Origin: Asterias amurensis
Taxonomy: Eukaryota > Echinodermata > Asteroidea > Forcipulatida > Asteriidae
NCBI RefSeq assembly: GCF_032118995.1
Contig: NC_092656.1
Location: forward strand, 12,334,761 to 12,398,760
DNA: 64,000 nt
Direction of reading: 5' to 3'
In this document: positions 1-64,000 of the stretch, piece after piece
How the letters are laid out: every line of letters begins with the position of its first letter
Numbering within the stretch: position 1 is the first letter of the stretch
Notes under the pieces: generated by a model
Seen by the model: the letters and a program-made list of their open reading frames with translations, nothing else
Told to the model about the DNA's origin: nothing
Databases searched by the model: none
Position numbers and translations under genes: made by a program

Positions 1-937
1 CTCGGGACCGCTATTGCTACATCTTGACGGCGGATATGGAGACTTCTCGCACGAGAGGCCATTGCCACTAGCCAAGTTCCCTTTTTAGTCTGATATCAAA
101 TCCACTTCGTTGTATCAACAGAGCAGCTTACAATGGACAATTGCCTTGTTGGGGAGTAGACTTGACTCAAGACTCGGGACCGCTATATAGCTACGTCTTG
201 ACGGCGGATATGGAGACCTCTCGCACGAGAGGCCATTGCCACTCGCTAAAGTTCCTTTTAGTCTGATATCAAATCCACTTCGTTGTGTCAACAGAGCAGC
301 TTACAATGGTTCATTGTCTTGTTGGGGAGTAGACTTGACTCAAGACTCGGGACCGCTATAGCTACATCTTGACGGCGGATATGGAGACCTCTTGCACGAG
401 ACGCCATTGCCACTCGCTAAAGTTCCTTTTAGTCTGATATCAAATCCACTTCGTTGTGTCAACAGAGCAGCTTACAATGGTTCATTGTCTTGTTGGGGAG
501 TAGACTTGACTCAAGACTCGGGACCGCTATAGCTACATCTTGACGGCTGATATGGAGACCTCTTGCACGAGACGCCATTGCCACTTGCTAAGTTCCTTTT
601 AGTCTGATATCAAATCCACTTCGTTGTGTCAACAGAGCAGCTTACAATGGTTCATTGTCTTGTTGGTGAGTAGACTTGACTCAAGACTCGGGACCGCTAT
701 ATAGCTACGTCTTGACGGCGGATATGGAGACCTCTCGCACGAGAGGCCATTGCCACTCGCTAAGTTCCTTTTAGTCTGATATCAAATCCACTTCGTTGTA
801 TCAACAGAGCAGCTTACAATGGTCCATTGTCTTGTTGGAGAGTAGACTTGACTCAAGACTCGGGACCGCTATTGCTACATCTTGACGGCGGATATGGAGA
901 CCTCTCGCACGAGAACGGGACTTGAATCAAGTCTGTT
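1..937. repeat. 172-bp tandem array built on a transposon terminus
   Basis: A direct tandem repeat begins at CTCGGGACCGC at positions 1, 173, 346, 517, 687 and 859, so the period is 170-173 bp, with five full units and a partial sixth. Each unit contains TAGACTTGACTCAAG followed by a GC-richer stretch with GACGGCGGATATGGAG. The last unit ends in CGGGACTTGAATCAAGTC, which matches the end of the TAG-MITE elements at 23317-23628 and 34486-34649. The array therefore looks like local amplification of a MITE end. It continues past the left window edge. I see no gene in it. Confidence 0.9.
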
Positions 938-1009
938 GAGGAGCCGCTCTGCAAGCTCTGACGTAAGCTCATTGTTGATGCTCCTCTCTTTCCCAGACAT
1001 CTTCAGCGT

Positions 1010-1450
1010 TAAAGCCTGAACATATGACGTCACACTTCGAGGTTCGTGAATAGCGCCAGAGGTTTGCTTAGCCTTGGTCTCCCCGTCCATAATCACCTTT
1101 CATCTACATTCATTTACACATCTACACATCTACACTTAATGTAATGGGACTGAATGTAGTCCTACACTATGCAAGTACATTTACATATACTGTACATAAT
1201 CTCCACATTGCATACAGACGACCGAAAGCAAGCGTTCCATATATGTGTTTTGATTGGTCCGTTTGTCAGCTGCACCCACCTCACCTCCACCAATCAAGAC
1301 ACAGACATGTAAAGTTTACGTTATTGAACGTTGTATCCTATGACATCATTTAATCCAATTAAGTTACATGCTCTGTCGGAAAAGTAACCTGTCTTTATCG
1401 TAAGTGGATAACCAGTCTACTGCACTGCATTCTCTAACGGCAGTCACCGT
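1010..1450. repeat. dispersed repeat with CCAAT-like boxes
   Basis: The segment starts with AGCCTGAACATATGACGTCA and contains CAGACGACCGAA followed by GATTGGTC and, 30 bp on, ACCAATC. The same order recurs at 25360-26340, where another element interrupts it, and the first 40 bp recur at 34099-34140. Paired inverted CCAAT-type boxes are compatible with a promoter-bearing element, but that function is inferred. Confidence 0.5.
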
Positions 1451-1765
1451 TGGTTTCAGTCTGTTTCTTTAAGTCTTTGCGTAATTCTCAGTCGTCATCT
1501 TAGAGATTTTGTTTTTTCTCGAGCCTCGTCAAAACTCTTCGAGTTTCTTGTGGGGTTCGAGGTTGTAAGTAGCCGACAGAACACAGTTGTAATCTTCAAG
1601 TTTAGATTATTGATCATCAGTCTTCTTCAAGGCATCTTATCATCATCTTTACTCCAACCTCATCAGACCTCATAGCAACTGTCAGCCTTTTGTTTCTTCG
1701 GTTATCATCAGCTGTTTATACAAAGTAGTCGTCTTGAACTTGGTCATACTATCGTTTTGCGAGTT

Positions 1766-1814
1766 ATGTCGTCATCCACAGCCGATAAAAATCCTACATT
1801 GGGGCAAAGCAACG
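1766..1814 (+). other. possible first coding exon (weak)
   Basis: An ATG opens MSSSTADKNPTLGQSN and then meets a GTCAGT donor-like site at 1815. It lies downstream of the CCAAT-bearing segment and a long leader rich in TC. No second exon could be identified, so this could equally be chance. Confidence 0.12.
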
Positions 1815-2020
1815 GTCAGTATGTTCTTTTCTGAGTAAATTATCCTGCGCACAAATAGGCCTAACCATTGCAATTATGACTTAAAGTCACCTGGAAGTGG
1901 TATTTTTTCAAAATAAAGCTTTTGTCACTAATATATGTGTTTTGATAAGTTGAATGTGAATAAACAGTTAACTAAGGTTTTAAAAAATCAGTTCTTATGT
2001 TATTTACAAATTTAAGAGTA

Positions 2021-2330
2021 GACCCCGACCCGAGAGGGCGCTGTTCGTGACGTCAATCGATGCAGACTTTGCCTGTAATGCGTAGCGTAAACACAATTGC
2101 AAAGTACATGTACGGACCAAGTCGTGAGTTTGTACGTTTCAAAAAAAGAAAATTTTGTTTTTTTCCGGCAATGCCGACCAGGTGTATTGCTGCTGAATGC
2201 AGAAAAACACTTTTTGAAATGTACCAACTCACGACTTGGACGTACATGTACTTTGCACGTGTGTTTACTATACGCATTGCAGGCAAAGTCTGCCTTGAAT
2301 GACGTCACAAAAGGGGTAGGCGGAGTCAGC
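2021..2330. repeat. fold-back (hairpin) element
   Basis: Two arms of about 90 bp, 2058-2145 and 2203-2295, are imperfect inverted copies: GCAGACTTTGCCTG on the left and CAGGCAAAGTCTGC on the right. They flank a short unique centre. A TGACGTCA motif lies just outside each arm. The overlapping open frames here on both strands are a by-product of the palindrome, not genes. Confidence 0.8.
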
Positions 2331-3376
2331 CCCCAAACAACTTTATATATTTTTTAAACATATAAATCGTGACAAACAATTACTAAAATAATTGTTCTTG
2401 TTCGTAAGCATATACTCTTATGTTTGAAAGAAAAAAAATATATTTCCAGGTGACTTTAATCATGTGCGAAATTAATTAACAACTTACGCGTACAACGAAT
2501 TAGTATTATAATCAAATGGCATGGCTGACTACTGGGGTTCAAAAGGGGTCGTAGTTTTAAGCATAATTATGAGTATAGGCAGTAAATTTGTTGTAAAAAC
2601 CCCCAAAATATTGTAATTTGCTATTTAAATAATAACAAATAAATTATGTTTGTAAGGTACAAAAATCCACAAAATTAAGGTGGTAAGGACGCGCGCGAGG
2701 GAAACCTCATACATCAGTTATAATAATAATGAAAATCAGACAGAACAATATTATAATATAAAGCCACAATAAACAAGGTGAAACAAAATAGCGGATTAAT
2801 ACGGTATTACGTACAATAGAGAGAAAAATATTTGTATTCGTTTTCTTTTTTCCAACCCATGAAAATATTATCACCATCGCACTCATTCACTAATAGCAAT
2901 TGTATATTCTAGTTTGATACATTCTTTCTAGGCATTCGATTACCTGAATTTGTTTTCTTTACCATGCCTCTCTACTAGCATGTTCATGATACTGTGTCTT
3001 CATGTTCCGTACATAACAACAGTCGCGTAAAAGACACGTTAATAGGTCGAGTGTGGGGGGGGGGGGGGGCAAACTGTTCTTAGCGGGCTCGTGCCCTGTA
3101 TGCGTCACTGTTCCGGCTTATGTCATTCGATTGAATAAACATTCTCATAGTAAGTAACGGTGTCTGCATGCTGCTGAGATTACAAGTCTTGTGTTTTCCC
3201 TAAGTGGGTTTTGTTGACGGCGCTTCCCTGTTGGAGATTGCCTAAAACGGTAAATTACCTTAAGTGACTATGCCTTTTGGACAGGGAATACCCCCCCCCA
3301 CACCTAAACAAAACAAATCAAGGACAGTTGTTATTATAAATAATTAAACATTATATTAACCTGGTAATGGAAAGCA
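2331..3376. other. gene-free stretch
   Basis: AT-rich sequence without a recognisable gene or clear repeat. The only marked feature is a run of 15 G at 3055-3069. Confidence 0.5.
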
Positions 3377-3778
3377 AGTCTCATAATAAATAATATCGAG
3401 GTCTCATAAAGCGCACGAATCTACTAAACAAGGTACTCAAGGCGCTGAGTATAATTATTATACAAACCTTCAGGGAGATTAGGTTATTGAAGTGATGAAC
3501 TCTGATACCCAATTATGTAGCATCCTTAAAAAGGGTTTACAAGGTGCTACGGCGCATACAGCAGCTACAGTCAGGAACACCGTGGCGAACCCCCTTCTCT
3601 TTTCGATATACACAACGCATGGGAACAACGGCTTTACGTCCCGTCCGAAGGATGAAGCCACGGTTTAATGATCTTGCTTAAGGACGCAAAATGTCACGGC
3701 TGGGGATTCGAACCCACATTCTGCTGATCTGAAACACCAGAGTTTGAATTCGGTTCTCATAACCGCTCGGTCACGACA
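3377..3778 (-). repeat. tRNA-headed SINE, near full length
   Basis: Read on the minus strand, 3778-3692 folds as an 87-nt tRNA-like head: acceptor TGTCGTG pairs with CGTGACA, the loop TTCAAAC gives a Leu-type CAA anticodon, there is a long variable arm, and the B box is GGTTCGAATCC. A pol III-type TTTT follows the head directly. The body contains CTTCGGACGGGACGTAAAGC, a SINE core I recognise from many marine invertebrates. The tail ends in CGCCTTGAGTACCTTG and an ATTATT-rich run. One anticodon-stem mismatch and the attached body argue against a functional tRNA gene. Confidence 0.85.
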
Positions 3779-3828
3779 CTTCCTAAGCGTGTTATGTGTG
3801 TAAGTGCGGTACGAAAACAAATTGCTTC

Positions 3829-3879
3829 CGGGCAGACCGGGATTGACCCAGGGAAGCTAATTATCGAACGCACCCTATA
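3829..3879. repeat. fragment of a hAT-like MITE end
   Basis: GACCCAGGGAAGCTAATTATCGAACGCACCC matches in pieces the terminus of the element at 51829-51981 (GGGTGCGTTCG plus AGCTTCCCTGGGTC, reverse complement). Only one end is present. Confidence 0.5.
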
Positions 3880-4439
3880 TTTCACAATGCCGCGCTTTTG
3901 TCGAAATCAAACTATTTGATTTTGACATAGCAAGAGCGCGATGTTTAAAACGGGCCCAAGGCTCGTGAGTGTACGACTCAACGGTTGATTTCACTTGAGA
4001 CAGCGGACTAGTCAATGCTGTAAAAAAATCCAGCGGATGAATGACCTTGCCCTTACCGATCTAACTTATTATTTTTTTAGTTAACGCACCAGTCACAACA
4101 ATGATCGTAAACTTAAGGTAACTTTGGCTGTAAACATAATTCCGGAAAGCAATATAATTATGTATGTGCATAGCAAGATTTTGTGATTATACAGGCTTAT
4201 TAAAAATGGGCACAGGTCACTCGCTGCAGAGTATCTCAAATAACTTACCCCATGCCTAATGAAACAATGTGTAATTAGCACAATAATTATGATAGTCATG
4301 TGATGGTTTTTTTCTTTCTAGGATCTAAACTTGATGTTTCTGTTGCCATGGTGACATTTGATGTAGCCATCAATCTCTGGTGCAAGCTAATGCATTCTCA
4401 ATCGTAGAAAGCAGAATTCCTACACAGAGACACCCTTGA

Positions 4440-4620
4440 TGTTCCTGTATACATGTACACTCCATAAAGCAAACTGACGGATTCAAGAGCTTTTCTTGAA
4501 CACCAAAAAGTGCACTGATCGAAACGTCGAGTTGCTGCACAGTACCGCTCCATTTCAAAACAACCTCAATTTATTGGTGAAAGAGATTCGTGGTGTTTCC
4601 CCTCGAACTTTAGTCTCAAG
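4440..4620. repeat. decayed HP-family hairpin sequence in the GPCR leader
   Basis: CACTGATCGAAACGTCGAG at 4513-4531 equals the conserved core of the small retroposon-like element at 59233-59403. The following CCGCTCCATTTCAAAAC and GTGGTGTTTCCCC segments keep the same order as in that element. It lies immediately upstream of the GPCR start and is probably part of its 5' leader, if the leader is unspliced. Confidence 0.4.
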
Positions 4621-4676
4621 AAATCAAGGATTTTTTGGAGAAAAGAATATATTGATTCGATCAAATTATTTTGACG

Positions 4677-5642
4677 ATGGAATCAGTCAATTTTACCAGT
4701 TCAACTTCTGCCAACACGTTCGACGGCCAGCTGTTTTTCTATTACACAATGAGCAGCATTGGCATACTCGGCAATGGATTTGTTTGCTTTGTCATGCTTC
4801 GCTACAGGAAAGTTTTCAACTCCACCACAAACAAACTAATGATCCACCAATCCTGTCTAGATCTCATCGGGTCGTGTGTGTTCCTGGTGGAGAGATTCGC
4901 CCACATGGATGCCGTGCCAGACAGCTTTCTCGGTCGGCTCTACTGCCGCGTCTGGTGGTCGGAATGGCCTCAGTACGGCATGTTTGTGGCCTCCACGTGG
5001 AACCTGGTCGCCATATCGGTAGAGCGTTACCTCGCAATCTGCCGAACCGTTTGGTATCGAAATGTTTTCACTCCACGGAAGCTGAAACTCGTCTTGATGA
5101 CCACGTGGATGATGGGCTGGGTAGAAAATGCCCATCTTCTGATAGTATGTTTCTATGACAGCGAGACTCTCGGCTGCAATGTGTCCTGGTTCAGCTCAGA
5201 GATCCAGGCCGTTGCGGGCGTCCTGGTGTTCCTGCACGAGCTTGTGGTTCCGATGACGATCATGGTATTTTGCTACTCTCTTATTATCTGGAAGCTCCGC
5301 CAGAGGGCAAAGGCTCACGGCAAAAACAACAACACCAGTGCTCAGGAGACGTTCTCTAAAGCCAATCGTGACGTCACACAGACAGTCGTATTGCTAACCA
5401 TCTTCTTCCTCATTTGCTGGAGCCCGACTGAGACCAACTACCTGCTGTTTAACCTAGGTGTGTATCAACCTGCTAACCTTTATGAAGACATCTTTTATCA
5501 AGTTACGGGAGGTATTGTTGTCATTAACTTGTGCATCAGTCCGTTCATTTACTGCTTTATGTACGAAAGGTTTCAGAAACAGTTGAAAGAGATGGTCGGG
5601 CGCCGTACACGACGAGTTGACGACTCTTCAATCTTGACCTGA
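4677..5642 (+). CDS. class A (rhodopsin-like) GPCR, orphan
   Basis: An intronless 321-residue seven-transmembrane receptor. I start at ATG 4677 (MESVNFTSS); an earlier in-frame TTG is not a eukaryotic start. Class A landmarks are in order: GN at 32-33 in TM1, D62 in TM2, C90 (TM3) and C167 (second extracellular loop) for the conserved disulfide, ERY at 116-118 in place of DRY, W148 in TM4, P192 in TM5, CWSP at 247-250 in TM6, and SPFIY at 288-292 in place of NPxxY. The N-terminus is short with one N-glycosylation site (NFT), which fits a small-ligand or peptide receptor. The tail is short and basic and has no clear PDZ motif. The ligand cannot be named. Single-exon lineage-specific expansions of such receptors are known in echinoderms. 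Confidence 0.93.
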   Translation: MESVNFTSSTSANTFDGQLFFYYTMSSIGILGNGFVCFVMLRYRKVFNSTTNKLMIHQSCLDLIGSCVFLVERFAHMDAVPDSFLGRLYCRVWWSEWPQYGMFVASTWNLVAISVERYLAICRTVWYRNVFTPRKLKLVLMTTWMMGWVENAHLLIVCFYDSETLGCNVSWFSSEIQAVAGVLVFLHELVVPMTIMVFCYSLIIWKLRQRAKAHGKNNNTSAQETFSKANRDVTQTVVLLTIFFLICWSPTETNYLLFNLGVYQPANLYEDIFYQVTGGIVVINLCISPFIYCFMYERFQKQLKEMVGRRTRRVDDSSILT

Positions 5643-5800
5643 GAGGCGCAAGGCCGAAGGCAAGAGGCTGGTCACCAGACCAACTTTTTGCTCGATTTGC
5701 TTATAATGTGCGGAATTGTTGCACGAAGCATTTACATTTATACATTGACCCCCCCCCCCCCATCGTTAAAGGAAAGCTATATTAAAGAATTTCTTGAATA

Positions 5801-6185
5801 GACCCTTCCCATGAAATATGTAAATTGTACATAGCGCGTGCGCACTAACGTTTTGGTTGACAAAATGAGGGAACATCGCGCTGTTTTGTACACGGCTAAT
5901 ACACCGATCCATCAAGCCAGGCCCAATTGTCATTGACCAATCACAACCGCGAAATCTGATCACCATTTGAACCGTTTGGTGATCTTTGCACTAATGGTGA
6001 TCGGGTTTCGCGGCTGTGATTGGTCAACTGGTAAGGAGGCGGGGCGTAATGGATCGGTCTATTGGCCGGGTGCGTGACGCAGACGCGATTGCGCGTCTGC
6101 TTAGTGCACAACTCTATGGCATTTGCCAACCAACAGGGTCTGTACGCATGCGTGAATGTGATTAGCATATTTCATGGGAAGGGTC
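5801..6185. repeat. MITE with GACCCTTCCCATGAAATATG terminal inverted repeats
   Basis: The left end GACCCTTCCCATGAAAT and the right end ATTTCATGGGAAGGGTC are exact inverse copies 385 bp apart. The interior contains another inverted pair around TGATTGGTCAA. No coding capacity and no clear target-site duplication. Confidence 0.85.
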
Positions 6186-6649
6186 CATTGGCCGTGCAGT
6201 GAGTCCTAAAGTTCACTGCGTGGGTGTGTTTTTTGAAAAACTTGTGTCATTCAACTTCAAAGGATGAGCAGTTAACCTGCCTCGCGCGGTTAGAAACACT
6301 ACTGGTTTGTGCATGATTCATTTGCGTCCACTGTTTGTAACATGGCGATGACAGGTGTGAGTTGCAAGAAGAAAGAGGTGTTTTTGTTTTAGCTCTTTCT
6401 TCATATGGGGCTTTCTCGTAATATTGTTACAGTCATTATTGTAAAGCCTTTTTATTTGACGCACTGCTAGATTTTCCTGTACTTATTTTTATAGGAGCAG
6501 TTTCCACAATATTAGGAACCAAAATATACAGTAGTTATAAAGTCATTAAAACGGATGATAATAGTAGATTATAAGATAAAATACTTCAAATAAAAAAGGC
6601 ATTTATAGTACCTGCATCTCTTTGGAAATCCTTGTGCCTGTTCCCTTAG

Positions 6650-7020
6650 AGACATTGGACACCATTCGTATTTGTCAGAGACCAGTGCTCCCTTGGTGTG
6701 TCTCAACATATATGCACAAAATATCAAACCTGTGAAAATTTGAGCTCACTGGTAGTCGAAGTTGCGGGAATGCAAGAAAAAAAAAACTTTTCACACGAAG
6801 TTGTGTGCGTTTAGATGAAGAATTTCGTGACCTCAAAATAATTCTAATTCTGAGGTCTCGAAATTAAATTCGTGGACAATTACTTCTTTCTCGAAAAATA
6901 TTTCACTTCAGAGGGAGCCGTTTCTCACAATGTTTTAAACTATCAACCTCTCCCCATTACTTGTTTCCAAGATAAGGTTTTATGCTGATAGTTATTTTGA
7001 GTAATTACCAAAAATGTCCC
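6650..7020. repeat. TTAA-1 palindromic MITE
   Basis: First of about 17 copies of the dominant repeat. Intact copies start AGGCACTGGACAC and end with the inverse, and are flanked by TTAA. Inside, a second inverted pair surrounds GAGACCTCA...TGAGGTCTC. This copy has a TTAG left flank and a worn right end. Confidence 0.85.
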
Positions 7021-7445
7021 ATGCTGGACTATATTAAATTAACATCAATTCCTACATTCAGCTCCTCTGTGTTATTTTCATAAACCCTGAGTGGGATCAA
7101 CTTGCAAAAATAAATCAAATCTGCTTCTCTCTAACATGAACAACTAACCGAGTTAAATTCAACTTAAAATCTCAATGTACTTTATTCAAAGTGAATTTTA
7201 GATATAAATTGTAGGTCCTGCTTTATTCTGGATACCTTCCCTTGATAATTTGCTCCTCTTTTCTTTCTATAAATGGATATTTTTATAAATTGATAATACG
7301 CCTCTGACGATGCCTAGTCATTGTCTGATTCCCTTCTGACGCACTGCAAATTTAAAAAGGGCACTCAAGTTTTACATACTGTTATTGTTATATTAAATAT
7401 GATGTATTTCATGAACATTAATTTAATTGTGGATATCATTATAGT
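7021..7445. other. gene-free stretch
   Basis: AT-rich sequence with no repeat or gene I can recognise. Confidence 0.5.
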
Positions 7446-7527
7446 CAACTTTTAAAAATCTTTCCAATCAAACTGTTTCAAACGCTTTGCATAGACCAAC
7501 TCGCCCGATCCAAGGCAACGTGTCCCT
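7446..7527. repeat. TTAA-3 MITE, right end only
   Basis: The segment ends CCAAGGCAACGTGTCCCT followed by TTAA, the same terminus as the complete copies at 40065-40443 and 58727-59109. Confidence 0.75.
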
Positions 7528-7699
7528 TTAAGTTGAGGTTCAAGGGTATAGTTTGAATGTTCAAGCAAGCTTGTAAAGTAATTGGCCTTCAGAAAGAGTA
7601 TCCAGAGGCTATAATATACATTTCTCATATGCAATATAATTAACTAATGTTATGTCTGCCCCGACAATCCACTAACATGCCAAAATCCTAAGTTGGTTT

Positions 7700-8300
7700 C
7701 GTATTGGATATTGAATATTTTGTACAGCGAATAATCAATGTTGCTTTTCGATATTGGATATTGGGAATTTATGTAGGTTTGTACAGCAAATGTATACCTT
7801 GTACATCGATATTGGATATTGGACATTCCCGTAGGTTTGTACAGTGAATTTATACCTTGTACATTGATATTGGATATTGGACATTCCCGTAGGTTTGTAC
7901 AGTGAATTTATACCTTGTACATCGATATTGGATATTGGACATTCCCGTAGGTTTGTACAGTGAAATTCTACCTTGTACATCGATATTGGATATTGGACAT
8001 TCCCGTAGGTTTGTACAGTGAATTTATACCTTGTACATCGATATTGGATATTGGACATTCCCGTAGGTTTGTACAGTGAATTTGTACCTTGTACATCGAT
8101 ATTGGATATTGGACATTCCCGTAGGTTTGTACAGTGAATTTATACCTTGTACATCAATATTGGATATTGGACATTCCCGTACGTTTGTACAGTGAAATTC
8201 TACCTTGTACATCGATATTGGATATTAGGGCCGTATGTTTGTGCAGCGAATATCTACCTTAAACCAATATGTATAGGATATTGGACATTCCTATGCTTTT
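7700..8300. repeat. 58-bp minisatellite
   Basis: The unit starts CGATATTGGATATTGGACAT and recurs at 7749, 7807, 7865, 7923, 7981, 8039, 8097, 8155 and 8213, exactly 58 bp apart, with a worn unit at each side. Because 58 is not a multiple of three, the open frame on the minus strand cycles through all three unit frames. It is a repeat artefact, not a gene. Confidence 0.95.
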
Positions 8301-8322
8301 GTAGCGAAATGTACATGTACAA

Positions 8323-8323
8323 A

Positions 8324-8366
<43 letters not shown>
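8323..8366. repeat. (ATCT)n microsatellite
   Basis: About eleven ATCT units in a row. Confidence 0.95.
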
Positions 8367-8367
8367 A

Positions 8368-8430
8368 TATTTCAAGAAAGAAGTAATTTTCCACGAATTT
8401 GATTTCGAAACCTCAGATTTAGAATTTATA
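8368..8430. repeat. TTAA-1 MITE fragment
   Basis: AAGAAAGAAGTAATTTTCC and ATTTGATTTCGA match the inner part of the TTAA-1 repeat; both ends are missing. Confidence 0.7.
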
Positions 8431-8718
8431 TTTTTATATACATGTACATACTGTCACTACAGAAATTGTAGGCCTACATTGTGTTAGCAAAATTGGACAA
8501 TGAAGTTATTTGACAAAGACGTCGTCGGGTGCTTCATAAAACTCGATGTAGCTATGGCAACCTCGTATACGTCGTATCAAACCATGTGTGGAAGAATGAA
8601 TTTAACAAAGTGGTCATTCTTTTTTACTTGTTATGTGCCAACCCCAAGGGTACACCTTTTGCTAAAGAAACCGACTTGAACAATAATATAAAAATTTAGT
8701 GACTCTTTCTAGATTTTT

Positions 8719-8797
8719 TAATGATTATAATAATGCGAAGCCTTGTATAATGCACGTATCTACTTTACAAGGAACTCAAGGCGCTGAGTGTTCTATT
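8719..8797 (-). repeat. SINE 3' tail fragment
   Basis: On the minus strand CTCAGCGCCTTGAGTTCC is followed by TGCATTATACAAGGCTTCGC and an ATTATT run, the same tail as the SINE at 3377-3778. The head and body are missing. Confidence 0.75.
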
Positions 8798-11110
8798 CCA
8801 TTGATTGGTCACGCATGCACATTCACAATACACAGTCTTTTTACAAAATGATGAAAAGAGTCAATTATAAGAGATGTTAAATTTGCATTGGGGATAAAGA
8901 GTGTTAAGAGTCAATTAAAGCCGTTGGACACTATTGGTTATTACTCAATATAATTATCAGCATAAAACCTCACTTCGTGTAATGGGGAGAGGTTGATAGT
9001 ATACAAATATTGACTGCTTCGAGTGCTATGCACTCAAAAAATGTTTTTTTCAACTTACTTAATTTTATTAAGGCAAGTTTGTTGCCTCAATTTTATTGAG
9101 TAGATTGAACGGGATAAGAATTTAAGTTCTTTGTATTTTTATTCCTCAAGTTATTTAAACTTAAAATGTCAACGTCCAGTTAACTTAAAAACTATGTGTT
9201 CCTCGCTTTTTCAAGTTAGCTTTACTGATTTGAAATGAGTTGGGATGACATATTACGATTCATTTACTATTACTCAAATCTAAGGCAAGTTGAAATAAAT
9301 TGAGGCTAGAAGTAGGCGCTACGTTTAATTGTAAGTAAAATAAACTCAAACGCGTTTTCTTCGAATTACTTAATTGTATTAAGGCAAGTTTGTTGACTCG
9401 ATATAATTGAGTAAATTGAACAGGACAAGAATATAAGTTTTTTGTACTTGTATTCCCCAAGTTTGTTAAACTTAAAATATCACAGCCCAATTTACTCATT
9501 GTGATGCAACTAATATTACTTCCTATGGCAAGTTGAATTAACTTACAATTCGAAGTGGGCGCTACTTTTCATTTGAAGTAAAATTAACTAAAAACCAATT
9601 GATTAAATCAATTCAATTTTACTCAGTATGGGTTTGTTTGATTTATTTGAATTTGGTTATTAACCCAACAAAATTATATTATTGTATGTAACTTGAATTT
9701 GCAAGGTAAATAGGCGCAAATAATTTAAGTTTGTGCTACTCACATTTAACTTAGACAATCACAAAAATAAAATGATCCGGGCAAGTTTAATTGATTGAGG
9801 TAGATTCCACAAGGTGTTTATTCAGATTGCACATGAAATTAAACTGAATTACAGCGCTAATAGTACTTAAATGTTTTAAACTTAATTCGCAGTGTGATTT
9901 TATACTGGTGTGTAATATTATGATGCAAGAATTAACACAAATCAATGTGTAAACAATTTAAGTCATAGAGTTGACGGAAATTAACTGAGTTGAGGAAATT
10001 AACCGATTAGGGGGTAAATTACATACTGATATTTGTAAATAACACTCAAACAAAATCATGAAAGTGATTTCTGTGTGTTACTAAAATTATTGACACTCCA
10101 AATTCAGTAAGGTTTGACTTGCGGTTTGTGCAATTATCTACCATGAACGCATTTATTTTATTTTAACATAATATGAACAACAACAACAACAACAACAATC
10201 ATTTTTAACGATAACATCAGCAAACTCGTTTGAACACTCTTGAAGGATTTGGGTTATTTCTGTAACACATAACACAATTTCCAGAGATTCCTATTAAACT
10301 TACACCGTTTGAAGATATTGACAGTAGAAATCTTATATTACTTGTTGAGGTGCTGTAGTTTTTGAGAAAGAAAAAAAAATGTTTTACTCATTCCTCAGCA
10401 AGTAACATTGTAAGGGAAGCTTTCTACTATCATTATTTTCAAACTGTATGAGTTTAATGTAAATCTGTGGATATTGTTTTTTGTATCATACAAAAAGTAC
10501 CCAGACCCTTTAACTTCATAGCATAATCACATAAAAAAACACCTTGCTTTGTTGTATCAATTTTTAGTTGTGTTTATGATACAACTTTCATTTGTTAACG
10601 TCTCAATTATCTGACACGGAAGTTATTAAATACAGTATTGTTTTTGGCAAGTGGTCATACGCTTCAAAACAATATTCTCTTGACGGTGTGGAACATAACT
10701 AAAGTACAGATTTTTCAGAAAGAACTTTGAAGAAAAAGCATCTGGCTGACAAGTCATATCAAACAGGTTTAGGATGCATTTATAAGATAAGACTTTTTTG
10801 GACTATTCTTTTAAAAAATAAATTTCAAGTTAACACCCCCCCCCCCGAAAGATGTATTTTTGTTAGTCTTTGTTAAGCGAGTAAAATTAGTGGAATAATA
10901 AAAGATAATGTACTGCAATAAGGTGTCTCTAGCAAAGAGACCTACTGCAGGTTATTATTTACAAACAATAATTTTTAAGCTAAGGACCCATTTAATTGAC
11001 CTTTAAAAAAAACCTTATAAAGTGCAGAGAAATCAACTTTAGGTCATTGTAATGTCTAGCATTGGGTATAGATATTCAGCTTGCTCAACCTTAATGTTAC
11101 ATCACTTTAA

Positions 11111-11237
11111 AGGGACACGTTGCATTGGATCGGTTGAGTTGGTCATTGAAAAGTGTTTGAAACCGTTTGATAAACACTTTTCCTTGGATAAACACTTTTC
11201 ATGGACCAACTCGACCAATCCAAGGCAACATGTCCCT
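11111..11237. repeat. short TTAA-3 MITE derivative
   Basis: AGGGACACGTTGCATTGGAT after TTAA pairs with ATCCAAGGCAACATGTCCCT at the other end. The interior is reduced to two direct copies of an AAACACTTTTC segment. It lies within the CACTA-like element. Confidence 0.75.
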
Positions 11238-11449
11238 GTAAGTAATAAGTAGAAAAAAAGATTGTTCAGTAAAACTTGTATAAAGGTACATGATTAATTA
11301 TAGCATTACATTGGCAAGTGGTCAGCTGGTTTCAATCACTATTCTTTAGAACAACATATGGTTTTTGAAGAACTACTTCTTGTCTGCGGTGGGAAAAATG
11401 TCTTTGCCATTTTTTCCATAATCACTTTTCCATTGTGTGTTTTCTTCAA

Positions 11450-12309
11450 TTAATCAAAAAGAGCAGTCCGTTCCTTTTCAGAGCTTGCAGCTGTTTCATC
11501 ACCAGGAAATTCAGGGAGGTAGTTATCTTCTGCCTTCTGCCTTTCTTGTTTTTTTTTATGTTCTTGGCTGATTTAGAGTGATTTTACAGTTAGTTCTGTG
11601 CATCCGTGATTTCGCAATTTTGATCTATAGTTACCCATCTTGAGTTTAAGGCTTATTTTCCAACCAAGTTAGCCAGTGGCAGCACCTGGTTCTTTCAGGT
11701 ATGGGTGCTTCTTGACAAGTGCTTGTGCTACAGAGCAGAGCTGATCATCTGATGGATATGCCTTGTAGCTAAACATGGCTTCAGCAAGTTTTTCCAAAAT
11801 ATCAGATTTCATTCCTGTGGGGTTTGTCAAAGTTCCATCCTTCTCAAACCGTCTGAAAGTTTCATCTCTGTGTCGATTGAGGAGGATGGGATTGGAAAGA
11901 CGGTAGGCCACTGAAGTGCTCTATCTGTACTACATGTACTTACAGCAGTAGACATGGATGATGCTTCCGACATCGACGGGGACGATGACAGCAGAGATGA
12001 ATTACTCAAAGGATCAAACACAGTGTCAATGTCTGTGTCTGAATCTGAATCAGGAATAGAAAGTGGAACGACTTTGATAGTTCCCCTGTCTTTAATATCC
12101 TTGAGTGATGATAAGCTCATGAAATTATCAAAGTCCGGATCAACGAATTGGAGACTGAATTCCCCTTTGAGTTCAAACCTCTCCTTGACTTGGTTCTTCA
12201 AATCCTGCACACTTTCCAGCCCAGGGGGTAGAATCAGCTTCTGGATGTTTCCTTCGGTGATGATGACTCTCAACATTATGCACGATGGTACAACAAGTGC
12301 ATCTGCCAT
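11450..12309 (-). pseudogene. PB1-domain / SAMD3-like gene copy, broken
   Basis: Minus strand. ATG 12309 opens MADALVVPSC, a ubiquitin-like or PB1-like N-terminal domain (residues 12-75: VIITEGNIQKLILPPG and then FVDPDFDNFMSL), a Ser/Thr/Asp-rich linker, and FPIPSSSIDTEMKL. The frame changes near 11850, and the next frame continues with KSDILEKLAEAMFSYKAYPS and KHPYLKEPGAATG. TAA at 11669-11671 stands where the family has a Tyr codon. The same frame resumes with LGWKISLKLKMGNYRSKL, meets a TAA at 11573-11575, and runs on through NYLPEFPGDE to TAA 11450. So there is one frameshift and two internal stops. TTTTATGACAG just upstream (acceptor, exon edge 12318) and an AG-GTAAGAAC donor at 13855 suggest a 5' non-coding exon at about 13856-14060. 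The family resembles multi-copy 'SAMD3-like' proteins of fish and cnidarians as I remember them. Its function is unknown. Confidence 0.75.
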
Positions 12310-12399
12310 CTTGACTATCTGTCATAAAAGAAACGAGAACAACACAATTAAATCATTAAAATAAATTTTTCTTTTGTTTGTTAAATTACAGTAGTCTAA

Positions 12400-13560
12400 A
12401 GCCAAAGTTAACTAAATTTGTTTATAAATGAGTAACTATTACTAAATGTTTTGTTATTGGACTTAATTTATTTCTGTGCAAACTACATACCCTTCAGTAA
12501 AACTTACTTTATTACAAACAAGTAACTATTACTGTGTGTTTTTGTTGTTTGGACCTAACTAATTTGAGTGCAAATTACATAACCTTCAGTAATCCCAACT
12601 TTATATATAAATGAATACTTAAATTTGTGTTTGTTTTGATTAAATTTACTTTAATTTACTTTATTTACTTTAGTGTAAAACACATACCTTCAGTAAAACT
12701 AACTTTGTTTATAAATGAGTAACTATTACTTTGCGTTTTTGTTGCTTGGACTCAATTTATTTAGGTGTAAAACACAAACCCTTCAGTAAAACTAACTTTG
12801 TTTATAAATGAGTAAATATTACTTTGTGTTTTTGTTGCTTGGACTTAATTTATTTATGTGTAACACACATAACCTTCAGTCAAACTAACTTTGTTTATAA
12901 ATGAGTAACTATTACTTTGTGTTTTTGTTGTTTATTTTGGTGTAAAACAAAAACCCTTCAGTAAAACTAACTTTGTTTATAAATGAGTAACTATTACTTT
13001 GTGTTTTTGTTGCTTGGACTTAATTTATTTATGTGTAACACACATAACCTTCAGTCAAACTAACTTTGTTTATAAATGAGTAACTATTACTTTGTGTTTT
13101 TGTTGTTTATTTTGGTGTAAAACAAAAACCCTTCAGTAAAACTAACTTTGTTTATAAATGAGTAACTATTACTTTGTGTTTTTGTTGCTTGGACTTAATT
13201 TATTAATGTGTAACACACATAACCTTCAGTCAAACTAACTTTGTTAATAAATGAGTAACTATAACTTTATGTTTTTGTTGTTTGGACTTCATATTTTTGG
13301 GTGCAACACACATAAACTTCGGTAAAACCAACTTTGTTTATAAATGAGTAACTAATACTTTGTGTTTTTGTTGTTTGGACGTAATTTATTTATGTGTAAC
13401 ACACATAACCTTTAGTAAAACCAACTTTGTTTATAAATGAGTAACTATTACTTTGTGTTTTTGTAGTTTGGACTTAATTTTTAGGGGTGCAACACACACA
13501 CACTTCAGTAGAACTAGCTTGAAAATGAGTAACTATCACTTTGTGTTTGTGTTGTTTTGT
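12400..13560. repeat. 92-bp satellite-like array with 82/93 alternation
   Basis: TTTATAAATGAGTAACTATT recurs at about 12708, 12801, 12894, 12976, 13069, 13151, 13244, 13338 and 13430, with older copies upstream. Spacings are 93, 93, 82, 93, 82, 93, 94 and 92, so a two-unit higher-order repeat of 175 bp is visible in the middle. It fills the predicted intron of the PB1/SAMD3-like gene copy. Confidence 0.9.
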
Positions 13561-15504
13561 CTTTATTTATTCGGGGGTAAAACACGAACCCTCGAGCAAA
13601 ACTAGAAAACGGCAAGTTAATTTAAATAAATGCTCCAATGCAACTGTCCTACAAAGAGGCCTATATCACTCAGTCATATTGTCAGTTTTAGCATGTCACA
13701 GTCAGTATATTGAGCATGTTGTTGTGTACGGAGACGGACAACGTGGTTCAACATTACAACTCCAACGAAATGCTTAACTTAAACAATAGTAATGAGCATA
13801 TCACAACTACTATAGTGTAATAACTAAAATAACACCTTTTGGATTATGTTCTTACCTATGATGAATGGCATTCAACGAAGTAACTGATCACGTCTTCAAT
13901 GCAGGGGACAGCTAATCTTCCCTTGGCTTGCTCTCTTTGAGCTCCTCTGTTGTTGTTCGGAGAGAGCGTGCCATGCCGTTGGTGTGGGAAACGTTGGTCC
14001 CAGAAACGTTGGTCGCACACAAGCAGTACTTGAAGCCATTCACTATAGGCAGGGGACCAGGCCAAATGGCCCGGTATGGGCGCACATTCATATGACTTGT
14101 TCTATGAAGTTGAGTTAGTCGGCTGGTCCAAGTATTGTGAACCTCAAACTCATTACATACAATATGTTTTCTTTACATTGGGACCAAGCTATATGCTATA
14201 AATTATCTTTATTCATTTTGTGTCTGTCAATTAAATATAATTGTTGGTGAGTGACAGATGAGAAAACTATTGTATTTCGTTTGGTTTGGGTTTGAAATGC
14301 TTAGAGCATGGAAAGTTAGATTATGCCATGGTCCCCCCCCCCCAAATAGTCATTAGCCGTGTTTGTTCGTTCTACTCATGTTTGTGCTACGAAAAATTTG
14401 CATACTGTTAAGTTAAGCTCTTCAGCATCAATACAAGTAATTAAGTATTTCTTACTCAATAACCGCAGTAAAAGTGGCAAAGTTTTATTTTTAAGTATCA
14501 CTAACCAATAAGTGTCAGTAGTAACTACTTGATCGTAACTCTTGTTGATTTGACCTATTATTTATGGATAAACAACTTACATAATTAAAGTAAATCTGAC
14601 TTTTCAAGATTTAAGTTTCAATCACTTAGGATGAGCAAGTAAAAACAGAGCAAGTAAAAACGGTATTAAGTATTATCAAATTAAATAATTCGAGTTTAAT
14701 TTACTGAACCAGAATTTCATTTTTTTGAGTGTGGTTAAAACTATGACTCCCGAGGTGATCCCCGGAGCGTTCTATTTTCCCGAGGCGAAGCCGAGGGAAA
14801 ATAGAACGCTCCGGGGATCACCGAGGGAGTCATAGTTTTTAACCATTGTACGAGTAAAAGCAGTCAATATTTGTTTTATAACACCCCAAACATTTCTGAA
14901 TACTGTACTATTATTATTAAGTTACAGACCTGAATGCTACAATCCACGGACGACGCGAATACAGATTGCAAACACTTTTACTGTGCTGCATGTAGTGTCG
15001 TGCAATCCGAAATGGTTACAGACTATTAATTTATCATCCTCGTACACGCAACGGACGTCTGGGTACTGCACGCCGTGTGCTAGTCTTCGGACTAGCGCAT
15101 GGCAAACCGACGCACTATCACACGGCCGTCGTCTAGCAAAACTAAGACATGTCATGTGACGCGCTCTAAACCAATGCGCAGGCAGAATACTTGCAAGGGG
15201 TGTTATAATATAAAACATTGTGAGAAACGACTCCCTCTGAAGTGACATAGTTTTCGAGAAAGAAGTAATTTTCCACGCATTTGATTTTGAGACCTCAAGT
15301 TTAGAATTTGAGGTCTCGAAATCAAGCATCTGAAAGCACACAACTTCGTGTGACAAGGGTATTTTTTTCTTGCATAGTTATCTCGCCACCTCTACAACCA
15401 ATTGGGCTCAAATTTTCACAGGTTTGTTATTTTATGCATATGTTAAGATACAGCAATTGAGAAGACTGGTCTTGACAATTACCAATAGTGTCCAGTGTCT
15501 TTAA

Positions 15505-16035
15505 AGACATGACTAAATTCAAATTTTAAACCAAAAACTTTCAGTAGGCTACCATAATTAAAGAATAAATATTATTAACAAAATAACATGAATTTTAACT
15601 GAAAATGGATTGGAGAAAAACAAACATCAACATTTTGTTTCGAAAACACAATCCAACTTAAAAAATCAAAACATGAAAACCTGATTATCTTTTTCCAAGT
15701 AGCACAAGGCCCTATATCTAGTGTACATCAAGTTAAAGGCGTCTGTGTGAAGTCTGTTTTGATTAAGTTCTTTCCATTTCTTTTGTACATTTTAATCATG
15801 TTTAGATTCTTTGCAGATCTTGTCTTCGACAATCTTGAGCAACTGTTATAAATTGACAATGATATATTTCAAACTGTTCAATATGGTTTTCAAACTGTTG
15901 TTCATAAAATGGACACGAACAAAATAATGTGTACCCGTGATTGTGGCTTCTTTTTATTTGTTTCATTTGTTATATATATTATATATATATATTGTTAATG
16001 CAAAGTCGCCAGACACACAAGGCCTGAAGGTCATT
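15505..16035. other. gene-free stretch
   Basis: AT-rich sequence with an (AT)n run near 15975-15992. No gene or family repeat seen. Confidence 0.5.
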
Positions 16036-16039
16036 TTAA

Positions 16040-16417
16040 GGGAAGGTACGCTATCGGTAATTGTCATAGACCAGTCTTCTCACTTAGTGTATCTCAACAT
16101 AAATATGCATAAAAAAACAAACCTGTGAAAATTTGAGCTCAACTGTTTTCATCGGAGTTTGGAGAAAATGATGAAAGAAACATTACCATTGTTGGACGAA
16201 TTTGTGTGCTTTCAGATAGGAATAAAAGACTTCTAGCTAGAAGACTCCTTTATTATTTTAGTAAGAAATTACCTCCATTTCAAAATCCATGCTACTTCAG
16301 AGGAAGCCGTTTCTTGCAATTTAATATTCTCAACAGCTCTCCAATGTTCGTAACTATAAGAAAGTTTTTAAGCTAATAATTATTTGTTTTGGGTAATTAC
16401 CAAACGTGTACCTTCCC
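16040..16417. repeat. TTAA-1 MITE, GGAAGGTACAC subfamily
   Basis: The left flank is TTAA and the start is GGGAAGGTACGC; the end is GTGTACCTTCCC. The inner body matches the TTAA-1 family, so this is a variant terminus rather than a new family. Confidence 0.8.
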
Positions 16418-16574
16418 TTATTAAAGGTGTGGGCTACAATCAACTATATTCCAAGTGCCGTTGCCTAACGTGAAGTTGAAACAGGGTTGTCCCTTTGCAG
16501 TATCGTCCACCAGAAGCCTGGCTGGTATAGAGTATAAAGCTTTACCTCCCAACGATATTAGTGATGACTGTTAA

Positions 16575-16812
16575 GGTACTGAACACACTTTTTGTAATAA
16601 TTTGTCAAAGACCAGATATCCTCTGGTGTACTCAACATAATGGTAAAATAACAAGCCTGTGAACATCTGGACTCAATTGGTGATTGAAGTTGCAAGAAAA
16701 AACGCCCACGTTGTACAAAATAGAGTGCTTTCGGGACAGAAGTCTTTTATTATTAATTTTAATGAGAAATTACCTCTTTCTGATAGATCGGGCTTCATCA
16801 TTTCTTACGGCA
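16575..16812. repeat. TTAA-1 MITE, left part
   Basis: After TTAA it begins GGTACTGAACACAC and follows the family through GTTGCAAGAAAAAAC to GAGAAATTACCTC. The right part is lost. Confidence 0.7.
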
Positions 16813-16935
16813 TTTTTTGTTTAGGTCCAGTGTTCATTAGATATAGGGGTAAAACAAATTCTGCGTATTTCAAAATTTTATTTATTTCACATACTTTTGG
16901 GGAAAGAGGATGAACGAACGCAATTGTGTTGTGTA

Positions 16936-17946
16936 ATGCTAGGAGTCCGCTGGGCCAGCGGCAGTTGGTGCCAGTTTGCGCCAATGCTATTTTACTGTGG
17001 CGCCTAATGTCGCCAATAAGGTGCCTAGTGGCGTGTAGTGGCATAAACTGTCCCCAACTGGCCCGTGGTGTCCCGTAGCGGCACCAAATTTCAATGTGGC
17101 GGCAAGAAAATTTCAAAATGTTTGAAATTTTCGTCGCGCCACTTGCATCGAGCAATCAGCGCCAAGTGTCCGCCAAGTGGCACCAAATGGCGCGAACATA
17201 TCGCCCTTTGGCGCAAACAATCCGCCTATTGGAATCATTGATCTCCATTATACTGACTGGAATCCACTGGAATGTTGCGCCAATGAGATTTCGCACCACA
17301 TGGCGCCACTTAGCGCCAAGTGGCACCTTGTTTGCGCCAAATAATTCCAACAGAGGCGGATAGCCCGCCAAAACGCGCCAAATGGCACACCCGATTGGTG
17401 ACTACTTCGCGCCAAATGCCACCTGGTAGCACGCCACTTGCCGCCTATAAAAGCAGGGCGGCAAGTGGCAAACTTTCAAGATTCGACTCGACAACACCTC
17501 CACGCAGTTTTTCCTTCACAGCTTCTACAAGATTTCACACAATTTTCAACGAAGATGCAGCTGAGGAGGGTCTGAACCAGGTAGCCGTCGGCCGGTATTT
17601 ACATAGTCGGCAAGTAGCGCCAAGCGGCGGCAAGTTCAAACCAATTTGGCGACCTTTGGCACAAACTAATCACCAAGTGGCGCAAAGTAGCCGTCTATTG
17701 GCGCGCATGGCGCCAACAGGGTGAATTTTGGAATCAAATGGCCGTGTAATGGCGCGAACTGGCGCAACATTTTGGAGCAAGCCGGGTGGCATTTGGCGCA
17801 CGCCATATGGCACCCAGTTTGTTCCACTTGGCGACACTTGCCGAGCGGACATTAATTCGGCGCCACAGCGAGCCACTACGCGCCAATCACATAATCTTTG
17901 GCGTGAACTGGCACCAACTGGCGCTGGCCCAGCGGACTCCTAGCAT
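16936..17946. mobile_element. 1-kb TIR element packed with GGCGCCAA-type motifs
   Basis: ATGCTAGGAGTCCGCTGGGC at 16936 and GCCCAGCGGACTCCTAGCAT ending at 17946 are exact inverse termini, and the inversion extends about 40 bp. The interior holds dozens of GGCGC/GCGCC/TGGCACC motifs in both directions separated by 5-15 bp, far denser than any neighbour. A TATAAAAG box lies near 17446, followed by a pyrimidine-rich leader. Open frames here are short and unlike any protein I know. No clear target duplication, so the superfamily is unknown. Confidence 0.75.
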
Positions 17947-18708
17947 ATGATGGTCGGAGAGGTCAGTATCGGAGTGGCGGGTCTTAGTGACCACTATGGT
18001 AGCAGCGGGTTTGTCGCTAGGCAGGGACACGCATGCAGGCAACGGCCAATCACGGAGTGGTCGGGCGGGATCTGAGTGTCCATGCCGGGCGATCGTGCTC
18101 GCACGACGACGGCATGGTTTTTCGGGTTGCGACTTGGAAAGCCGTCAGAGTGTTTTTGGCAAGCGATCAAGCAACAAGTGTGATTTTGGGTAAGCGTTGA
18201 GCCAAGTGTCTTTTGGAATTAGTCAAAGTGCGTCTTTTTTTGTAGGCAAATTGCTTGAATCTTTGTGTTTGGACGCTATATTCTAGCCAGAATTTGGGTG
18301 AGTTTACTTGCTATTTTTATCCATCGGAACTCCATGCGTGCTGTCTCCGATTTTATGTCTGGGTTCCGTTATTAATTTATTGTGTAACTTCTTGAGTGCA
18401 TTGTTCCGTTGCGGTCCAGTATACATGGTGTCGGTATTGATTTAGTTGCTGCGTGAATTGTTTGCTTGCGATTGTGTTGCTGAGATTTTGAGTACCCTTT
18501 TCAGAATAGTTGTGACGAATTGGCAGCTGGTAGTTGAGTTCGCAGAGAACTTGGATGGCCCAGCATCGATCACAGAGATTGACCGTGAGTTGACCCTCTG
18601 GGTTGATAGCCTTTCATTATCGGTTGAGTAGTCTAGCTAATTTGGAGACGCAGCAAAACAATCGGCGTGCTTGCGCGTGCGTTTTGATTGCTAAATTTGC
18701 TACTGCTT
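17947..18708. other. gene-free stretch
   Basis: Mixed-composition sequence. I see neither a convincing exon nor a known repeat. Confidence 0.4.
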
Positions 18709-18920
18709 AATGGACCGTTCCGGCTTTCCACTAAGCTCCGCCCACCACGCACGTGAGCAAGACACGTGTACGAGCACTCCCAATGACATTCCGCACGATG
18801 TTGCCGCGCGTGCAAAATTAACGCGCACGCATGACCGAGTTTGTCCGACCACAATCATTGCTGTGATTGGTCAAATGGGTGAACGCGCACAGTTTGATTG
18901 ACAGGCCGGATCGGTCCATT
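18709..18920. repeat. MITE with AATGGACCG ends
   Basis: AATGGACCGTTCCGGC at the left end is the imperfect inverse of GCCGGATCGGTCCATT at the right. A half copy of the same terminus is at about 30800-30830. Confidence 0.75.
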
Positions 18921-19297
18921 GGATGGACCTGCGAGGAAGGCAGTCGGGAAGACATGATGTATTTAAAAAAAAAAGATATTTTAAAAGGCCTCGTTTATAA
19001 AGGATAGAACGAGAAGAACTGTCATTTCAACTATTTAATAATGGGAAAGTGAGTTGCCCAGGAGGCAATAAAGAGGATTGCCCAGGGGCAATGTAAGAGT
19101 TTAGAAATGTGTTTTAGTCATATTATTATGTTCTCCCACCCCCAGTAGAAATATATCCAACCCTGCCCTAGTGCAACAGACAAACAGTAACCGATCGGGC
19201 GGTAGATTTCCACCCAAACGAGCCTGCATCCTAAGGGGAACTTTCGGCCTAAGGGGAACTTTCGGCCCAGCGGTTGGAGGTCTCCTCTGACTCCTGA

Positions 19298-19540
19298 GGC
19301 CAATTTCATAGAGCTGCTTAAGCAAAAAATTTGCTTAAGCACGAAAATAGCTCGCTTATTTTACACATGTTACTGGAAAAAATGTCATGCCATATACATT
19401 GCTTATGACTAGTATTTAGCTGTTGTTTACTTAGCATAACAATTGAGTGGAGTCTTGGCCGGTAATCTGATTTCACTAAGCAATGAATTTTTTTGCTTAA
19501 GCAAATTTTTGTGCTTAAGCAGCTCTATGAAATTGGGCCC
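19298..19540. repeat. AATTTCATAGAGCTGCTTAAG MITE
   Basis: The left end reads CAATTTCATAGAGCTGCTTA and the right end is its inverse, followed by GGGCCC. Inside are further inverted GCTTAAGCA motifs. The same family occurs at 20180-20262 (right end only) and 61208-61551. Confidence 0.9.
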
Positions 19541-19814
19541 TGAATTTAAATTAGTCTCGCGGGAAACCCGTCACAGTATGGGAGGTGTAGTAGCGAAGTA
19601 AACGAATGTCTAAAATGCTTCAGAAATGTTGTACAATGTATTATCTTCTTATTTACTCTCAAGTTAGTGTGTAAACCTTTCAATGGGTGCTTTGAACCAT
19701 TACACAAATTACATATAAGACAGAGAAGGCAATTTTTTTCTTCTTCGCCACTCTGCATTTATATCGCGCCCGCCATTTTGTCAGTAGGGGGCCTATCCTT
19801 CTTTTTTTGCTTAA

Positions 19815-20150
19815 AGGCAGTGGACACTATTGGTAATTGTCAAAGACTAGTCTTCACAGTTGGTGTTTTTCAACATACGCATAAAATAACAAACCTGGGA
19901 AAATTTGAGCTCAATCGGTCGTCGAAGTTGTGAGATAATAACGAAAGAAAAAACACCCTTGTCACACGAAGTTGTGCGCTCTCAGATGCTTGATTTCGAG
20001 ACCTCCAATTCTAAACTTCGTGGAAAATTACTTCTTTCTCGAAAACTACGTCACTTCAGAGGGAGCTGTTTATCACAATGTTTTATACTATATCAACCTC
20101 TACCCATTACTCGTAATCAAGAAAGGTTTTATGATGATTATTATTTTGCT
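19815..20150. repeat. TTAA-1 MITE, right end truncated
   Basis: After TTAA it starts AGGCAGTGGACACTATTGG and follows the family nearly to its right terminus before diverging. Confidence 0.85.
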
Positions 20151-20179
20151 CGTGGAATGGTTGTACGTTTAGCATGGAG

Positions 20180-20262
20180 GTAGAATGGTTTAAGCAATAT
20201 TTTTGCTACATTAAGCAAACAAAATATCTTACCGTTAAGCAGCTCTATGAAATTGGGCCCTG
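20180..20262. repeat. fragment of the CATAGAGCTGCTTAAG MITE
   Basis: AAGCAGCTCTATGAAATTGG at the right side plus scattered TTAAGCAA motifs; left end missing. Confidence 0.7.
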
Positions 20263-21600
20263 GTTACGTATGCTGCTCAGCATCCTCGGCTCGCGCTCAT
20301 CATACACTAGCTAAGAAATATATTGTGTACATAATTTAAACTTACTTGAACAACCATGGCTTGAACTTGAATCTACCATCACACAACAGGGGAGGAGACG
20401 GTGGTTCTGGTTACTGGGGCAGACAGCTTAGATAAGCTGATGTAGAGCCCCCCGACATTATCTTTAGGAATTTGTCCACATGTCCCTTGAAAGTGTTCAC
20501 ACTTGTAGCTAATTCAATTGCCTCTCTCTAGGGAGAATCTCCCAGTAATTTACCACTCTCTGGCTAAACCAGAACTTCCCGAGGTAAATGCAAACGTACC
20601 GTGGTGTTTGAAGGGTGGAGGAGGGGGGGGGGGGTTGGGTATTGTGGAGGGACGCAATAATAGTACAATACAAATAACTGTGGCAAGCAACCCATCTTTA
20701 GTAAAGACGGATCTCAGTGCTTTGTGAAATCGATGTTTTTGTCCCGTAGACTATTGCCGAAGAAAGAGAATTTTTCTAAAGACATTAGAGAAATAGCAGC
20801 AGCGCTGGAGCAGACATTCCAAACAGTGTCACAAGTAGTTTGATTTTCAAAACAGCCTTGTTAGGTTAAACAACACATACCAATTGCAACACGTGGAATT
20901 TAACCAAATGCAGTGTTCCTGTAATTGAATACAGACAGAATCAAACGTTTTCTCTTTTACGATACGATAGAGTAATTGACTGTTGAGATGAATGTTACAC
21001 ATTTAATTCCTTACACTTTCAGACATTTCGCACATTTACATAACAATGATTATACTTATACTATATTTAAACAGTTTATCCATTCCCGAGTAGTTTCAAT
21101 AAAAACAACACTGTTAGTGTTAGCTTAAATTACATCATCATTGGAATTTGTTTGGGGGACTTACAAATCCAATACATACGGTTTTCCCCCCAAATTAACA
21201 TTGTACTTGAAGACAGTAAATTTGAAAGGGAAAACACGGGAATTCCGGTTAAAACCGGAAGATTCTCATGCCTGGCCATTTCTATAAAACCGATCCTTGA
21301 ATTACTAATCCATAAAATTTGCTGTCGATGAAGACGTTTTTTTATTAAGGGCAGAAATTAAGGGGAAAGATCGTCCAAGACGCAATTTCACGCACTTCAC
21401 TACGCTGCTACTTTAGCCCATCACACGCCCAATTCTAACCCGATGTACTTTTTTTCATCAAATATAAAGATAAAAATCTTGACGGTTACAATAGCTATTC
21501 CGACTTCCATGTCGGAACAACTAATAATGATAAGTCTCGACAAAAACAGCTAAATACTAACTCGCTTTTCGATAGTCTACTACGGAGCTTAAGAACGAAA
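20263..21600. other. gene-free stretch
   Basis: No recognisable gene. Contains a short G-run near 20622-20634 and a small TTCCGGTTAAAACCGGAA palindrome near 21244. Confidence 0.45.
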
Positions 21601-21608
21601 TAGTATAC

Positions 21609-22073
21609 AAATATTGACTGCTTCGAGTGCATGGTTAAAACTACGACTCCCGAGGTGATCCCCGGAGCGTTCTATTTTCCCGAGCGAGGCGCAGCCGAGG
21701 GGAAATCGAACGGTCCGAGGATCACCGAGAGGGAGTCGTAGTTTTAACCATAGCACGAGTTAAAGCAGTCAATATTTGTTTTATAACACCCCAACAGACT
21801 ATTGCGTACACGTAACGTTCGTACGCGTGTTTCAAAAACACAGATGCACAAATGATTGGGTTCGAGGTGGGTAAAAAGACGTCTGGGTACTGCACGCCGT
21901 GTGATAGTCGTCGGACTATCAGTGCACGGCAAACGATGCCCTATCACACGGCAAACGATGCCCTATCACACGGCAAACGATGCACTATCACACGGCCGCC
22001 GTCTAGTAAAACTACGACATAGTGTGACGCGCTAAACCAATGAAAAGGCAGAATATTGGTAAGGGGTGTTATA
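21609..22073. repeat. intact ATATTGACTGC/ACACCCC MITE
   Basis: CAAATATTGACTGCTTCGAG starts the element. A GC-rich hairpin follows (GACTCCCGAGGTGATCC inverted near 21710), then the inverse CAGTCAATATTTG, then an inner module bounded by TTATAACACCCC and GGGGTGTTATAA. It shows what the copy at 9003-15206 looked like before insertion. Confidence 0.85.
21914..21991. repeat. 22-bp short tandem repeat
   Basis: CGGCAAACGATGCCCTATCACA is present about three times in a row, only in this copy of the MITE. Confidence 0.85.
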
Positions 22074-22870
22074 AAGTCTGCTGTCATCGTCTTCGTAACT
22101 ATATGATAATAAACAGCACCTTCAAAACTTCGTTTTTCGTCTACGAAGTTATTGTTCTATATTGAACAACAACAAAAGTTTATTCCAGGTACGGTGGTTG
22201 CTAAAAACAGTTATATATACATCTTTCCACCTAAACAATCACACGAAATAATTTATAATAATGTGCACATCAGGCAACATGCCATTTATTACTCGGCAAT
22301 ATTCTAGCCATATATATGAGATAGGTTTTCCCGGCCAAATTTTTGGAAGAAAAAACTTTAAATTTCATTGACACGCGTTAAAAGTCATGTGCATTTCCCC
22401 TAATCCATCCACAAACTATGGTTCGTTTTTAAGTTATTGGTGCACTGTGTTGACCTTTGTTTGTGTCCCTCATTTTGTTTTTCTCAATCAGATTTGTTTC
22501 AGTCATTCTATTTCATCAATAGACGACACTTTGACTATTCTTAAGTTAAATTTATACTACCTATTCAGACTTCACGAAATTGAATGACTGGCCAACTTTT
22601 GTTGTTGCCTGTTACGAATTAAATTATTTATCGCGGTCAATGATATTGAATGATTTTCTTGAACCAGTGAATTTATTGCTGGTTCAATCAAATCACTCCT
22701 TTTGAGTGCGTTATGTTGATTCGATCGACGGAGCATTAATTTTCACCCCAAATATCACGAGCCCCGAGTGTTAAAATAAATGGATGGTTAATTGTTAAAG
22801 TTGGCCGTGAAAACCTATTTATTATTACCCCCTGTTTATCCGACCCAAAGCCATCCGAAAATCTGTTTAA
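22074..22870. other. gene-free stretch
   Basis: AT-rich sequence without recognisable gene or repeat. Confidence 0.45.
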
Positions 22871-23241
22871 AGGCATGTACACGTTTGATAATCGCAAAAG
22901 ATATGTAAGCATAAAACCTTACTTTGTAACGGGCAACGGAAAGCTTTTGATAGTATAAAACATTACGACTCCCCCTCTGAAGTGACGTAGTTTTTTGAGA
23001 AAGATATAATTTCTCACCAAAATAGTAAAAGATTCTGGCCAGAAGCATTTTATTCCTATCTGGAAGTACAACATTGTGTACAAGGGTGTGTTTTTTTTTT
23101 TTTTTCTTTCATTATTTTCTTGCAAATTCAATGATCAATGAGTCCAAAATTTCACAGGCTTGTTATTTTATGCATAATAATGTTGGAATGCAACAAGTGA
23201 GAATTCTGGTCTTTGACAATAACCAAACGTGTTCAGTGCCT
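22871..23241. repeat. TTAA-1 MITE with both TTAA flanks
   Basis: TTAA precedes AGGCATGTACACGTTTG, and CAAACGTGTTCAGTGCCT is followed by TTAA. This is a clear case of the duplicated TTAA target. Confidence 0.9.
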
Positions 23242-23316
23242 TTAACTTATTGGGTATATTCCACAACGGCAGCCAGCTTGATGCAAACACATTCACACCG
23301 ACAGTCACTACCTGGG

Positions 23317-23628
23317 TAGACTTGACTCAAGTCCCAATCCCGTGAGAGTCTTTTTATTTTCAGTACCAACGCCTAACGTCCAAAAACTCCCCCAACCCGT
23401 GCCGCGCCGCAGGAAGGTTTCGCACGCGAACGGATACGCATACGAATAGCTATCCGTAACCTACTTACGTGTAGCAAGCAGCACGACGTATAGCGTATGA
23501 CGTCATAATAATGACGTATACGTCGCACTAACAGTATCCGTTCGCATGCGAAACCTCCCTCATATCTATATTTTGACGGCGGATACATAGGGACCCCTCG
23601 TACGAGAACGGGACTTGAACAAAGTCTA
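23317..23628. mobile_element. TAG-MITE (Mutator-like) with 9-bp target duplication
   Basis: The element starts TAGACTTGACTCAAGTCCC and ends GGGACTTGAACAAAGTCTA. It is flanked by an exact CTACCTGGG at 23308-23316 and 23629-23637. Nine-bp duplications with TIRs fit Mutator-like elements. An inner inverted pair surrounds GTTTCGCACGCGAACGGATA. Non-coding. Confidence 0.85.
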
Positions 23629-23796
23629 CTACCTGGGGCACTCTCCAGTCTTTACTCGCGGGGTAGGCCTACCCTACTACTCCCTGAACTCGTTTTCTCA
23701 TGGGTGATAAGGTCAAAAAATAGCTACGCGTTGCCCCAAAACAGCACAAGAGTCATGACCGGGAATGGAAATCTCAACTGAATTTAATTTTTGTGT

Positions 23797-26700
23797 TCAA
23801 GCAAAGCCGTTGCTACAGACATTGTTATTCTCACTGAGCGGCTTTTTGCATAAATAATGCAAACCATTCAGATGTGATCTTGTCGAGCTTACGGACACAA
23901 CCTCAAAGTCTTCCTGTTTGAGCATCTCCTGTGCTTTCTCTCGACCCCACATAGCCCCGAGACCAGTCCCATCTCCTGGATACAGGGACACGGGCAGGCA
24001 GTTCATCAAACTCATTGTGTACTGGGTTAGAACGTAGGCTCTGTCAGCATCCTTAAGATTGTCCTCGAGTTTGGTGTGCGTGACGGTATCCACTACCGAC
24101 AGGGTTCCCCCTGGCTTCAGGACCCGGTGTATTTCACGCAGAGCCTTGTAGGGGTACGACACGTCGTGAAGGACAAAGTACACGAAGACGTAGTCAAATT
24201 TCCATGTCCACTCGGCCGGCATGCAGCTGACGTCCTCACTGGCAAACTGGACATTGCTGAGACCCTCGCGAGTGGTCTTCTCTCGAGCTTGCTCGATGAA
24301 GTTTGGGCAGATATCGATACCGTAGACGTAGCTATTGGGGAACTGGGTGGCGAGCATCCTGCATGAACCACCCTCGCAGCACCCTACTTCTAGAACTGTG
24401 ATTCCTTTAACTATATAAAACACAGAACGACAACAGAAGGCAAAATAAAATAAGCACAAATAACACAGACAACATTGGTAATTGTCAGAGACCAGTAATC
24501 ATCACGCTTTGTGACCCAACATACACAAAGAGAGTTTTAGCCCAAACAGTCACTAGATGTAACAAGAAAACAGTGCAAAACAATATATATTTATATATGC
24601 CTGTATGTTTTTCATGATTTTAAAGACACCGGACATTATACTGGTCAATACTCAAAATAATTGTTAGCATAAAAACTAATACTTGGTAACAAGAAACGGA
24701 GAGCTGTTGATAGTATAAAACTTTGTCAGAAACGGCTCACTGGAGTAACGTAATTTTCGAGAAAGAAGTAATTTTCCACTAAGAATTAAATTGTGAGGTC
24801 CCCGAAATCGAGCATCTGAAAGCACACAACTTACTTCGTGTCACAAGAGTGTCTTTTCTTCCATTATTATCTCACAACTTCAAAGACCGTTTTATTTATT
24901 TTGAGTAAGAACCAAAAGTGTTCAGTGCCTTTAAATAGTAACAAATTAATTATTAAAACATCCACATTTTTGTATACACTTACTTAGTTGCTGGTTCAAA
25001 TGGGGCATTGATGGAATGAACTCTTGAAGGAACTGATCCCGAAAGAAAGGATCGTGTAGTTTGTCCAAAACCTGATCAAAGTTTGGATACTTGTCCATAG
25101 AAACACCTATAAATTGAAATAGAATAACATTGCTTCATTGTTTATAAGAAAATGTATTGCAATGTATTGCAATGTATAGAGACTTATGGGAAGCTTGGGT
25201 TGAATTGAACTACAGACTCACACGATAAATCCATTGTTCTTTGTTATGTGTGTGTGCTCAGAACAACGTAAACAATGGAATTTTACCTGTCTGCCGCCAC
25301 CTAGCGTTCAAAAGTCTCACATTCTAATTAATTTTGGGAGTACGAGAAAACGTTACTGTTAGCCTGAACATCTGACGTCACACTTCGAGGCTCGTGAATA
25401 ATGCCAGAGACCGGACGGGTGTCGCATGCATATATGTATTCTATGCAATACTATCCGGAGGACATTATTGCATATGCAACAATGTACGCCGGACGGATTT
25501 GCATGTGCAATCGTGTCCGCCCGGACGCTGCTGCATAATACAATTGTGTCCACCCGGACACATTTGCATGTGCAGCTGTGCCCGCCCCATGCAAAACCGT
25601 CCATGCAGTAAATTGAACGCCCTTGGTCGACGGAACACGTTAGCCATTTGTTTTACTAGGTAAGTGCATGTGATGAATGTCATGGGAAATGTTCGTCCGT
25701 TGGGTATTCGCTGCAATCATAAAATACGTGAATATTCATGCTGCATATACGTAGATTCAGTGCATGCACGCTCGCTTACGCGCGCACATACATGTACAGC
25801 CATGTACACATGTCCATAAAACGGTTTTTGCATAGCACCGGACACGATTGCATATACAAAAGTGTCCGGAGCGGACAGTGTTGCATGGCGGACACAATTG
25901 CATCTGACACCGGCCTTCCAGCTGGCGTGTAGCTTCACCTTTGACCTTCATACATTTCACAAAGAGATAGGCCGACGCACAAATTCAACACCAACATTGC
26001 ATGCAAGTACTGTACATCATGATGGAAAGGTTTGCGGTAACACCATGTAATGACTATCTCTAATGAGTTGGGGGTGGTTCTGAAAAGAAACGTAGGTTCA
26101 ACTTCTGTATACATAAAACCACACACACGGACACGCATGCAGACGACCGAACGTATAAGCTTTCCTATCTGTTTTTTGATTGGTCAACTGGGGTGACCTC
26201 AGACCAATCAAAACAAACCCATCTACGGTAGCTTGTAGTCACGGCAATTTTCCTATGATATCATTGTATCCCATGGAATCACTGGTTCTGAATAGCAAGT
26301 ACCTGTAGAGACAGGAGCCCAGTCTACGTTATACTATCAGAAACGTTTCTCAGATTGTGTATTCCAATCACAGATTATTCTTCCTGAGATAGATATTTAC
26401 GGATTTTCGTTACCTCAAAATGCGCTCATGCTGACTGGAATAGTTCTATTATTAACAGTTATATGATTTAGGGCAGTGGACACTATTGTTAATTACTCAA
26501 AATAACTATCAGCATAAAACCTCATTTTGGTATCGTGTAATGGGGAGCTGTTGATAGTATACATTCGTGCCAATCAGCCAGTAGAGGGCGCCAGCACGGC
26601 TCCGCAGTGGAGCTAGTTGCTGGTTGGCCCCCTGCTGGAAGATCGGAAAACCTGCTCGCATGGGGAGATGTTTTCCTATGTCTAGATCTGTGAATTTATA

Positions 26701-29336
26701 AAGATTGGACGTCTGGAATAAAACGATCAGGAATTCAAGCAGAAAAACTGGTTTTTAGTGTGTTTCATTGCTCCGTATTGTTGTGGTTATTGACACAGGA
26801 TTTCTGTCTTACAGTATAAAACAATGTGAGAAACGGCTCCCTATGAGGTGAAATAGTTTTCGAGAAAGAAGTAATTTTCCACGAATTTGATTTCGATACC
26901 TCAAGTTTAGAATTCAAGGTCTCAAAATCAAGCATCTGAAAGCACATGAAAAGGGTGTTTTTTCTTTCATTATTATCTCGCAACTCCGACGACCAATTGA
27001 GCTCAAATTTTCACAGGTTTGTTATTTTATGTATATGTTGAGACAACTACCAAAAGTGTCCACTGTCTTTGAAGCCATTGGACCCTTTCGGTTAAAAAAA
27101 AATATAAGTTCACAGATTTACCAATAACTTACAGGGTTTACAGAAGGCAGTGGTGAAAGACTTCTCTCGAAATATTATTCCATGAAATGCTTTACTTTTT
27201 GAGAAAACAGCAAAACAATACAAATTCTCGTTAACGAGAATTACGGATTTATTTTAAACACATGTCATGACACGGCGAAACGCGTGAAAACAAGGGTGTG
27301 TTTTTCCTTTGTTTTCTCCCGATTCCGATGACCGATTGAGCCTAAATTTTCACAGGTTTGTAATTTTATATATAAGTTGTGGTACACAAAGTGTGGGCCT
27401 TGGACAACACTGTTTACCGAAAGGGTCCAATGGCTTTAAAACAAACAACTTTTGTAGAATAACCAAAGGTAGGATATAATTTGTTCCCTTTCACAAATCC
27501 TTGATAATCAGTCTGGTGCTTGTACTCATTGAATGTGCAACACTCTATTCAGCAATTCTGAATACGTTCATTTTCACCAACGTTCATCTTCACAAACTTG
27601 CTCAAACTCAGACAATTTTAAGGTTTAGATCAACTGTAACCGCTCAACCGCTTTCAACACTCTTTCATTGGGTCGCCCTCTACGTCTTCGATATTTCCTT
27701 CGTAAAAGCCAACTCGTTCTTCACTATGGATAACCAAATATGTAAATTACATCGGGACAAGTCAGTCCCTTAGTGTTAATATACATATTTAGTGCATTTA
27801 TTAAGTAATCTCTGCTTTGGATCCAGCTTACTGTTAGTTTATACTTTCCCTTGATTTCCAAGATGGCGGACGACGCCCAGAATTATGGCGCGAACCGCAG
27901 GGAGAACTGTTTGTTTATTTATAAGGGTTTATTTAATATTCATAATTATTATTGTAAAAGTTCATAAGATCCTTAGACGAAGATCTCATCACATCGTGTT
28001 TATCTTCGTCAACAGATTCATGAGTGTATTTAATAAAATACTGGAAAGCTAACAGCTGAACAGCCGTGTCACGTCAATCTTGAATACAGTCAGAGGGGTC
28101 ACATTATCACGAACATTAAACAAACTCCTACTTCAACCGGATTTATGAGTGACGCCCGTCACTTGCTGAATAGTTAACATAATTTACTCCTACTTGATAC
28201 AGATTCTATCTTAGGTAGTGCCAGCTCTGCTGGATGACGTAGTGAACAAGAAAAAAAATATCGCCCTGTTGTGGCAAGAATTAAGTTACCTGCTGGTCCA
28301 TCTTTCTTGAAGCATTCTGCCACATCGAAGAACCCACTAGACAGGCACGGGATAGCAACGGACAACAAGCCGGACTGTGTGAGGGTACCAACGCGATGGG
28401 CAGGTATCCAATACGTGTCTTGCTCAGGGTCGAAGTTCACGATGTCCGCGACAGCCATACATCCCAGCCATTCTCGGACATATCTGAGTATCAAACAAAA
28501 AAATCAATTCAAAATCAATTACCAAGTTTACCTCATTTTACCCCGGGATTAACTCCCTTAAGCCATTTCCACACTACGATGCCATTGCCCGGGAAATAAA
28601 CTCCACCGCCACCCGCTGCCCAGCAACCATTCTCACTATCCCGATTTGGTAACTCCTGGGAGAACTATTTCCTAGGAATATGCACGGTCGTCGTTTCACA
28701 CCGTGCGATCATACCCCAGGAAATGTGGTAAACATTTTAGCCCATCTGGACGTCTCAAAACAGTGGACGCAAAAGTTGGGGCAAGTTAAGCCTGCTTCTG
28801 TTCTCACTAGTAGCTTCTTTTTTTCCCGGGAAACACATTTTTACACCGGGGTTAACTCCCTTAAATCTACCCCTGAGCAGGGTTAATAATTCCCTGGGAA
28901 TAAAATTATTTCCCGGGACATTCCAGGGAGTTGTTTTGTAGTGTGAAAAGATCGACCAAAAGTTCCCGGGAATTACCCGGGAAATAACTATAGTGTGAAA
29001 AGGGCTTTATGTCAGTATTTGAATGAAATTGTGCAGTATCCGAATGGCCGCAGCACACCCCCATTGACAAATTATTGTTCAGTGAATCCACACTTACGTT
29101 GACCGAAAACAAAATCTGTGACACCACCTTCAAGCTCACCTTTCTTTCATATTAGCCAAGTCCGCAATCTCCTGGCTGGTTTTCCTGTTCTCTCCAATGG
29201 ACATCATCACATCAAACAGTCCCGTCTCCATACCCATGGCTATCCCAAGACATGCCATACCACCGTTGATCTGATGCGACAAGCGTGCCGCAAAATCCTT
29301 TGACGTTTCATGACCGGTGATGGTTGGAACGGCCAT
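23797..29336 (-). CDS. SAM-dependent methyltransferase, Rv2258c-like (gene A)
   Basis: Four coding exons on the minus strand: 29140-29336, 28290-28483, 24984-25106 and 23797-24410, together 1128 nt for 375 residues. All junctions are GT/AG with phases 2, 1, 1. ATG 29336 has a strong ACCATGG context; upstream in-frame codons offer no ATG. Residues 1-130 resemble the winged-helix dimerisation domain of this family (QEIADLANMKERYVREWLG). The C-terminal half is a class I SAM methyltransferase: motif I LEVGCCEGG near 178, the acidic residue of YGIDI, FDYVFVYFVLHD, and VLKPGGTLSVVDT. Animal homologues are usually named after mycobacterial Rv2258c; the substrate is unknown and the protein is probably cytosolic. 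MITEs fill its introns. It is clearly paralogous to genes B and C. Confidence 0.88.
24624..24930. repeat. TTAA-1 MITE in an intron of gene A
   Basis: TTAA flanks both sides (24620-24623 and 24931-24934). A further fragment, about 24470-24550, lies just before it. Confidence 0.85.
25360..26340. repeat. second copy of the CCAAT-bearing repeat, interrupted
   Basis: Starts AGCCTGAACATCTGACGTCA as at 1010 and ends with CAGACGACCGAACG, GATTGGTC and GACCAATC. In between, about 25411-25930, lies a GC-richer element built from TTGCATATGCAA-like palindromes and GTGTCCGCCCGGACAC units, also found at 42160-42925 and 49855-50330. Confidence 0.55.
26472..27068. repeat. TTAA-1 MITE split by an insertion
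   Basis: The left part ends GATAGTATA at about 26563 and the right part resumes AGTATAAAACAATGTGAG at 26813. The right flank TTGA (a worn TTAA) is shared with the adjacent TTAA-2 element. Confidence 0.8.
26564..26812. mobile_element. possible solo LTR (fossil), unclassified
   Basis: A roughly 250-bp insertion flanked by AGTATA on both sides. It has an AATAAAA polyadenylation-type signal followed by a short U-rich stretch, the layout of a long terminal repeat. The ends do not show a clean TG/CA pair, so another class is possible. It is younger than the MITE it interrupts. Confidence 0.3.
27073..27435. repeat. TTAA-2 palindromic MITE
   Basis: AGCCATTGGACCCTTTCGG at the left, the inverse at the right, then TTAA. 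The inner body has ATTCTCGTTAACGAGAAT, a perfect 18-bp palindrome. Other copies: 37861-38224, 40604-40969, and a fragment at 61384-61509. Confidence 0.9.
28558..29009. repeat. MITE with CCCTTTTCACACTA ends in intron 1 of gene A
   Basis: AAGCCATTTCCACACTA at the left is the worn inverse of TAGTGTGAAAAGGGCTTT at the right. Subterminal ATTTCCCGGG and GTTAACTCCC motifs recur in both directions. Confidence 0.75.
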
Positions 29337-29986
29337 GGTAGAACACTCGTCGTGTCGGTTGCCGCGGCGCTCCCGTGGTTCAGTTGCTCCTCGCGATATC
29401 AAAACGTATGAACGAGACACAGAATGCTGTTTTTTCGTGTGCTCGACTTTATGCTAACATTACTTTCGAAACTACGAAACGTTTTCGTGCCGACCTCCCG
29501 ATATGAGCTCAAATGAAAGAAATCTACACAGGGCCATATATATCTCAAAACAACACCAGCAGAAAAGAATATCCCACAACAATGTGTCAATATCTGATCG
29601 TGAAGGCAAGGAAGCTGGGCGGTTATCTCTCCAACACAGTTGTCCACGCGCGACACTTTTGGTGCGAAATAGTTGTCGTGAACTTGTGTCAGTAACTTAT
29701 GACATACACGTTTTTATTTGATGAGTTCAGATCGAGTGGCCAGAGATCGACACCCGATAGTTTTATTCCAACCTTCATTTCCTTTCGTGAAAAATGGGGT
29801 TTGTCAATCAAAGTTTACTCACTGTATATAGCAACGGGTAAGATGTTGAAGTGGATAAACATTGTAAGAATTAATAATTAGCTTTATACGACCATAATGT
29901 AAAATAATCACCGCACCATGTCTGCATGCTTCGTGTTTGAAAGGACAAGGGCACCGAGGCATTTTCTCCTTGGTAGTTATGTAATA

Positions 29987-30490
29987 AAAGGCCCTGTCCG
30001 AGTAGCCGAAGTCGCCCTTTCGGACACGGCCTTAATAGAGACCGTATTGAATATGACGTCAAGGGGCTCAAATATCTGACCTACAAGATGGCGTCTGTGC
30101 GTGCGTGTGTGCGTGCATGTGCCGTAAAGGCCGAGTTATAGTCGGTCGCGCGATGGTCGGGCGTCGGAAATCTTGACGCGCGATCATAAAAATACACGAT
30201 TTTTAGGCCTCAGTCTTAGGATTGCGCGCAAGATTTCCGTCGCGCGACCATCGCGCGACCGACTATAAACCGGCCTTGTAAATCACACCGGGAATGTTGC
30301 GTGCTAGCTGCGTGCTTCGATGATGTACGCGTCTGGACGCGCATACAGTTTGCAATACAAGATGGTGACTTTTCATAGCATTATGGCCGTGTCCGAATTG
30401 CGCGCGTCTGCTATTCTTCAACACTGACAGACGCGCTGATCTAGCCGTCCGTAGCTGTAGCCGAAGTCGCCAATTCGGACACGGCCTAAT
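29987..30490. repeat. cluster of GGCCGTGTCCGAA hairpins
   Basis: Three palindromic units: 29987-30034 (AGGCCCTGTCCGA and inverse), 30126-30283 (AGTTATAGTCGGTCGCGCGA and inverse), and 30384-30490 (GGCCGTGTCCGAATT and inverse). A further left half begins at 30502 and shares GGCGACTTCGGCTACAGC. All are CpG-rich and non-coding. Confidence 0.8.
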
Positions 30491-30699
30491 ATTCAATCAT
30501 AGGCCGTGTCCGAAACGGCGACTTCGGCTACAGCTACGGCTAGATCGCGCGCGTCTGCCATTATTCAACACTGGCCATTTTCTAAGTTGACAAAACTGGC
30601 ATCTCACAGCGCGTGTTTGGCGGCCATTTTGTAAGTTGAATAAACAGCATCGCGTGAGCGTTCAATAAAAAAAAAACCTCAAACGTGTATTTCATATTC

Positions 30700-32490
30700 A
30701 ACGCGCGTGCAGAATGACGCGCTTGTTATCTTGCAGTCCTGTGACGTTTGTGCACGAAGCATCACTCGTGCGCCCTGTAGTTCTTATACTTAAGGTTATT
30801 CAATGGACCGATCTGGCCTGTCAATACACAGGAGCATTTCAAGGGCACTATATAAGGCATGACCAGAGGGGCATGGAGGCAATCGCCTTCGGTGCCTCCG
30901 TGAATTGTCGGTGCTTTGGTTGAGCTGCTGCACTATGCGAGGCCTTTTCAAAGAGTGAATGATGTGCTGAGGTGCCCTTTTCAAAGAGTCAATGATATCA
31001 TAATTAATTTAGAAACATGACACTAGGGAACTAGTTTGTCCTTAGAAATCTGGCCATAATCGATCATAACAAGACATCTTATCTTTGAAAGATACATGTC
31101 CCGAGTATTAGGTAAATAATGCCATTGTTGTTCGATTCCACGCAGGAGACAAAGGTTGTATATCCAATGACGCCAGAGAGAGGGGTATGTCGTGTTCGTG
31201 GTTAGGGGGGGGGGGGGGTTGTGTCCCATTTTTATTATTTTTGACGCAAACTGGGTGTCAAATCTGCACCAAAAGGTGAAGAGTTTCAACTTTCATGAAC
31301 TTTCGGGGGTGTTCGTTCAGAGGCATGCTGGGGGGACAATTATTATTCAAATTATTATGAAAAACATGATTTCGTTACCGTGATGCATCACGTGTCACTT
31401 TGCTTTTGCTTTTAAATTTGAATGTTCCTTTTGTATGTTGCTGAACTTTTATATTTTCATTGTAAATCTGCATTATAGTTCAGCCTGCCGGATGCGACAA
31501 GCAGAATTTTTTTAAATAACAATAACTAGATATTAGGCTTTTGTGCACAAACACAAAGCTGTTTTGCTCCGATAAAGTGCTTTAAAGATTATAGTTGTTC
31601 AAAAGGCTCGTGAAATAATATCTACAATTTCGGGGTATTTTACAGCAAAAAAAACCTTAAAAATTACATTTCTTTGTCAATTTGTTTTCTTCATAATCAA
31701 ATCTTGAGCCATCTTGTGGCATAGCTTTGAAACTATGAAAATTGCATATTATGACCGGCATCGGTTCAATGCCGCTGAATGGTGCGCCGTTACTAATCCA
31801 GTATTGGTCCAGCAAAGGTTTGTTATACCATTTTGCCAAAATGATGTGCCGCTACAAAACCAGTATTGGCCCAAAAAAACGTGGTTTTTTTTTTCAACCA
31901 TTTTGCCAAAATGGTGTGCCGCTAAAAAAAAAAAAAAAACAGAACAGATTTTCAGCTACGAAACCAGGCTGAAGGTTAAATAACTATTTAAATGAGTAGA
32001 AACAAACAAATTCATTACTATAAACCGACTTGACATTAAAAAAGAAACTACATGCAAGTTATTGAACCTGATGGTACCGGCATTTTTAGAAACCGAATAC
32101 AATTTTAATTATTTTCTAATTTGTGCTAAATTGTAAACCTTCTTAATTATTTTATTGGTTTTTACATTTAGCATTTTTTTTTCTTACTTTTTGTTCTAAT
32201 TTATATACTCATAACTGCTGTATTCTTCATTTATTCCTTGTTTTTATATCATGGGAAAACAACACTTTATTGCGCTCTTTATGTATTGTTTTATTGCAAA
32301 GTAATTCCATTTAAATTTTAATTGTTTGATGTACCTTTTGCACTTTTTATTAAAGGCCTATTAATGAACTTTTGTTTTATCTTGATATACGATGGCGAAA
32401 CTAGTCACCGACGCTTAAGTTGAAAGACCTGTACAGAATTGTTTGTTTGTGTGCTAAATGCACAGTTAAGGCAGTGTAACCCAGCAAACA
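30700..32490. other. gene-free stretch with a short tandem repeat
   Basis: No gene recognised. At 31765-31935 a unit of about 72 bp containing CCATTTTGCCAAAATG and GTGTGCCGCTA is repeated two to three times. A run of 14 G lies near 31195. Confidence 0.5.
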
Positions 32491-32495
32491 TTATC

Positions 32496-32704
32496 TGTAT
32501 AGACGATGTGACCTCTGATGTCACACGAAAACCACAACATGACTCGCGCGCATACCGCCGGGCAAAACCTTTGTGTTGCCAGCTAGAAAGTGTACGCAAT
32601 TTTACTATGACTACGCAACTCAGTGCCCGGCGAAATATGACGTACACAGTGTTTTGTCAACAGAGGGCGGTTTTAATGTAAACATAGGTCACATCGTCTA
32701 TACA
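32496..32704. repeat. MITE with TGTATAGACGATGTGACCT ends
   Basis: TGTATAGACGATGTGACCT at the left matches the inverse AGGTCACATCGTCTATACA at the right exactly. 209 bp, non-coding. Confidence 0.85.
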
Positions 32705-33086
32705 AAGACTTCCTTGAACGTTTACGAACAAACCTAGCATATATTGAATATAACGTGTACTAATTCAGAATATAATCATGATATTTTCTCTTTACCGGAC
32801 GCCCTTTGTGTTTGATTTTACCAAAAAAACTTGATTTGTATTGTTGTTCTTTTGTGGATTTATATTCAACGTGGTAATTTCTAGTCTGAACTGCAATCAG
32901 GCGGCTTCGGTTGTACACTGTTCAAAAACCTCGAAAAACCATGCTTCGACCCCGCGGTATCAAGTACTGTTATGTGCCGTGCGGTGTAGTATCTATGCAG
33001 TTCGTGAATTCAGAGCAGGCCGGTGCTTGCCTAAAGAGCTTTGGACCGGGCTTAGGTGATTTCGGACGAAATATGTTCACATAGTG

Positions 33087-33812
33087 CAAGGCAGTGGGCA
33101 CTGAGTTATTCAAAATACATAATAGCATAAACCGTTACTTGCTTACTACTAATGGGGAGAGGTTGACAGTATAAACTTGGAGAAACGGCTCCCTCTGCGG
33201 TACCATAGTTTTCGAGAAAGAAGTAATTTTCCACGCATTTGACTTCGAGACCTCAGAATTAGATTTTGAGGTATCGAAATCAAGCATCTGACAGCAAACA
33301 ACATCGAGTGACATGGGTATTTTTCTTACAGTCTCCTGACGATGACTAGAGCAAGCTAGTCAAAACATTGAGACCGATCCGTTGAACTACTCCGCATCAG
33401 TACAGTTAATTACGATCCTATAAGCTAAAGTAGTATTCCCAGCCAATTTTCTATACATTTCGCCCGGGTAGAAGTTAAAAAGCAGGACAGTTCTTTTTAG
33501 AACTGAGAAGAAGTCTCCCGAACATCCGAAAAATCTACTCTGTGGTAGTAGAACAAAACAAGACAGTTTTCTAAAAACAAACTCTACCTGCCAAGTAGAT
33601 ACACACATGGTGTTACTGCAAACCAAATATATATTGATACCTCACCATGCAATGCCTCAAATCATAATACTATAAGGGATTTGTTCGTTCACTATATCTC
33701 GCAACTTCGATGACCAATAATTGATTTCAAATTTTCACAGGTTTGTTATTTTATGCATATGTTGACATACACCAAGTGAGAAGACTGGTCTTTGACAAGT
33801 GCCAATATTGTA
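33087..33812. repeat. TTAA-1 MITE split by an HP-motif insertion
   Basis: The left part runs from AAGGCAGTGGGCAC to about 33330 and the right part from about 33686. The insert begins CAGTCTCCTGACGATGACTA, with an AGAGCAAGCTAGTC hairpin and AAAACATTGAG, a relative of the HP core TCGAAACGTYGAG. The rest of the insert is not recognised. Confidence 0.7.
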
Positions 33813-34485
33813 ACTACAATTACCATGTTTATAAACAAGTCAACTTTTTGTATAAAAACAATTACACTTTGTTTTCTGCTCGGTCATCAAAGTATAACTA
33901 CACATTTTAAATTATATGAACCGAAAGAACTTCAAGGTGTGTGTTTTTTAGTGTTTGTTTATCAATTTCCGGCAAAAAAATCGTATGCTGTGTCCTCGGG
34001 AAATCTGTCGCCCAGATTATGTCGCTGAAGGAGGTCGAGTCATCAGAGGGCGCTATCTGATTAATTCACTTTTTTTGTTATTTTACAGGTGTCATGGTAT
34101 AGCCTGAACGTCTGACGTCATTCTTCGAGGCTCGTGAATCTGCACTTTGCCGTGCTCCCAGAACACCGTCTTTCCCACCCAGTCGGGGCCCCGTGCCGGG
34201 CCCCCACCGCGGTCGGGCGACAGCCCCGCAGACCTCCTCGGTCGTACTTTAATAACGGACCGGGTCTTCACGTCACGCTCGTGGGGGACGGAGCGCCCTT
34301 GCGGATAAAGACAGGGGCCCAGTCGAGTGTCATGGGGAAATCTGTCCGCAGGGGAAGGGCTGTAGGAGGATGTTTCAAGAGATGGCGCTATCAGAACTTG
34401 TTCGTGCACAGTTCGCCATAATGGGAGCACCAATTAATCTCCGGGAGAACAGAATCTCCTGCCACACCGGGGAACGGGGAGTTGG

Positions 34486-34649
34486 TAGACTTGATTCAAG
34501 TCCCGTTCTGGTGCGGGAGGTCCCCAAGCATACCGACCGCCGTCAAAATGTAGCTATTGTGGTCCCGAGAACAGGTTGGGGAATGCAGAACATCGCAAAG
34601 CAGTAGTTTTGCTGAGATTGGCACGGAATTGGCACTTGAGTTAAGTCTA
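34486..34649. repeat. TAG-MITE copy, worn
   Basis: TAGACTTGATTCAAGTCCCG opens it and GGCACTTGAGTTAAGTCTA closes it. The flanking 9-mers agree at 6 of 9 positions, compatible with an old target duplication. Confidence 0.6.
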
Positions 34650-36070
34650 GAGGTTTGGAGGCAGAGTTTCCTGTCATACCGGCCGCCATCTCTCTCAATG
34701 TCCAGATGTCGTCATACCTGTCCAGGAAGGGTTGGCAGAATGTATACAGAGAGGCACCGGAACGTAAATAATTATTTACAAAGTGTCAAAATCATGACCA
34801 AAATTAACAAGGGTCTAGTCAGGTTACACGGGTAGTCCTGACAATTGCTGCTCGCTACTCTCAATTTTCATTTAGGCCTGGGTGTGGCGTGCATGAGGGA
34901 TCCGTTTGCGCAAACGGTCACAAACTTTCGTTGTAGCTACCAATTCCTCAGAATCCTCACGATGAATTTTTAAGGGATAAGTTCAACAGCCGCATACAAA
35001 TGTAATAAAATCCCTCTTTTCAATTAAAATCTGGGTTTTTTTTTGTCATACATTTCCTCTGTACAATCTTTAAGGCCCCCCCCCCCTTTACAGTACTGAT
35101 GAGTTTAAAACTTTAAGAGTCCAGTTTGTAGTGTGTATAGTATTGGTTAGCCAGAATCTTGATACTCGGATTGTTACTGATTGGTAAGAAACAAAAATCG
35201 TGAAGATCACATATTTACATAAAACTTATATGGTCTAATGATTATAATAGTAGAAACATCCCTTGAATTATTTCTATCTGATATGTCATATTTGATAAGA
35301 AATAAAAAATCAAACTTCGCGATTGGAGTTTAGCGCTCAGTGAGCATTTTATTCATTTTTATTTTGGCATCGATGCAATGCAAAAGTTGTAATCGGTTTT
35401 TCACTAGTCTCTCGTGACCCAGACGGCTGATTCATCTAAAACTTCTCCAGGTTACTCAGTTTATGTATATGGTGGGTTACATAAGGAGCTTACACTGCCA
35501 GCAACGGTTTTGTTAGCAAAACCAACTAAGTTTCTATTTATCCTAGTGTTATTTTTATTTTTATTTTTTTTAAGAAAGCCTTAGCTATTCTATAATTATT
35601 TGCTTAACTTTTCATATTTATTTATTGCCCTGTAATTTACTAATTTACTATATTTTACTGTTTATACACTGGACCCTAATAAATGGCAGCTTTAAAACTG
35701 AAAACATTATGTTCAGCTTTTTATCTTTTATAATAATTTAACTACATGATCTAAGCTTCGATATGGTATATATAATTATAGATTGTAATAGTAAATACTC
35801 AGCGCTTTGTATCCTTTGTAAAATACGATTATATTATTATTATTAATAGAAAGAACATCAGTAGTATAAGATAATCTCATAAAAAATTATGTGTACAAAA
35901 CTTATGGGAATAAGGCCATTAAAAATCATGATGTAGGTGATCGCCTAGCTGCCGCTTCCCAGGTTGTATCGTAATTTGGGTGTGATCCCTGGCTACACCG
36001 CAGTTAACGGTTGTATGGCTTCTGACTGGCACCCCCAAACAAAGATATTGACAAAATAGGGACACTGCCA

Positions 36071-36142
36071 ATATAGATAGCTTAGTTGGTAGAGCGCCGG
36101 CACGTTAATCCGAAGGTCGTTGGTTCGAATCCAACTCTAGTC
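36071..36142 (+). repeat. tRNA-like sequence (Asn-type GTT loop)
   Basis: TAGCTTAGTTGGTAGAGC fits an A box and D arm, ACGTTAA fits an anticodon loop, and GTTGGTTCGAATCCAAC is a perfect T arm. Only about four acceptor pairs form and the anticodon stem has mismatches, so I read it as the head of a SINE or a tRNA pseudogene. It is absent from the paralogous position in unit 2. Confidence 0.6.
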
Positions 36143-36249
36143 AATTCTTTGTTCAACCCCGAAAATCATTTACAAATTTACTCAGTCAGTTTCCCTTGTG
36201 GTTTGTATTGATAGATGAACATTTCTTCAGGGAAAAAGAATATTAATTA

Positions 36250-36386
36250 TGGTTTTACCCAACACCGATGTATCCCGCTCTCTGTAAAAAAAATCACAGG
36301 CATATTAATTAGGTGGGATTCGAACCCATGACCTTTGCAATTCTATAGCAGTGTCATACCACCGAGATTGCCCGGTAGCTAGAGGC
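36250..36386 (-). repeat. tRNA-headed SINE
   Basis: Minus strand: CTAGCTACCGGGCAATCTCG (A-box side), ATGGGTTCGAATCCCACC (B box), then GCCTGTGATTTTTTT and ACATCGGTGTTGGGT. The duplicate copy is at 45871-46041. A third family member is at 59176-59490. Confidence 0.75.
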
Positions 36387-36582
36387 ACTTCATTCCTATA
36401 TATTAACAGCAGGTTCCGCGACGATTTAATAACGATTCGCATAATGCAAAAAAGAAATATCTGGACATAAACAATAGGAGCAACAGCAAAAATGTGCAAT
36501 GACTTACGCTTTTGTTACTTGCATTCAATAGGAAAGAATACTTGAAAGTTTACTACTGAAGAGTTCAGAATCTCAATATCAG

Positions 36583-39575
36583 TTACATTTTTTGACATTG
36601 ATAATGAAGAGAGGTTGATTTAGGAATACTACTTATTGAGATAATATCAAAGTTGGCCGCCTTCATCATTTCCTGAGCTTTCTCGCGCCCCCACATTGCC
36701 CCCAGACCCGCTCCATCTACATTGTTTAGTGACGTCGGAACGCAGTTCATCATGCTGAGAACATAGCAGTTTCTCGCAAAGGTCGGAATCTTGGCTACGT
36801 TGTCTTCCAGCTTAGAGTAGGTGGCAGTGTCTATGACCGACAGGGTTCCTCCCTTCTTCAAGACACGCATAATCTCGTGGAGCGATTTCATGGGATAAGG
36901 AAGGTCGTGAAGAACATTATGCACGAAGACGTAATCAAACGTTTCCGACCAATCAGAGGGCAGGACAGTTGCCGACATGAAAATGAAATGGACATTACCC
37001 AATCCAGCTTCGGTGGCTTTTTCTTGTGCCTCTTTGATGCCAGACTCGGTGATGTCGATGCCGTAGACCTGACTGTTGGGGAAGTTTTGGGCTATAATTC
37101 TAGTGGACATCCCCTGGCTGCATCCGATTTCCAGTACTTTAATTCCATCCTCTGTTTTATTAATGAGAACAAGTGAGAGATTAATAACTGATTACTTGAG
37201 AAAAGGCCTTCTGTGATATCTTCTTGCCAGGGGGGGGGGGGTGTTGTTAGTTTTTCTTTCTTCGAGGTGAAATGTTTCTCTATGAGAGGAGTGTGATCAA
37301 ATACTTACGGAGTTGCTGGTGCAGTTTAGGCATTGAAGGGAGGAACGATTGGATCAAACAGTCGTTGAAGAACTCTTGGTTCATTCCTGCCATTAACTCA
37401 TCAAAGTGGGCGTACTTATCATATGAAACACCTGTTGGGTAACACAAGCAAAAATATCTGTCAGTTGAACATCTACATTTTAACTATTGTGATTTATACT
37501 GGAGTTTAATGTTAAAGGCACTGGACACCTTTGGTAATTGTCAATTACCAGTACTCTCACTTTGTTAACGATCAATGGAGAGCTGTTTATAGTAGTTTTG
37601 AGAAACAAGGAATTTCTCACTATAATATGTGAATTTGATTTTGAGACCTCAGAATTAGATTTTGAGGTCCCGAAATCAACCATCTGAAAGCACACAATAA
37701 TTCGTGTTGTTTTATTCCATTATTATCTTGGAACTTCAACGACTAATTGAGTTCAAATTTTCACAGGTTTGTTATTTTATGCATAGTTGAGATACACTAA
37801 ATGAGAAGACTGGTCTTTAACAACAGTTTACCAACAGTGTCCAGTGCCCAGTGCCTTTAAAGCCATTGGACCCTTTCGGTAAACAGTATTGTCCAAGGCC
37901 CACACTTCGTGTATCACAACTTATATATAAAATAACAAACCTGTGAAAATTTAGGCTCAATCGTTCATCGGAGTTGGGAGAAAACAACGGGAAAACCCAC
38001 CCCTGTATCCGCGCATTTCGTGTCATGACATGTGTTCAAAAAAAATCCGTAATTCTCGTTAACGAGAATTGATATTGTTTCACTGTTTTCTCAAAAAGTA
38101 AAGCATTTCATGGAATAATGTTTCAAGAGAAGTCTTTCACCACTACCTTCTGTAAACCCTGAAAGTTATTTGTAAATTTGTGAACTTTTTTTTCTTCTTC
38201 CTGTAGCGAAAGGGTCCAATGGCATGCTGTTGATAAAAAACTACTTTGAGTTGGGATTTCCCCTTCAAAGTAAAATCGTTCGATGTCACCAACAATTATT
38301 TGAAACTAAGAAAACATTAATTTCTCAGATTTCTCAACCTGTAAATTTATAACAACAGCACACATACCTCGAGGTCCATCTTTCTTGAAGCACTTTGCTA
38401 CATCAAAGAAGGCTGCGCACAGATTAGGGATAGCCCTTGTCATTGCAGATGCCTTGACAGTGCCGGCGACTACGTATCGCTGCAACGGAAGCCAGTAGGT
38501 TCCATCCTTTGGATCATACTCAACAATCTTTGCAGCCACCTGGCTCCCTAGCCACTCTCTGACGTATCTGAAAATTGGAGAAGAGAGCACAAAAGATAAA
38601 TTACATATTAAAAATTACACAAAGTGCTTTCTGGATTTGCGGCTAGTGCCATAAGTTTGCAAGTGTTGTTCCTAACATTGTGGGAAACAACTCCCTCTGA
38701 AGTAACGTAGTTTTTGAGAAAGAGGTAATTTCTCACTAAAATAATAAATAGCTGGAAGTCTTTCATTCCTATCTGAAAGCACACAAATTCGTCCAACAAG
38801 GATGTTTTTTCTTTCATCATTTTCTCGCAACTTCGATGACCGATTGAGCCCAAATTTTCACAGGCTTGTTATTTATGCTTACGATGGGATACACCAAGTG
38901 AGATGACTGGTCTTTGACAATTACCAAAGGTGTATCCAGAGATGTCAAGTCCAGAGGCCAGCTTTGCGTGAGATTTGTCAAACGAATCGGGACAAACTTA
39001 TGCCCAATAAGCGTTTTGCGCTCCGCCGAATATTAGCTGAACCTGCTGGAAGAGCCAAAGGGTGCCCAATCTGCAAATTTGCGCTCTGTTTGTACAGCAG
39101 CTCAAGTTGATGATTCTGATAAACTGCGTGCAATCCGAAGATTGTGCAAACTTTGTAGATTGCGTGTTTTGTACACACAAGCACGATTTGGCAAATGCAT
39201 TGTTGTTATTTTAAAACAATTTCCCGGTCTGGCCCCAATGCGTGAGAAAATGGTTCCTGTGCATGTGAGCGTGAGACAGAGCCCAAAATGTGTGAGTCTC
39301 ACGCCTACGCCTAGTGCGTGAGACTTGGTAGGTCTGTGTACCTTCCCTCTAAAAGAATTATGAAATTATGGGCACCTTTCTTTGAAGTCTCCTGCATCGG
39401 CGATCTCTTGAGTCGTCTTGTGTTCTTCTTTCAGGTCAATCATTGTCTGGAAAAGACCAGTCTCTATCCCCATGGCAATACTGACACATAACAGCCCATC
39501 TCCAACAATGTTTGCAAGGCGGAGGGTAAATTCCTTCTGTGTCTCCACATTATTGGATGCATTCAAATCTGTCAT
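36583..39575 (-). CDS. SAM-dependent methyltransferase, Rv2258c-like (gene B)
   Basis: Four coding exons on the minus strand: 39376-39575, 38368-38567, 37309-37431 and 36583-37151, 1092 nt, 363 residues. Phases are 2, 1, 1, as in gene A. The exon 1 donor is GTGCCC, weaker than usual. ATG 39575 follows a TTCTTGCAG acceptor, so a 5' non-coding exon is likely. The winged-helix half contains QEIADAGDFKERYVREWLG. The methyltransferase half has motif I LEIGCSQG near 181-188, YGIDI, FDYVFVHNVLHDLPYP and VLKKGGTLSVIDT. Compared with gene C I count 16 residue differences, spread over all exons. Both frames are open, so neither copy looks dead. Substrate unknown. Confidence 0.9.
37516..37856. repeat. 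TTAA-1 MITE in gene B
   Basis: TTAA flanks at 37512-37515 and 37857-37860. The duplicate in unit 2 is at 47129-47455, so it predates the duplication. Confidence 0.88.
37861..38224. repeat. TTAA-2 MITE abutting the TTAA-1 copy
   Basis: It shares the TTAA at 37857-37860 with the preceding element. It is absent from unit 2, so it inserted after the duplication or was lost from unit 2. Confidence 0.88.
38665..38940. repeat. TTAA-1 MITE, left part missing
   Basis: Follows the family from ACATTGTGGGAAACAACTCC to TTACCAAAGGTGTATCCAGA. Absent at the matching place in unit 2. Confidence 0.75.
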
Positions 39576-39630
39576 GATGTCCCTGCAAGAAAATGGATCA
39601 AGTCATTTTAGTTACACCTACACGTGTGAG

Positions 39631-39788
39631 GTAGGCCCAGTTACTAGGGTGCTGCATTTTTTTATTTTTTTATTTGTCATTTAGCTTAGGCTATCGGTCG
39701 CATGAACGCTAATGACAAATTTTGGAGAGTACGGCCGATTGGCAAATTTCAAACAAAAGGAGTACAGCGCCCCAGTAACTGGGTCTAG
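39631..39788. repeat. small MITE with CCCAGTTACTAGGG ends
   Basis: AGGCCCAGTTACTAGGGTGC at the left is the imperfect inverse of GCGCCCCAGTAACTGGG at the right. Unit 2 carries it at about 48695-48845. Confidence 0.7.
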
Positions 39789-40064
39789 CCTTTCAACAGT
39801 TTTTCAGGTCTGGTTAATATAAAACATTAGCTAAAATTGAGATATCCAACTCCAAGTTCTTTTAAATGGAACACGCCACGCTGCACCATCCCAATATAGC
39901 AGAATTTTGAGCTGCAAATGGATCACCCTGCTCACCTTATGAGACCAATCGGTGTGCTCAGCTTATCAGAAACACGTGACCCTTCCCAAACTCCATTTTA
40001 TTATAGGCCCCCACCTGTGGGGTGAGCTGAACATTGGTTGTGTGGATGCGTTGATTTCACTTAA

Positions 40065-40443
40065 AGGAACACGTTGCCTTGGATCGGACGAGTTGGTCAA
40101 AACAAAAGCGTTTGTAGGCCTAACCGTTTTTTTATAAAATGCATATGGTTGGAAAGATGTTTTAAAAGTAGAATACAATGATCCACACAAGTTTGCCTCG
40201 AAATTGCGTGGTTTTCCTTCTACTGTGCGAACTAACATGGTCAGCCATTTATGGGAGTCAAAATTTTGACCCCCATAAATGGCCGACGTGTTAGTCGACG
40301 AGGTAAAAGGAAAACCACGCAATTTCGAGGCATGTTTGTGTGGATCATTGTATTCTACTTTTACAACATCTTTCTACCCATATGCATTTTATAACAAACA
40401 CTTTTCAAAGACCAACTCGACCGATCCAAGGCAACGTGTTCCT
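40065..40443. repeat. TTAA-3 palindromic MITE
   Basis: TTAA then AGGAACACGTTGCCTTGGAT, the inverse at the right end, then TTAA. The centre is an inverted GGCCATTTATGGG pair. The matching place in unit 2 (near 49230) has no element. Confidence 0.9.
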
Positions 40444-40603
40444 TTAACTACCATACCACTGTCAGACTACTGTACTGAGTGATACTACAGCTTAGCCCAA
40501 GTTGGACTCCTCCGTTGCAGGCAACGCGACGGAGTCCAGGGTATAAAGGTTCCGTACCATTGCGAAAAAATTTGTAATTTTTTTTAAAAATATATCTACT
40601 TAA

Positions 40604-40969
40604 AGCCATTATACACTTTCGGTAAACAGTATTGTCCAAGTCCCACACTTCGTGTATTACAACTTATATATAAAATAACAATCCTGTGGAAATCTAGGCT
40701 CAATCGGACATCGGAGACGGGAGAAAATAACGGGAAAACCCACTCCTGTTTTCGCGCGTTTCGCCGTGTCATGACATGTGTTTATAACAAATCCGTAATT
40801 CTCGTTAACGAGAATTTATATTGTTTTACCGTTTTCTCAAAAAGTAAAGCATTTCATGGACTAATATTTCAAGAGAAGTCTTTCACCATTACCTTCTGTA
40901 AACCCTGTAAATTATTTGTAAATCTGTGAACTTTTTTTTTTTTTTCTGTACCGAAAGGGTCCAATGGCT
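40604..40969. repeat. TTAA-2 palindromic MITE
   Basis: Both TTAA flanks and both termini are present, with the TTCTCGTTAACGAGAA core. It is inside a larger block (about 40498-41690) found only in unit 1, bounded by GGGTATAAAGGTTC at 40539 and its inverse at 41620. Confidence 0.88.
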
Positions 40970-41014
40970 TTAAACTCAGGAAGCTGAACTTTTCCTCACA
41001 TGTTCCTTGTACTA

Positions 41015-41091
41015 CAATTTTAAATAAAACGATCTTGGAGTTCCAACTACAAGTTGTAGTTGGAACTCCAAGATCGTTTTATTTAAAATTG
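41015..41091. repeat. perfect 77-bp palindrome
   Basis: Two 38-bp arms, 41015-41052 and 41054-41091, are exact inverse complements around a single G at 41053. The arm begins CAATTTTAAATAAAACGATC. No mismatch was found when I compared the arms base by base. Confidence 0.95.
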
Positions 41092-42301
41092 TTGATTTTT
41101 TTCATTTGGTGTTCATATTTTGTGAAAAGCAAATTGAAATTGAAGTTTCCCACTCGCACGTCGAGAACGGACTTGCTTGTAAACACTTTCTTGCATTGAT
41201 CACTACCGCCCTCTCGTGGCGGCTGGAGATGTGACAGTCTTTCTTAATTTGCGCATGCAGCATTTTTGTTACGGCGCAAACTTCATTTTCCTCTGCTTTT
41301 TTTGAACGCACGACTGGCTTGCGCAAATTTAAAAAGGGTCATATTCATTGATTGCACCCGACGTATGGCCAATAACGGCACTATACTCAAAGCCATGCGC
41401 ACTTTAGCTCACACTATAAATTGGTACATGATGATCACATTGCCAGTGCAGAACTTCTGCTTATTTTCGGCAATAATTTCTTCCATGGATATAATTGTTA
41501 GGTGTGCACTAATTGAAAATGTGCTAAGGGACACTAAGAATATATGAATGGAATTTCAACTGTTCAAATCAGGTAAAAAATAATGAAAATTGTAGTCGAA
41601 TTTGTGTTCGCATTGTAAAGAACCTTTATACCCAGGACGTCAGTGCAGTGGCACTGACCATGCACTGACTGACGTCCTACACCACTACCAGGGCTAACTA
41701 CAGCTCAAAGAATATCAGAACACTCAAAACAGAACAAACAGGAGTTTTAAGAGTTAACGGAACAGCTCCTACACACACAACACAAATTCGGAACATAATC
41801 CTCGATACGTACCCTGATCGTGGTAATCCAGTAGTTTGGAAATTGGAGTTTCACTAACAAAGTTTGTTACCCACGGCAGAAAAGCAAAGTCCCCCAAAAC
41901 AGCTGGATTAAACGAAGTATTGGTACATCATGTAACATGTTGATTCATTATTATTTCTAGGTCATGATAGGCAAGGCGTTTGTATAAAGCAAACCAGCCT
42001 TAATGGTAGGAGAAAAAAAAACTTGAAATAGTAGGCCTACGGCTCAACGTATGAGGGCGGCCTATCGGGTGTGGGTGTGTTCGTTAGCTTTCCAAGCCTG
42101 CCGGGCGGAGCTCACCTGGGTCAGCCCCTAGTTCCCTGCTTGTGGAATGGGTAACTTGGGATGACCTGACGTGCATGCCGTTGTTGCATGCAATCATATC
42201 CTCCATGCAATACTAACCGAAGGACATTATTGCATATGCAATAATGTCTGCCGGACGGTTTTGCATATGCAATCGTGTCCGCCCGGACGCTGCTGCATAA
42301 T

Positions 42302-42609
42302 TAGCCTTGCTCAAGGCAGTCGAATTATTCACTCCGAAAAAGACCGCCGCTGTATAAAAACCCACCCGTATTCACTGTGCGTAACATCGCACGACACGAT
42401 GCCCCGTACACTATCCGCATGCGTCGGCCTCCGCATGCGGTTAGTGGTACGAGTGCGGATGACTTGTGAGCACAGTAGTCGTACGATGTGACAGTATGTA
42501 TACGGGTGGGCCATGCGGCGTTAACACACGCACCACGCACAGGGTATACGGGTGGGTTTACAGCGACGTCTTTTCGGAGCAAATAATGCGACTGCCTTGA
42601 GCAAGGCTA
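42302..42609. mobile_element. TAG-MITE (Mutator-like), unit 1
   Basis: Starts TAGCCTTGCTCAAGGCAGTC and ends with the inverse. Exact CTGCATAAT flanks at 42293-42301 and 42610-42618 give a 9-bp target duplication. Confidence 0.88.
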
Positions 42610-42921
42610 CTGCATAATGCACTTGTGTCCGCCCGGACACATTTGCATATGCAGTTGTGTCCGCCCCGTGCAAAACCGTCCTAGAAGTAAATTAAACACC
42701 CTTGGTCGACAGAACACGTTCGCCATTTTGTTTTACAAGCTAAGTGCATGTCATGAATGACATGGGAAAGGGTATTTGCTGCATCAGTCATAATACGTGG
42801 ATATTCATGCTGCATATTACAGGTTCAGTGCATGCACGCTCGCTTACGCGCGCACACATTATACAGTCATGTAGATGTGGCGCCGGAAAGCTTTTGCATA
42901 GCCCCGGACACGATTGCATAT

Positions 42922-44126
42922 CGCGGAGCATTTCGCCGAGCATTTCGCCGCAAGAAGTCCAATCCTACTCCGGAGAACATAGCATCTTTTCAGCAACCTT
43001 GTTCCTATTCCATAAGGCTGGTAAAAAGTCAAGTGTCTCTAACTACAGGCCAATTCATTAATCCCTCAGGTAGCCAAGGTTTATAAAAAAAATACTATGG
43101 GAGCAGATTTTTTTGCCCATGTTCGACCTGCGATTTCTGAGCAACAGCACGGTTTTGTCTCTGGAAGGGATTGTTCCACAAACCTTACTTCACTTTTACT
43201 GGGGGCATACCGTGCTGTTGATCAGAGAGAGCAGTTAGAGGTTATATATACTGATTTTTCCAAGGCATTTGATCGAGTCAACCATGATTTTCTTTTGTAC
43301 AAACTGAATTCCTACAATATTCATCCAAAATGTATTAATTTTGTTACAGTTATCTAACTGGCAGACAACATAGAGCAGTTGTGGATGGTTTTTCTTCCAA
43401 ATGGAAAACAGTGCCCTCTGGAATTCCACCGGGTTCTATTCTAGGACCTCTTCTTATTTGCATTATTTGTTAACGATCTTCCTGAATGTTTAAGTAATCA
43501 ATGTTTACTATATGCTGATGATCTAAAGGCTTTTCGTCAGATTGGTTGCACAGCTCAGCCGATCCTATTTCTTTACAGGCTGACTTAGATAGAATTCTTG
43601 ACTGGTCTAAAACATGGCGTCTTTTTCTTAACGTTAACAAATGTAGCTTTTTAACCCCGACTCTTAAGAAGAAGCCTGTCAAATTTGATTGTACCTTAGG
43701 TGATAATATTCTTACTCGTGTTGATGTCCAGAAAGATCTTGGTATTTTTATTGACAGCAGACTCACTTTCAAGCCAACCGCATGAGTGGTTTAGTATGGC
43801 GTAACTTTCGCTCGTTAAAGAATGAGCATGTTTTACGTACCTCCTTGTTTTGTTCTCTCATCAGACCTAATCTTGAATGTTGTACTATTGTATATAACTC
43901 TATTTCAGCCCATCAAGCACACAGACTAGAATGAGTTTGGTTTCGTTTTCAGGACACTAAACAATGGCACTGTTTATTACTTGGATTATCTTGACCTATG
44001 TATACAAACTTCCACCCCTTAGACAGAGAAGAATTTTGAATGACTGTCTATATTTCTCTACTACAAATCTTTCCACAGTCATTTTAGCAACACTGAGTTC
44101 AACCCGCTGTTGGTCAATAAAATATA
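42922..44126 (+). mobile_element. LINE reverse-transcriptase fragment, decayed
   Basis: Fragments of a LINE ORF2 in changing frames: KKSSVSNYRPI (about 43020-43060), QHGFVSGRDCSTNL and DFSKAFDRVNHDFLLYKL with the motif A aspartates (43145-43310), PGSILGPLL (near 43435), YADDLKAF with the catalytic pair (43510-43535), and KDLGIFIDSRLTF (43730-43770). At least three frame changes interrupt it. It resembles the CR1/Jockey group by motif style. The apurinic endonuclease domain is missing, so it is 5'-truncated. It interrupts the repeat block between GCATAT and TATGCAAAAG, with ATAT as possible target duplication. Confidence 0.85.
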
Positions 44127-44492
44127 TATGCAAAAGTGTCCGGCGCGGCAGTATTGCATGGCGGACGCAATGGCATCTGACACCGTCACCACGAGAGGGC
44201 GAGTGTGATTGTTCGATTAGCGATTGTAGGGGCTACCGGGTCGACCCAGGGCCAGGGAAGCTTAACGAACGCATCCATTGAGCCATAATTATTCAACACT
44301 CCATGCTTTTAAATAATAGGCCTTATTTGGGTTATGCAAAATATAGATTGTGTTACGAATCTACCACAGCCTAGGGGTTCTCGATAAGTACATTAATGGG
44401 AGTGTCCACAATGAAATCTGTCCCCAGAAGTAACACGGGGGTCGAGGGTCAAAGAGGTTGACTAAAAAAGGGCGCTATATAGAAGAAATTAA

Positions 44493-44818
44493 AGAGGGAC
44501 ATGTGCCTTGGATCGGTCGAGTTGTGGGCCATGAAAATCGTTTCAGAAGCCGTTTGTTACTAAATCGATGTGGTTAGAAAGATGTTTTAAAAGTAGAATT
44601 ATAATGATCCACACAAAGTAATGCCTCGAAATTGCATGGTTTTCTTTATGCGTCGTAAACTAACATGGAGTCAAATTCGCAAAGTACAAAGGAAAACCAC
44701 AAAGGCATGTTGTGTGAATCGAATGGGCCTAATAAATAATTGTTCTAGTTTAAAACATCTAACATCGAATTTATATCAAACGGTTTCAGACGATTTTCAC
44801 GGACCAAGCCTGTCCAAT
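44493..44818. repeat. TTAA-3 MITE, worn (unit 1)
   Basis: TTAA then AGAGGGACATGTGCCTTGGA and a GGACCAAGCC-type right end. The unit 2 equivalent is at 50666-50935. Confidence 0.65.
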
Positions 44819-45870
44819 AATAGTTCCATTGTCTCCGAGAGTCAAGGCTTCTTTTTATTTATAGAATGGTTGACATAATGTATACATAGAGAAACAGGCA
44901 CTTTCAAATATTTACAAAGTGTCAAAATCATGGCAAAAATAAGCAATTTTCGGGTCTACTCTAATGATAGTCTTGACAATTGCTGCTCGCTATGTCACTC
45001 AATTTTTCATTTACGCCTGGGTGGCGTGCGTGAGGGATCCGTTGCGCAATGAAAAGTGGGGTTAAATTTAATACCTTTTTAACTGTCAAAAATTTTCGTT
45101 TTGAGCTACCAATTCCTCAGTCCTCATAATGAATATTTTTTTAAAGGGATAAGTTTTACAGCCACAAACAATGTAATCACTCACATCGTGGAATACTTAA
45201 ACATTTCAAATCTCTGTTTTTACCTTGTTAATATTGACATTTATTTTTAGATGCCTCATTTACAATTTTGTCATGCATTTCCTCTGTACAATCTCTTACA
45301 TTTGTACCTCCCCCTACAGTACTGATGAGTTTAAAACTTTAGAGTCCAATTTGTATGTGTGTATTGGTTAGCCAGAATCTTGATGTTCTTATGGTTACTG
45401 TCTTTAAGTTTTGTCTATTCTAGTTTTTTTTTTTCAAAAAAGATTGCCTTGGCTCTTAAATATTTGCCTCTCCTCTCTTTTATTCAGATTACTTAACTTT
45501 TCATATTTATTTACTTATTGCTCTGTAATTTACTTATTCACTATTTTAATTGATACTGTTTACACAGGGGTGCAGGGCCCTAAAAAATAGCAGAGCTGTA
45601 ATACTGATAAGGCAATCATGCCTTAATAAATAAATAAATTAATTCTGTTCAGCTATTTATGTTTTATAATATTTAATTACATGATCTAAGCTTTGGTATG
45701 GTTTATTATAACTTTGGTATGGGTTATTATTATTGTTATTATTATTATTAATTGAAAGAACATCGGTAAGTATATAAGATAAAAATGTCTGTGTACAAAA
45801 CTTATGGGAATAGGGCCGTTAACAATCATATAATAGATGAAAATTGTCATCAGGATAAATGATTAACTTT

Positions 45871-46041
45871 GGTTTTACCCATATACACCGATGTGTGTTA
45901 GCAATGTAAACTCAGTGCTTTCCCCGACCTCTGTGAAAAAATCACAGGCATATTAATTGGGTGGGATTCGAACCCGCGACCTTTGCAATTCTAGAGCAGT
46001 GTCTAACCAACAAGACTATCGAGATTGCCCGGTAGCTAGAG
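45871..46041 (-). repeat. tRNA-headed SINE (unit 2 copy)
   Basis: Same element as 36250-36386, with more of the GTGCTAACACACATCGGTGT-type body kept. It therefore predates the duplication. Confidence 0.75.
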
Positions 46042-46242
46042 TCAGTTCGAATCCTATATATTAACAGCAGGTACCGTGACGATTTATGATAAGCATAATG
46101 CAAGAAAGAAATATCTGGACGAAAACAAATGGAGCAACAGTAAAAATGTGCAATGACTTAGGCTAGTGTTACCAGCATTCAATAGGAATAAATACTTGAA
46201 AGTTTACTACTAATACTGAAGAGTTCAGAATCTCAATATCAG

Positions 46243-48627
46243 TTACATTTTTTGACATTGATAATGAAGAGAGGTTGATTTAGGAATACTACTTATTGAG
46301 ATAATATCAAAGTTGGCTGCCTTCATCATTTCCTGAGCTTTCTCGCGCCCCCACATTGCCCCCAGACCCGCTCCATCTACGTTGTTTAGTGACGTCGGGA
46401 CGGAGTTCATCATGCTGAGAACATAGCCTTTTCTCGCAAAGGTCGGAATCTTGGCTACGTTGTCTTCCAGCTTAGAGTAGGTGGCAGTGTCTATGACCGA
46501 CAGGGTTCCTCCCTTCTTCAAGACACGCATAATCTCGTGGAGCGATTTCATGGGATAAGGAAGGTCGTGAAGAACATTATGCACGAAGACGTAATCAAAC
46601 GTTTCCGACCAATCAGAGGGCAGGACAGTTGCCGACATGACAATGAAATGGACATTACCCAATCCCGCTTCGGTGGCTTTTTCTTGTGCCTCTTTGATGC
46701 CAGACTCGGTGATGTCGATGCCGTACACCTGACTGTTGGGGAAGTTTTGGGCTATAATTCTAGTGGACATCCCCTGGCTGCATCCGATTTCCAGTACTTT
46801 AATTCCATCCTCTGTTTATTAATGAGAACATGTGAGAGATTAATAACTGATTTCTTGAGGAAAGGCCTTCTGTGACATCTTCTTGCCAGGGGGGTGTTGT
46901 AAATACTTACGGAGTTGCTGGTGCAGTTTAGGCATTGAAGGGAGGAACGATTGGATCAAACAGTCCTTGAAGAACTCTTGGTTCATTCCTGCCATTAACT
47001 CATCAAAGTCGGCGTACTTATCATATGAAACACCTGTTGGGTAACACAAGCAAAAATATCTGTTAGTTGAACATCTACATTCACATGTACTTTTAACTAT
47101 TGTGATTTATCCTGGAGTTTAATGTTAAAGGCACTGGACACCTTTGGTAATTGTCAATTACCAGTACTCTCACTTTGTTAACGATCAATGGAGAGCTGTT
47201 TATAGTAGTTTTGAGAAACAAGTAATTTCTCACTAAAATATTTGAATTTGATTTTGAGACCTCAGAATTAGATTTTGAGGTTACGAAATCAAGCATCTGA
47301 AAGCACAGAAACTCGTGTTGGTTTCTTCCATTATTATCTCGCAACTTCAACGACTAATTGATATCAAATTTTCACAGGTTTGTTATTTTATGCATGATGA
47401 GATACACCAAGTGAGAAGACTGGTCTTTGACAATTACCAACAGTGTCCAGAGTCTTTAATGAGAACTGATTGGGGCTGCTATTGATAAAAAACTACTTTG
47501 ATATAGGATTTCCCCTTCAAAGTAAAATGGTTGGATGTCACCAACAATTATCTGAATCTAAGAAAACATTAATTTCTCAGGTTTCTCAACCTGTAAATTT
47601 ATAACAACAGCACACATACCTCGAGGTCCATCTTTCTTGAAGCACTTTGCTACATCAAAGAAGGCTGCGCACAGATTAGGGACAGCCATTATCATTGCAG
47701 ATGCCTTGACAGTGCCGGCGACTGCGTATCGCTGCGACGGAAGCCAGTAGGTTCTATCCTTAGGATCATACTCAACAATCTTTGCAGCCACCTGGCTCCC
47801 AAGCCACTCTCTTACGTATCTGAAAATTGGAGCAGGGAGCACAAAAGATATATTACATATTAAAAATTACACAAAGTGCTTTCTGGATTTGCGGCTTGTG
47901 CCATAAGTTTGCAAGTGTTGTTGTCCTAACGGGTTAGTGTGACATAATTCAATCATACGCTTAAGATAAGATAAGAACTAACTAAAAATAGTAAAGTTGC
48001 CGGTACAACCACAGGTGTAAAATCTCTTTTGGTAGAGTGTCGGCTCTGAAAAACGTTGGTGTGGTCTCGATGTTAAGAACGGTATACACTGCTCTTCTTC
48101 AAGTAAGTATACTCTGTTCGTCTTCAGGAGAAAGCTCGAAGACGAGCAGAGTATACTGTTCGAAATGTTGAGACAACACCGGATCTTTTTAAAGTAATTT
48201 GTTTAAATTTTTGTTTGGGCACTCGAAAATTTTGTCCGAGAGCAACATTTATGAACAGGCGTATTTGGTCTTTTGAAAATTTTGGATGGGCACCTCGCCG
48301 ATCCAAAAAGGCTTGTGGAGAACCCTGGCACACAAAGTTAAACAAATTACTGTTTTTCTCCCTTTTTTGACTGTTGTACTTGAGAAGGCTAAAGGAGATT
48401 TTAAAAGAATTCTGAAATTATGGGCACCTTTCTTTGAAGTCTCCTGCATCGGCGATCTCTTGAGTCGTCTTGTGTTCTTCTTTCAGGTCGATCATCGTCT
48501 GGAAAAGACCAGTCTCTATCCCCATGGCAATACTGACACATAACAGCCCATCTCCAACAACGTTTGCAAGGCGAACGATAAACTCCTTCTGTGTCTCCAC
48601 ACTATTGGATGCATTCGAATCTGTCAT
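46243..48627 (-). CDS. SAM-dependent methyltransferase, Rv2258c-like (gene C)
   Basis: Exons 48428-48627, 47620-47819, 46911-47033 and 46243-46811 on the minus strand, 1092 nt, 363 residues, exon for exon the same lengths as gene B. Splice sites are preserved, including the unusual GTGCCC donor of exon 1 and the TTCTTGCAG acceptor before the ATG. Motif I LEIGCSQG, FDYVFVHNVLHDLPYP and VLKKGGTLSVIDT are unchanged from B. Differences include IVMSA for IFMSA and RKGYVLSMMNSV for RNCYVLSMMNCV, which removes two cysteines. The introns are shorter than in B because later MITEs are missing. Product probably the same enzyme type; substrate unknown. Confidence 0.9.
47129..47455. repeat. TTAA-1 MITE in gene C
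   Basis: Duplicate of 37516-37856, with TTAA on both sides. Confidence 0.85.
48053..48180. repeat. HP-family inverted hairpin pair
   Basis: The left arm (GTTGGTGTGGTCTCGATGTT) and right arm (TTCGAAATGTTGAGACAACA) are inverse versions of the HP core, with a central TCTTCAGGAGAAAGCTCGAAGA region. Not present in unit 1. Confidence 0.6.
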
Positions 48628-49331
48628 GATGTCCCTGCAAGAAAATGGATCAATTCATTTTAGTTACATGTGCACGTACACGTGTAAAAGTTAGTAAACC
48701 CAATTACTAGGGTGCTGTACTTATTATTTTTTTTATTTGTCATTTAGGCTATCGGTCGCATGAACGCTTATGACAAATTTTGGAGAGTACGGCCGATTGG
48801 CAAATTTCGAACAAAAGGAGTACAGCGCCCCAGTAACTTCCTTTCAACAGTCTTTCATTTCAGGTCTGTTTAATATAAAACATTAACTAAAATTGAGTTA
48901 CTCAAGTTCCTTTTAAATGGAACACGCCACGCTACAATAGCAAAATTTTGAGCTGCAAATGGATCACCTTTTACCATGCTTACTTGCCTTATAAATGAGA
49001 CCAATCGATGTGCTCAGCATATTTATATCAGAAACACCCTGACCCTTCCCAAACTCCCTTTTAAGATCTATAGTTTAGTGATACGAGAAACTGAGTTCAG
49101 CAGGGCCCTGCCTGTGGAAAAAAAAAACGTCTTGCAGCAGGGACACAAGTCTTGAGATGGAACTCAAACCCAAACACAAAGTCCAGCCCCCACCTGTGGG
49201 GTGAGCTGAACATTGGTTGTGTGGATGCGTTGATTTCACTTCACTTCTACTGTCATGACTACTGATACAGCTTCACATGTTACTGTCAGGGGAGCATGTT
49301 CCTAAAGCTCAATGAATATCAGACCACTCAA

Positions 49332-49397
49332 TAGTTGCGATAACGTAACCCGCTGTCGGCAGGAGGGTTTCGTTATCGCAACTTAACAGTGTTAATA
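49332..49397. repeat. 66-bp hairpin insertion in unit 2
   Basis: TAGTTGCGATAACG and CGTTATCGCAACTT form the hairpin. The sequence is inserted at a site that reads ACACTCAA in unit 1 and is flanked by CCACTCAA and ACACTCAA here, so an 8-bp duplication with one change is likely. Confidence 0.65.
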
Positions 49398-49745
49398 ACA
49401 CTCAAAACAGAACAAACAGGAGTTTTAAAAGTTAACGGAACAGCTCCTACACACACATTTCTGATTCAGAACATAGTCGATACGTACCCTGATCGTGGTA
49501 ATCCAGTTGTTTGGAAATTGGAGTTTCACTAACAAAGTTTGTTACCCGCGGCAGAAAAGTAAAATCCCCCAAAACAGCTGGATTAAACGAAGTATTGGTA
49601 CATCATGTACCATGTTGATTCATTATTATTTCTAGGTCATGATAGGCAAGGCGTTTGTATAAAGCAAACCAGCCTTAATGGTAGGAGAAAAAAAAACTTG
49701 AAATAGTAGGCCTACGACTCAACGTATGAGGGCGGCCTATCGGGT

Positions 49746-50442
49746 GTGGGTGTGTTCGTTAGCTTCCCAAGCCTGCCGGGCGGAGCTCACCTGGGTCAGC
49801 CCCTAGTTCCCTGCTTGTGGAGTGGGTCACTTGGGATGACCTGAGGTGCATGCCGTTGTTGCATGCAATCATATCCTCCATGCAATACTAACCGAAGGAC
49901 ATTATTGCATATGCAATAATGTCAGCCGGACGGTTTTGCATATGCAATCGTGTCCGCCCGGACGCTGCTGCATAATTAGCCTTGCTCAAGGCAGTCGAAT
50001 TATTCACTCCGAAAAAAGACCGCCGCTGTATAAAAACCCACCCGTATTCACTGTGCGTAACATCGCACGACACGATGCCCCGTACACTATCCGCATGCGT
50101 CGGCCTCCGCATGCGGTTAGTGGTACGAGTGCGGATGACTTGTGAGCACAGTAGTCGTACGATGTGACAGTATGTGTACGGGTGGGCCATGCGGCGTTAA
50201 CGCACGCACCACGCACAGGGTATACGGGTGGGTTTACAGCGGCGTCTTTTCGGAGCGAATAATGCGACTGCCTTGAGCAAGGCTACTGCATAATGCACTT
50301 GTGTCCGCATCTGACACCGTCACCACGAGAGGGCGAGTGTGATCATTCGATTAGCTCTTGTAGGGGCTCACCTGAGCATGATCTGAGTGAGCACTGGGTC
50401 AACCCAGGGCCAGGGAAGCTGATCGAACGCATCCATTGAGCC
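49746..50442. mobile_element. hAT-like element, unit 2 copy with internal deletion
   Basis: Same ends as 42067-44277. After CACTTGTGTCCGC the sequence jumps directly to GCATCTGACACCGTC, removing the part that in unit 1 holds the LINE. Confidence 0.6.
49977..50285. mobile_element. TAG-MITE (Mutator-like), unit 2
   Basis: CTGCATAAT flanks at 49968-49976 and 50286-50294. The copy equals 42302-42609 apart from a few bases, so the insertion predates the duplication. Confidence 0.88.
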
Positions 50443-50965
50443 ATCTTTATTCAACACTCCATGCTTTTTAATAATAGGCCTTATTTGGGTTATGCAAAAT
50501 ATAGATTGTGTTACGAATCTACCACAGCCTGGGGGTTCTCGACAAGTAATGGGATCCGAGTGTCCACAATGAAATCTGTCCCCCAAAGATTTTGTCCCCA
50601 AAAGTAACACGGGGGTCGAGGGTGAAAGAGGTTGACTAAAAAAGGGCGCTATATAGAAGAAATTAAAGAGGGACATGTGCCTTGGATCAGTCAAGTTGTG
50701 GGACATGAAAATCGTTTCAGAAGCCGTTTGTTACGAAATCGATGTGGTTAGAAAGATGTTTTTAAAGTAGAATATAATGATCCACACAAAGTAATGCCTC
50801 GAAATTGCATGGTTTTCTTCATACGTCGTAAACTAACATGAGTCAAGTTCGCACATCTAACATCGAATTTATATCAAACGGTTTCAAACGGTTTCCACGG
50901 ACCAAGCCTGTCCAAATTACAGTTCCAATGTCTCGGAGAGTCAAGGCTTCTTTTTGTTCATAGTA

Positions 50966-51828
50966 GGCGGTTTCTTATTTTACCTTAGGAACCACAGATC
51001 CCAGGTATACTCGAATTACTAAGATTAGTCCCTCAGAAAATAGCTTCTATCACCCAAGTAAAAAAAAAAAACGTGTCATAAAAAAGAGGTGCAACAGTAG
51101 AGTAAGTTTCCACTATGTCAGCGCCTTAAATAACTATGACATAGCCAAAAGGTAGTGATGCAATGTGATACCCTCCCTCTGAATTAAGGCCAATTTCCTT
51201 CATTAACATCAACAAGCCTCAAGAAACACCTGCAACAAATGATTTCTGTTCTAGGTCAAACCCAATCATTTTTCACAGATTGACTATTGGGATTATTTCC
51301 ACAAAAGACATTTTTACTTTTGTGTGTTTGTAGGTACTATTGGATTATTTCCACAAAAGACTTAATCTCCTAACCTTACAGTGTACTGTATGTCCTGAAC
51401 ATCTAAACCTTGCTATTGAGGATTGATATAAAATTATAACGTCTCGATCTTGAATCTCCTTGTAAACGTCCTCCAGTCAAAAAGGAGGAATCGTATTTTC
51501 AAACTTTCAAACCCTTACAAATAAACGCTTGTTTTCTTCTAATTATTTATAATGGCTCACAGAGTAGTACGCGTACTATAGTCTATCGATCATAAAAGCA
51601 CAAGTAAACCGCGACAATGTTATGACAATGCAGTTTTAAACAAGTCATAACAATCATGACTGGAGTTGGAGAGGAAGCACCTTACTTGGCTTACTACCAT
51701 ACCCAGTTCTGATTAGCAAAAGGAAGTCAACAATGTCCGTCGCTATTTTGGGGGTCGTGTTCCCTTGTGAGTCAACTTAATGTACGTTAAGCTTGATAGG
51801 GACGTCAAGGTGATAGACGAGGCTCAAT
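50966..51828. other. gene-free stretch
   Basis: No exon or family repeat recognised. A direct repeat ATTGGGATTATTTCCACAAAAGAC-like segment occurs twice near 51285 and 51340. Confidence 0.45.
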
Positions 51829-51981
51829 GGGTGCGTTCGTTTAGCTTCCCTGGGTCAACCCCGTCGTGTGGCGTTTTTTCTTTCTAGGATGAACGTGTGC
51901 AGATAATTACCCACGTTCGTCCTGGAAAAAAAAAACCGCCACACACCGGGGAAGACCCAGGGCAGCTAAACGAACGCACCC
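51829..51981. repeat. hAT-like MITE with GGGTGCGTTCGTTTAGCT ends
   Basis: GGGTGCGTTCGTTTAGCTTC at the left and the inverse at the right, with inner GTGTGGCG inverted pair. 153 bp. Confidence 0.85.
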
Positions 51982-54681
51982 CTAGTAGACGTGAATTTGA
52001 ATGTCCACCCCTCCATCCGCCATGTAGTCCTCATTCCCAGGGTGATACGCATCGTAATATTAATCTCTATCCCTGTCATTATAGAAATCTGCTGTCGTTC
52101 CCGTTTTCCCTTTGTTGTATTATGCAAAAGGTACGATTATATGCACTTGGCATTGCGAAGGGCCTACCCGCGTAACCCATAACACAATAATTTCTCACCT
52201 CACTTGAAACCGAAAAAAAAAGTTATCGGCTACCTGTTGTTGCGAACGCTTTAACCTTCGAAAACTTTATGCAAGGGTAAAACAAAATCAGCCCAGTAAC
52301 AATATACTTCGCATTATACGATTTCCTTTTGGTCGTGTTATGAATAGTTTGAAACAGCTAATTCTATACATATATATATATATATTTTTTTTTGCAAACC
52401 ATTATTGCAACTGATGAGGACTAATGATAAAAGGCACGAGCGCTCGGCCTATTGGATACGAGGCTTGAGCCTCCGATTGTTTGTCACCCACTGATCCAAT
52501 TCTGACTCAGTGGTGCCCCCCCCCCCCCTTCGTCACCCACGCACTATTGACATGTCGCAACACGCCAACGTGTCTCACCCACCCTCCCGTAGGTATCTGT
52601 CATAAATGATGAAAACAACACTGGTTATAATGTTATGATTCGCCCATCAAGGGATCGTCTTTAAAGATAAATGGACTTCTCGGCACAATCATGTTGTGTT
52701 AAACAACGGGAAAAGTGCTACTTGTAGAGTATATCCTAAACCTCCCGTGCAGTGGCGTACGGGGATGCCACCCCCCCCCCCCAACCTCCAAACAAAATCG
52801 AGATAAGTACTTACATACAAAAACAAAGAGGAAATGCGTTTTTTTTATTATAACAAAAATGGAGTGAACGGTTCGCAATCGGGAACATCCAAAATAAAAA
52901 TGATAACCCCCATACTGGCAAACGAATTTGACCCGCACCGCCCCCTTTAGAGTAATGCACACCCCCCCCCCCCCCCCCCATCCATGATCCCTCTCCACAT
53001 TATGTGGGAGGGACTGTTTGAGTGAAAGCGGGTCATATCATTCAACCCTTGCATATATGACGTCACAAGTCCAAAACAGCGCCCTTTTTAGTGAGGTCAT
53101 AAATGTCAATGAAGACCTATTCATTGGCTGAGAGTAGTGCGTGTTTAAATTGTTTGACCACCCATCTGTGGCAGCCGGTACAATGGGTTTGTAGTGAACG
53201 GTACAATTCACCTTTAAAAACGGCCTTTGAGTTTTGAACATAACTTGGAATGTTTGGATTAACATTACACTAAGCTGACATTTCCGCTCATTGATGCCAG
53301 TCTACACGCGCAACACACGCAACACAAATTATACCTTCGCCGATTCAATTCGTTATAACCCCAAGAAACATCAACATCATAAAAAACACAAAAAACAAAC
53401 AACATCAACATCAACATCAACAACAACAGCTCTCAAAAGAACGACACTACGCATTATTCGTGCCAAAGGTCTTCACAAGCACACTTTAATTTATGTGCGG
53501 TTTGTAAAAAAAATCCCTTCAATGAAAGATCGGAAATAATTCAGCACTTATAATTTGATGTCTTTGTAAATAATTGCTTGTTTGTATGCACCATATTTTA
53601 AGACACTACTGTTTGTTGAGGTTATTTCTTAAAGCTGTGAGATTTATCAAGATTTGTAAACCTAGATCATGAACCTGAATCTAAAAGTAAGTAATTAAAA
53701 ATAACTAACGTTACTTCTCTAATTTGATCGTGTTAGTGTGGATAAGTGCTCGCACGCGATTGCCAGAGTTGTTCTTGTCTTTGTTTAAACGGTCAGGTTC
53801 TAGTTGTTGTCAGCTGATGACAAATGGCTTGGACGGCGGCAGTATAAGGGAACTAAGTTTTATTTTAGCGTGCTTGGAACAATGCCATGCGCCGTTAAAA
53901 GTCACCCAATCACGGGATAGAGTGACATGGGCGTGTCAAGGCGAACCCTGTCATGGGTGACACGAGGTGCACTGAACGTTATGATGTCTTCACTTTTTAT
54001 CAACATAGAGTGCTTCTGTGTGTATTATGCATTGCTGTAGCAATTTCACCAGGAGGGAAAATCCATGCTGCGTCATCTCTGAACTGAGTATACTGTAACG
54101 TGAATTTCGTCTTTACAAAACATTGAGTCACAAAACTTGACTCAACGCACGTCATTTCTACTAAGGATACGTTTTCTTTGTCGACCATTTGGGACTTGTT
54201 TCAGACAACGACACCCACATACTGCGACGGTTTGTGACAGTTTGTTCGTTCCTTTGAGTGCCGGGCAATAACACATAAGTAATACTGTGCTTGACAGTGA
54301 CTCGCAAACGGGAAGCAAAGACCATTCAATTAGACCATGTCCTGATGAGCAGACGGCACTCTTACTGAGAAAACCCCTTCTTGGTGACATGACCCCTGGG
54401 TTCCGGTCGTCTGAACCGGACAAAACAATCTTCTTCTTGTGGTAGTCATCATTTTGAAAGTCGGCACTTGAGAGAAAAACACCTCTCTCAATTTGGTGAG
54501 ACGTTTTGTTAACGAACCAAGGAGTTCGCGAAGGTGAGCAGAACTTCTTCTTCATTTTGAGGAGTTTAACAAAATTGTCCTGGAGTACATTCTGGGAAGT
54601 TTCTCTTCACTGAAATCCTAACATTTCATCAGAGAGCAAGTCTCATTTAGCTCTTAATTATTTGCAATTGACGGTATTGCA
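51982..54681. other. region upstream of the + strand Ig receptor, no exon proven
   Basis: Any signal-peptide exon of the Ig receptor should lie here or before, but I could not identify one. The sequence has several C-runs (about 52508-52518, 52770-52782, 52963-52979), an (AT)n run near 52366-52386, and an ACATCAACATCAACA run near 53400. Confidence 0.4.
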
Positions 54682-55944
54682 ATGTCGACGCCATTGCGTG
54701 TAAGCGTCACCCCTACGGACAACAGGGTGCCAGTGGGAGCTACGGCAGTCTTCACCTGCCACACGAACGTGATGTTCGCAGAAAGCGTACAGAAATTCTC
54801 GTGGGAGGCCGCCGTCCAAATCGCCAATGAGACCCGCTACAGTTTCAAGGAGAACTCTCGCGTCGTCTTGATCAATAACGTTCAAGAGAAGGACCACAAT
54901 ACGGACGTCACTTGCCGAGTGCTCAGCTCCAGGGGCCGTAGAGGGCAAGCCAGTGCTAGGCTCATTGTGGATACGGTCGGCGCGGAAGAGCATCACTTGA
55001 CCCCCTCAACTCTCAGACCACTGCTCCCGGAGACGGCACAGCCAGAGAGTGTTGCCTCGCCAGTTATTGGACTAAACAATGCTTTCCTTCTTGGGACTGT
55101 CTTAGGGGTAGCAGGCTTCTTCGTGATTGTCATACTAGGACTGAAACTTTACGGCTACTCTGTTGCTAAGCGAGTTGCGAACGGTGTGATTGGCGAGTCA
55201 ATTCTCCTCAGGAGAAATGTGAGAGTGAGGCACTATGAATGGAGCGGGAAAACTGTGAACAAAGCTAGACCCGAGCCTGAGTCCACAACCGGTCAAACCT
55301 ACGCCGAGCTCGGTGAAACTTGCCCAAACAATTACGAAAATCTGAAGCTTCCAGGATCAGGCTTAAGACCAGGTGGCACTCACTCATTGCCGCCGTGCAT
55401 GACATTCTACAAACCCAGATCAACAAACAGCGGAATAATATCTGGCACGACGAGGACGTACGAGAACTTCAGCTTTTACATGATGAGTAGCGATCGACAG
55501 CGCTCAGCTACAGGGTGGGATCGGCCCGGCTGTAGCTTCTCACTACCTGCCCATGGTATTTCTCCTCCACCGTGTTGCCCGACGGTGTCAGCATCCTCAT
55601 CCACATCCCACACTGATCCCTGCATAGCACACAGCACAAATGATTCCACTCCCTTCCACGGTAACTCCTATGAGAGCATCCTCGATGTTGTTTCTCAGCC
55701 TGACTACGAGAACCAACGCACTGTAAGCTTCATTAGTGATGTCACTTACGCAGACTTAGACTTTGGTAGTGGGTTCGAGTCCTCTCCAACACCTAGCTCA
55801 TCGCCCCCAACTCCAGCCTCCTTGAGTAGCGTTGAGCAGACCGGAGTCGTTCCCATCGAATACTCGAAAGTGCAGAAAGTATTGTCGGTTCACAGGAGTC
55901 GAAGTGGTAGCACGAGGGTGACTGTTGAAGTCATCAATAAATGA
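54682..55944 (+). CDS. single-pass Ig receptor with ITAM, ITIM and YxN motifs
   Basis: One long exon, 420 residues as read from ATG 54682. Residues 4-96 form one Ig-like domain (C26 and C78 disulfide pair, W41). A Thr/Pro-rich stalk follows, then one membrane segment at about 133-158 and a 260-residue cytoplasmic tail. The tail has YAEL at 207 and YENL at 218, seven residues apart, which matches the ITAM pattern YxxL-x(6-8)-YxxL. VTYADL (354-359) and IEYSKV (392-397) fit the ITIM pattern. YENL, YENF (260) and YENQ (342) fit the Grb2-type YxN motif. There is no signal peptide, so an upstream exon is expected. An in-frame stop at 54655 with no AG before the ATG makes the exact 5' boundary uncertain. 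A role in activating plus inhibitory SH2 signalling is inferred. Confidence 0.82.
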   Translation: MSTPLRVSVTPTDNRVPVGATAVFTCHTNVMFAESVQKFSWEAAVQIANETRYSFKENSRVVLINNVQEKDHNTDVTCRVLSSRGRRGQASARLIVDTVGAEEHHLTPSTLRPLLPETAQPESVASPVIGLNNAFLLGTVLGVAGFFVIVILGLKLYGYSVAKRVANGVIGESILLRRNVRVRHYEWSGKTVNKARPEPESTTGQTYAELGETCPNNYENLKLPGSGLRPGGTHSLPPCMTFYKPRSTNSGIISGTTRTYENFSFYMMSSDRQRSATGWDRPGCSFSLPAHGISPPPCCPTVSASSSTSHTDPCIAHSTNDSTPFHGNSYESILDVVSQPDYENQRTVSFISDVTYADLDFGSGFESSPTPSSSPPTPASLSSVEQTGVVPIEYSKVQKVLSVHRSRSGSTRVTVEVINK

Positions 55945-56090
55945 CATTATGTTCCACTTTTATCAAATCATAATCATCGTCACCTAGCAACATTATCAAC
56001 TTTGTATTTAATACAATACTACTCCATCCGGCGTGATGGAAAGATATCAGATATTTTTTCAAAATGAAAATTGTTGAAGTCATTGGTTTT
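55945..56090. other. 3' flank of the Ig receptor
   Basis: Short AT-rich sequence; no clear AATAAA near the stop codon. Confidence 0.4.
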
Positions 56091-56482
56091 GGTAGTGGAC
56101 ACTATTAGTAATTACTCAAAGTAATTATTGTCAAAGTAATTATTGTCATAAAACCTCACTTGGTAACGAGTAATGGGGAGAGGTTGATAGTATAAAACAT
56201 TGTGAGAAACGGCTCCCTCTGAAGTGACGTAGTTTTCGAGTGAGAAGTAATTTTCCACGAATTTGATTTCGAGACCTCAAGTTTAGAATTTGATGTCTCG
56301 AAATCAAGCATTTAAAAACACTCAACTTCGTGTGACAAGGGCGTTTTTTTATTTCATAGTTATCTCGCAACTCCCACGACTAATCGAGCTCAAATTTTCA
56401 CAGGTTTATTTTATGTATATGTTGAGATACACCAAGTGAGAAGACTGGTCTTTGACAATTTTACCAATAGTGTCCTCTTCCT
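56091..56482. repeat. TTAA-1 MITE
   Basis: Body almost complete from GGTAGTGGACACTATTAG to the TTAA at 56483-56486. Confidence 0.85.
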
Positions 56483-57518
56483 TTAAAGTCGCATAACTAA
56501 TCTGTATTGATAACCCATTTTCAAGAATTTGCGAACCGGTGATTACATTTCTCAAGTTAAATGAACGTGTATTATTAAAGTAGTTATGTTTAGTTTGAGT
56601 TAACTATCACAAAATATTAACTCGGAGACATTGAAAGTGTTATGGCTCTTTTGTATGGAAATAATTGTGTGCAGCTTATTAATAAAGCACTTGACTGATG
56701 AGCTATATATAGATTCCTCATTGAGGGCGCTGTGGCACTTGCTGGTGGACCGGTCCCCTAAAGACAGCCACTGGTATTTACAGACCAAAATTATTTCATT
56801 GAATACCATGATTGAATTGGATAAACAATAACATGAAACATAAGCTTTAAATTATTCAGTGTTTCGATTGGTCCAATGAAAGGTTTGTCAGATGCATGCG
56901 GTGGGCACTGTTAATATTAACGTTTGTTTTATGTTTCTGTACATGCATGTGATTTTGTTGTAAATGTATGTAAACATACTCGTATGATTTGCCTGCGAAA
57001 ATCCATGTAAAATGAGTGCGCGGTCAAGGTGCAATTGGAAGGAACCTGACGTATAGGTTCATTGCAGGTTTCTGGCGTTACGAGTGTAACGTCAGATGTG
57101 TTTGCTAGTGGTATGCTTATTAACTTGCATGTCATTTTATAGCAAAGCACAAACTATACAGGTGAAATGTAGGGTTTAAACCAAAAGTATGGATTGAGTA
57201 AAAACTGCACAAACCATGAATGCCATAGCTCTTCATCCAGAAATAATGCAAAGTCTTTGAAAAGTAGGACAGAAAACCATAAGATTAACATCAAAAGTTG
57301 CAAGTTCGAGTTCATCTTTGTTTTTGCAAACAACGGAGTGGATGATAAAGGGGACCCTTGATGTGTCAAGGTTAGCCGGATTATGGCAATTTGGAAACCA
57401 ACCAAACAGCTGATGACCCAGTGATAAGAGTCATGAGGGTTCATTCTATGTCTTGTTCTTTGTGTTATTGTTCTTAGGCTTCCGCTTAAGGGGCATGGTT
57501 TACGCTTGGTAGTCTTAA
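56483..57518. other. gene-free stretch
   Basis: AT-rich. A 125-codon open frame at 57154-57531 (-) has no recognisable domain and runs into a MITE, so I do not call it. Confidence 0.4.
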
Positions 57519-58494
57519 AGGCACTGGACACTATTGGTAACTGCTCAAAATAATTGTTAGCATAACCATTTAGTTGTTAACGATCAATGGAGAGATGTTG
57601 ACATTGTGAGAAGCGGCTCCCTCTGTAACGTAATTTTTGAGTATTAAGAGGTAATTGCTCACTAAAATAACAAGAGACTTTTGGCTATATAGAAGCCTTT
57701 TATTCCCATCTGAAAGCACACTATTTTGTACAACAAGGGTGATTTTCTTTCTTCATTTCCTTGCACCTTGCTTCAATAACCAAATTTAGTCCAAATTTTC
57801 ACAGCCTTGTTATTATATAATTATACGATTAAAGGCACTGGACACTGTTGGTAATTACTCCAAATATTTTTGATGGTAACATCAAGTAAAACGTGGTTTT
57901 CGTGAAAGAGGTAATTTCTCGCTCACAATAATAACAGACTTCAGCTGAAGCCTTTTATTAGGCAAAAGAATGCGCACACACATTTTTTGAACAAGGTTTT
58001 TTTCTTTCTTTCATTATTCTTTTGCAACTTCGATGCATATGTTGGGATACACCAAGTGATAATACTGGTCGTTGACAATATTATTACCAAAGTTGTCAGC
58101 TGTCCAGTGCCTTTAAAGGCAGTGGACACTATTGGTAATTGTCAAAGACTAGCCTTCACAGTTGGTGTATCTCAACATATGCATAAAATAACTAACCTGT
58201 GAAAATTTGATCTCAATCGGTCATCGAACTTGCGAGATAATAATGAAAGAAAAAAACACCCTTGTCACACGAAGTTGTGTGCTTTTAGATGGTTGATTTC
58301 GAGACCTCAAGTTCTAAACCTGAGGTCTCAAAATCAAATTCGTGGAAAATTACTTCTTTCTCGAAAACTATGGCACTTCAGAGGAGGCCGTTTCTCACAA
58401 TATTTTATACCACCAACCTCTCCCCATTACTCGTCACCAAGCAAGGTTTTATGCTGATACATATTTTGAGTAATTACCAATAGTGTCAGTGCCT
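57519..58494. repeat. three consecutive TTAA-1 MITEs
   Basis: Copies at 57519-57828 (right end lost), 57833-58112 and 58117-58494 lie head to tail. TTAA separates each pair (57829-57832, 58113-58116) and flanks the group (57515-57518, 58495-58498). Confidence 0.9.
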
Positions 58495-58726
58495 TTAAAA
58501 CAATCGAACGGTTCTAAAAACAAAATTTATACTTTCCCTTTACGAGTAAGAATTAACAGCAGACATCCGTCAGGAACTAGCGGAAATAAGGCATAGTAAA
58601 CCGTAGATAAATTTGTGTTGGTGATGATAAAAATACGAGGTCGTTATAAACACAACATTGATCTCATGGGTGCGTGCAGATCTCAAGAGTGATGGGTGCA
58701 CCACACTGAAATCAAACTGTTTTTAA

Positions 58727-59109
58727 AGGAACACGTTGCCTTGGATCGGACGAGTTGGTCAAAACAAAAGCGTTTGTAACTGTTTTTTATAAAATGCATA
58801 TGGTTGGAAAGATGTTTTAAAAGTAGCATACAATGATCTACACAAATATGCCTCGAAATTGCGTGGTTTTCTTTTTACCTCGTCCATTAACACGGTCGGC
58901 CATTTATGGGAGTCAAAGTTTTGACTCCCATAAATGGCCGACCGTGTTAGTTCGCGACGTAAAAAGAAAACCGTACAGTTTTGAGTGATACTTGTGTGGA
59001 TCATTATATTCTACTTTTAAAACATCTTTCTAACCATATCTATTTCATAACAAACGGTTTCAAACGCTTTTTATAGACCAACTCGTCCGATCCAAGGCAA
59101 CGTGTTCCT
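58727..59109. repeat. TTAA-3 palindromic MITE
   Basis: Both ends and both TTAA flanks are present. The centre is an inverted GGCCATTTATGGGAGTCAAA pair. Confidence 0.92.
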
Positions 59110-59175
59110 TTAACTATAGGGCTATCGTAGATGTTAAATTTGCATCGGGGATAAAGAATATATATATATTTTTTT

Positions 59176-59490
59176 GCTCTAGAATTGCAAGGGTCGTGGG
59201 TTCGAATCCCACCCGAGTAACATGCCTGTGATAAGTAGGATTTGAAACTTTGCATGGTGGAAATAAGATATAGAAGAGTTTGCGGTAACACCATGTAATA
59301 AAAATCTCTAAATGAGTTGGGGTGGTTCTGAAAAGAACCGTTGGATTAACTCGACGTTTCGATCAGTATGCTCTGATCGTCTTCTGGAGAATGCTGGACT
59401 CTGATGCCTGTGATATTTTTTCACAGGACTCGGGAAAGTACCGATACAGTGCTAACACACATCGGTTTATTGGTAAAAAACTAAAAGTGA
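59176..59490 (+). repeat. tRNA-headed SINE split by a small retroposon
   Basis: CTCTAGAATTGCAAGGGTCG and GTGGGTTCGAATCCCACC are the tRNA part (5' end truncated). After GCCTGTGAT the SINE stops at 59232 and resumes at 59404 with GCCTGTGATATTTTTTC and GTGCTAACACACATCGG. Confidence 0.8.
59233..59403 (-). mobile_element. 171-bp HP-family retroposon-like element
   Basis: Inserted in the SINE between exact 11-bp duplications ATGCCTGTGAT (59222-59232 and 59404-59414). On the minus strand it carries CGATCAGAGCATACTGATCG as a hairpin, GAAACGTCGAG, then ACGGTTCTTTTCAGAACCAC, a hairpin that matches the layout of the histone mRNA 3' stem-loop. Its other end is CCATGCAAAGTTTCAAATCC. A worn copy of the stem-loop part is at about 26025-26095. 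Non-coding. An 11-bp duplication fits target-primed insertion. Confidence 0.75.
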
Positions 59491-59545
59491 ATAAACTATA
59501 TGGCTGCTCATCGAAGCTAATACATATTAAACATACAAATGTTAA

Positions 59546-59923
59546 AGGCAAGGTACACGTTTGGTAATTGTCAAAGACCAGTATCTCACTTGGTGTATCC
59601 CAACATATGCATACAATAAAAAAAACTGTAAACATTTGGGCTCAACAGGTCATCACATTTGCAAGTGAATAATGAAAGAACAAACATCATTGTTGCATTA
59701 CTTTGTGTGATTTCAAATAATAAAAGGCATGATATAAGGCTTTAGATAAAGTCTTTTATTTTTGAAGTGAATAATTATTTCTTTCTCAAAACACACATTA
59801 TTTTACTTCAGAGGAGCCGTTTCTCACAATGTTTCACAATTATATCAACTACTGCGCGTTACCAAGTAAGTTTTATGCTTTCAATTTGTTTGAGTAATTA
59901 TATACCAAAAGTGTCCATTGCCT
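59546..59923. repeat. TTAA-1 MITE
   Basis: TTAA, AGGCAAGGTACACGTTTGG at the left; CAAAAGTGTCCATTGCCT then TTAA at the right. Confidence 0.9.
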
Positions 59924-61207
59924 TTAAAGCGTCTCAGCTTTTTGAAATAAATTCATATAATTATTAATTTGCTGATATTCCAAGTTGTTGGTTTGTTTTA
60001 ACGTTTGTACCAAGTTGTGCATTTAATTTGTTTTTAAATGTATCCCCGTCCAAAATTAATACACTTCTTAATCAGTGAAAATGGACAGGTTCAATTTTTT
60101 GAAAAGCCCATTATATAGGGCCTACTGTGGTGAACAAAACAGCGCCATTTTAGGGGTCTTATTAATTTACCCTATGACCACGGGAACGTCAACAGCCACA
60201 GGGCACATCATTGGACCATTTCCAACAATCTGTTGCTTAAAATTTGTTTAAAGACACACTCAGCAAAATTATGGTTGTTTTGTTAAATTTTGTGAGTGAT
60301 AACTTCCAGTGATGTTTTGTAATGGTGTTAAGTTTTAAGCTCTAAGTGCCATGTTTATTTTCAACTAATAGTAATACTTTGCAATGATAAAACAGTAAAT
60401 TCGAGAAGAATAAAAATATGTACATTGTATTAGTCAGTTCTTGAAGAATGTCTTATTGCTGTCGTAAAGGTAGTGTCAAACTTTGGTTTAAAGACAATAT
60501 CAAAACAAAAACTGTTAATAAAGAATATTAACCAGTGAACTATTTCCTACTAAAAATCCATAAAAACACAATGCCAACAAATTGCTTTTAAGGGCGACTT
60601 TTGGAGATTCAAAAATTCCTCGGTGTCCGATTGTGAATGTACGACCAGAAATGTGGTTGGTACCCGCTGTCACGTCGGATAAACATGGATTGATTTGAAG
60701 TTCGTCTTGTGACAGTAGACACTGTTTTATTGAAACTCTCACATTTGACCTTTACATCTTTCTTAATTCTATAAAATCAAAATTACGTTGCCAATAGCCT
60801 GACAAGGACCCTGCCTCAAAAAACACCTTGCATTTTCAGTTTTTGAAAAGTAAACCAACTTCAATTCTGAGTTGTCAGTTTAGCAAACACTGCAAAAAGG
60901 AGGGTGTTAAAATATAGTTAAAAGGTTGTCAAAATATAAATACAAGAGAGAAACAATTTTCAATGTTTGGGGCAGAAATGTTCGTTACTTTACACCCTAA
61001 GAGGTAAATTTGGATTAGTTTGTGGTATCCTGTAAACAACAACACCCGAGGTTACACCCATTTCTTGAAGAGTGAACCAATCCTTAACAACTTTATGAAA
61101 TTGGGCCCAGGTTGGATGGAGGATCGTACATACTGTTATGAGCTTTTGGGTTGTTGCCCCCCCCCCCCCTTCCCCCCCCCCCCCGATGCATGTATAGCTA
61201 CCAGCCT
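59924..61207. other. gene-free stretch
   Basis: AT-rich with no recognisable gene. Two adjacent C-runs near 61157-61184. Confidence 0.45.
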
Positions 61208-61551
61208 GGACCCAATTTCATAGAGCTGCTTAAGCACAAAATTAGCTTAGGCTAAACAAATCCTTGCTTAGTCAAATCAGATTACCGGCCAAGATTCCAT
61301 TCAATTGCTATGCTAAGCATGGAGGTAAGTGTGCTAAGTAAACAACATCTAAATAAACACCAGTCACAAGCAAAACAATCGAAAAGTAAAGCATCTCATG
61401 GAATAATATTTCAAGAGAAGCCTTTCACCATTACCTTCTGTAAACCCTGTAAATTATTTGTAAATCTGTGAACTTTGTTTTGTCTGTCCGAATGTATAAA
61501 GTGGCTTTAAGCAATTGCTTAATTATTAAGCAGCTCTATGAAAATTTGCCC
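61208..61551. repeat. CATAGAGCTGCTTAAG MITE with a nested TTAA-2 fragment
   Basis: GGACCCAATTTCATAGAGCT at the left and AGCAGCTCTATGAAAATTTG at the right. Between about 61384 and 61509 lies the right half of a TTAA-2 element (AAGTAAAGCATCTCATGGAA ... GTGGCT-TTAA). Confidence 0.8.
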
Positions 61552-61832
61552 CGTACTTCATCTCAAAGTGTAATGTGTACACACGACGAACGATAGGAGG
61601 CAGCAGACGTATGTCCATTTCCATTGTTTACGTGGTTCTGGGCATGCGCACACACCCAAGGAAAATTGATTTACCTGGTAAGTCTGCTGCCACCTAGCGT
61701 CCGATAAGTCCGCCATTAACAAAATTATGGTCATATCAAACTGCATTAACAATCACTAGTGGTGATGAATTCCCAAAGTTTGTTTCTCATTTTGTACAAT
61801 GTCTTTCTAAATGGAGGACGTCAAAAAAGCCG

Positions 61833-64000
61833 TTAATCTTGTTCCACATAAATGTCAGTATTGCCGGGAATTTCATACTCATTGTCATCGTCAGGCGTGA
61901 CGTCATATTCGTGTTCACCGGCGAGTGAATCCGTAACAGTAGTTTGTAGTTCAACGGGCGGTTCGTAATACTCCGGTTCCGTCTCGGCCGTCTGCTGGTC
62001 GTTCACGACAGGCGGGAGTTCGTAATTGTCGGTCTCTTCGTCTGACAATGTATGGTCGTTTAGTTCATTAGGAGGTGGCTCGTAGTACAGGTCGTCATGG
62101 GTTGCTGACGTCCCTTGTTTGGTACCGATTGGTGTGTCCTCTACTGGTGGCTGCTCGTAGTATATGTCTGGCTGACTTGCTCCTGTCCCTTGTTTGCTAC
62201 CAGTATCAATAGGTGTGTCTTCTACTGGCGGCTCGTAGTACAGTTCTTGCTGGCTTGCTGGCGTCCCTTGTTTTGTACCGGTTGGTGCGTCCTCTAGTGG
62301 CGGTCGCTCGTAGTATATGTCTGGCTGGCTTGCTCCTGTCCCTTGTTTGCCACCAGTACCGACATGTGTATCTTCTACTGGTGGTTCGTAGTATAAGTCT
62401 TTCTGGCTTGCTGCCGTCCCTTGTTTGGTACCGGTAGAAGCCTCCTCTGCAGCTGGTTCATAATAGGGCTCTTCCCTTGATGATGACCGGTCTATGGCTG
62501 CCGATTCCTTCGGTTGTTCGTAGAATGCTGTTTCCATTTGTGGTGCTGTAGGTACAGGCTGATACTCGTTATTCATGTCATCCATCGAGTCTTGATTCGC
62601 CTGCTGGGTGGTGTTGTTGTTTGGAATGTATCCCGAGTCGTATACAATGGTGTTCGTGTTTGAGTCGACTGCAGCCTCGTAGACCCCGACGTCGACGCAT
62701 GAGTACCGGGAAGGGGGTGCACGGAGTGGGTGCAGGCTGAGGTAACGAAGGGTTGAAGCGGAACGGCCTGTCTGGTCCAGTCCTTGGTAGGGTTGAACGT
62801 GCGTCTGTTGGCCGGTCCAACTGGCTAGAGAAGGCACCATAGCCATATCACGATGACGTTCATACTTTGATATAATTTTGTGAGATGTAAACACAAAACA
62901 GGCGATGACGATTTGGGCTGCAACAATGGCACCGATAACTATGCCGATGATTGTTCCACCTCCGAGCCCTCCTCCATATTCTGGAGTCGGAAGGGGGAAA
63001 GTCTGATTGGGATTTGCAGTGAGAGTTGTTGGGATTATTGTGGTGACCTCAGCCAAAGTGGTGGTCTCAGCCAAGATGGTGGTGGGTATGTTCTCGGCAA
63101 GTAGAACCCTTAGCAAGGCTCCCGCAGTCGCTGTGAGTCCGTTCGGCGTGACTACAGTACATCTCACTGAGGTCATGTCGTCCACTAACTGAACATTACG
63201 GATTGTTAAACTTACATGGTTCATGGTGAGTACAAACCGGTCACCGTCCTCCAACGACGGGACAATAATGTTGCCAAAGACCCACATGTATTCAACGATA
63301 GGAGACACGCCACCAGCTATGCACGTGAACGTGACATCTTGACCTGGCGTGGCTATAAGTTGTGGAGGCTCTATACGGGCTGTCGGGTCGATACGAAGGG
63401 GGACAAAAGAGCAAGTACGTACCCCCATGAAAGCTGGGCTTTTTGCCTGGCAGGTGAATTCAACTCCGTTTAAGGCCTCGTCGAAGAGTCTCTCGATGAC
63501 GTTACGGTGCAGTACGGCAGGGGTGATTGGAGTGCCATTTTGAAGCCAGGTGAGCGAGGCTGGTGGTATGCCTCCTTCCGACGTGCAAGTCAGTGTAGCT
63601 CTCTGCCTGAGAGCGAGACCAACAGGCGGGTCGATCTCACACCGTGGGAAGCCGTCCAGCGGTGGGACGTGGACAGTCAGCCGGGCCCTCACGTCCATCA
63701 GCTGGGTTGATCCCACCGGAACAAACCCGCAACGGTAGATGCCGGCATCGGTGCGTCTCACCGGGGAGATCCTCAGGTTGAAGAAGCCGTTTCGTTGATT
63801 ACCCACGATGCTCAACCTTGGACTCCGGGCGTCCTCGAAAAACACAGTGTCAGCCGAAAGGTAGCGTGCATCTCGGTCGAAGTACCAGAACACCTTGAAG
63901 TTCCCCTTGTTCCTAATCTGACATGTAAAGACAACAGTTTCACCCTCGATGACAATACGGTCAATGGGACCCCGTAGTATTGAAATACATGTCAACTCAC
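61833..64000 (-). CDS. single-pass Ig receptor with a Cas-like YxxP repeat tail (5' partial)
   Basis: Minus strand, open from the window edge to TAA at 61833; about 720 residues seen. The first codon is not a true start (no ATG, no signal peptide), so 5' exons lie outside. Three Ig domains: 5-110 (C25/C89, W37, DAGIYRC), 115-203 (C137/C182, W150) and 206-297 (C225/C279, W238). A Thr-rich stalk, a Gly-rich linker and a membrane segment at 349-371 follow. The 349-residue tail contains 14 YxxP motifs at Y492, 511, 535, 536, 562, 586, 587, 613, 637, 638, 658, 676, 677 and 707. YxxP is the preferred site of Crk/Nck-type SH2 domains, as in the p130Cas substrate domain. LRYLSL (416-421) fits an ITIM. 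The family could be innate immune or adhesion; the ligand is unknown. Confidence 0.88.
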   Translation of the reverse strand, partial: ELTCISILRGPIDRIVIEGETVVFTCQIRNKGNFKVFWYFDRDARYLSADTVFFEDARSPRLSIVGNQRNGFFNLRISPVRRTDAGIYRCGFVPVGSTQLMDVRARLTVHVPPLDGFPRCEIDPPVGLALRQRATLTCTSEGGIPPASLTWLQNGTPITPAVLHRNVIERLFDEALNGVEFTCQAKSPAFMGVRTCSFVPLRIDPTARIEPPQLIATPGQDVTFTCIAGGVSPIVEYMWVFGNIIVPSLEDGDRFVLTMNHVSLTIRNVQLVDDMTSVRCTVVTPNGLTATAGALLRVLLAENIPTTILAETTTLAEVTTIIPTTLTANPNQTFPLPTPEYGGGLGGGTIIGIVIGAIVAAQIVIACFVFTSHKIISKYERHRDMAMVPSLASWTGQQTHVQPYQGLDQTGRSASTLRYLSLHPLRAPPSRYSCVDVGVYEAAVDSNTNTIVYDSGYIPNNNTTQQANQDSMDDMNNEYQPVPTAPQMETAFYEQPKESAAIDRSSSREEPYYEPAAEEASTGTKQGTAASQKDLYYEPPVEDTHVGTGGKQGTGASQPDIYYERPPLEDAPTGTKQGTPASQQELYYEPPVEDTPIDTGSKQGTGASQPDIYYEQPPVEDTPIGTKQGTSATHDDLYYEPPPNELNDHTLSDEETDNYELPPVVNDQQTAETEPEYYEPPVELQTTVTDSLAGEHEYDVTPDDDNEYEIPGNTDIYVEQD
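62076..62450 (-). repeat. coding tandem repeat of the YYEPP tail
   Basis: Five units, with KQGT at residues 524, 550, 575, 601 and 626 (spacing 26, 25, 26, 25). Two unit types alternate: TGTKQGT...LYYEPP and TGxKQGTGASQPDIYYExPP. The alternation points to growth by duplicating a two-unit block. Confidence 0.93.

Follow-up and report, generated by a model that had tools for sequence, protein, structure and literature searches.

Which SH2 proteins would dock on a receptor that carries its own array of YxxP tyrosines? The question is raised by a minus-strand open frame at the end of a 64,000-nt stretch of Asterias amurensis DNA (the window), which a first-pass annotation had described as an Ig receptor with a p130Cas-like tail for Crk.

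Ig domains, membrane segment and tail lie in one open frame

The minus-strand frame of the first-pass annotation, 61833–63998, was found to be open for 721 codons with its 5' side off the window, such that the start codon and signal peptide, and possible further upstream domains, are out of view. In 500 shuffles of these bases, read in three frames, no open run exceeded 261 codons. When the domain search and membrane-segment prediction suggested earlier were run on the visible frame, Ig domains and one transmembrane segment were found, and the following features were assigned.

61833..63998, minus strand: whole open frame, 721 codons plus stop; stop at 61833, 5' end beyond the window
63672..63968, minus strand: Ig domain 1, residues 11–109, V-set/I-set like (Pfam Ig_3 11–90, V-set 15–109)
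63399..63641, minus strand: Ig domain 2, approximately residues 120–200, C2-like (Pfam Ig_2 132–188; Cys138–Cys183)
63108..63377, minus strand: Ig domain 3, approximately residues 208–297 (Cys226–Cys280; Pfam counts a third Ig stretch without locating it)
62958..63107, minus strand: Thr/Pro-rich stalk with one N-glycosylation sequon (NQT 331), from the sequence and a sequon count
62889..62957, minus strand: transmembrane segment, residues 348–370 (hydropathy 2.75 over 19 residues; basic residues C-terminal to it)
61836..62888, minus strand: cytoplasmic tail, 351 aa, with 27 Tyr and 14 YxxP by motif count

Pfam counted three Ig_3 stretches in the frame (E = 3.6e-22), in agreement with the three Ig domains first described, and gave a V-set match to Ig domain 1 (5.2e-13). 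Cysteines are paired at 26/90, 138/183, and 226/280; Ig domain 1 also contains a DAGIYRC motif, its Cys26–Cys90 pair being assigned by position, and the limits of Ig domains 2 and 3 were drawn by eye around the cysteine pairs. With these predicted Ig folds and cysteine pairs, the visible ectodomain is assignable to the immunoglobulin superfamily. Among the 60 of 204 phmmer matches to solved chains that were listed, receptor phosphatases, Robo, JAM, Kirre-type proteins, PD-1, T cell receptors, and antibodies were represented, the antibodies including light chains matched to Ig domain 1; so broad a range identifies an Ig-superfamily ectodomain and nothing narrower. Single-sequence fold prediction of the ectodomain (residues 1–300) did not succeed (pLDDT 35.2, pTM 0.22). 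Apart from Ig, Pfam returned just DUF4690 for the frame, under its cut-off. The tail alone matched no Pfam family, the sole entry being PilX at E = 7.2, and had no match among solved structures at E values up to 10. A pattern scan of viral contigs gave six matches, none a relative.

A hydropathy scan showed one outstanding segment (residues 350–368, mean 2.75; second best 1.29), which bears out the single membrane segment described before, and its position ahead of basic residues fits a type I topology. Across the tail region, each of the other five frames contains 9–20 stops. Codon usage also ranked the tail's own frame first, at 0.219 bits per codon with the runner-up at 0.207, a margin so narrow that it was not taken as main evidence. 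The Ig domains, membrane segment, and tail are joined in one open frame, and the tail is real.

The three Ig domains, transmembrane segment, and tail occupy a single unbroken frame (61833–63998, minus strand). In animal genes, Ig domains are as a rule encoded by separate exons, so a retrogene origin is possible.

YxxP tyrosines of the tail and their tandem repeat

The YxxP tyrosines are distributed between a tandem block and its flanks.

62055..62471, minus strand: tandem block, six YYE units with nine YxxP tyrosines (repeat and motif analysis)
62520..62522, minus strand: YEQP (Tyr 493), outside the block (motif scan)
62022..62024, minus strand: YELP (Tyr 659), outside the block, core shared with DOK1 Y398 and FGFR1 Y463 (motif scan)
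61965..61970, minus strand: YYEPP (Tyr 677/678), outside the block (motif scan)
61875..61877, minus strand: YEIP (Tyr 708), outside the block (motif scan)

The earlier count of 14 YxxP tyrosines, among 27 tail tyrosines, held on recounting and was reached in none of 20,000 shuffles of the tail (mean 2.8, maximum 10); because overlapping YYEPP sites count twice, these amount to 10 non-overlapping sites. By comparison, the other 94 open frames of the window (at least 85 aa each) have a combined 22 YxxP over 10,644 aa and at most two in any one frame. Nine YxxP tyrosines lie inside the tandem block, rather than the ten first assigned to it, and five lie outside. With the block removed, those five remain in 211 aa, a number reached in 60 of 20,000 shuffles, such that the enrichment is more than a by-product of the repeat. 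At the sequence level, there is good support for a tyrosine docking array on an Ig receptor. The residue following the tyrosine is Glu in nine of the 14 sites, Tyr in five, and Asp in none; outside the block, four have Glu at +1 and the fifth is a YYEP. Two near-membrane tyrosines (Tyr 419 and 432) are ITIM-like, and at least two such sites arose in 410 of 3,000 shuffles, which is not above chance.

The first five YYE units of the block measure 24, 26, 25, 26, and 25 aa. At the DNA level, a 153-nt double unit occurs twice in full, with 86% identity between the copies, and is followed by a further half copy. The tandem character of the repeat described in the first-pass annotation stood, while its recency can be stated only in relative terms (86% identity, dS ∼0.35 between the two full copies). 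These copies differ by 10 silent changes over 35.7 sites and 14 replacement changes over 117.3 sites; the silent excess (P = 0.035, simple binomial against neutrality, uncorrected for transition bias) is suggestive of constraint at the protein level. Motif cores had fewer replacement changes (2/15) than linkers (12/36), although not significantly so (P = 0.18). YYE is present in all seven tail units, an observation that is partly circular because the units were defined by YYE.

Predicted SH2 partners and competing readings

A survey of 50 SH2 domains gives the consensus D-x-pY-D-[V/L]-P-P for Crk and pY-[V/E/L]-x-P for Vav1 (PMC3514216). All 42 SH2 consensuses in Table 3 of that survey, which come from mammalian SH2 domains and were here applied to an Asterias amurensis protein, were run on the 27 tail tyrosines alongside 3,000 shuffles. 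Nine consensuses matched at least one tail tyrosine and the other 33 matched none. Matches were most numerous for TENC1 (12), Vav1 (9), and the Src-family kinase BLK (6). Each of the nine Vav1 matches is a YxxP, and nine were reached in 0 of 3,000 shuffles; the TENC1 and BLK counts were likewise beyond all 3,000, the TENC1 consensus being just pY-E. One third of the tail tyrosines (9/27) are accordingly predicted sites of the Vav-type docking consensus pY[V/E/L]xP. RASA1_C, SH2B, and SH2D1B matched four tyrosines each and ITK, NCK1, and RASA1_N one each, none above chance (the single NCK1 match was reached in 297 of 3,000 shuffles), with the RASA1 and ITK matches falling on non-YxxP tyrosines. 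The Crk and CrkL consensuses matched 0 of 27 tail tyrosines, as did those of ABL1, SRC, FYN, LCK, LYN, HCK, FGR, and YES.

Ten YxxP peptides from the tables of the same survey served as controls, PDGFRb Y1021 (YIIP) being left out. Among these, the consensuses recovered listed binders in 2/6 cases for Crk, 3/5 for CrkL, 2/3 for Vav1, 3/6 for Nck1, 0/2 for Rasa1_N, 0/3 for other Rasa1, 0/2 for Itk, and 0/3 for Brk, an insensitivity that makes a zero match weak evidence. Two lines of evidence are firmer, the +1 residues of the controls and the measured affinities. Of the six peptides listed for Crk, four have the YDxP form, and both controls with Glu at +1 are missing from that list.

Affinities for two pYELP peptides, from FGFR1 Y463 and DOK1 Y398, are given in Table 2 of the survey and are quoted here in that order (PMC3514216). 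Crk bound with KD values of 44 and 23.7 μM, as compared to 0.35 μM for the pYDVP of Cas, while the values for Vav1 (1.87 and 4.73 μM), Nck1 (2.45 and 4.37 μM), Itk (2.74 and 5.43 μM), and Rasa1_N (1.54 and 0.41 μM) were in the low or submicromolar range. The tightest measured partner of both peptides in that table was Brk (0.38 and 0.42 μM), not Vav1. Against Vav, a review places it in a pY-hydrophobic-x-hydrophobic class, with a preference for a hydrophobic residue at +1 (PMC9783222); in its favor, the origin of Vav has been traced to choanozoans (PMC6562523). The predicted tail sites resemble attractors of Vav, Nck, or RasGAP more than attractors of Crk; Crk is disfavored as their partner, and Vav would be the best single guess among several candidates.

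This pattern is reminiscent of SLP-76 (LCP2), whose sites for Vav1, Nck, and Itk also have Glu at +1 (YESP, YESP, and YEPP; PMC3795252). SLP-76 is, however, an adaptor with SAM and SH2 domains and three such sites as compared to fourteen here, and Pfam found no SH2 or SAM domain in the visible frame. DOK1 likewise has YxxP sites, including YELP, with Rasa1, Abl, Nck, Vav1, and the Src family as SH2 partners in the survey tables (PMC3514216). Judged by their motifs, SLP-76 (YESP/YEPP) and DOK1 (YELP) appear better analogs of the tail than p130Cas.

The sequence shows the architecture, motif enrichment, residues flanking the tyrosines, and fit to published SH2 consensuses; that the tail is phosphorylated, which partners bind it, in which cells, and to what effect are our inference. 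Our preferred reading, held tentatively and at just under even confidence, is that of a type I Ig-superfamily receptor with a phosphotyrosine scaffold of its own, which would recruit SH2 proteins, Vav first, in a manner more like SLP-76 than like p130Cas with Crk. Upon clustering by ligand, the [D/E]-[L/I]-Y-Y-E-x-P units of the tail would become substrates of a kinase from the Src or Abl family (Abl prefers Pro at +3 and an aliphatic −1 residue). The phosphorylated units would then recruit many copies of SH2 domains compatible with a Glu+1, Pro+3 site, with Vav followed by Nck, Tec-family, Src-family, and RasGAP SH2 domains. Vav together with Nck would lead to Rac and actin remodeling at the contact site, such that the receptor would act as SLP-76 fused to a receptor.

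The alternative nearest to the first-pass annotation, a p130Cas-like platform linking the receptor to Crk, DOCK, and Rac, appears unlikely. The number of YxxP is close to that of Cas (14 as compared to 15; PMC12071665), the receptor-borne arrays of DCBLD1 and DCBLD2 recruit CRK/CRKL after phosphorylation by Fyn/Abl, and Crk and Dock sites are described on Ig receptors of fly myoblasts (PMC8834112). Two DOK1 sites, Y409 (YAVP) and Y315 (YSDP), were Crk-positive on arrays despite having no Asp at +1 (PMC3514216), and a high number of sites could compensate for weak affinity. However, Asp is absent from position +1 of all 14 YxxP, the KD of Crk for pYELP peptides is 23.7–44 μM, and the Crk and CrkL consensuses match nothing in the tail, albeit these consensuses also missed 4/6 and 2/5 of their listed binders. 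Of four Cas peptides from the survey tables, three have the YDxP form and are Crk-positive, and the remaining one, Y664 (YDYV), is no YxxP (PMC3514216), whereas the 14 YxxP here include no YDxP; according to a review, Cas mutants without YDxP motifs and the Src-binding domain failed to restore migration (PMC12071665). p130Cas (BCAR1) is moreover an adaptor with SH3, serine-rich, and Src-binding parts, and by Pfam the SH3 domain, serine-rich bundle, and C-terminal Cas domain of that family are absent from the frame. Of the original p130Cas/Crk proposal, the docking array on an Ig receptor stands as sequence, while the Crk reading is not favored.

DOK1 is a cytosolic adaptor and is not known to have a repeat of the kind found in this tail. 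An inhibitory, DOK-like function, in which the YxxP sites would recruit RasGAP and damp Ras while the ITIM-like Tyr 419 and 432 add a phosphatase, is rather improbable. The YELP at Tyr 659 is the core of DOK1 Y398, to which Rasa1_N binds with a KD of 0.41 μM, and Rasa1 bound DOK1 Y296 (YAEP) and Y315 (YSDP) on arrays (PMC3514216). Because the RASA1 consensuses recovered none of their listed binders among the controls, their failure to match any YxxP in the tail is no argument against RasGAP. On the other hand, YELP occurs at one site only, with YEPP, YERP, and YEQP among the others, and the two ITIM matches in the tail are at chance level.

The repeat might instead serve mainly as a disordered or elastic spacer, enlarged by unequal exchange, in which the tyrosines are passengers. 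The tandem 153-nt double unit and the nonsignificant difference between cores and linkers are compatible with such a spacer, but five more YxxP lie outside the block, four of them with Glu at +1 and one a YYEP, and YYE is kept in every unit, subject to the circularity given above; we consider this reading very unlikely. That the frame represents more than one protein, with a hidden intron or pseudogene parting tail from receptor, is most improbable given 721 stop-free codons from Ig domain 1 through the membrane segment to the tail, the stops in the other five tail frames, and the silent-change excess in the repeat, even with a 5' end beyond the window, a weak codon-usage preference, and no AATAAA or ATTAAA within 900 nt downstream of the stop.

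Known receptors, a neighboring Ig frame and the rest of the window

A receptor-borne array of this kind had been called unusual at first pass, a view that is tempered by DCBLD1 and DCBLD2, membrane receptors with eight and seven YxxP, respectively, in their own tails, which Fyn and Abl phosphorylate (PMC6029619 and PMC8015000). Unlike the present frame, these have a CUB/LCCL/discoidin rather than an Ig ectodomain, and Pfam found no CUB, LCCL, or discoidin domain here; their sites are conserved in vertebrates and bound by CRK/CRKL, and no tandem repeat of sites is described in the available text of those papers. The FcoR proteins of Botryllus are invertebrate Ig receptors with long tails bearing tyrosine motifs, and their genes adjoin partner genes (PMC12065747). 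They differ in having ITIM, hemITAM, and YxxI/L/V motifs and a sushi domain, with no YxxP array described in the available part of that paper, which also reports expression of Src, Syk, Vav, Itk, Grb2, and Crk homologs in Botryllus ampullae. The Drosophila Ig receptors Sns and Duf have tails that meet the SH2/SH3 adaptors Dock and Crk and lead to actin, but no YxxP repeat array is described for them in the available text (PMC8834112). Among the matches listed from the open-licence literature (titles and the starts of abstracts), no Ig receptor with a YxxP array was found, and the new element appears to be the combination of an Ig receptor with a Glu+1 YxxP array amplified in tandem. If the tail is phosphorylated and bound by Vav/Nck, a single receptor would dispense with the layer of adaptors on which immune receptors of vertebrates depend, and a YxxP type would join the invertebrate Ig receptors with ITIM and hemITAM motifs. 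The tandem repeat would allow the number of sites, and hence signal gain, to differ between alleles or species, and a varying repeat number would open the quantitative question of how docking-site number relates to output.

A second frame in the window shares part of this architecture.

54658..55944, plus strand: second Ig/TM open frame, candidate companion receptor (Pfam, BLASTP, motif scan)

It contains one weak Ig domain (Pfam ig, 22.4 bits against a cut-off of 21.8), one transmembrane segment at approximately 55081–55137, and a tail of 264 aa. Three YEN (Grb2-type) sites in that tail, at 55333, 55459, and 55705, were reached in 0 of 3,000 shuffles, whereas its two ITIM-like sites, VTYADL and IEYSKV at 55747 and 55861, were reached in 354 of 3,000 and are not above chance. 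Over the Ig and membrane regions, the neighbor and the YxxP receptor align at a BLASTP E value of 6e-4 in a single pairwise comparison. The two frames are convergent, with ∼5.9 kb between their stop codons. From these two frames, a paired-receptor locus is possible; it is doubtful that the YxxP receptor forms half of such a locus of invertebrate type, in which an Ig receptor with an SLP-76-like scaffold of many Vav/Nck-type sites lies beside an Ig receptor with Grb2-type and ITIM-like sites. Were that the case, roles split among TCR chains, LAT, and SLP-76 in vertebrate lymphocytes would sit in single tails, and repeat number would set signal strength. An in-frame stop is found immediately upstream of the neighboring frame (54655–54657), and no signal peptide was seen in it by eye.

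Several other features were observed in the window. Three minus-strand frames with methyltransferase domains (23800–24498, 36586–37191, and 46246–46815) could be tandem paralogs, encoding an enzyme of bacterial type within an animal genome. Pieces of HTH_65 (Rv2258c-like winged HTH), also on the minus strand, are located upstream of two of these frames, two pieces (28177–28503 and 29139–29453) for the first frame and one (47561–47866) for the third, and a frame at 38309–38614 looks by eye like the last of these pieces. A long imperfect inverted repeat with matching ends, seen by eye at 58728–59108, is probably a foldback mobile element. Satellite-like tandem arrays occupy 1–914 (171-nt unit), 7748–8226 (58 nt), and 12658–13604 (∼93 nt), and a reverse transcriptase fragment at 43043–43354 on the plus strand (Pfam RVT_1, E = 7.6e-8) is a retrotransposon remnant. 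A rhodopsin-family GPCR is encoded in a single open frame at 4656–5639 on the plus strand (Pfam 7tm_1, E = 4.7e-32).
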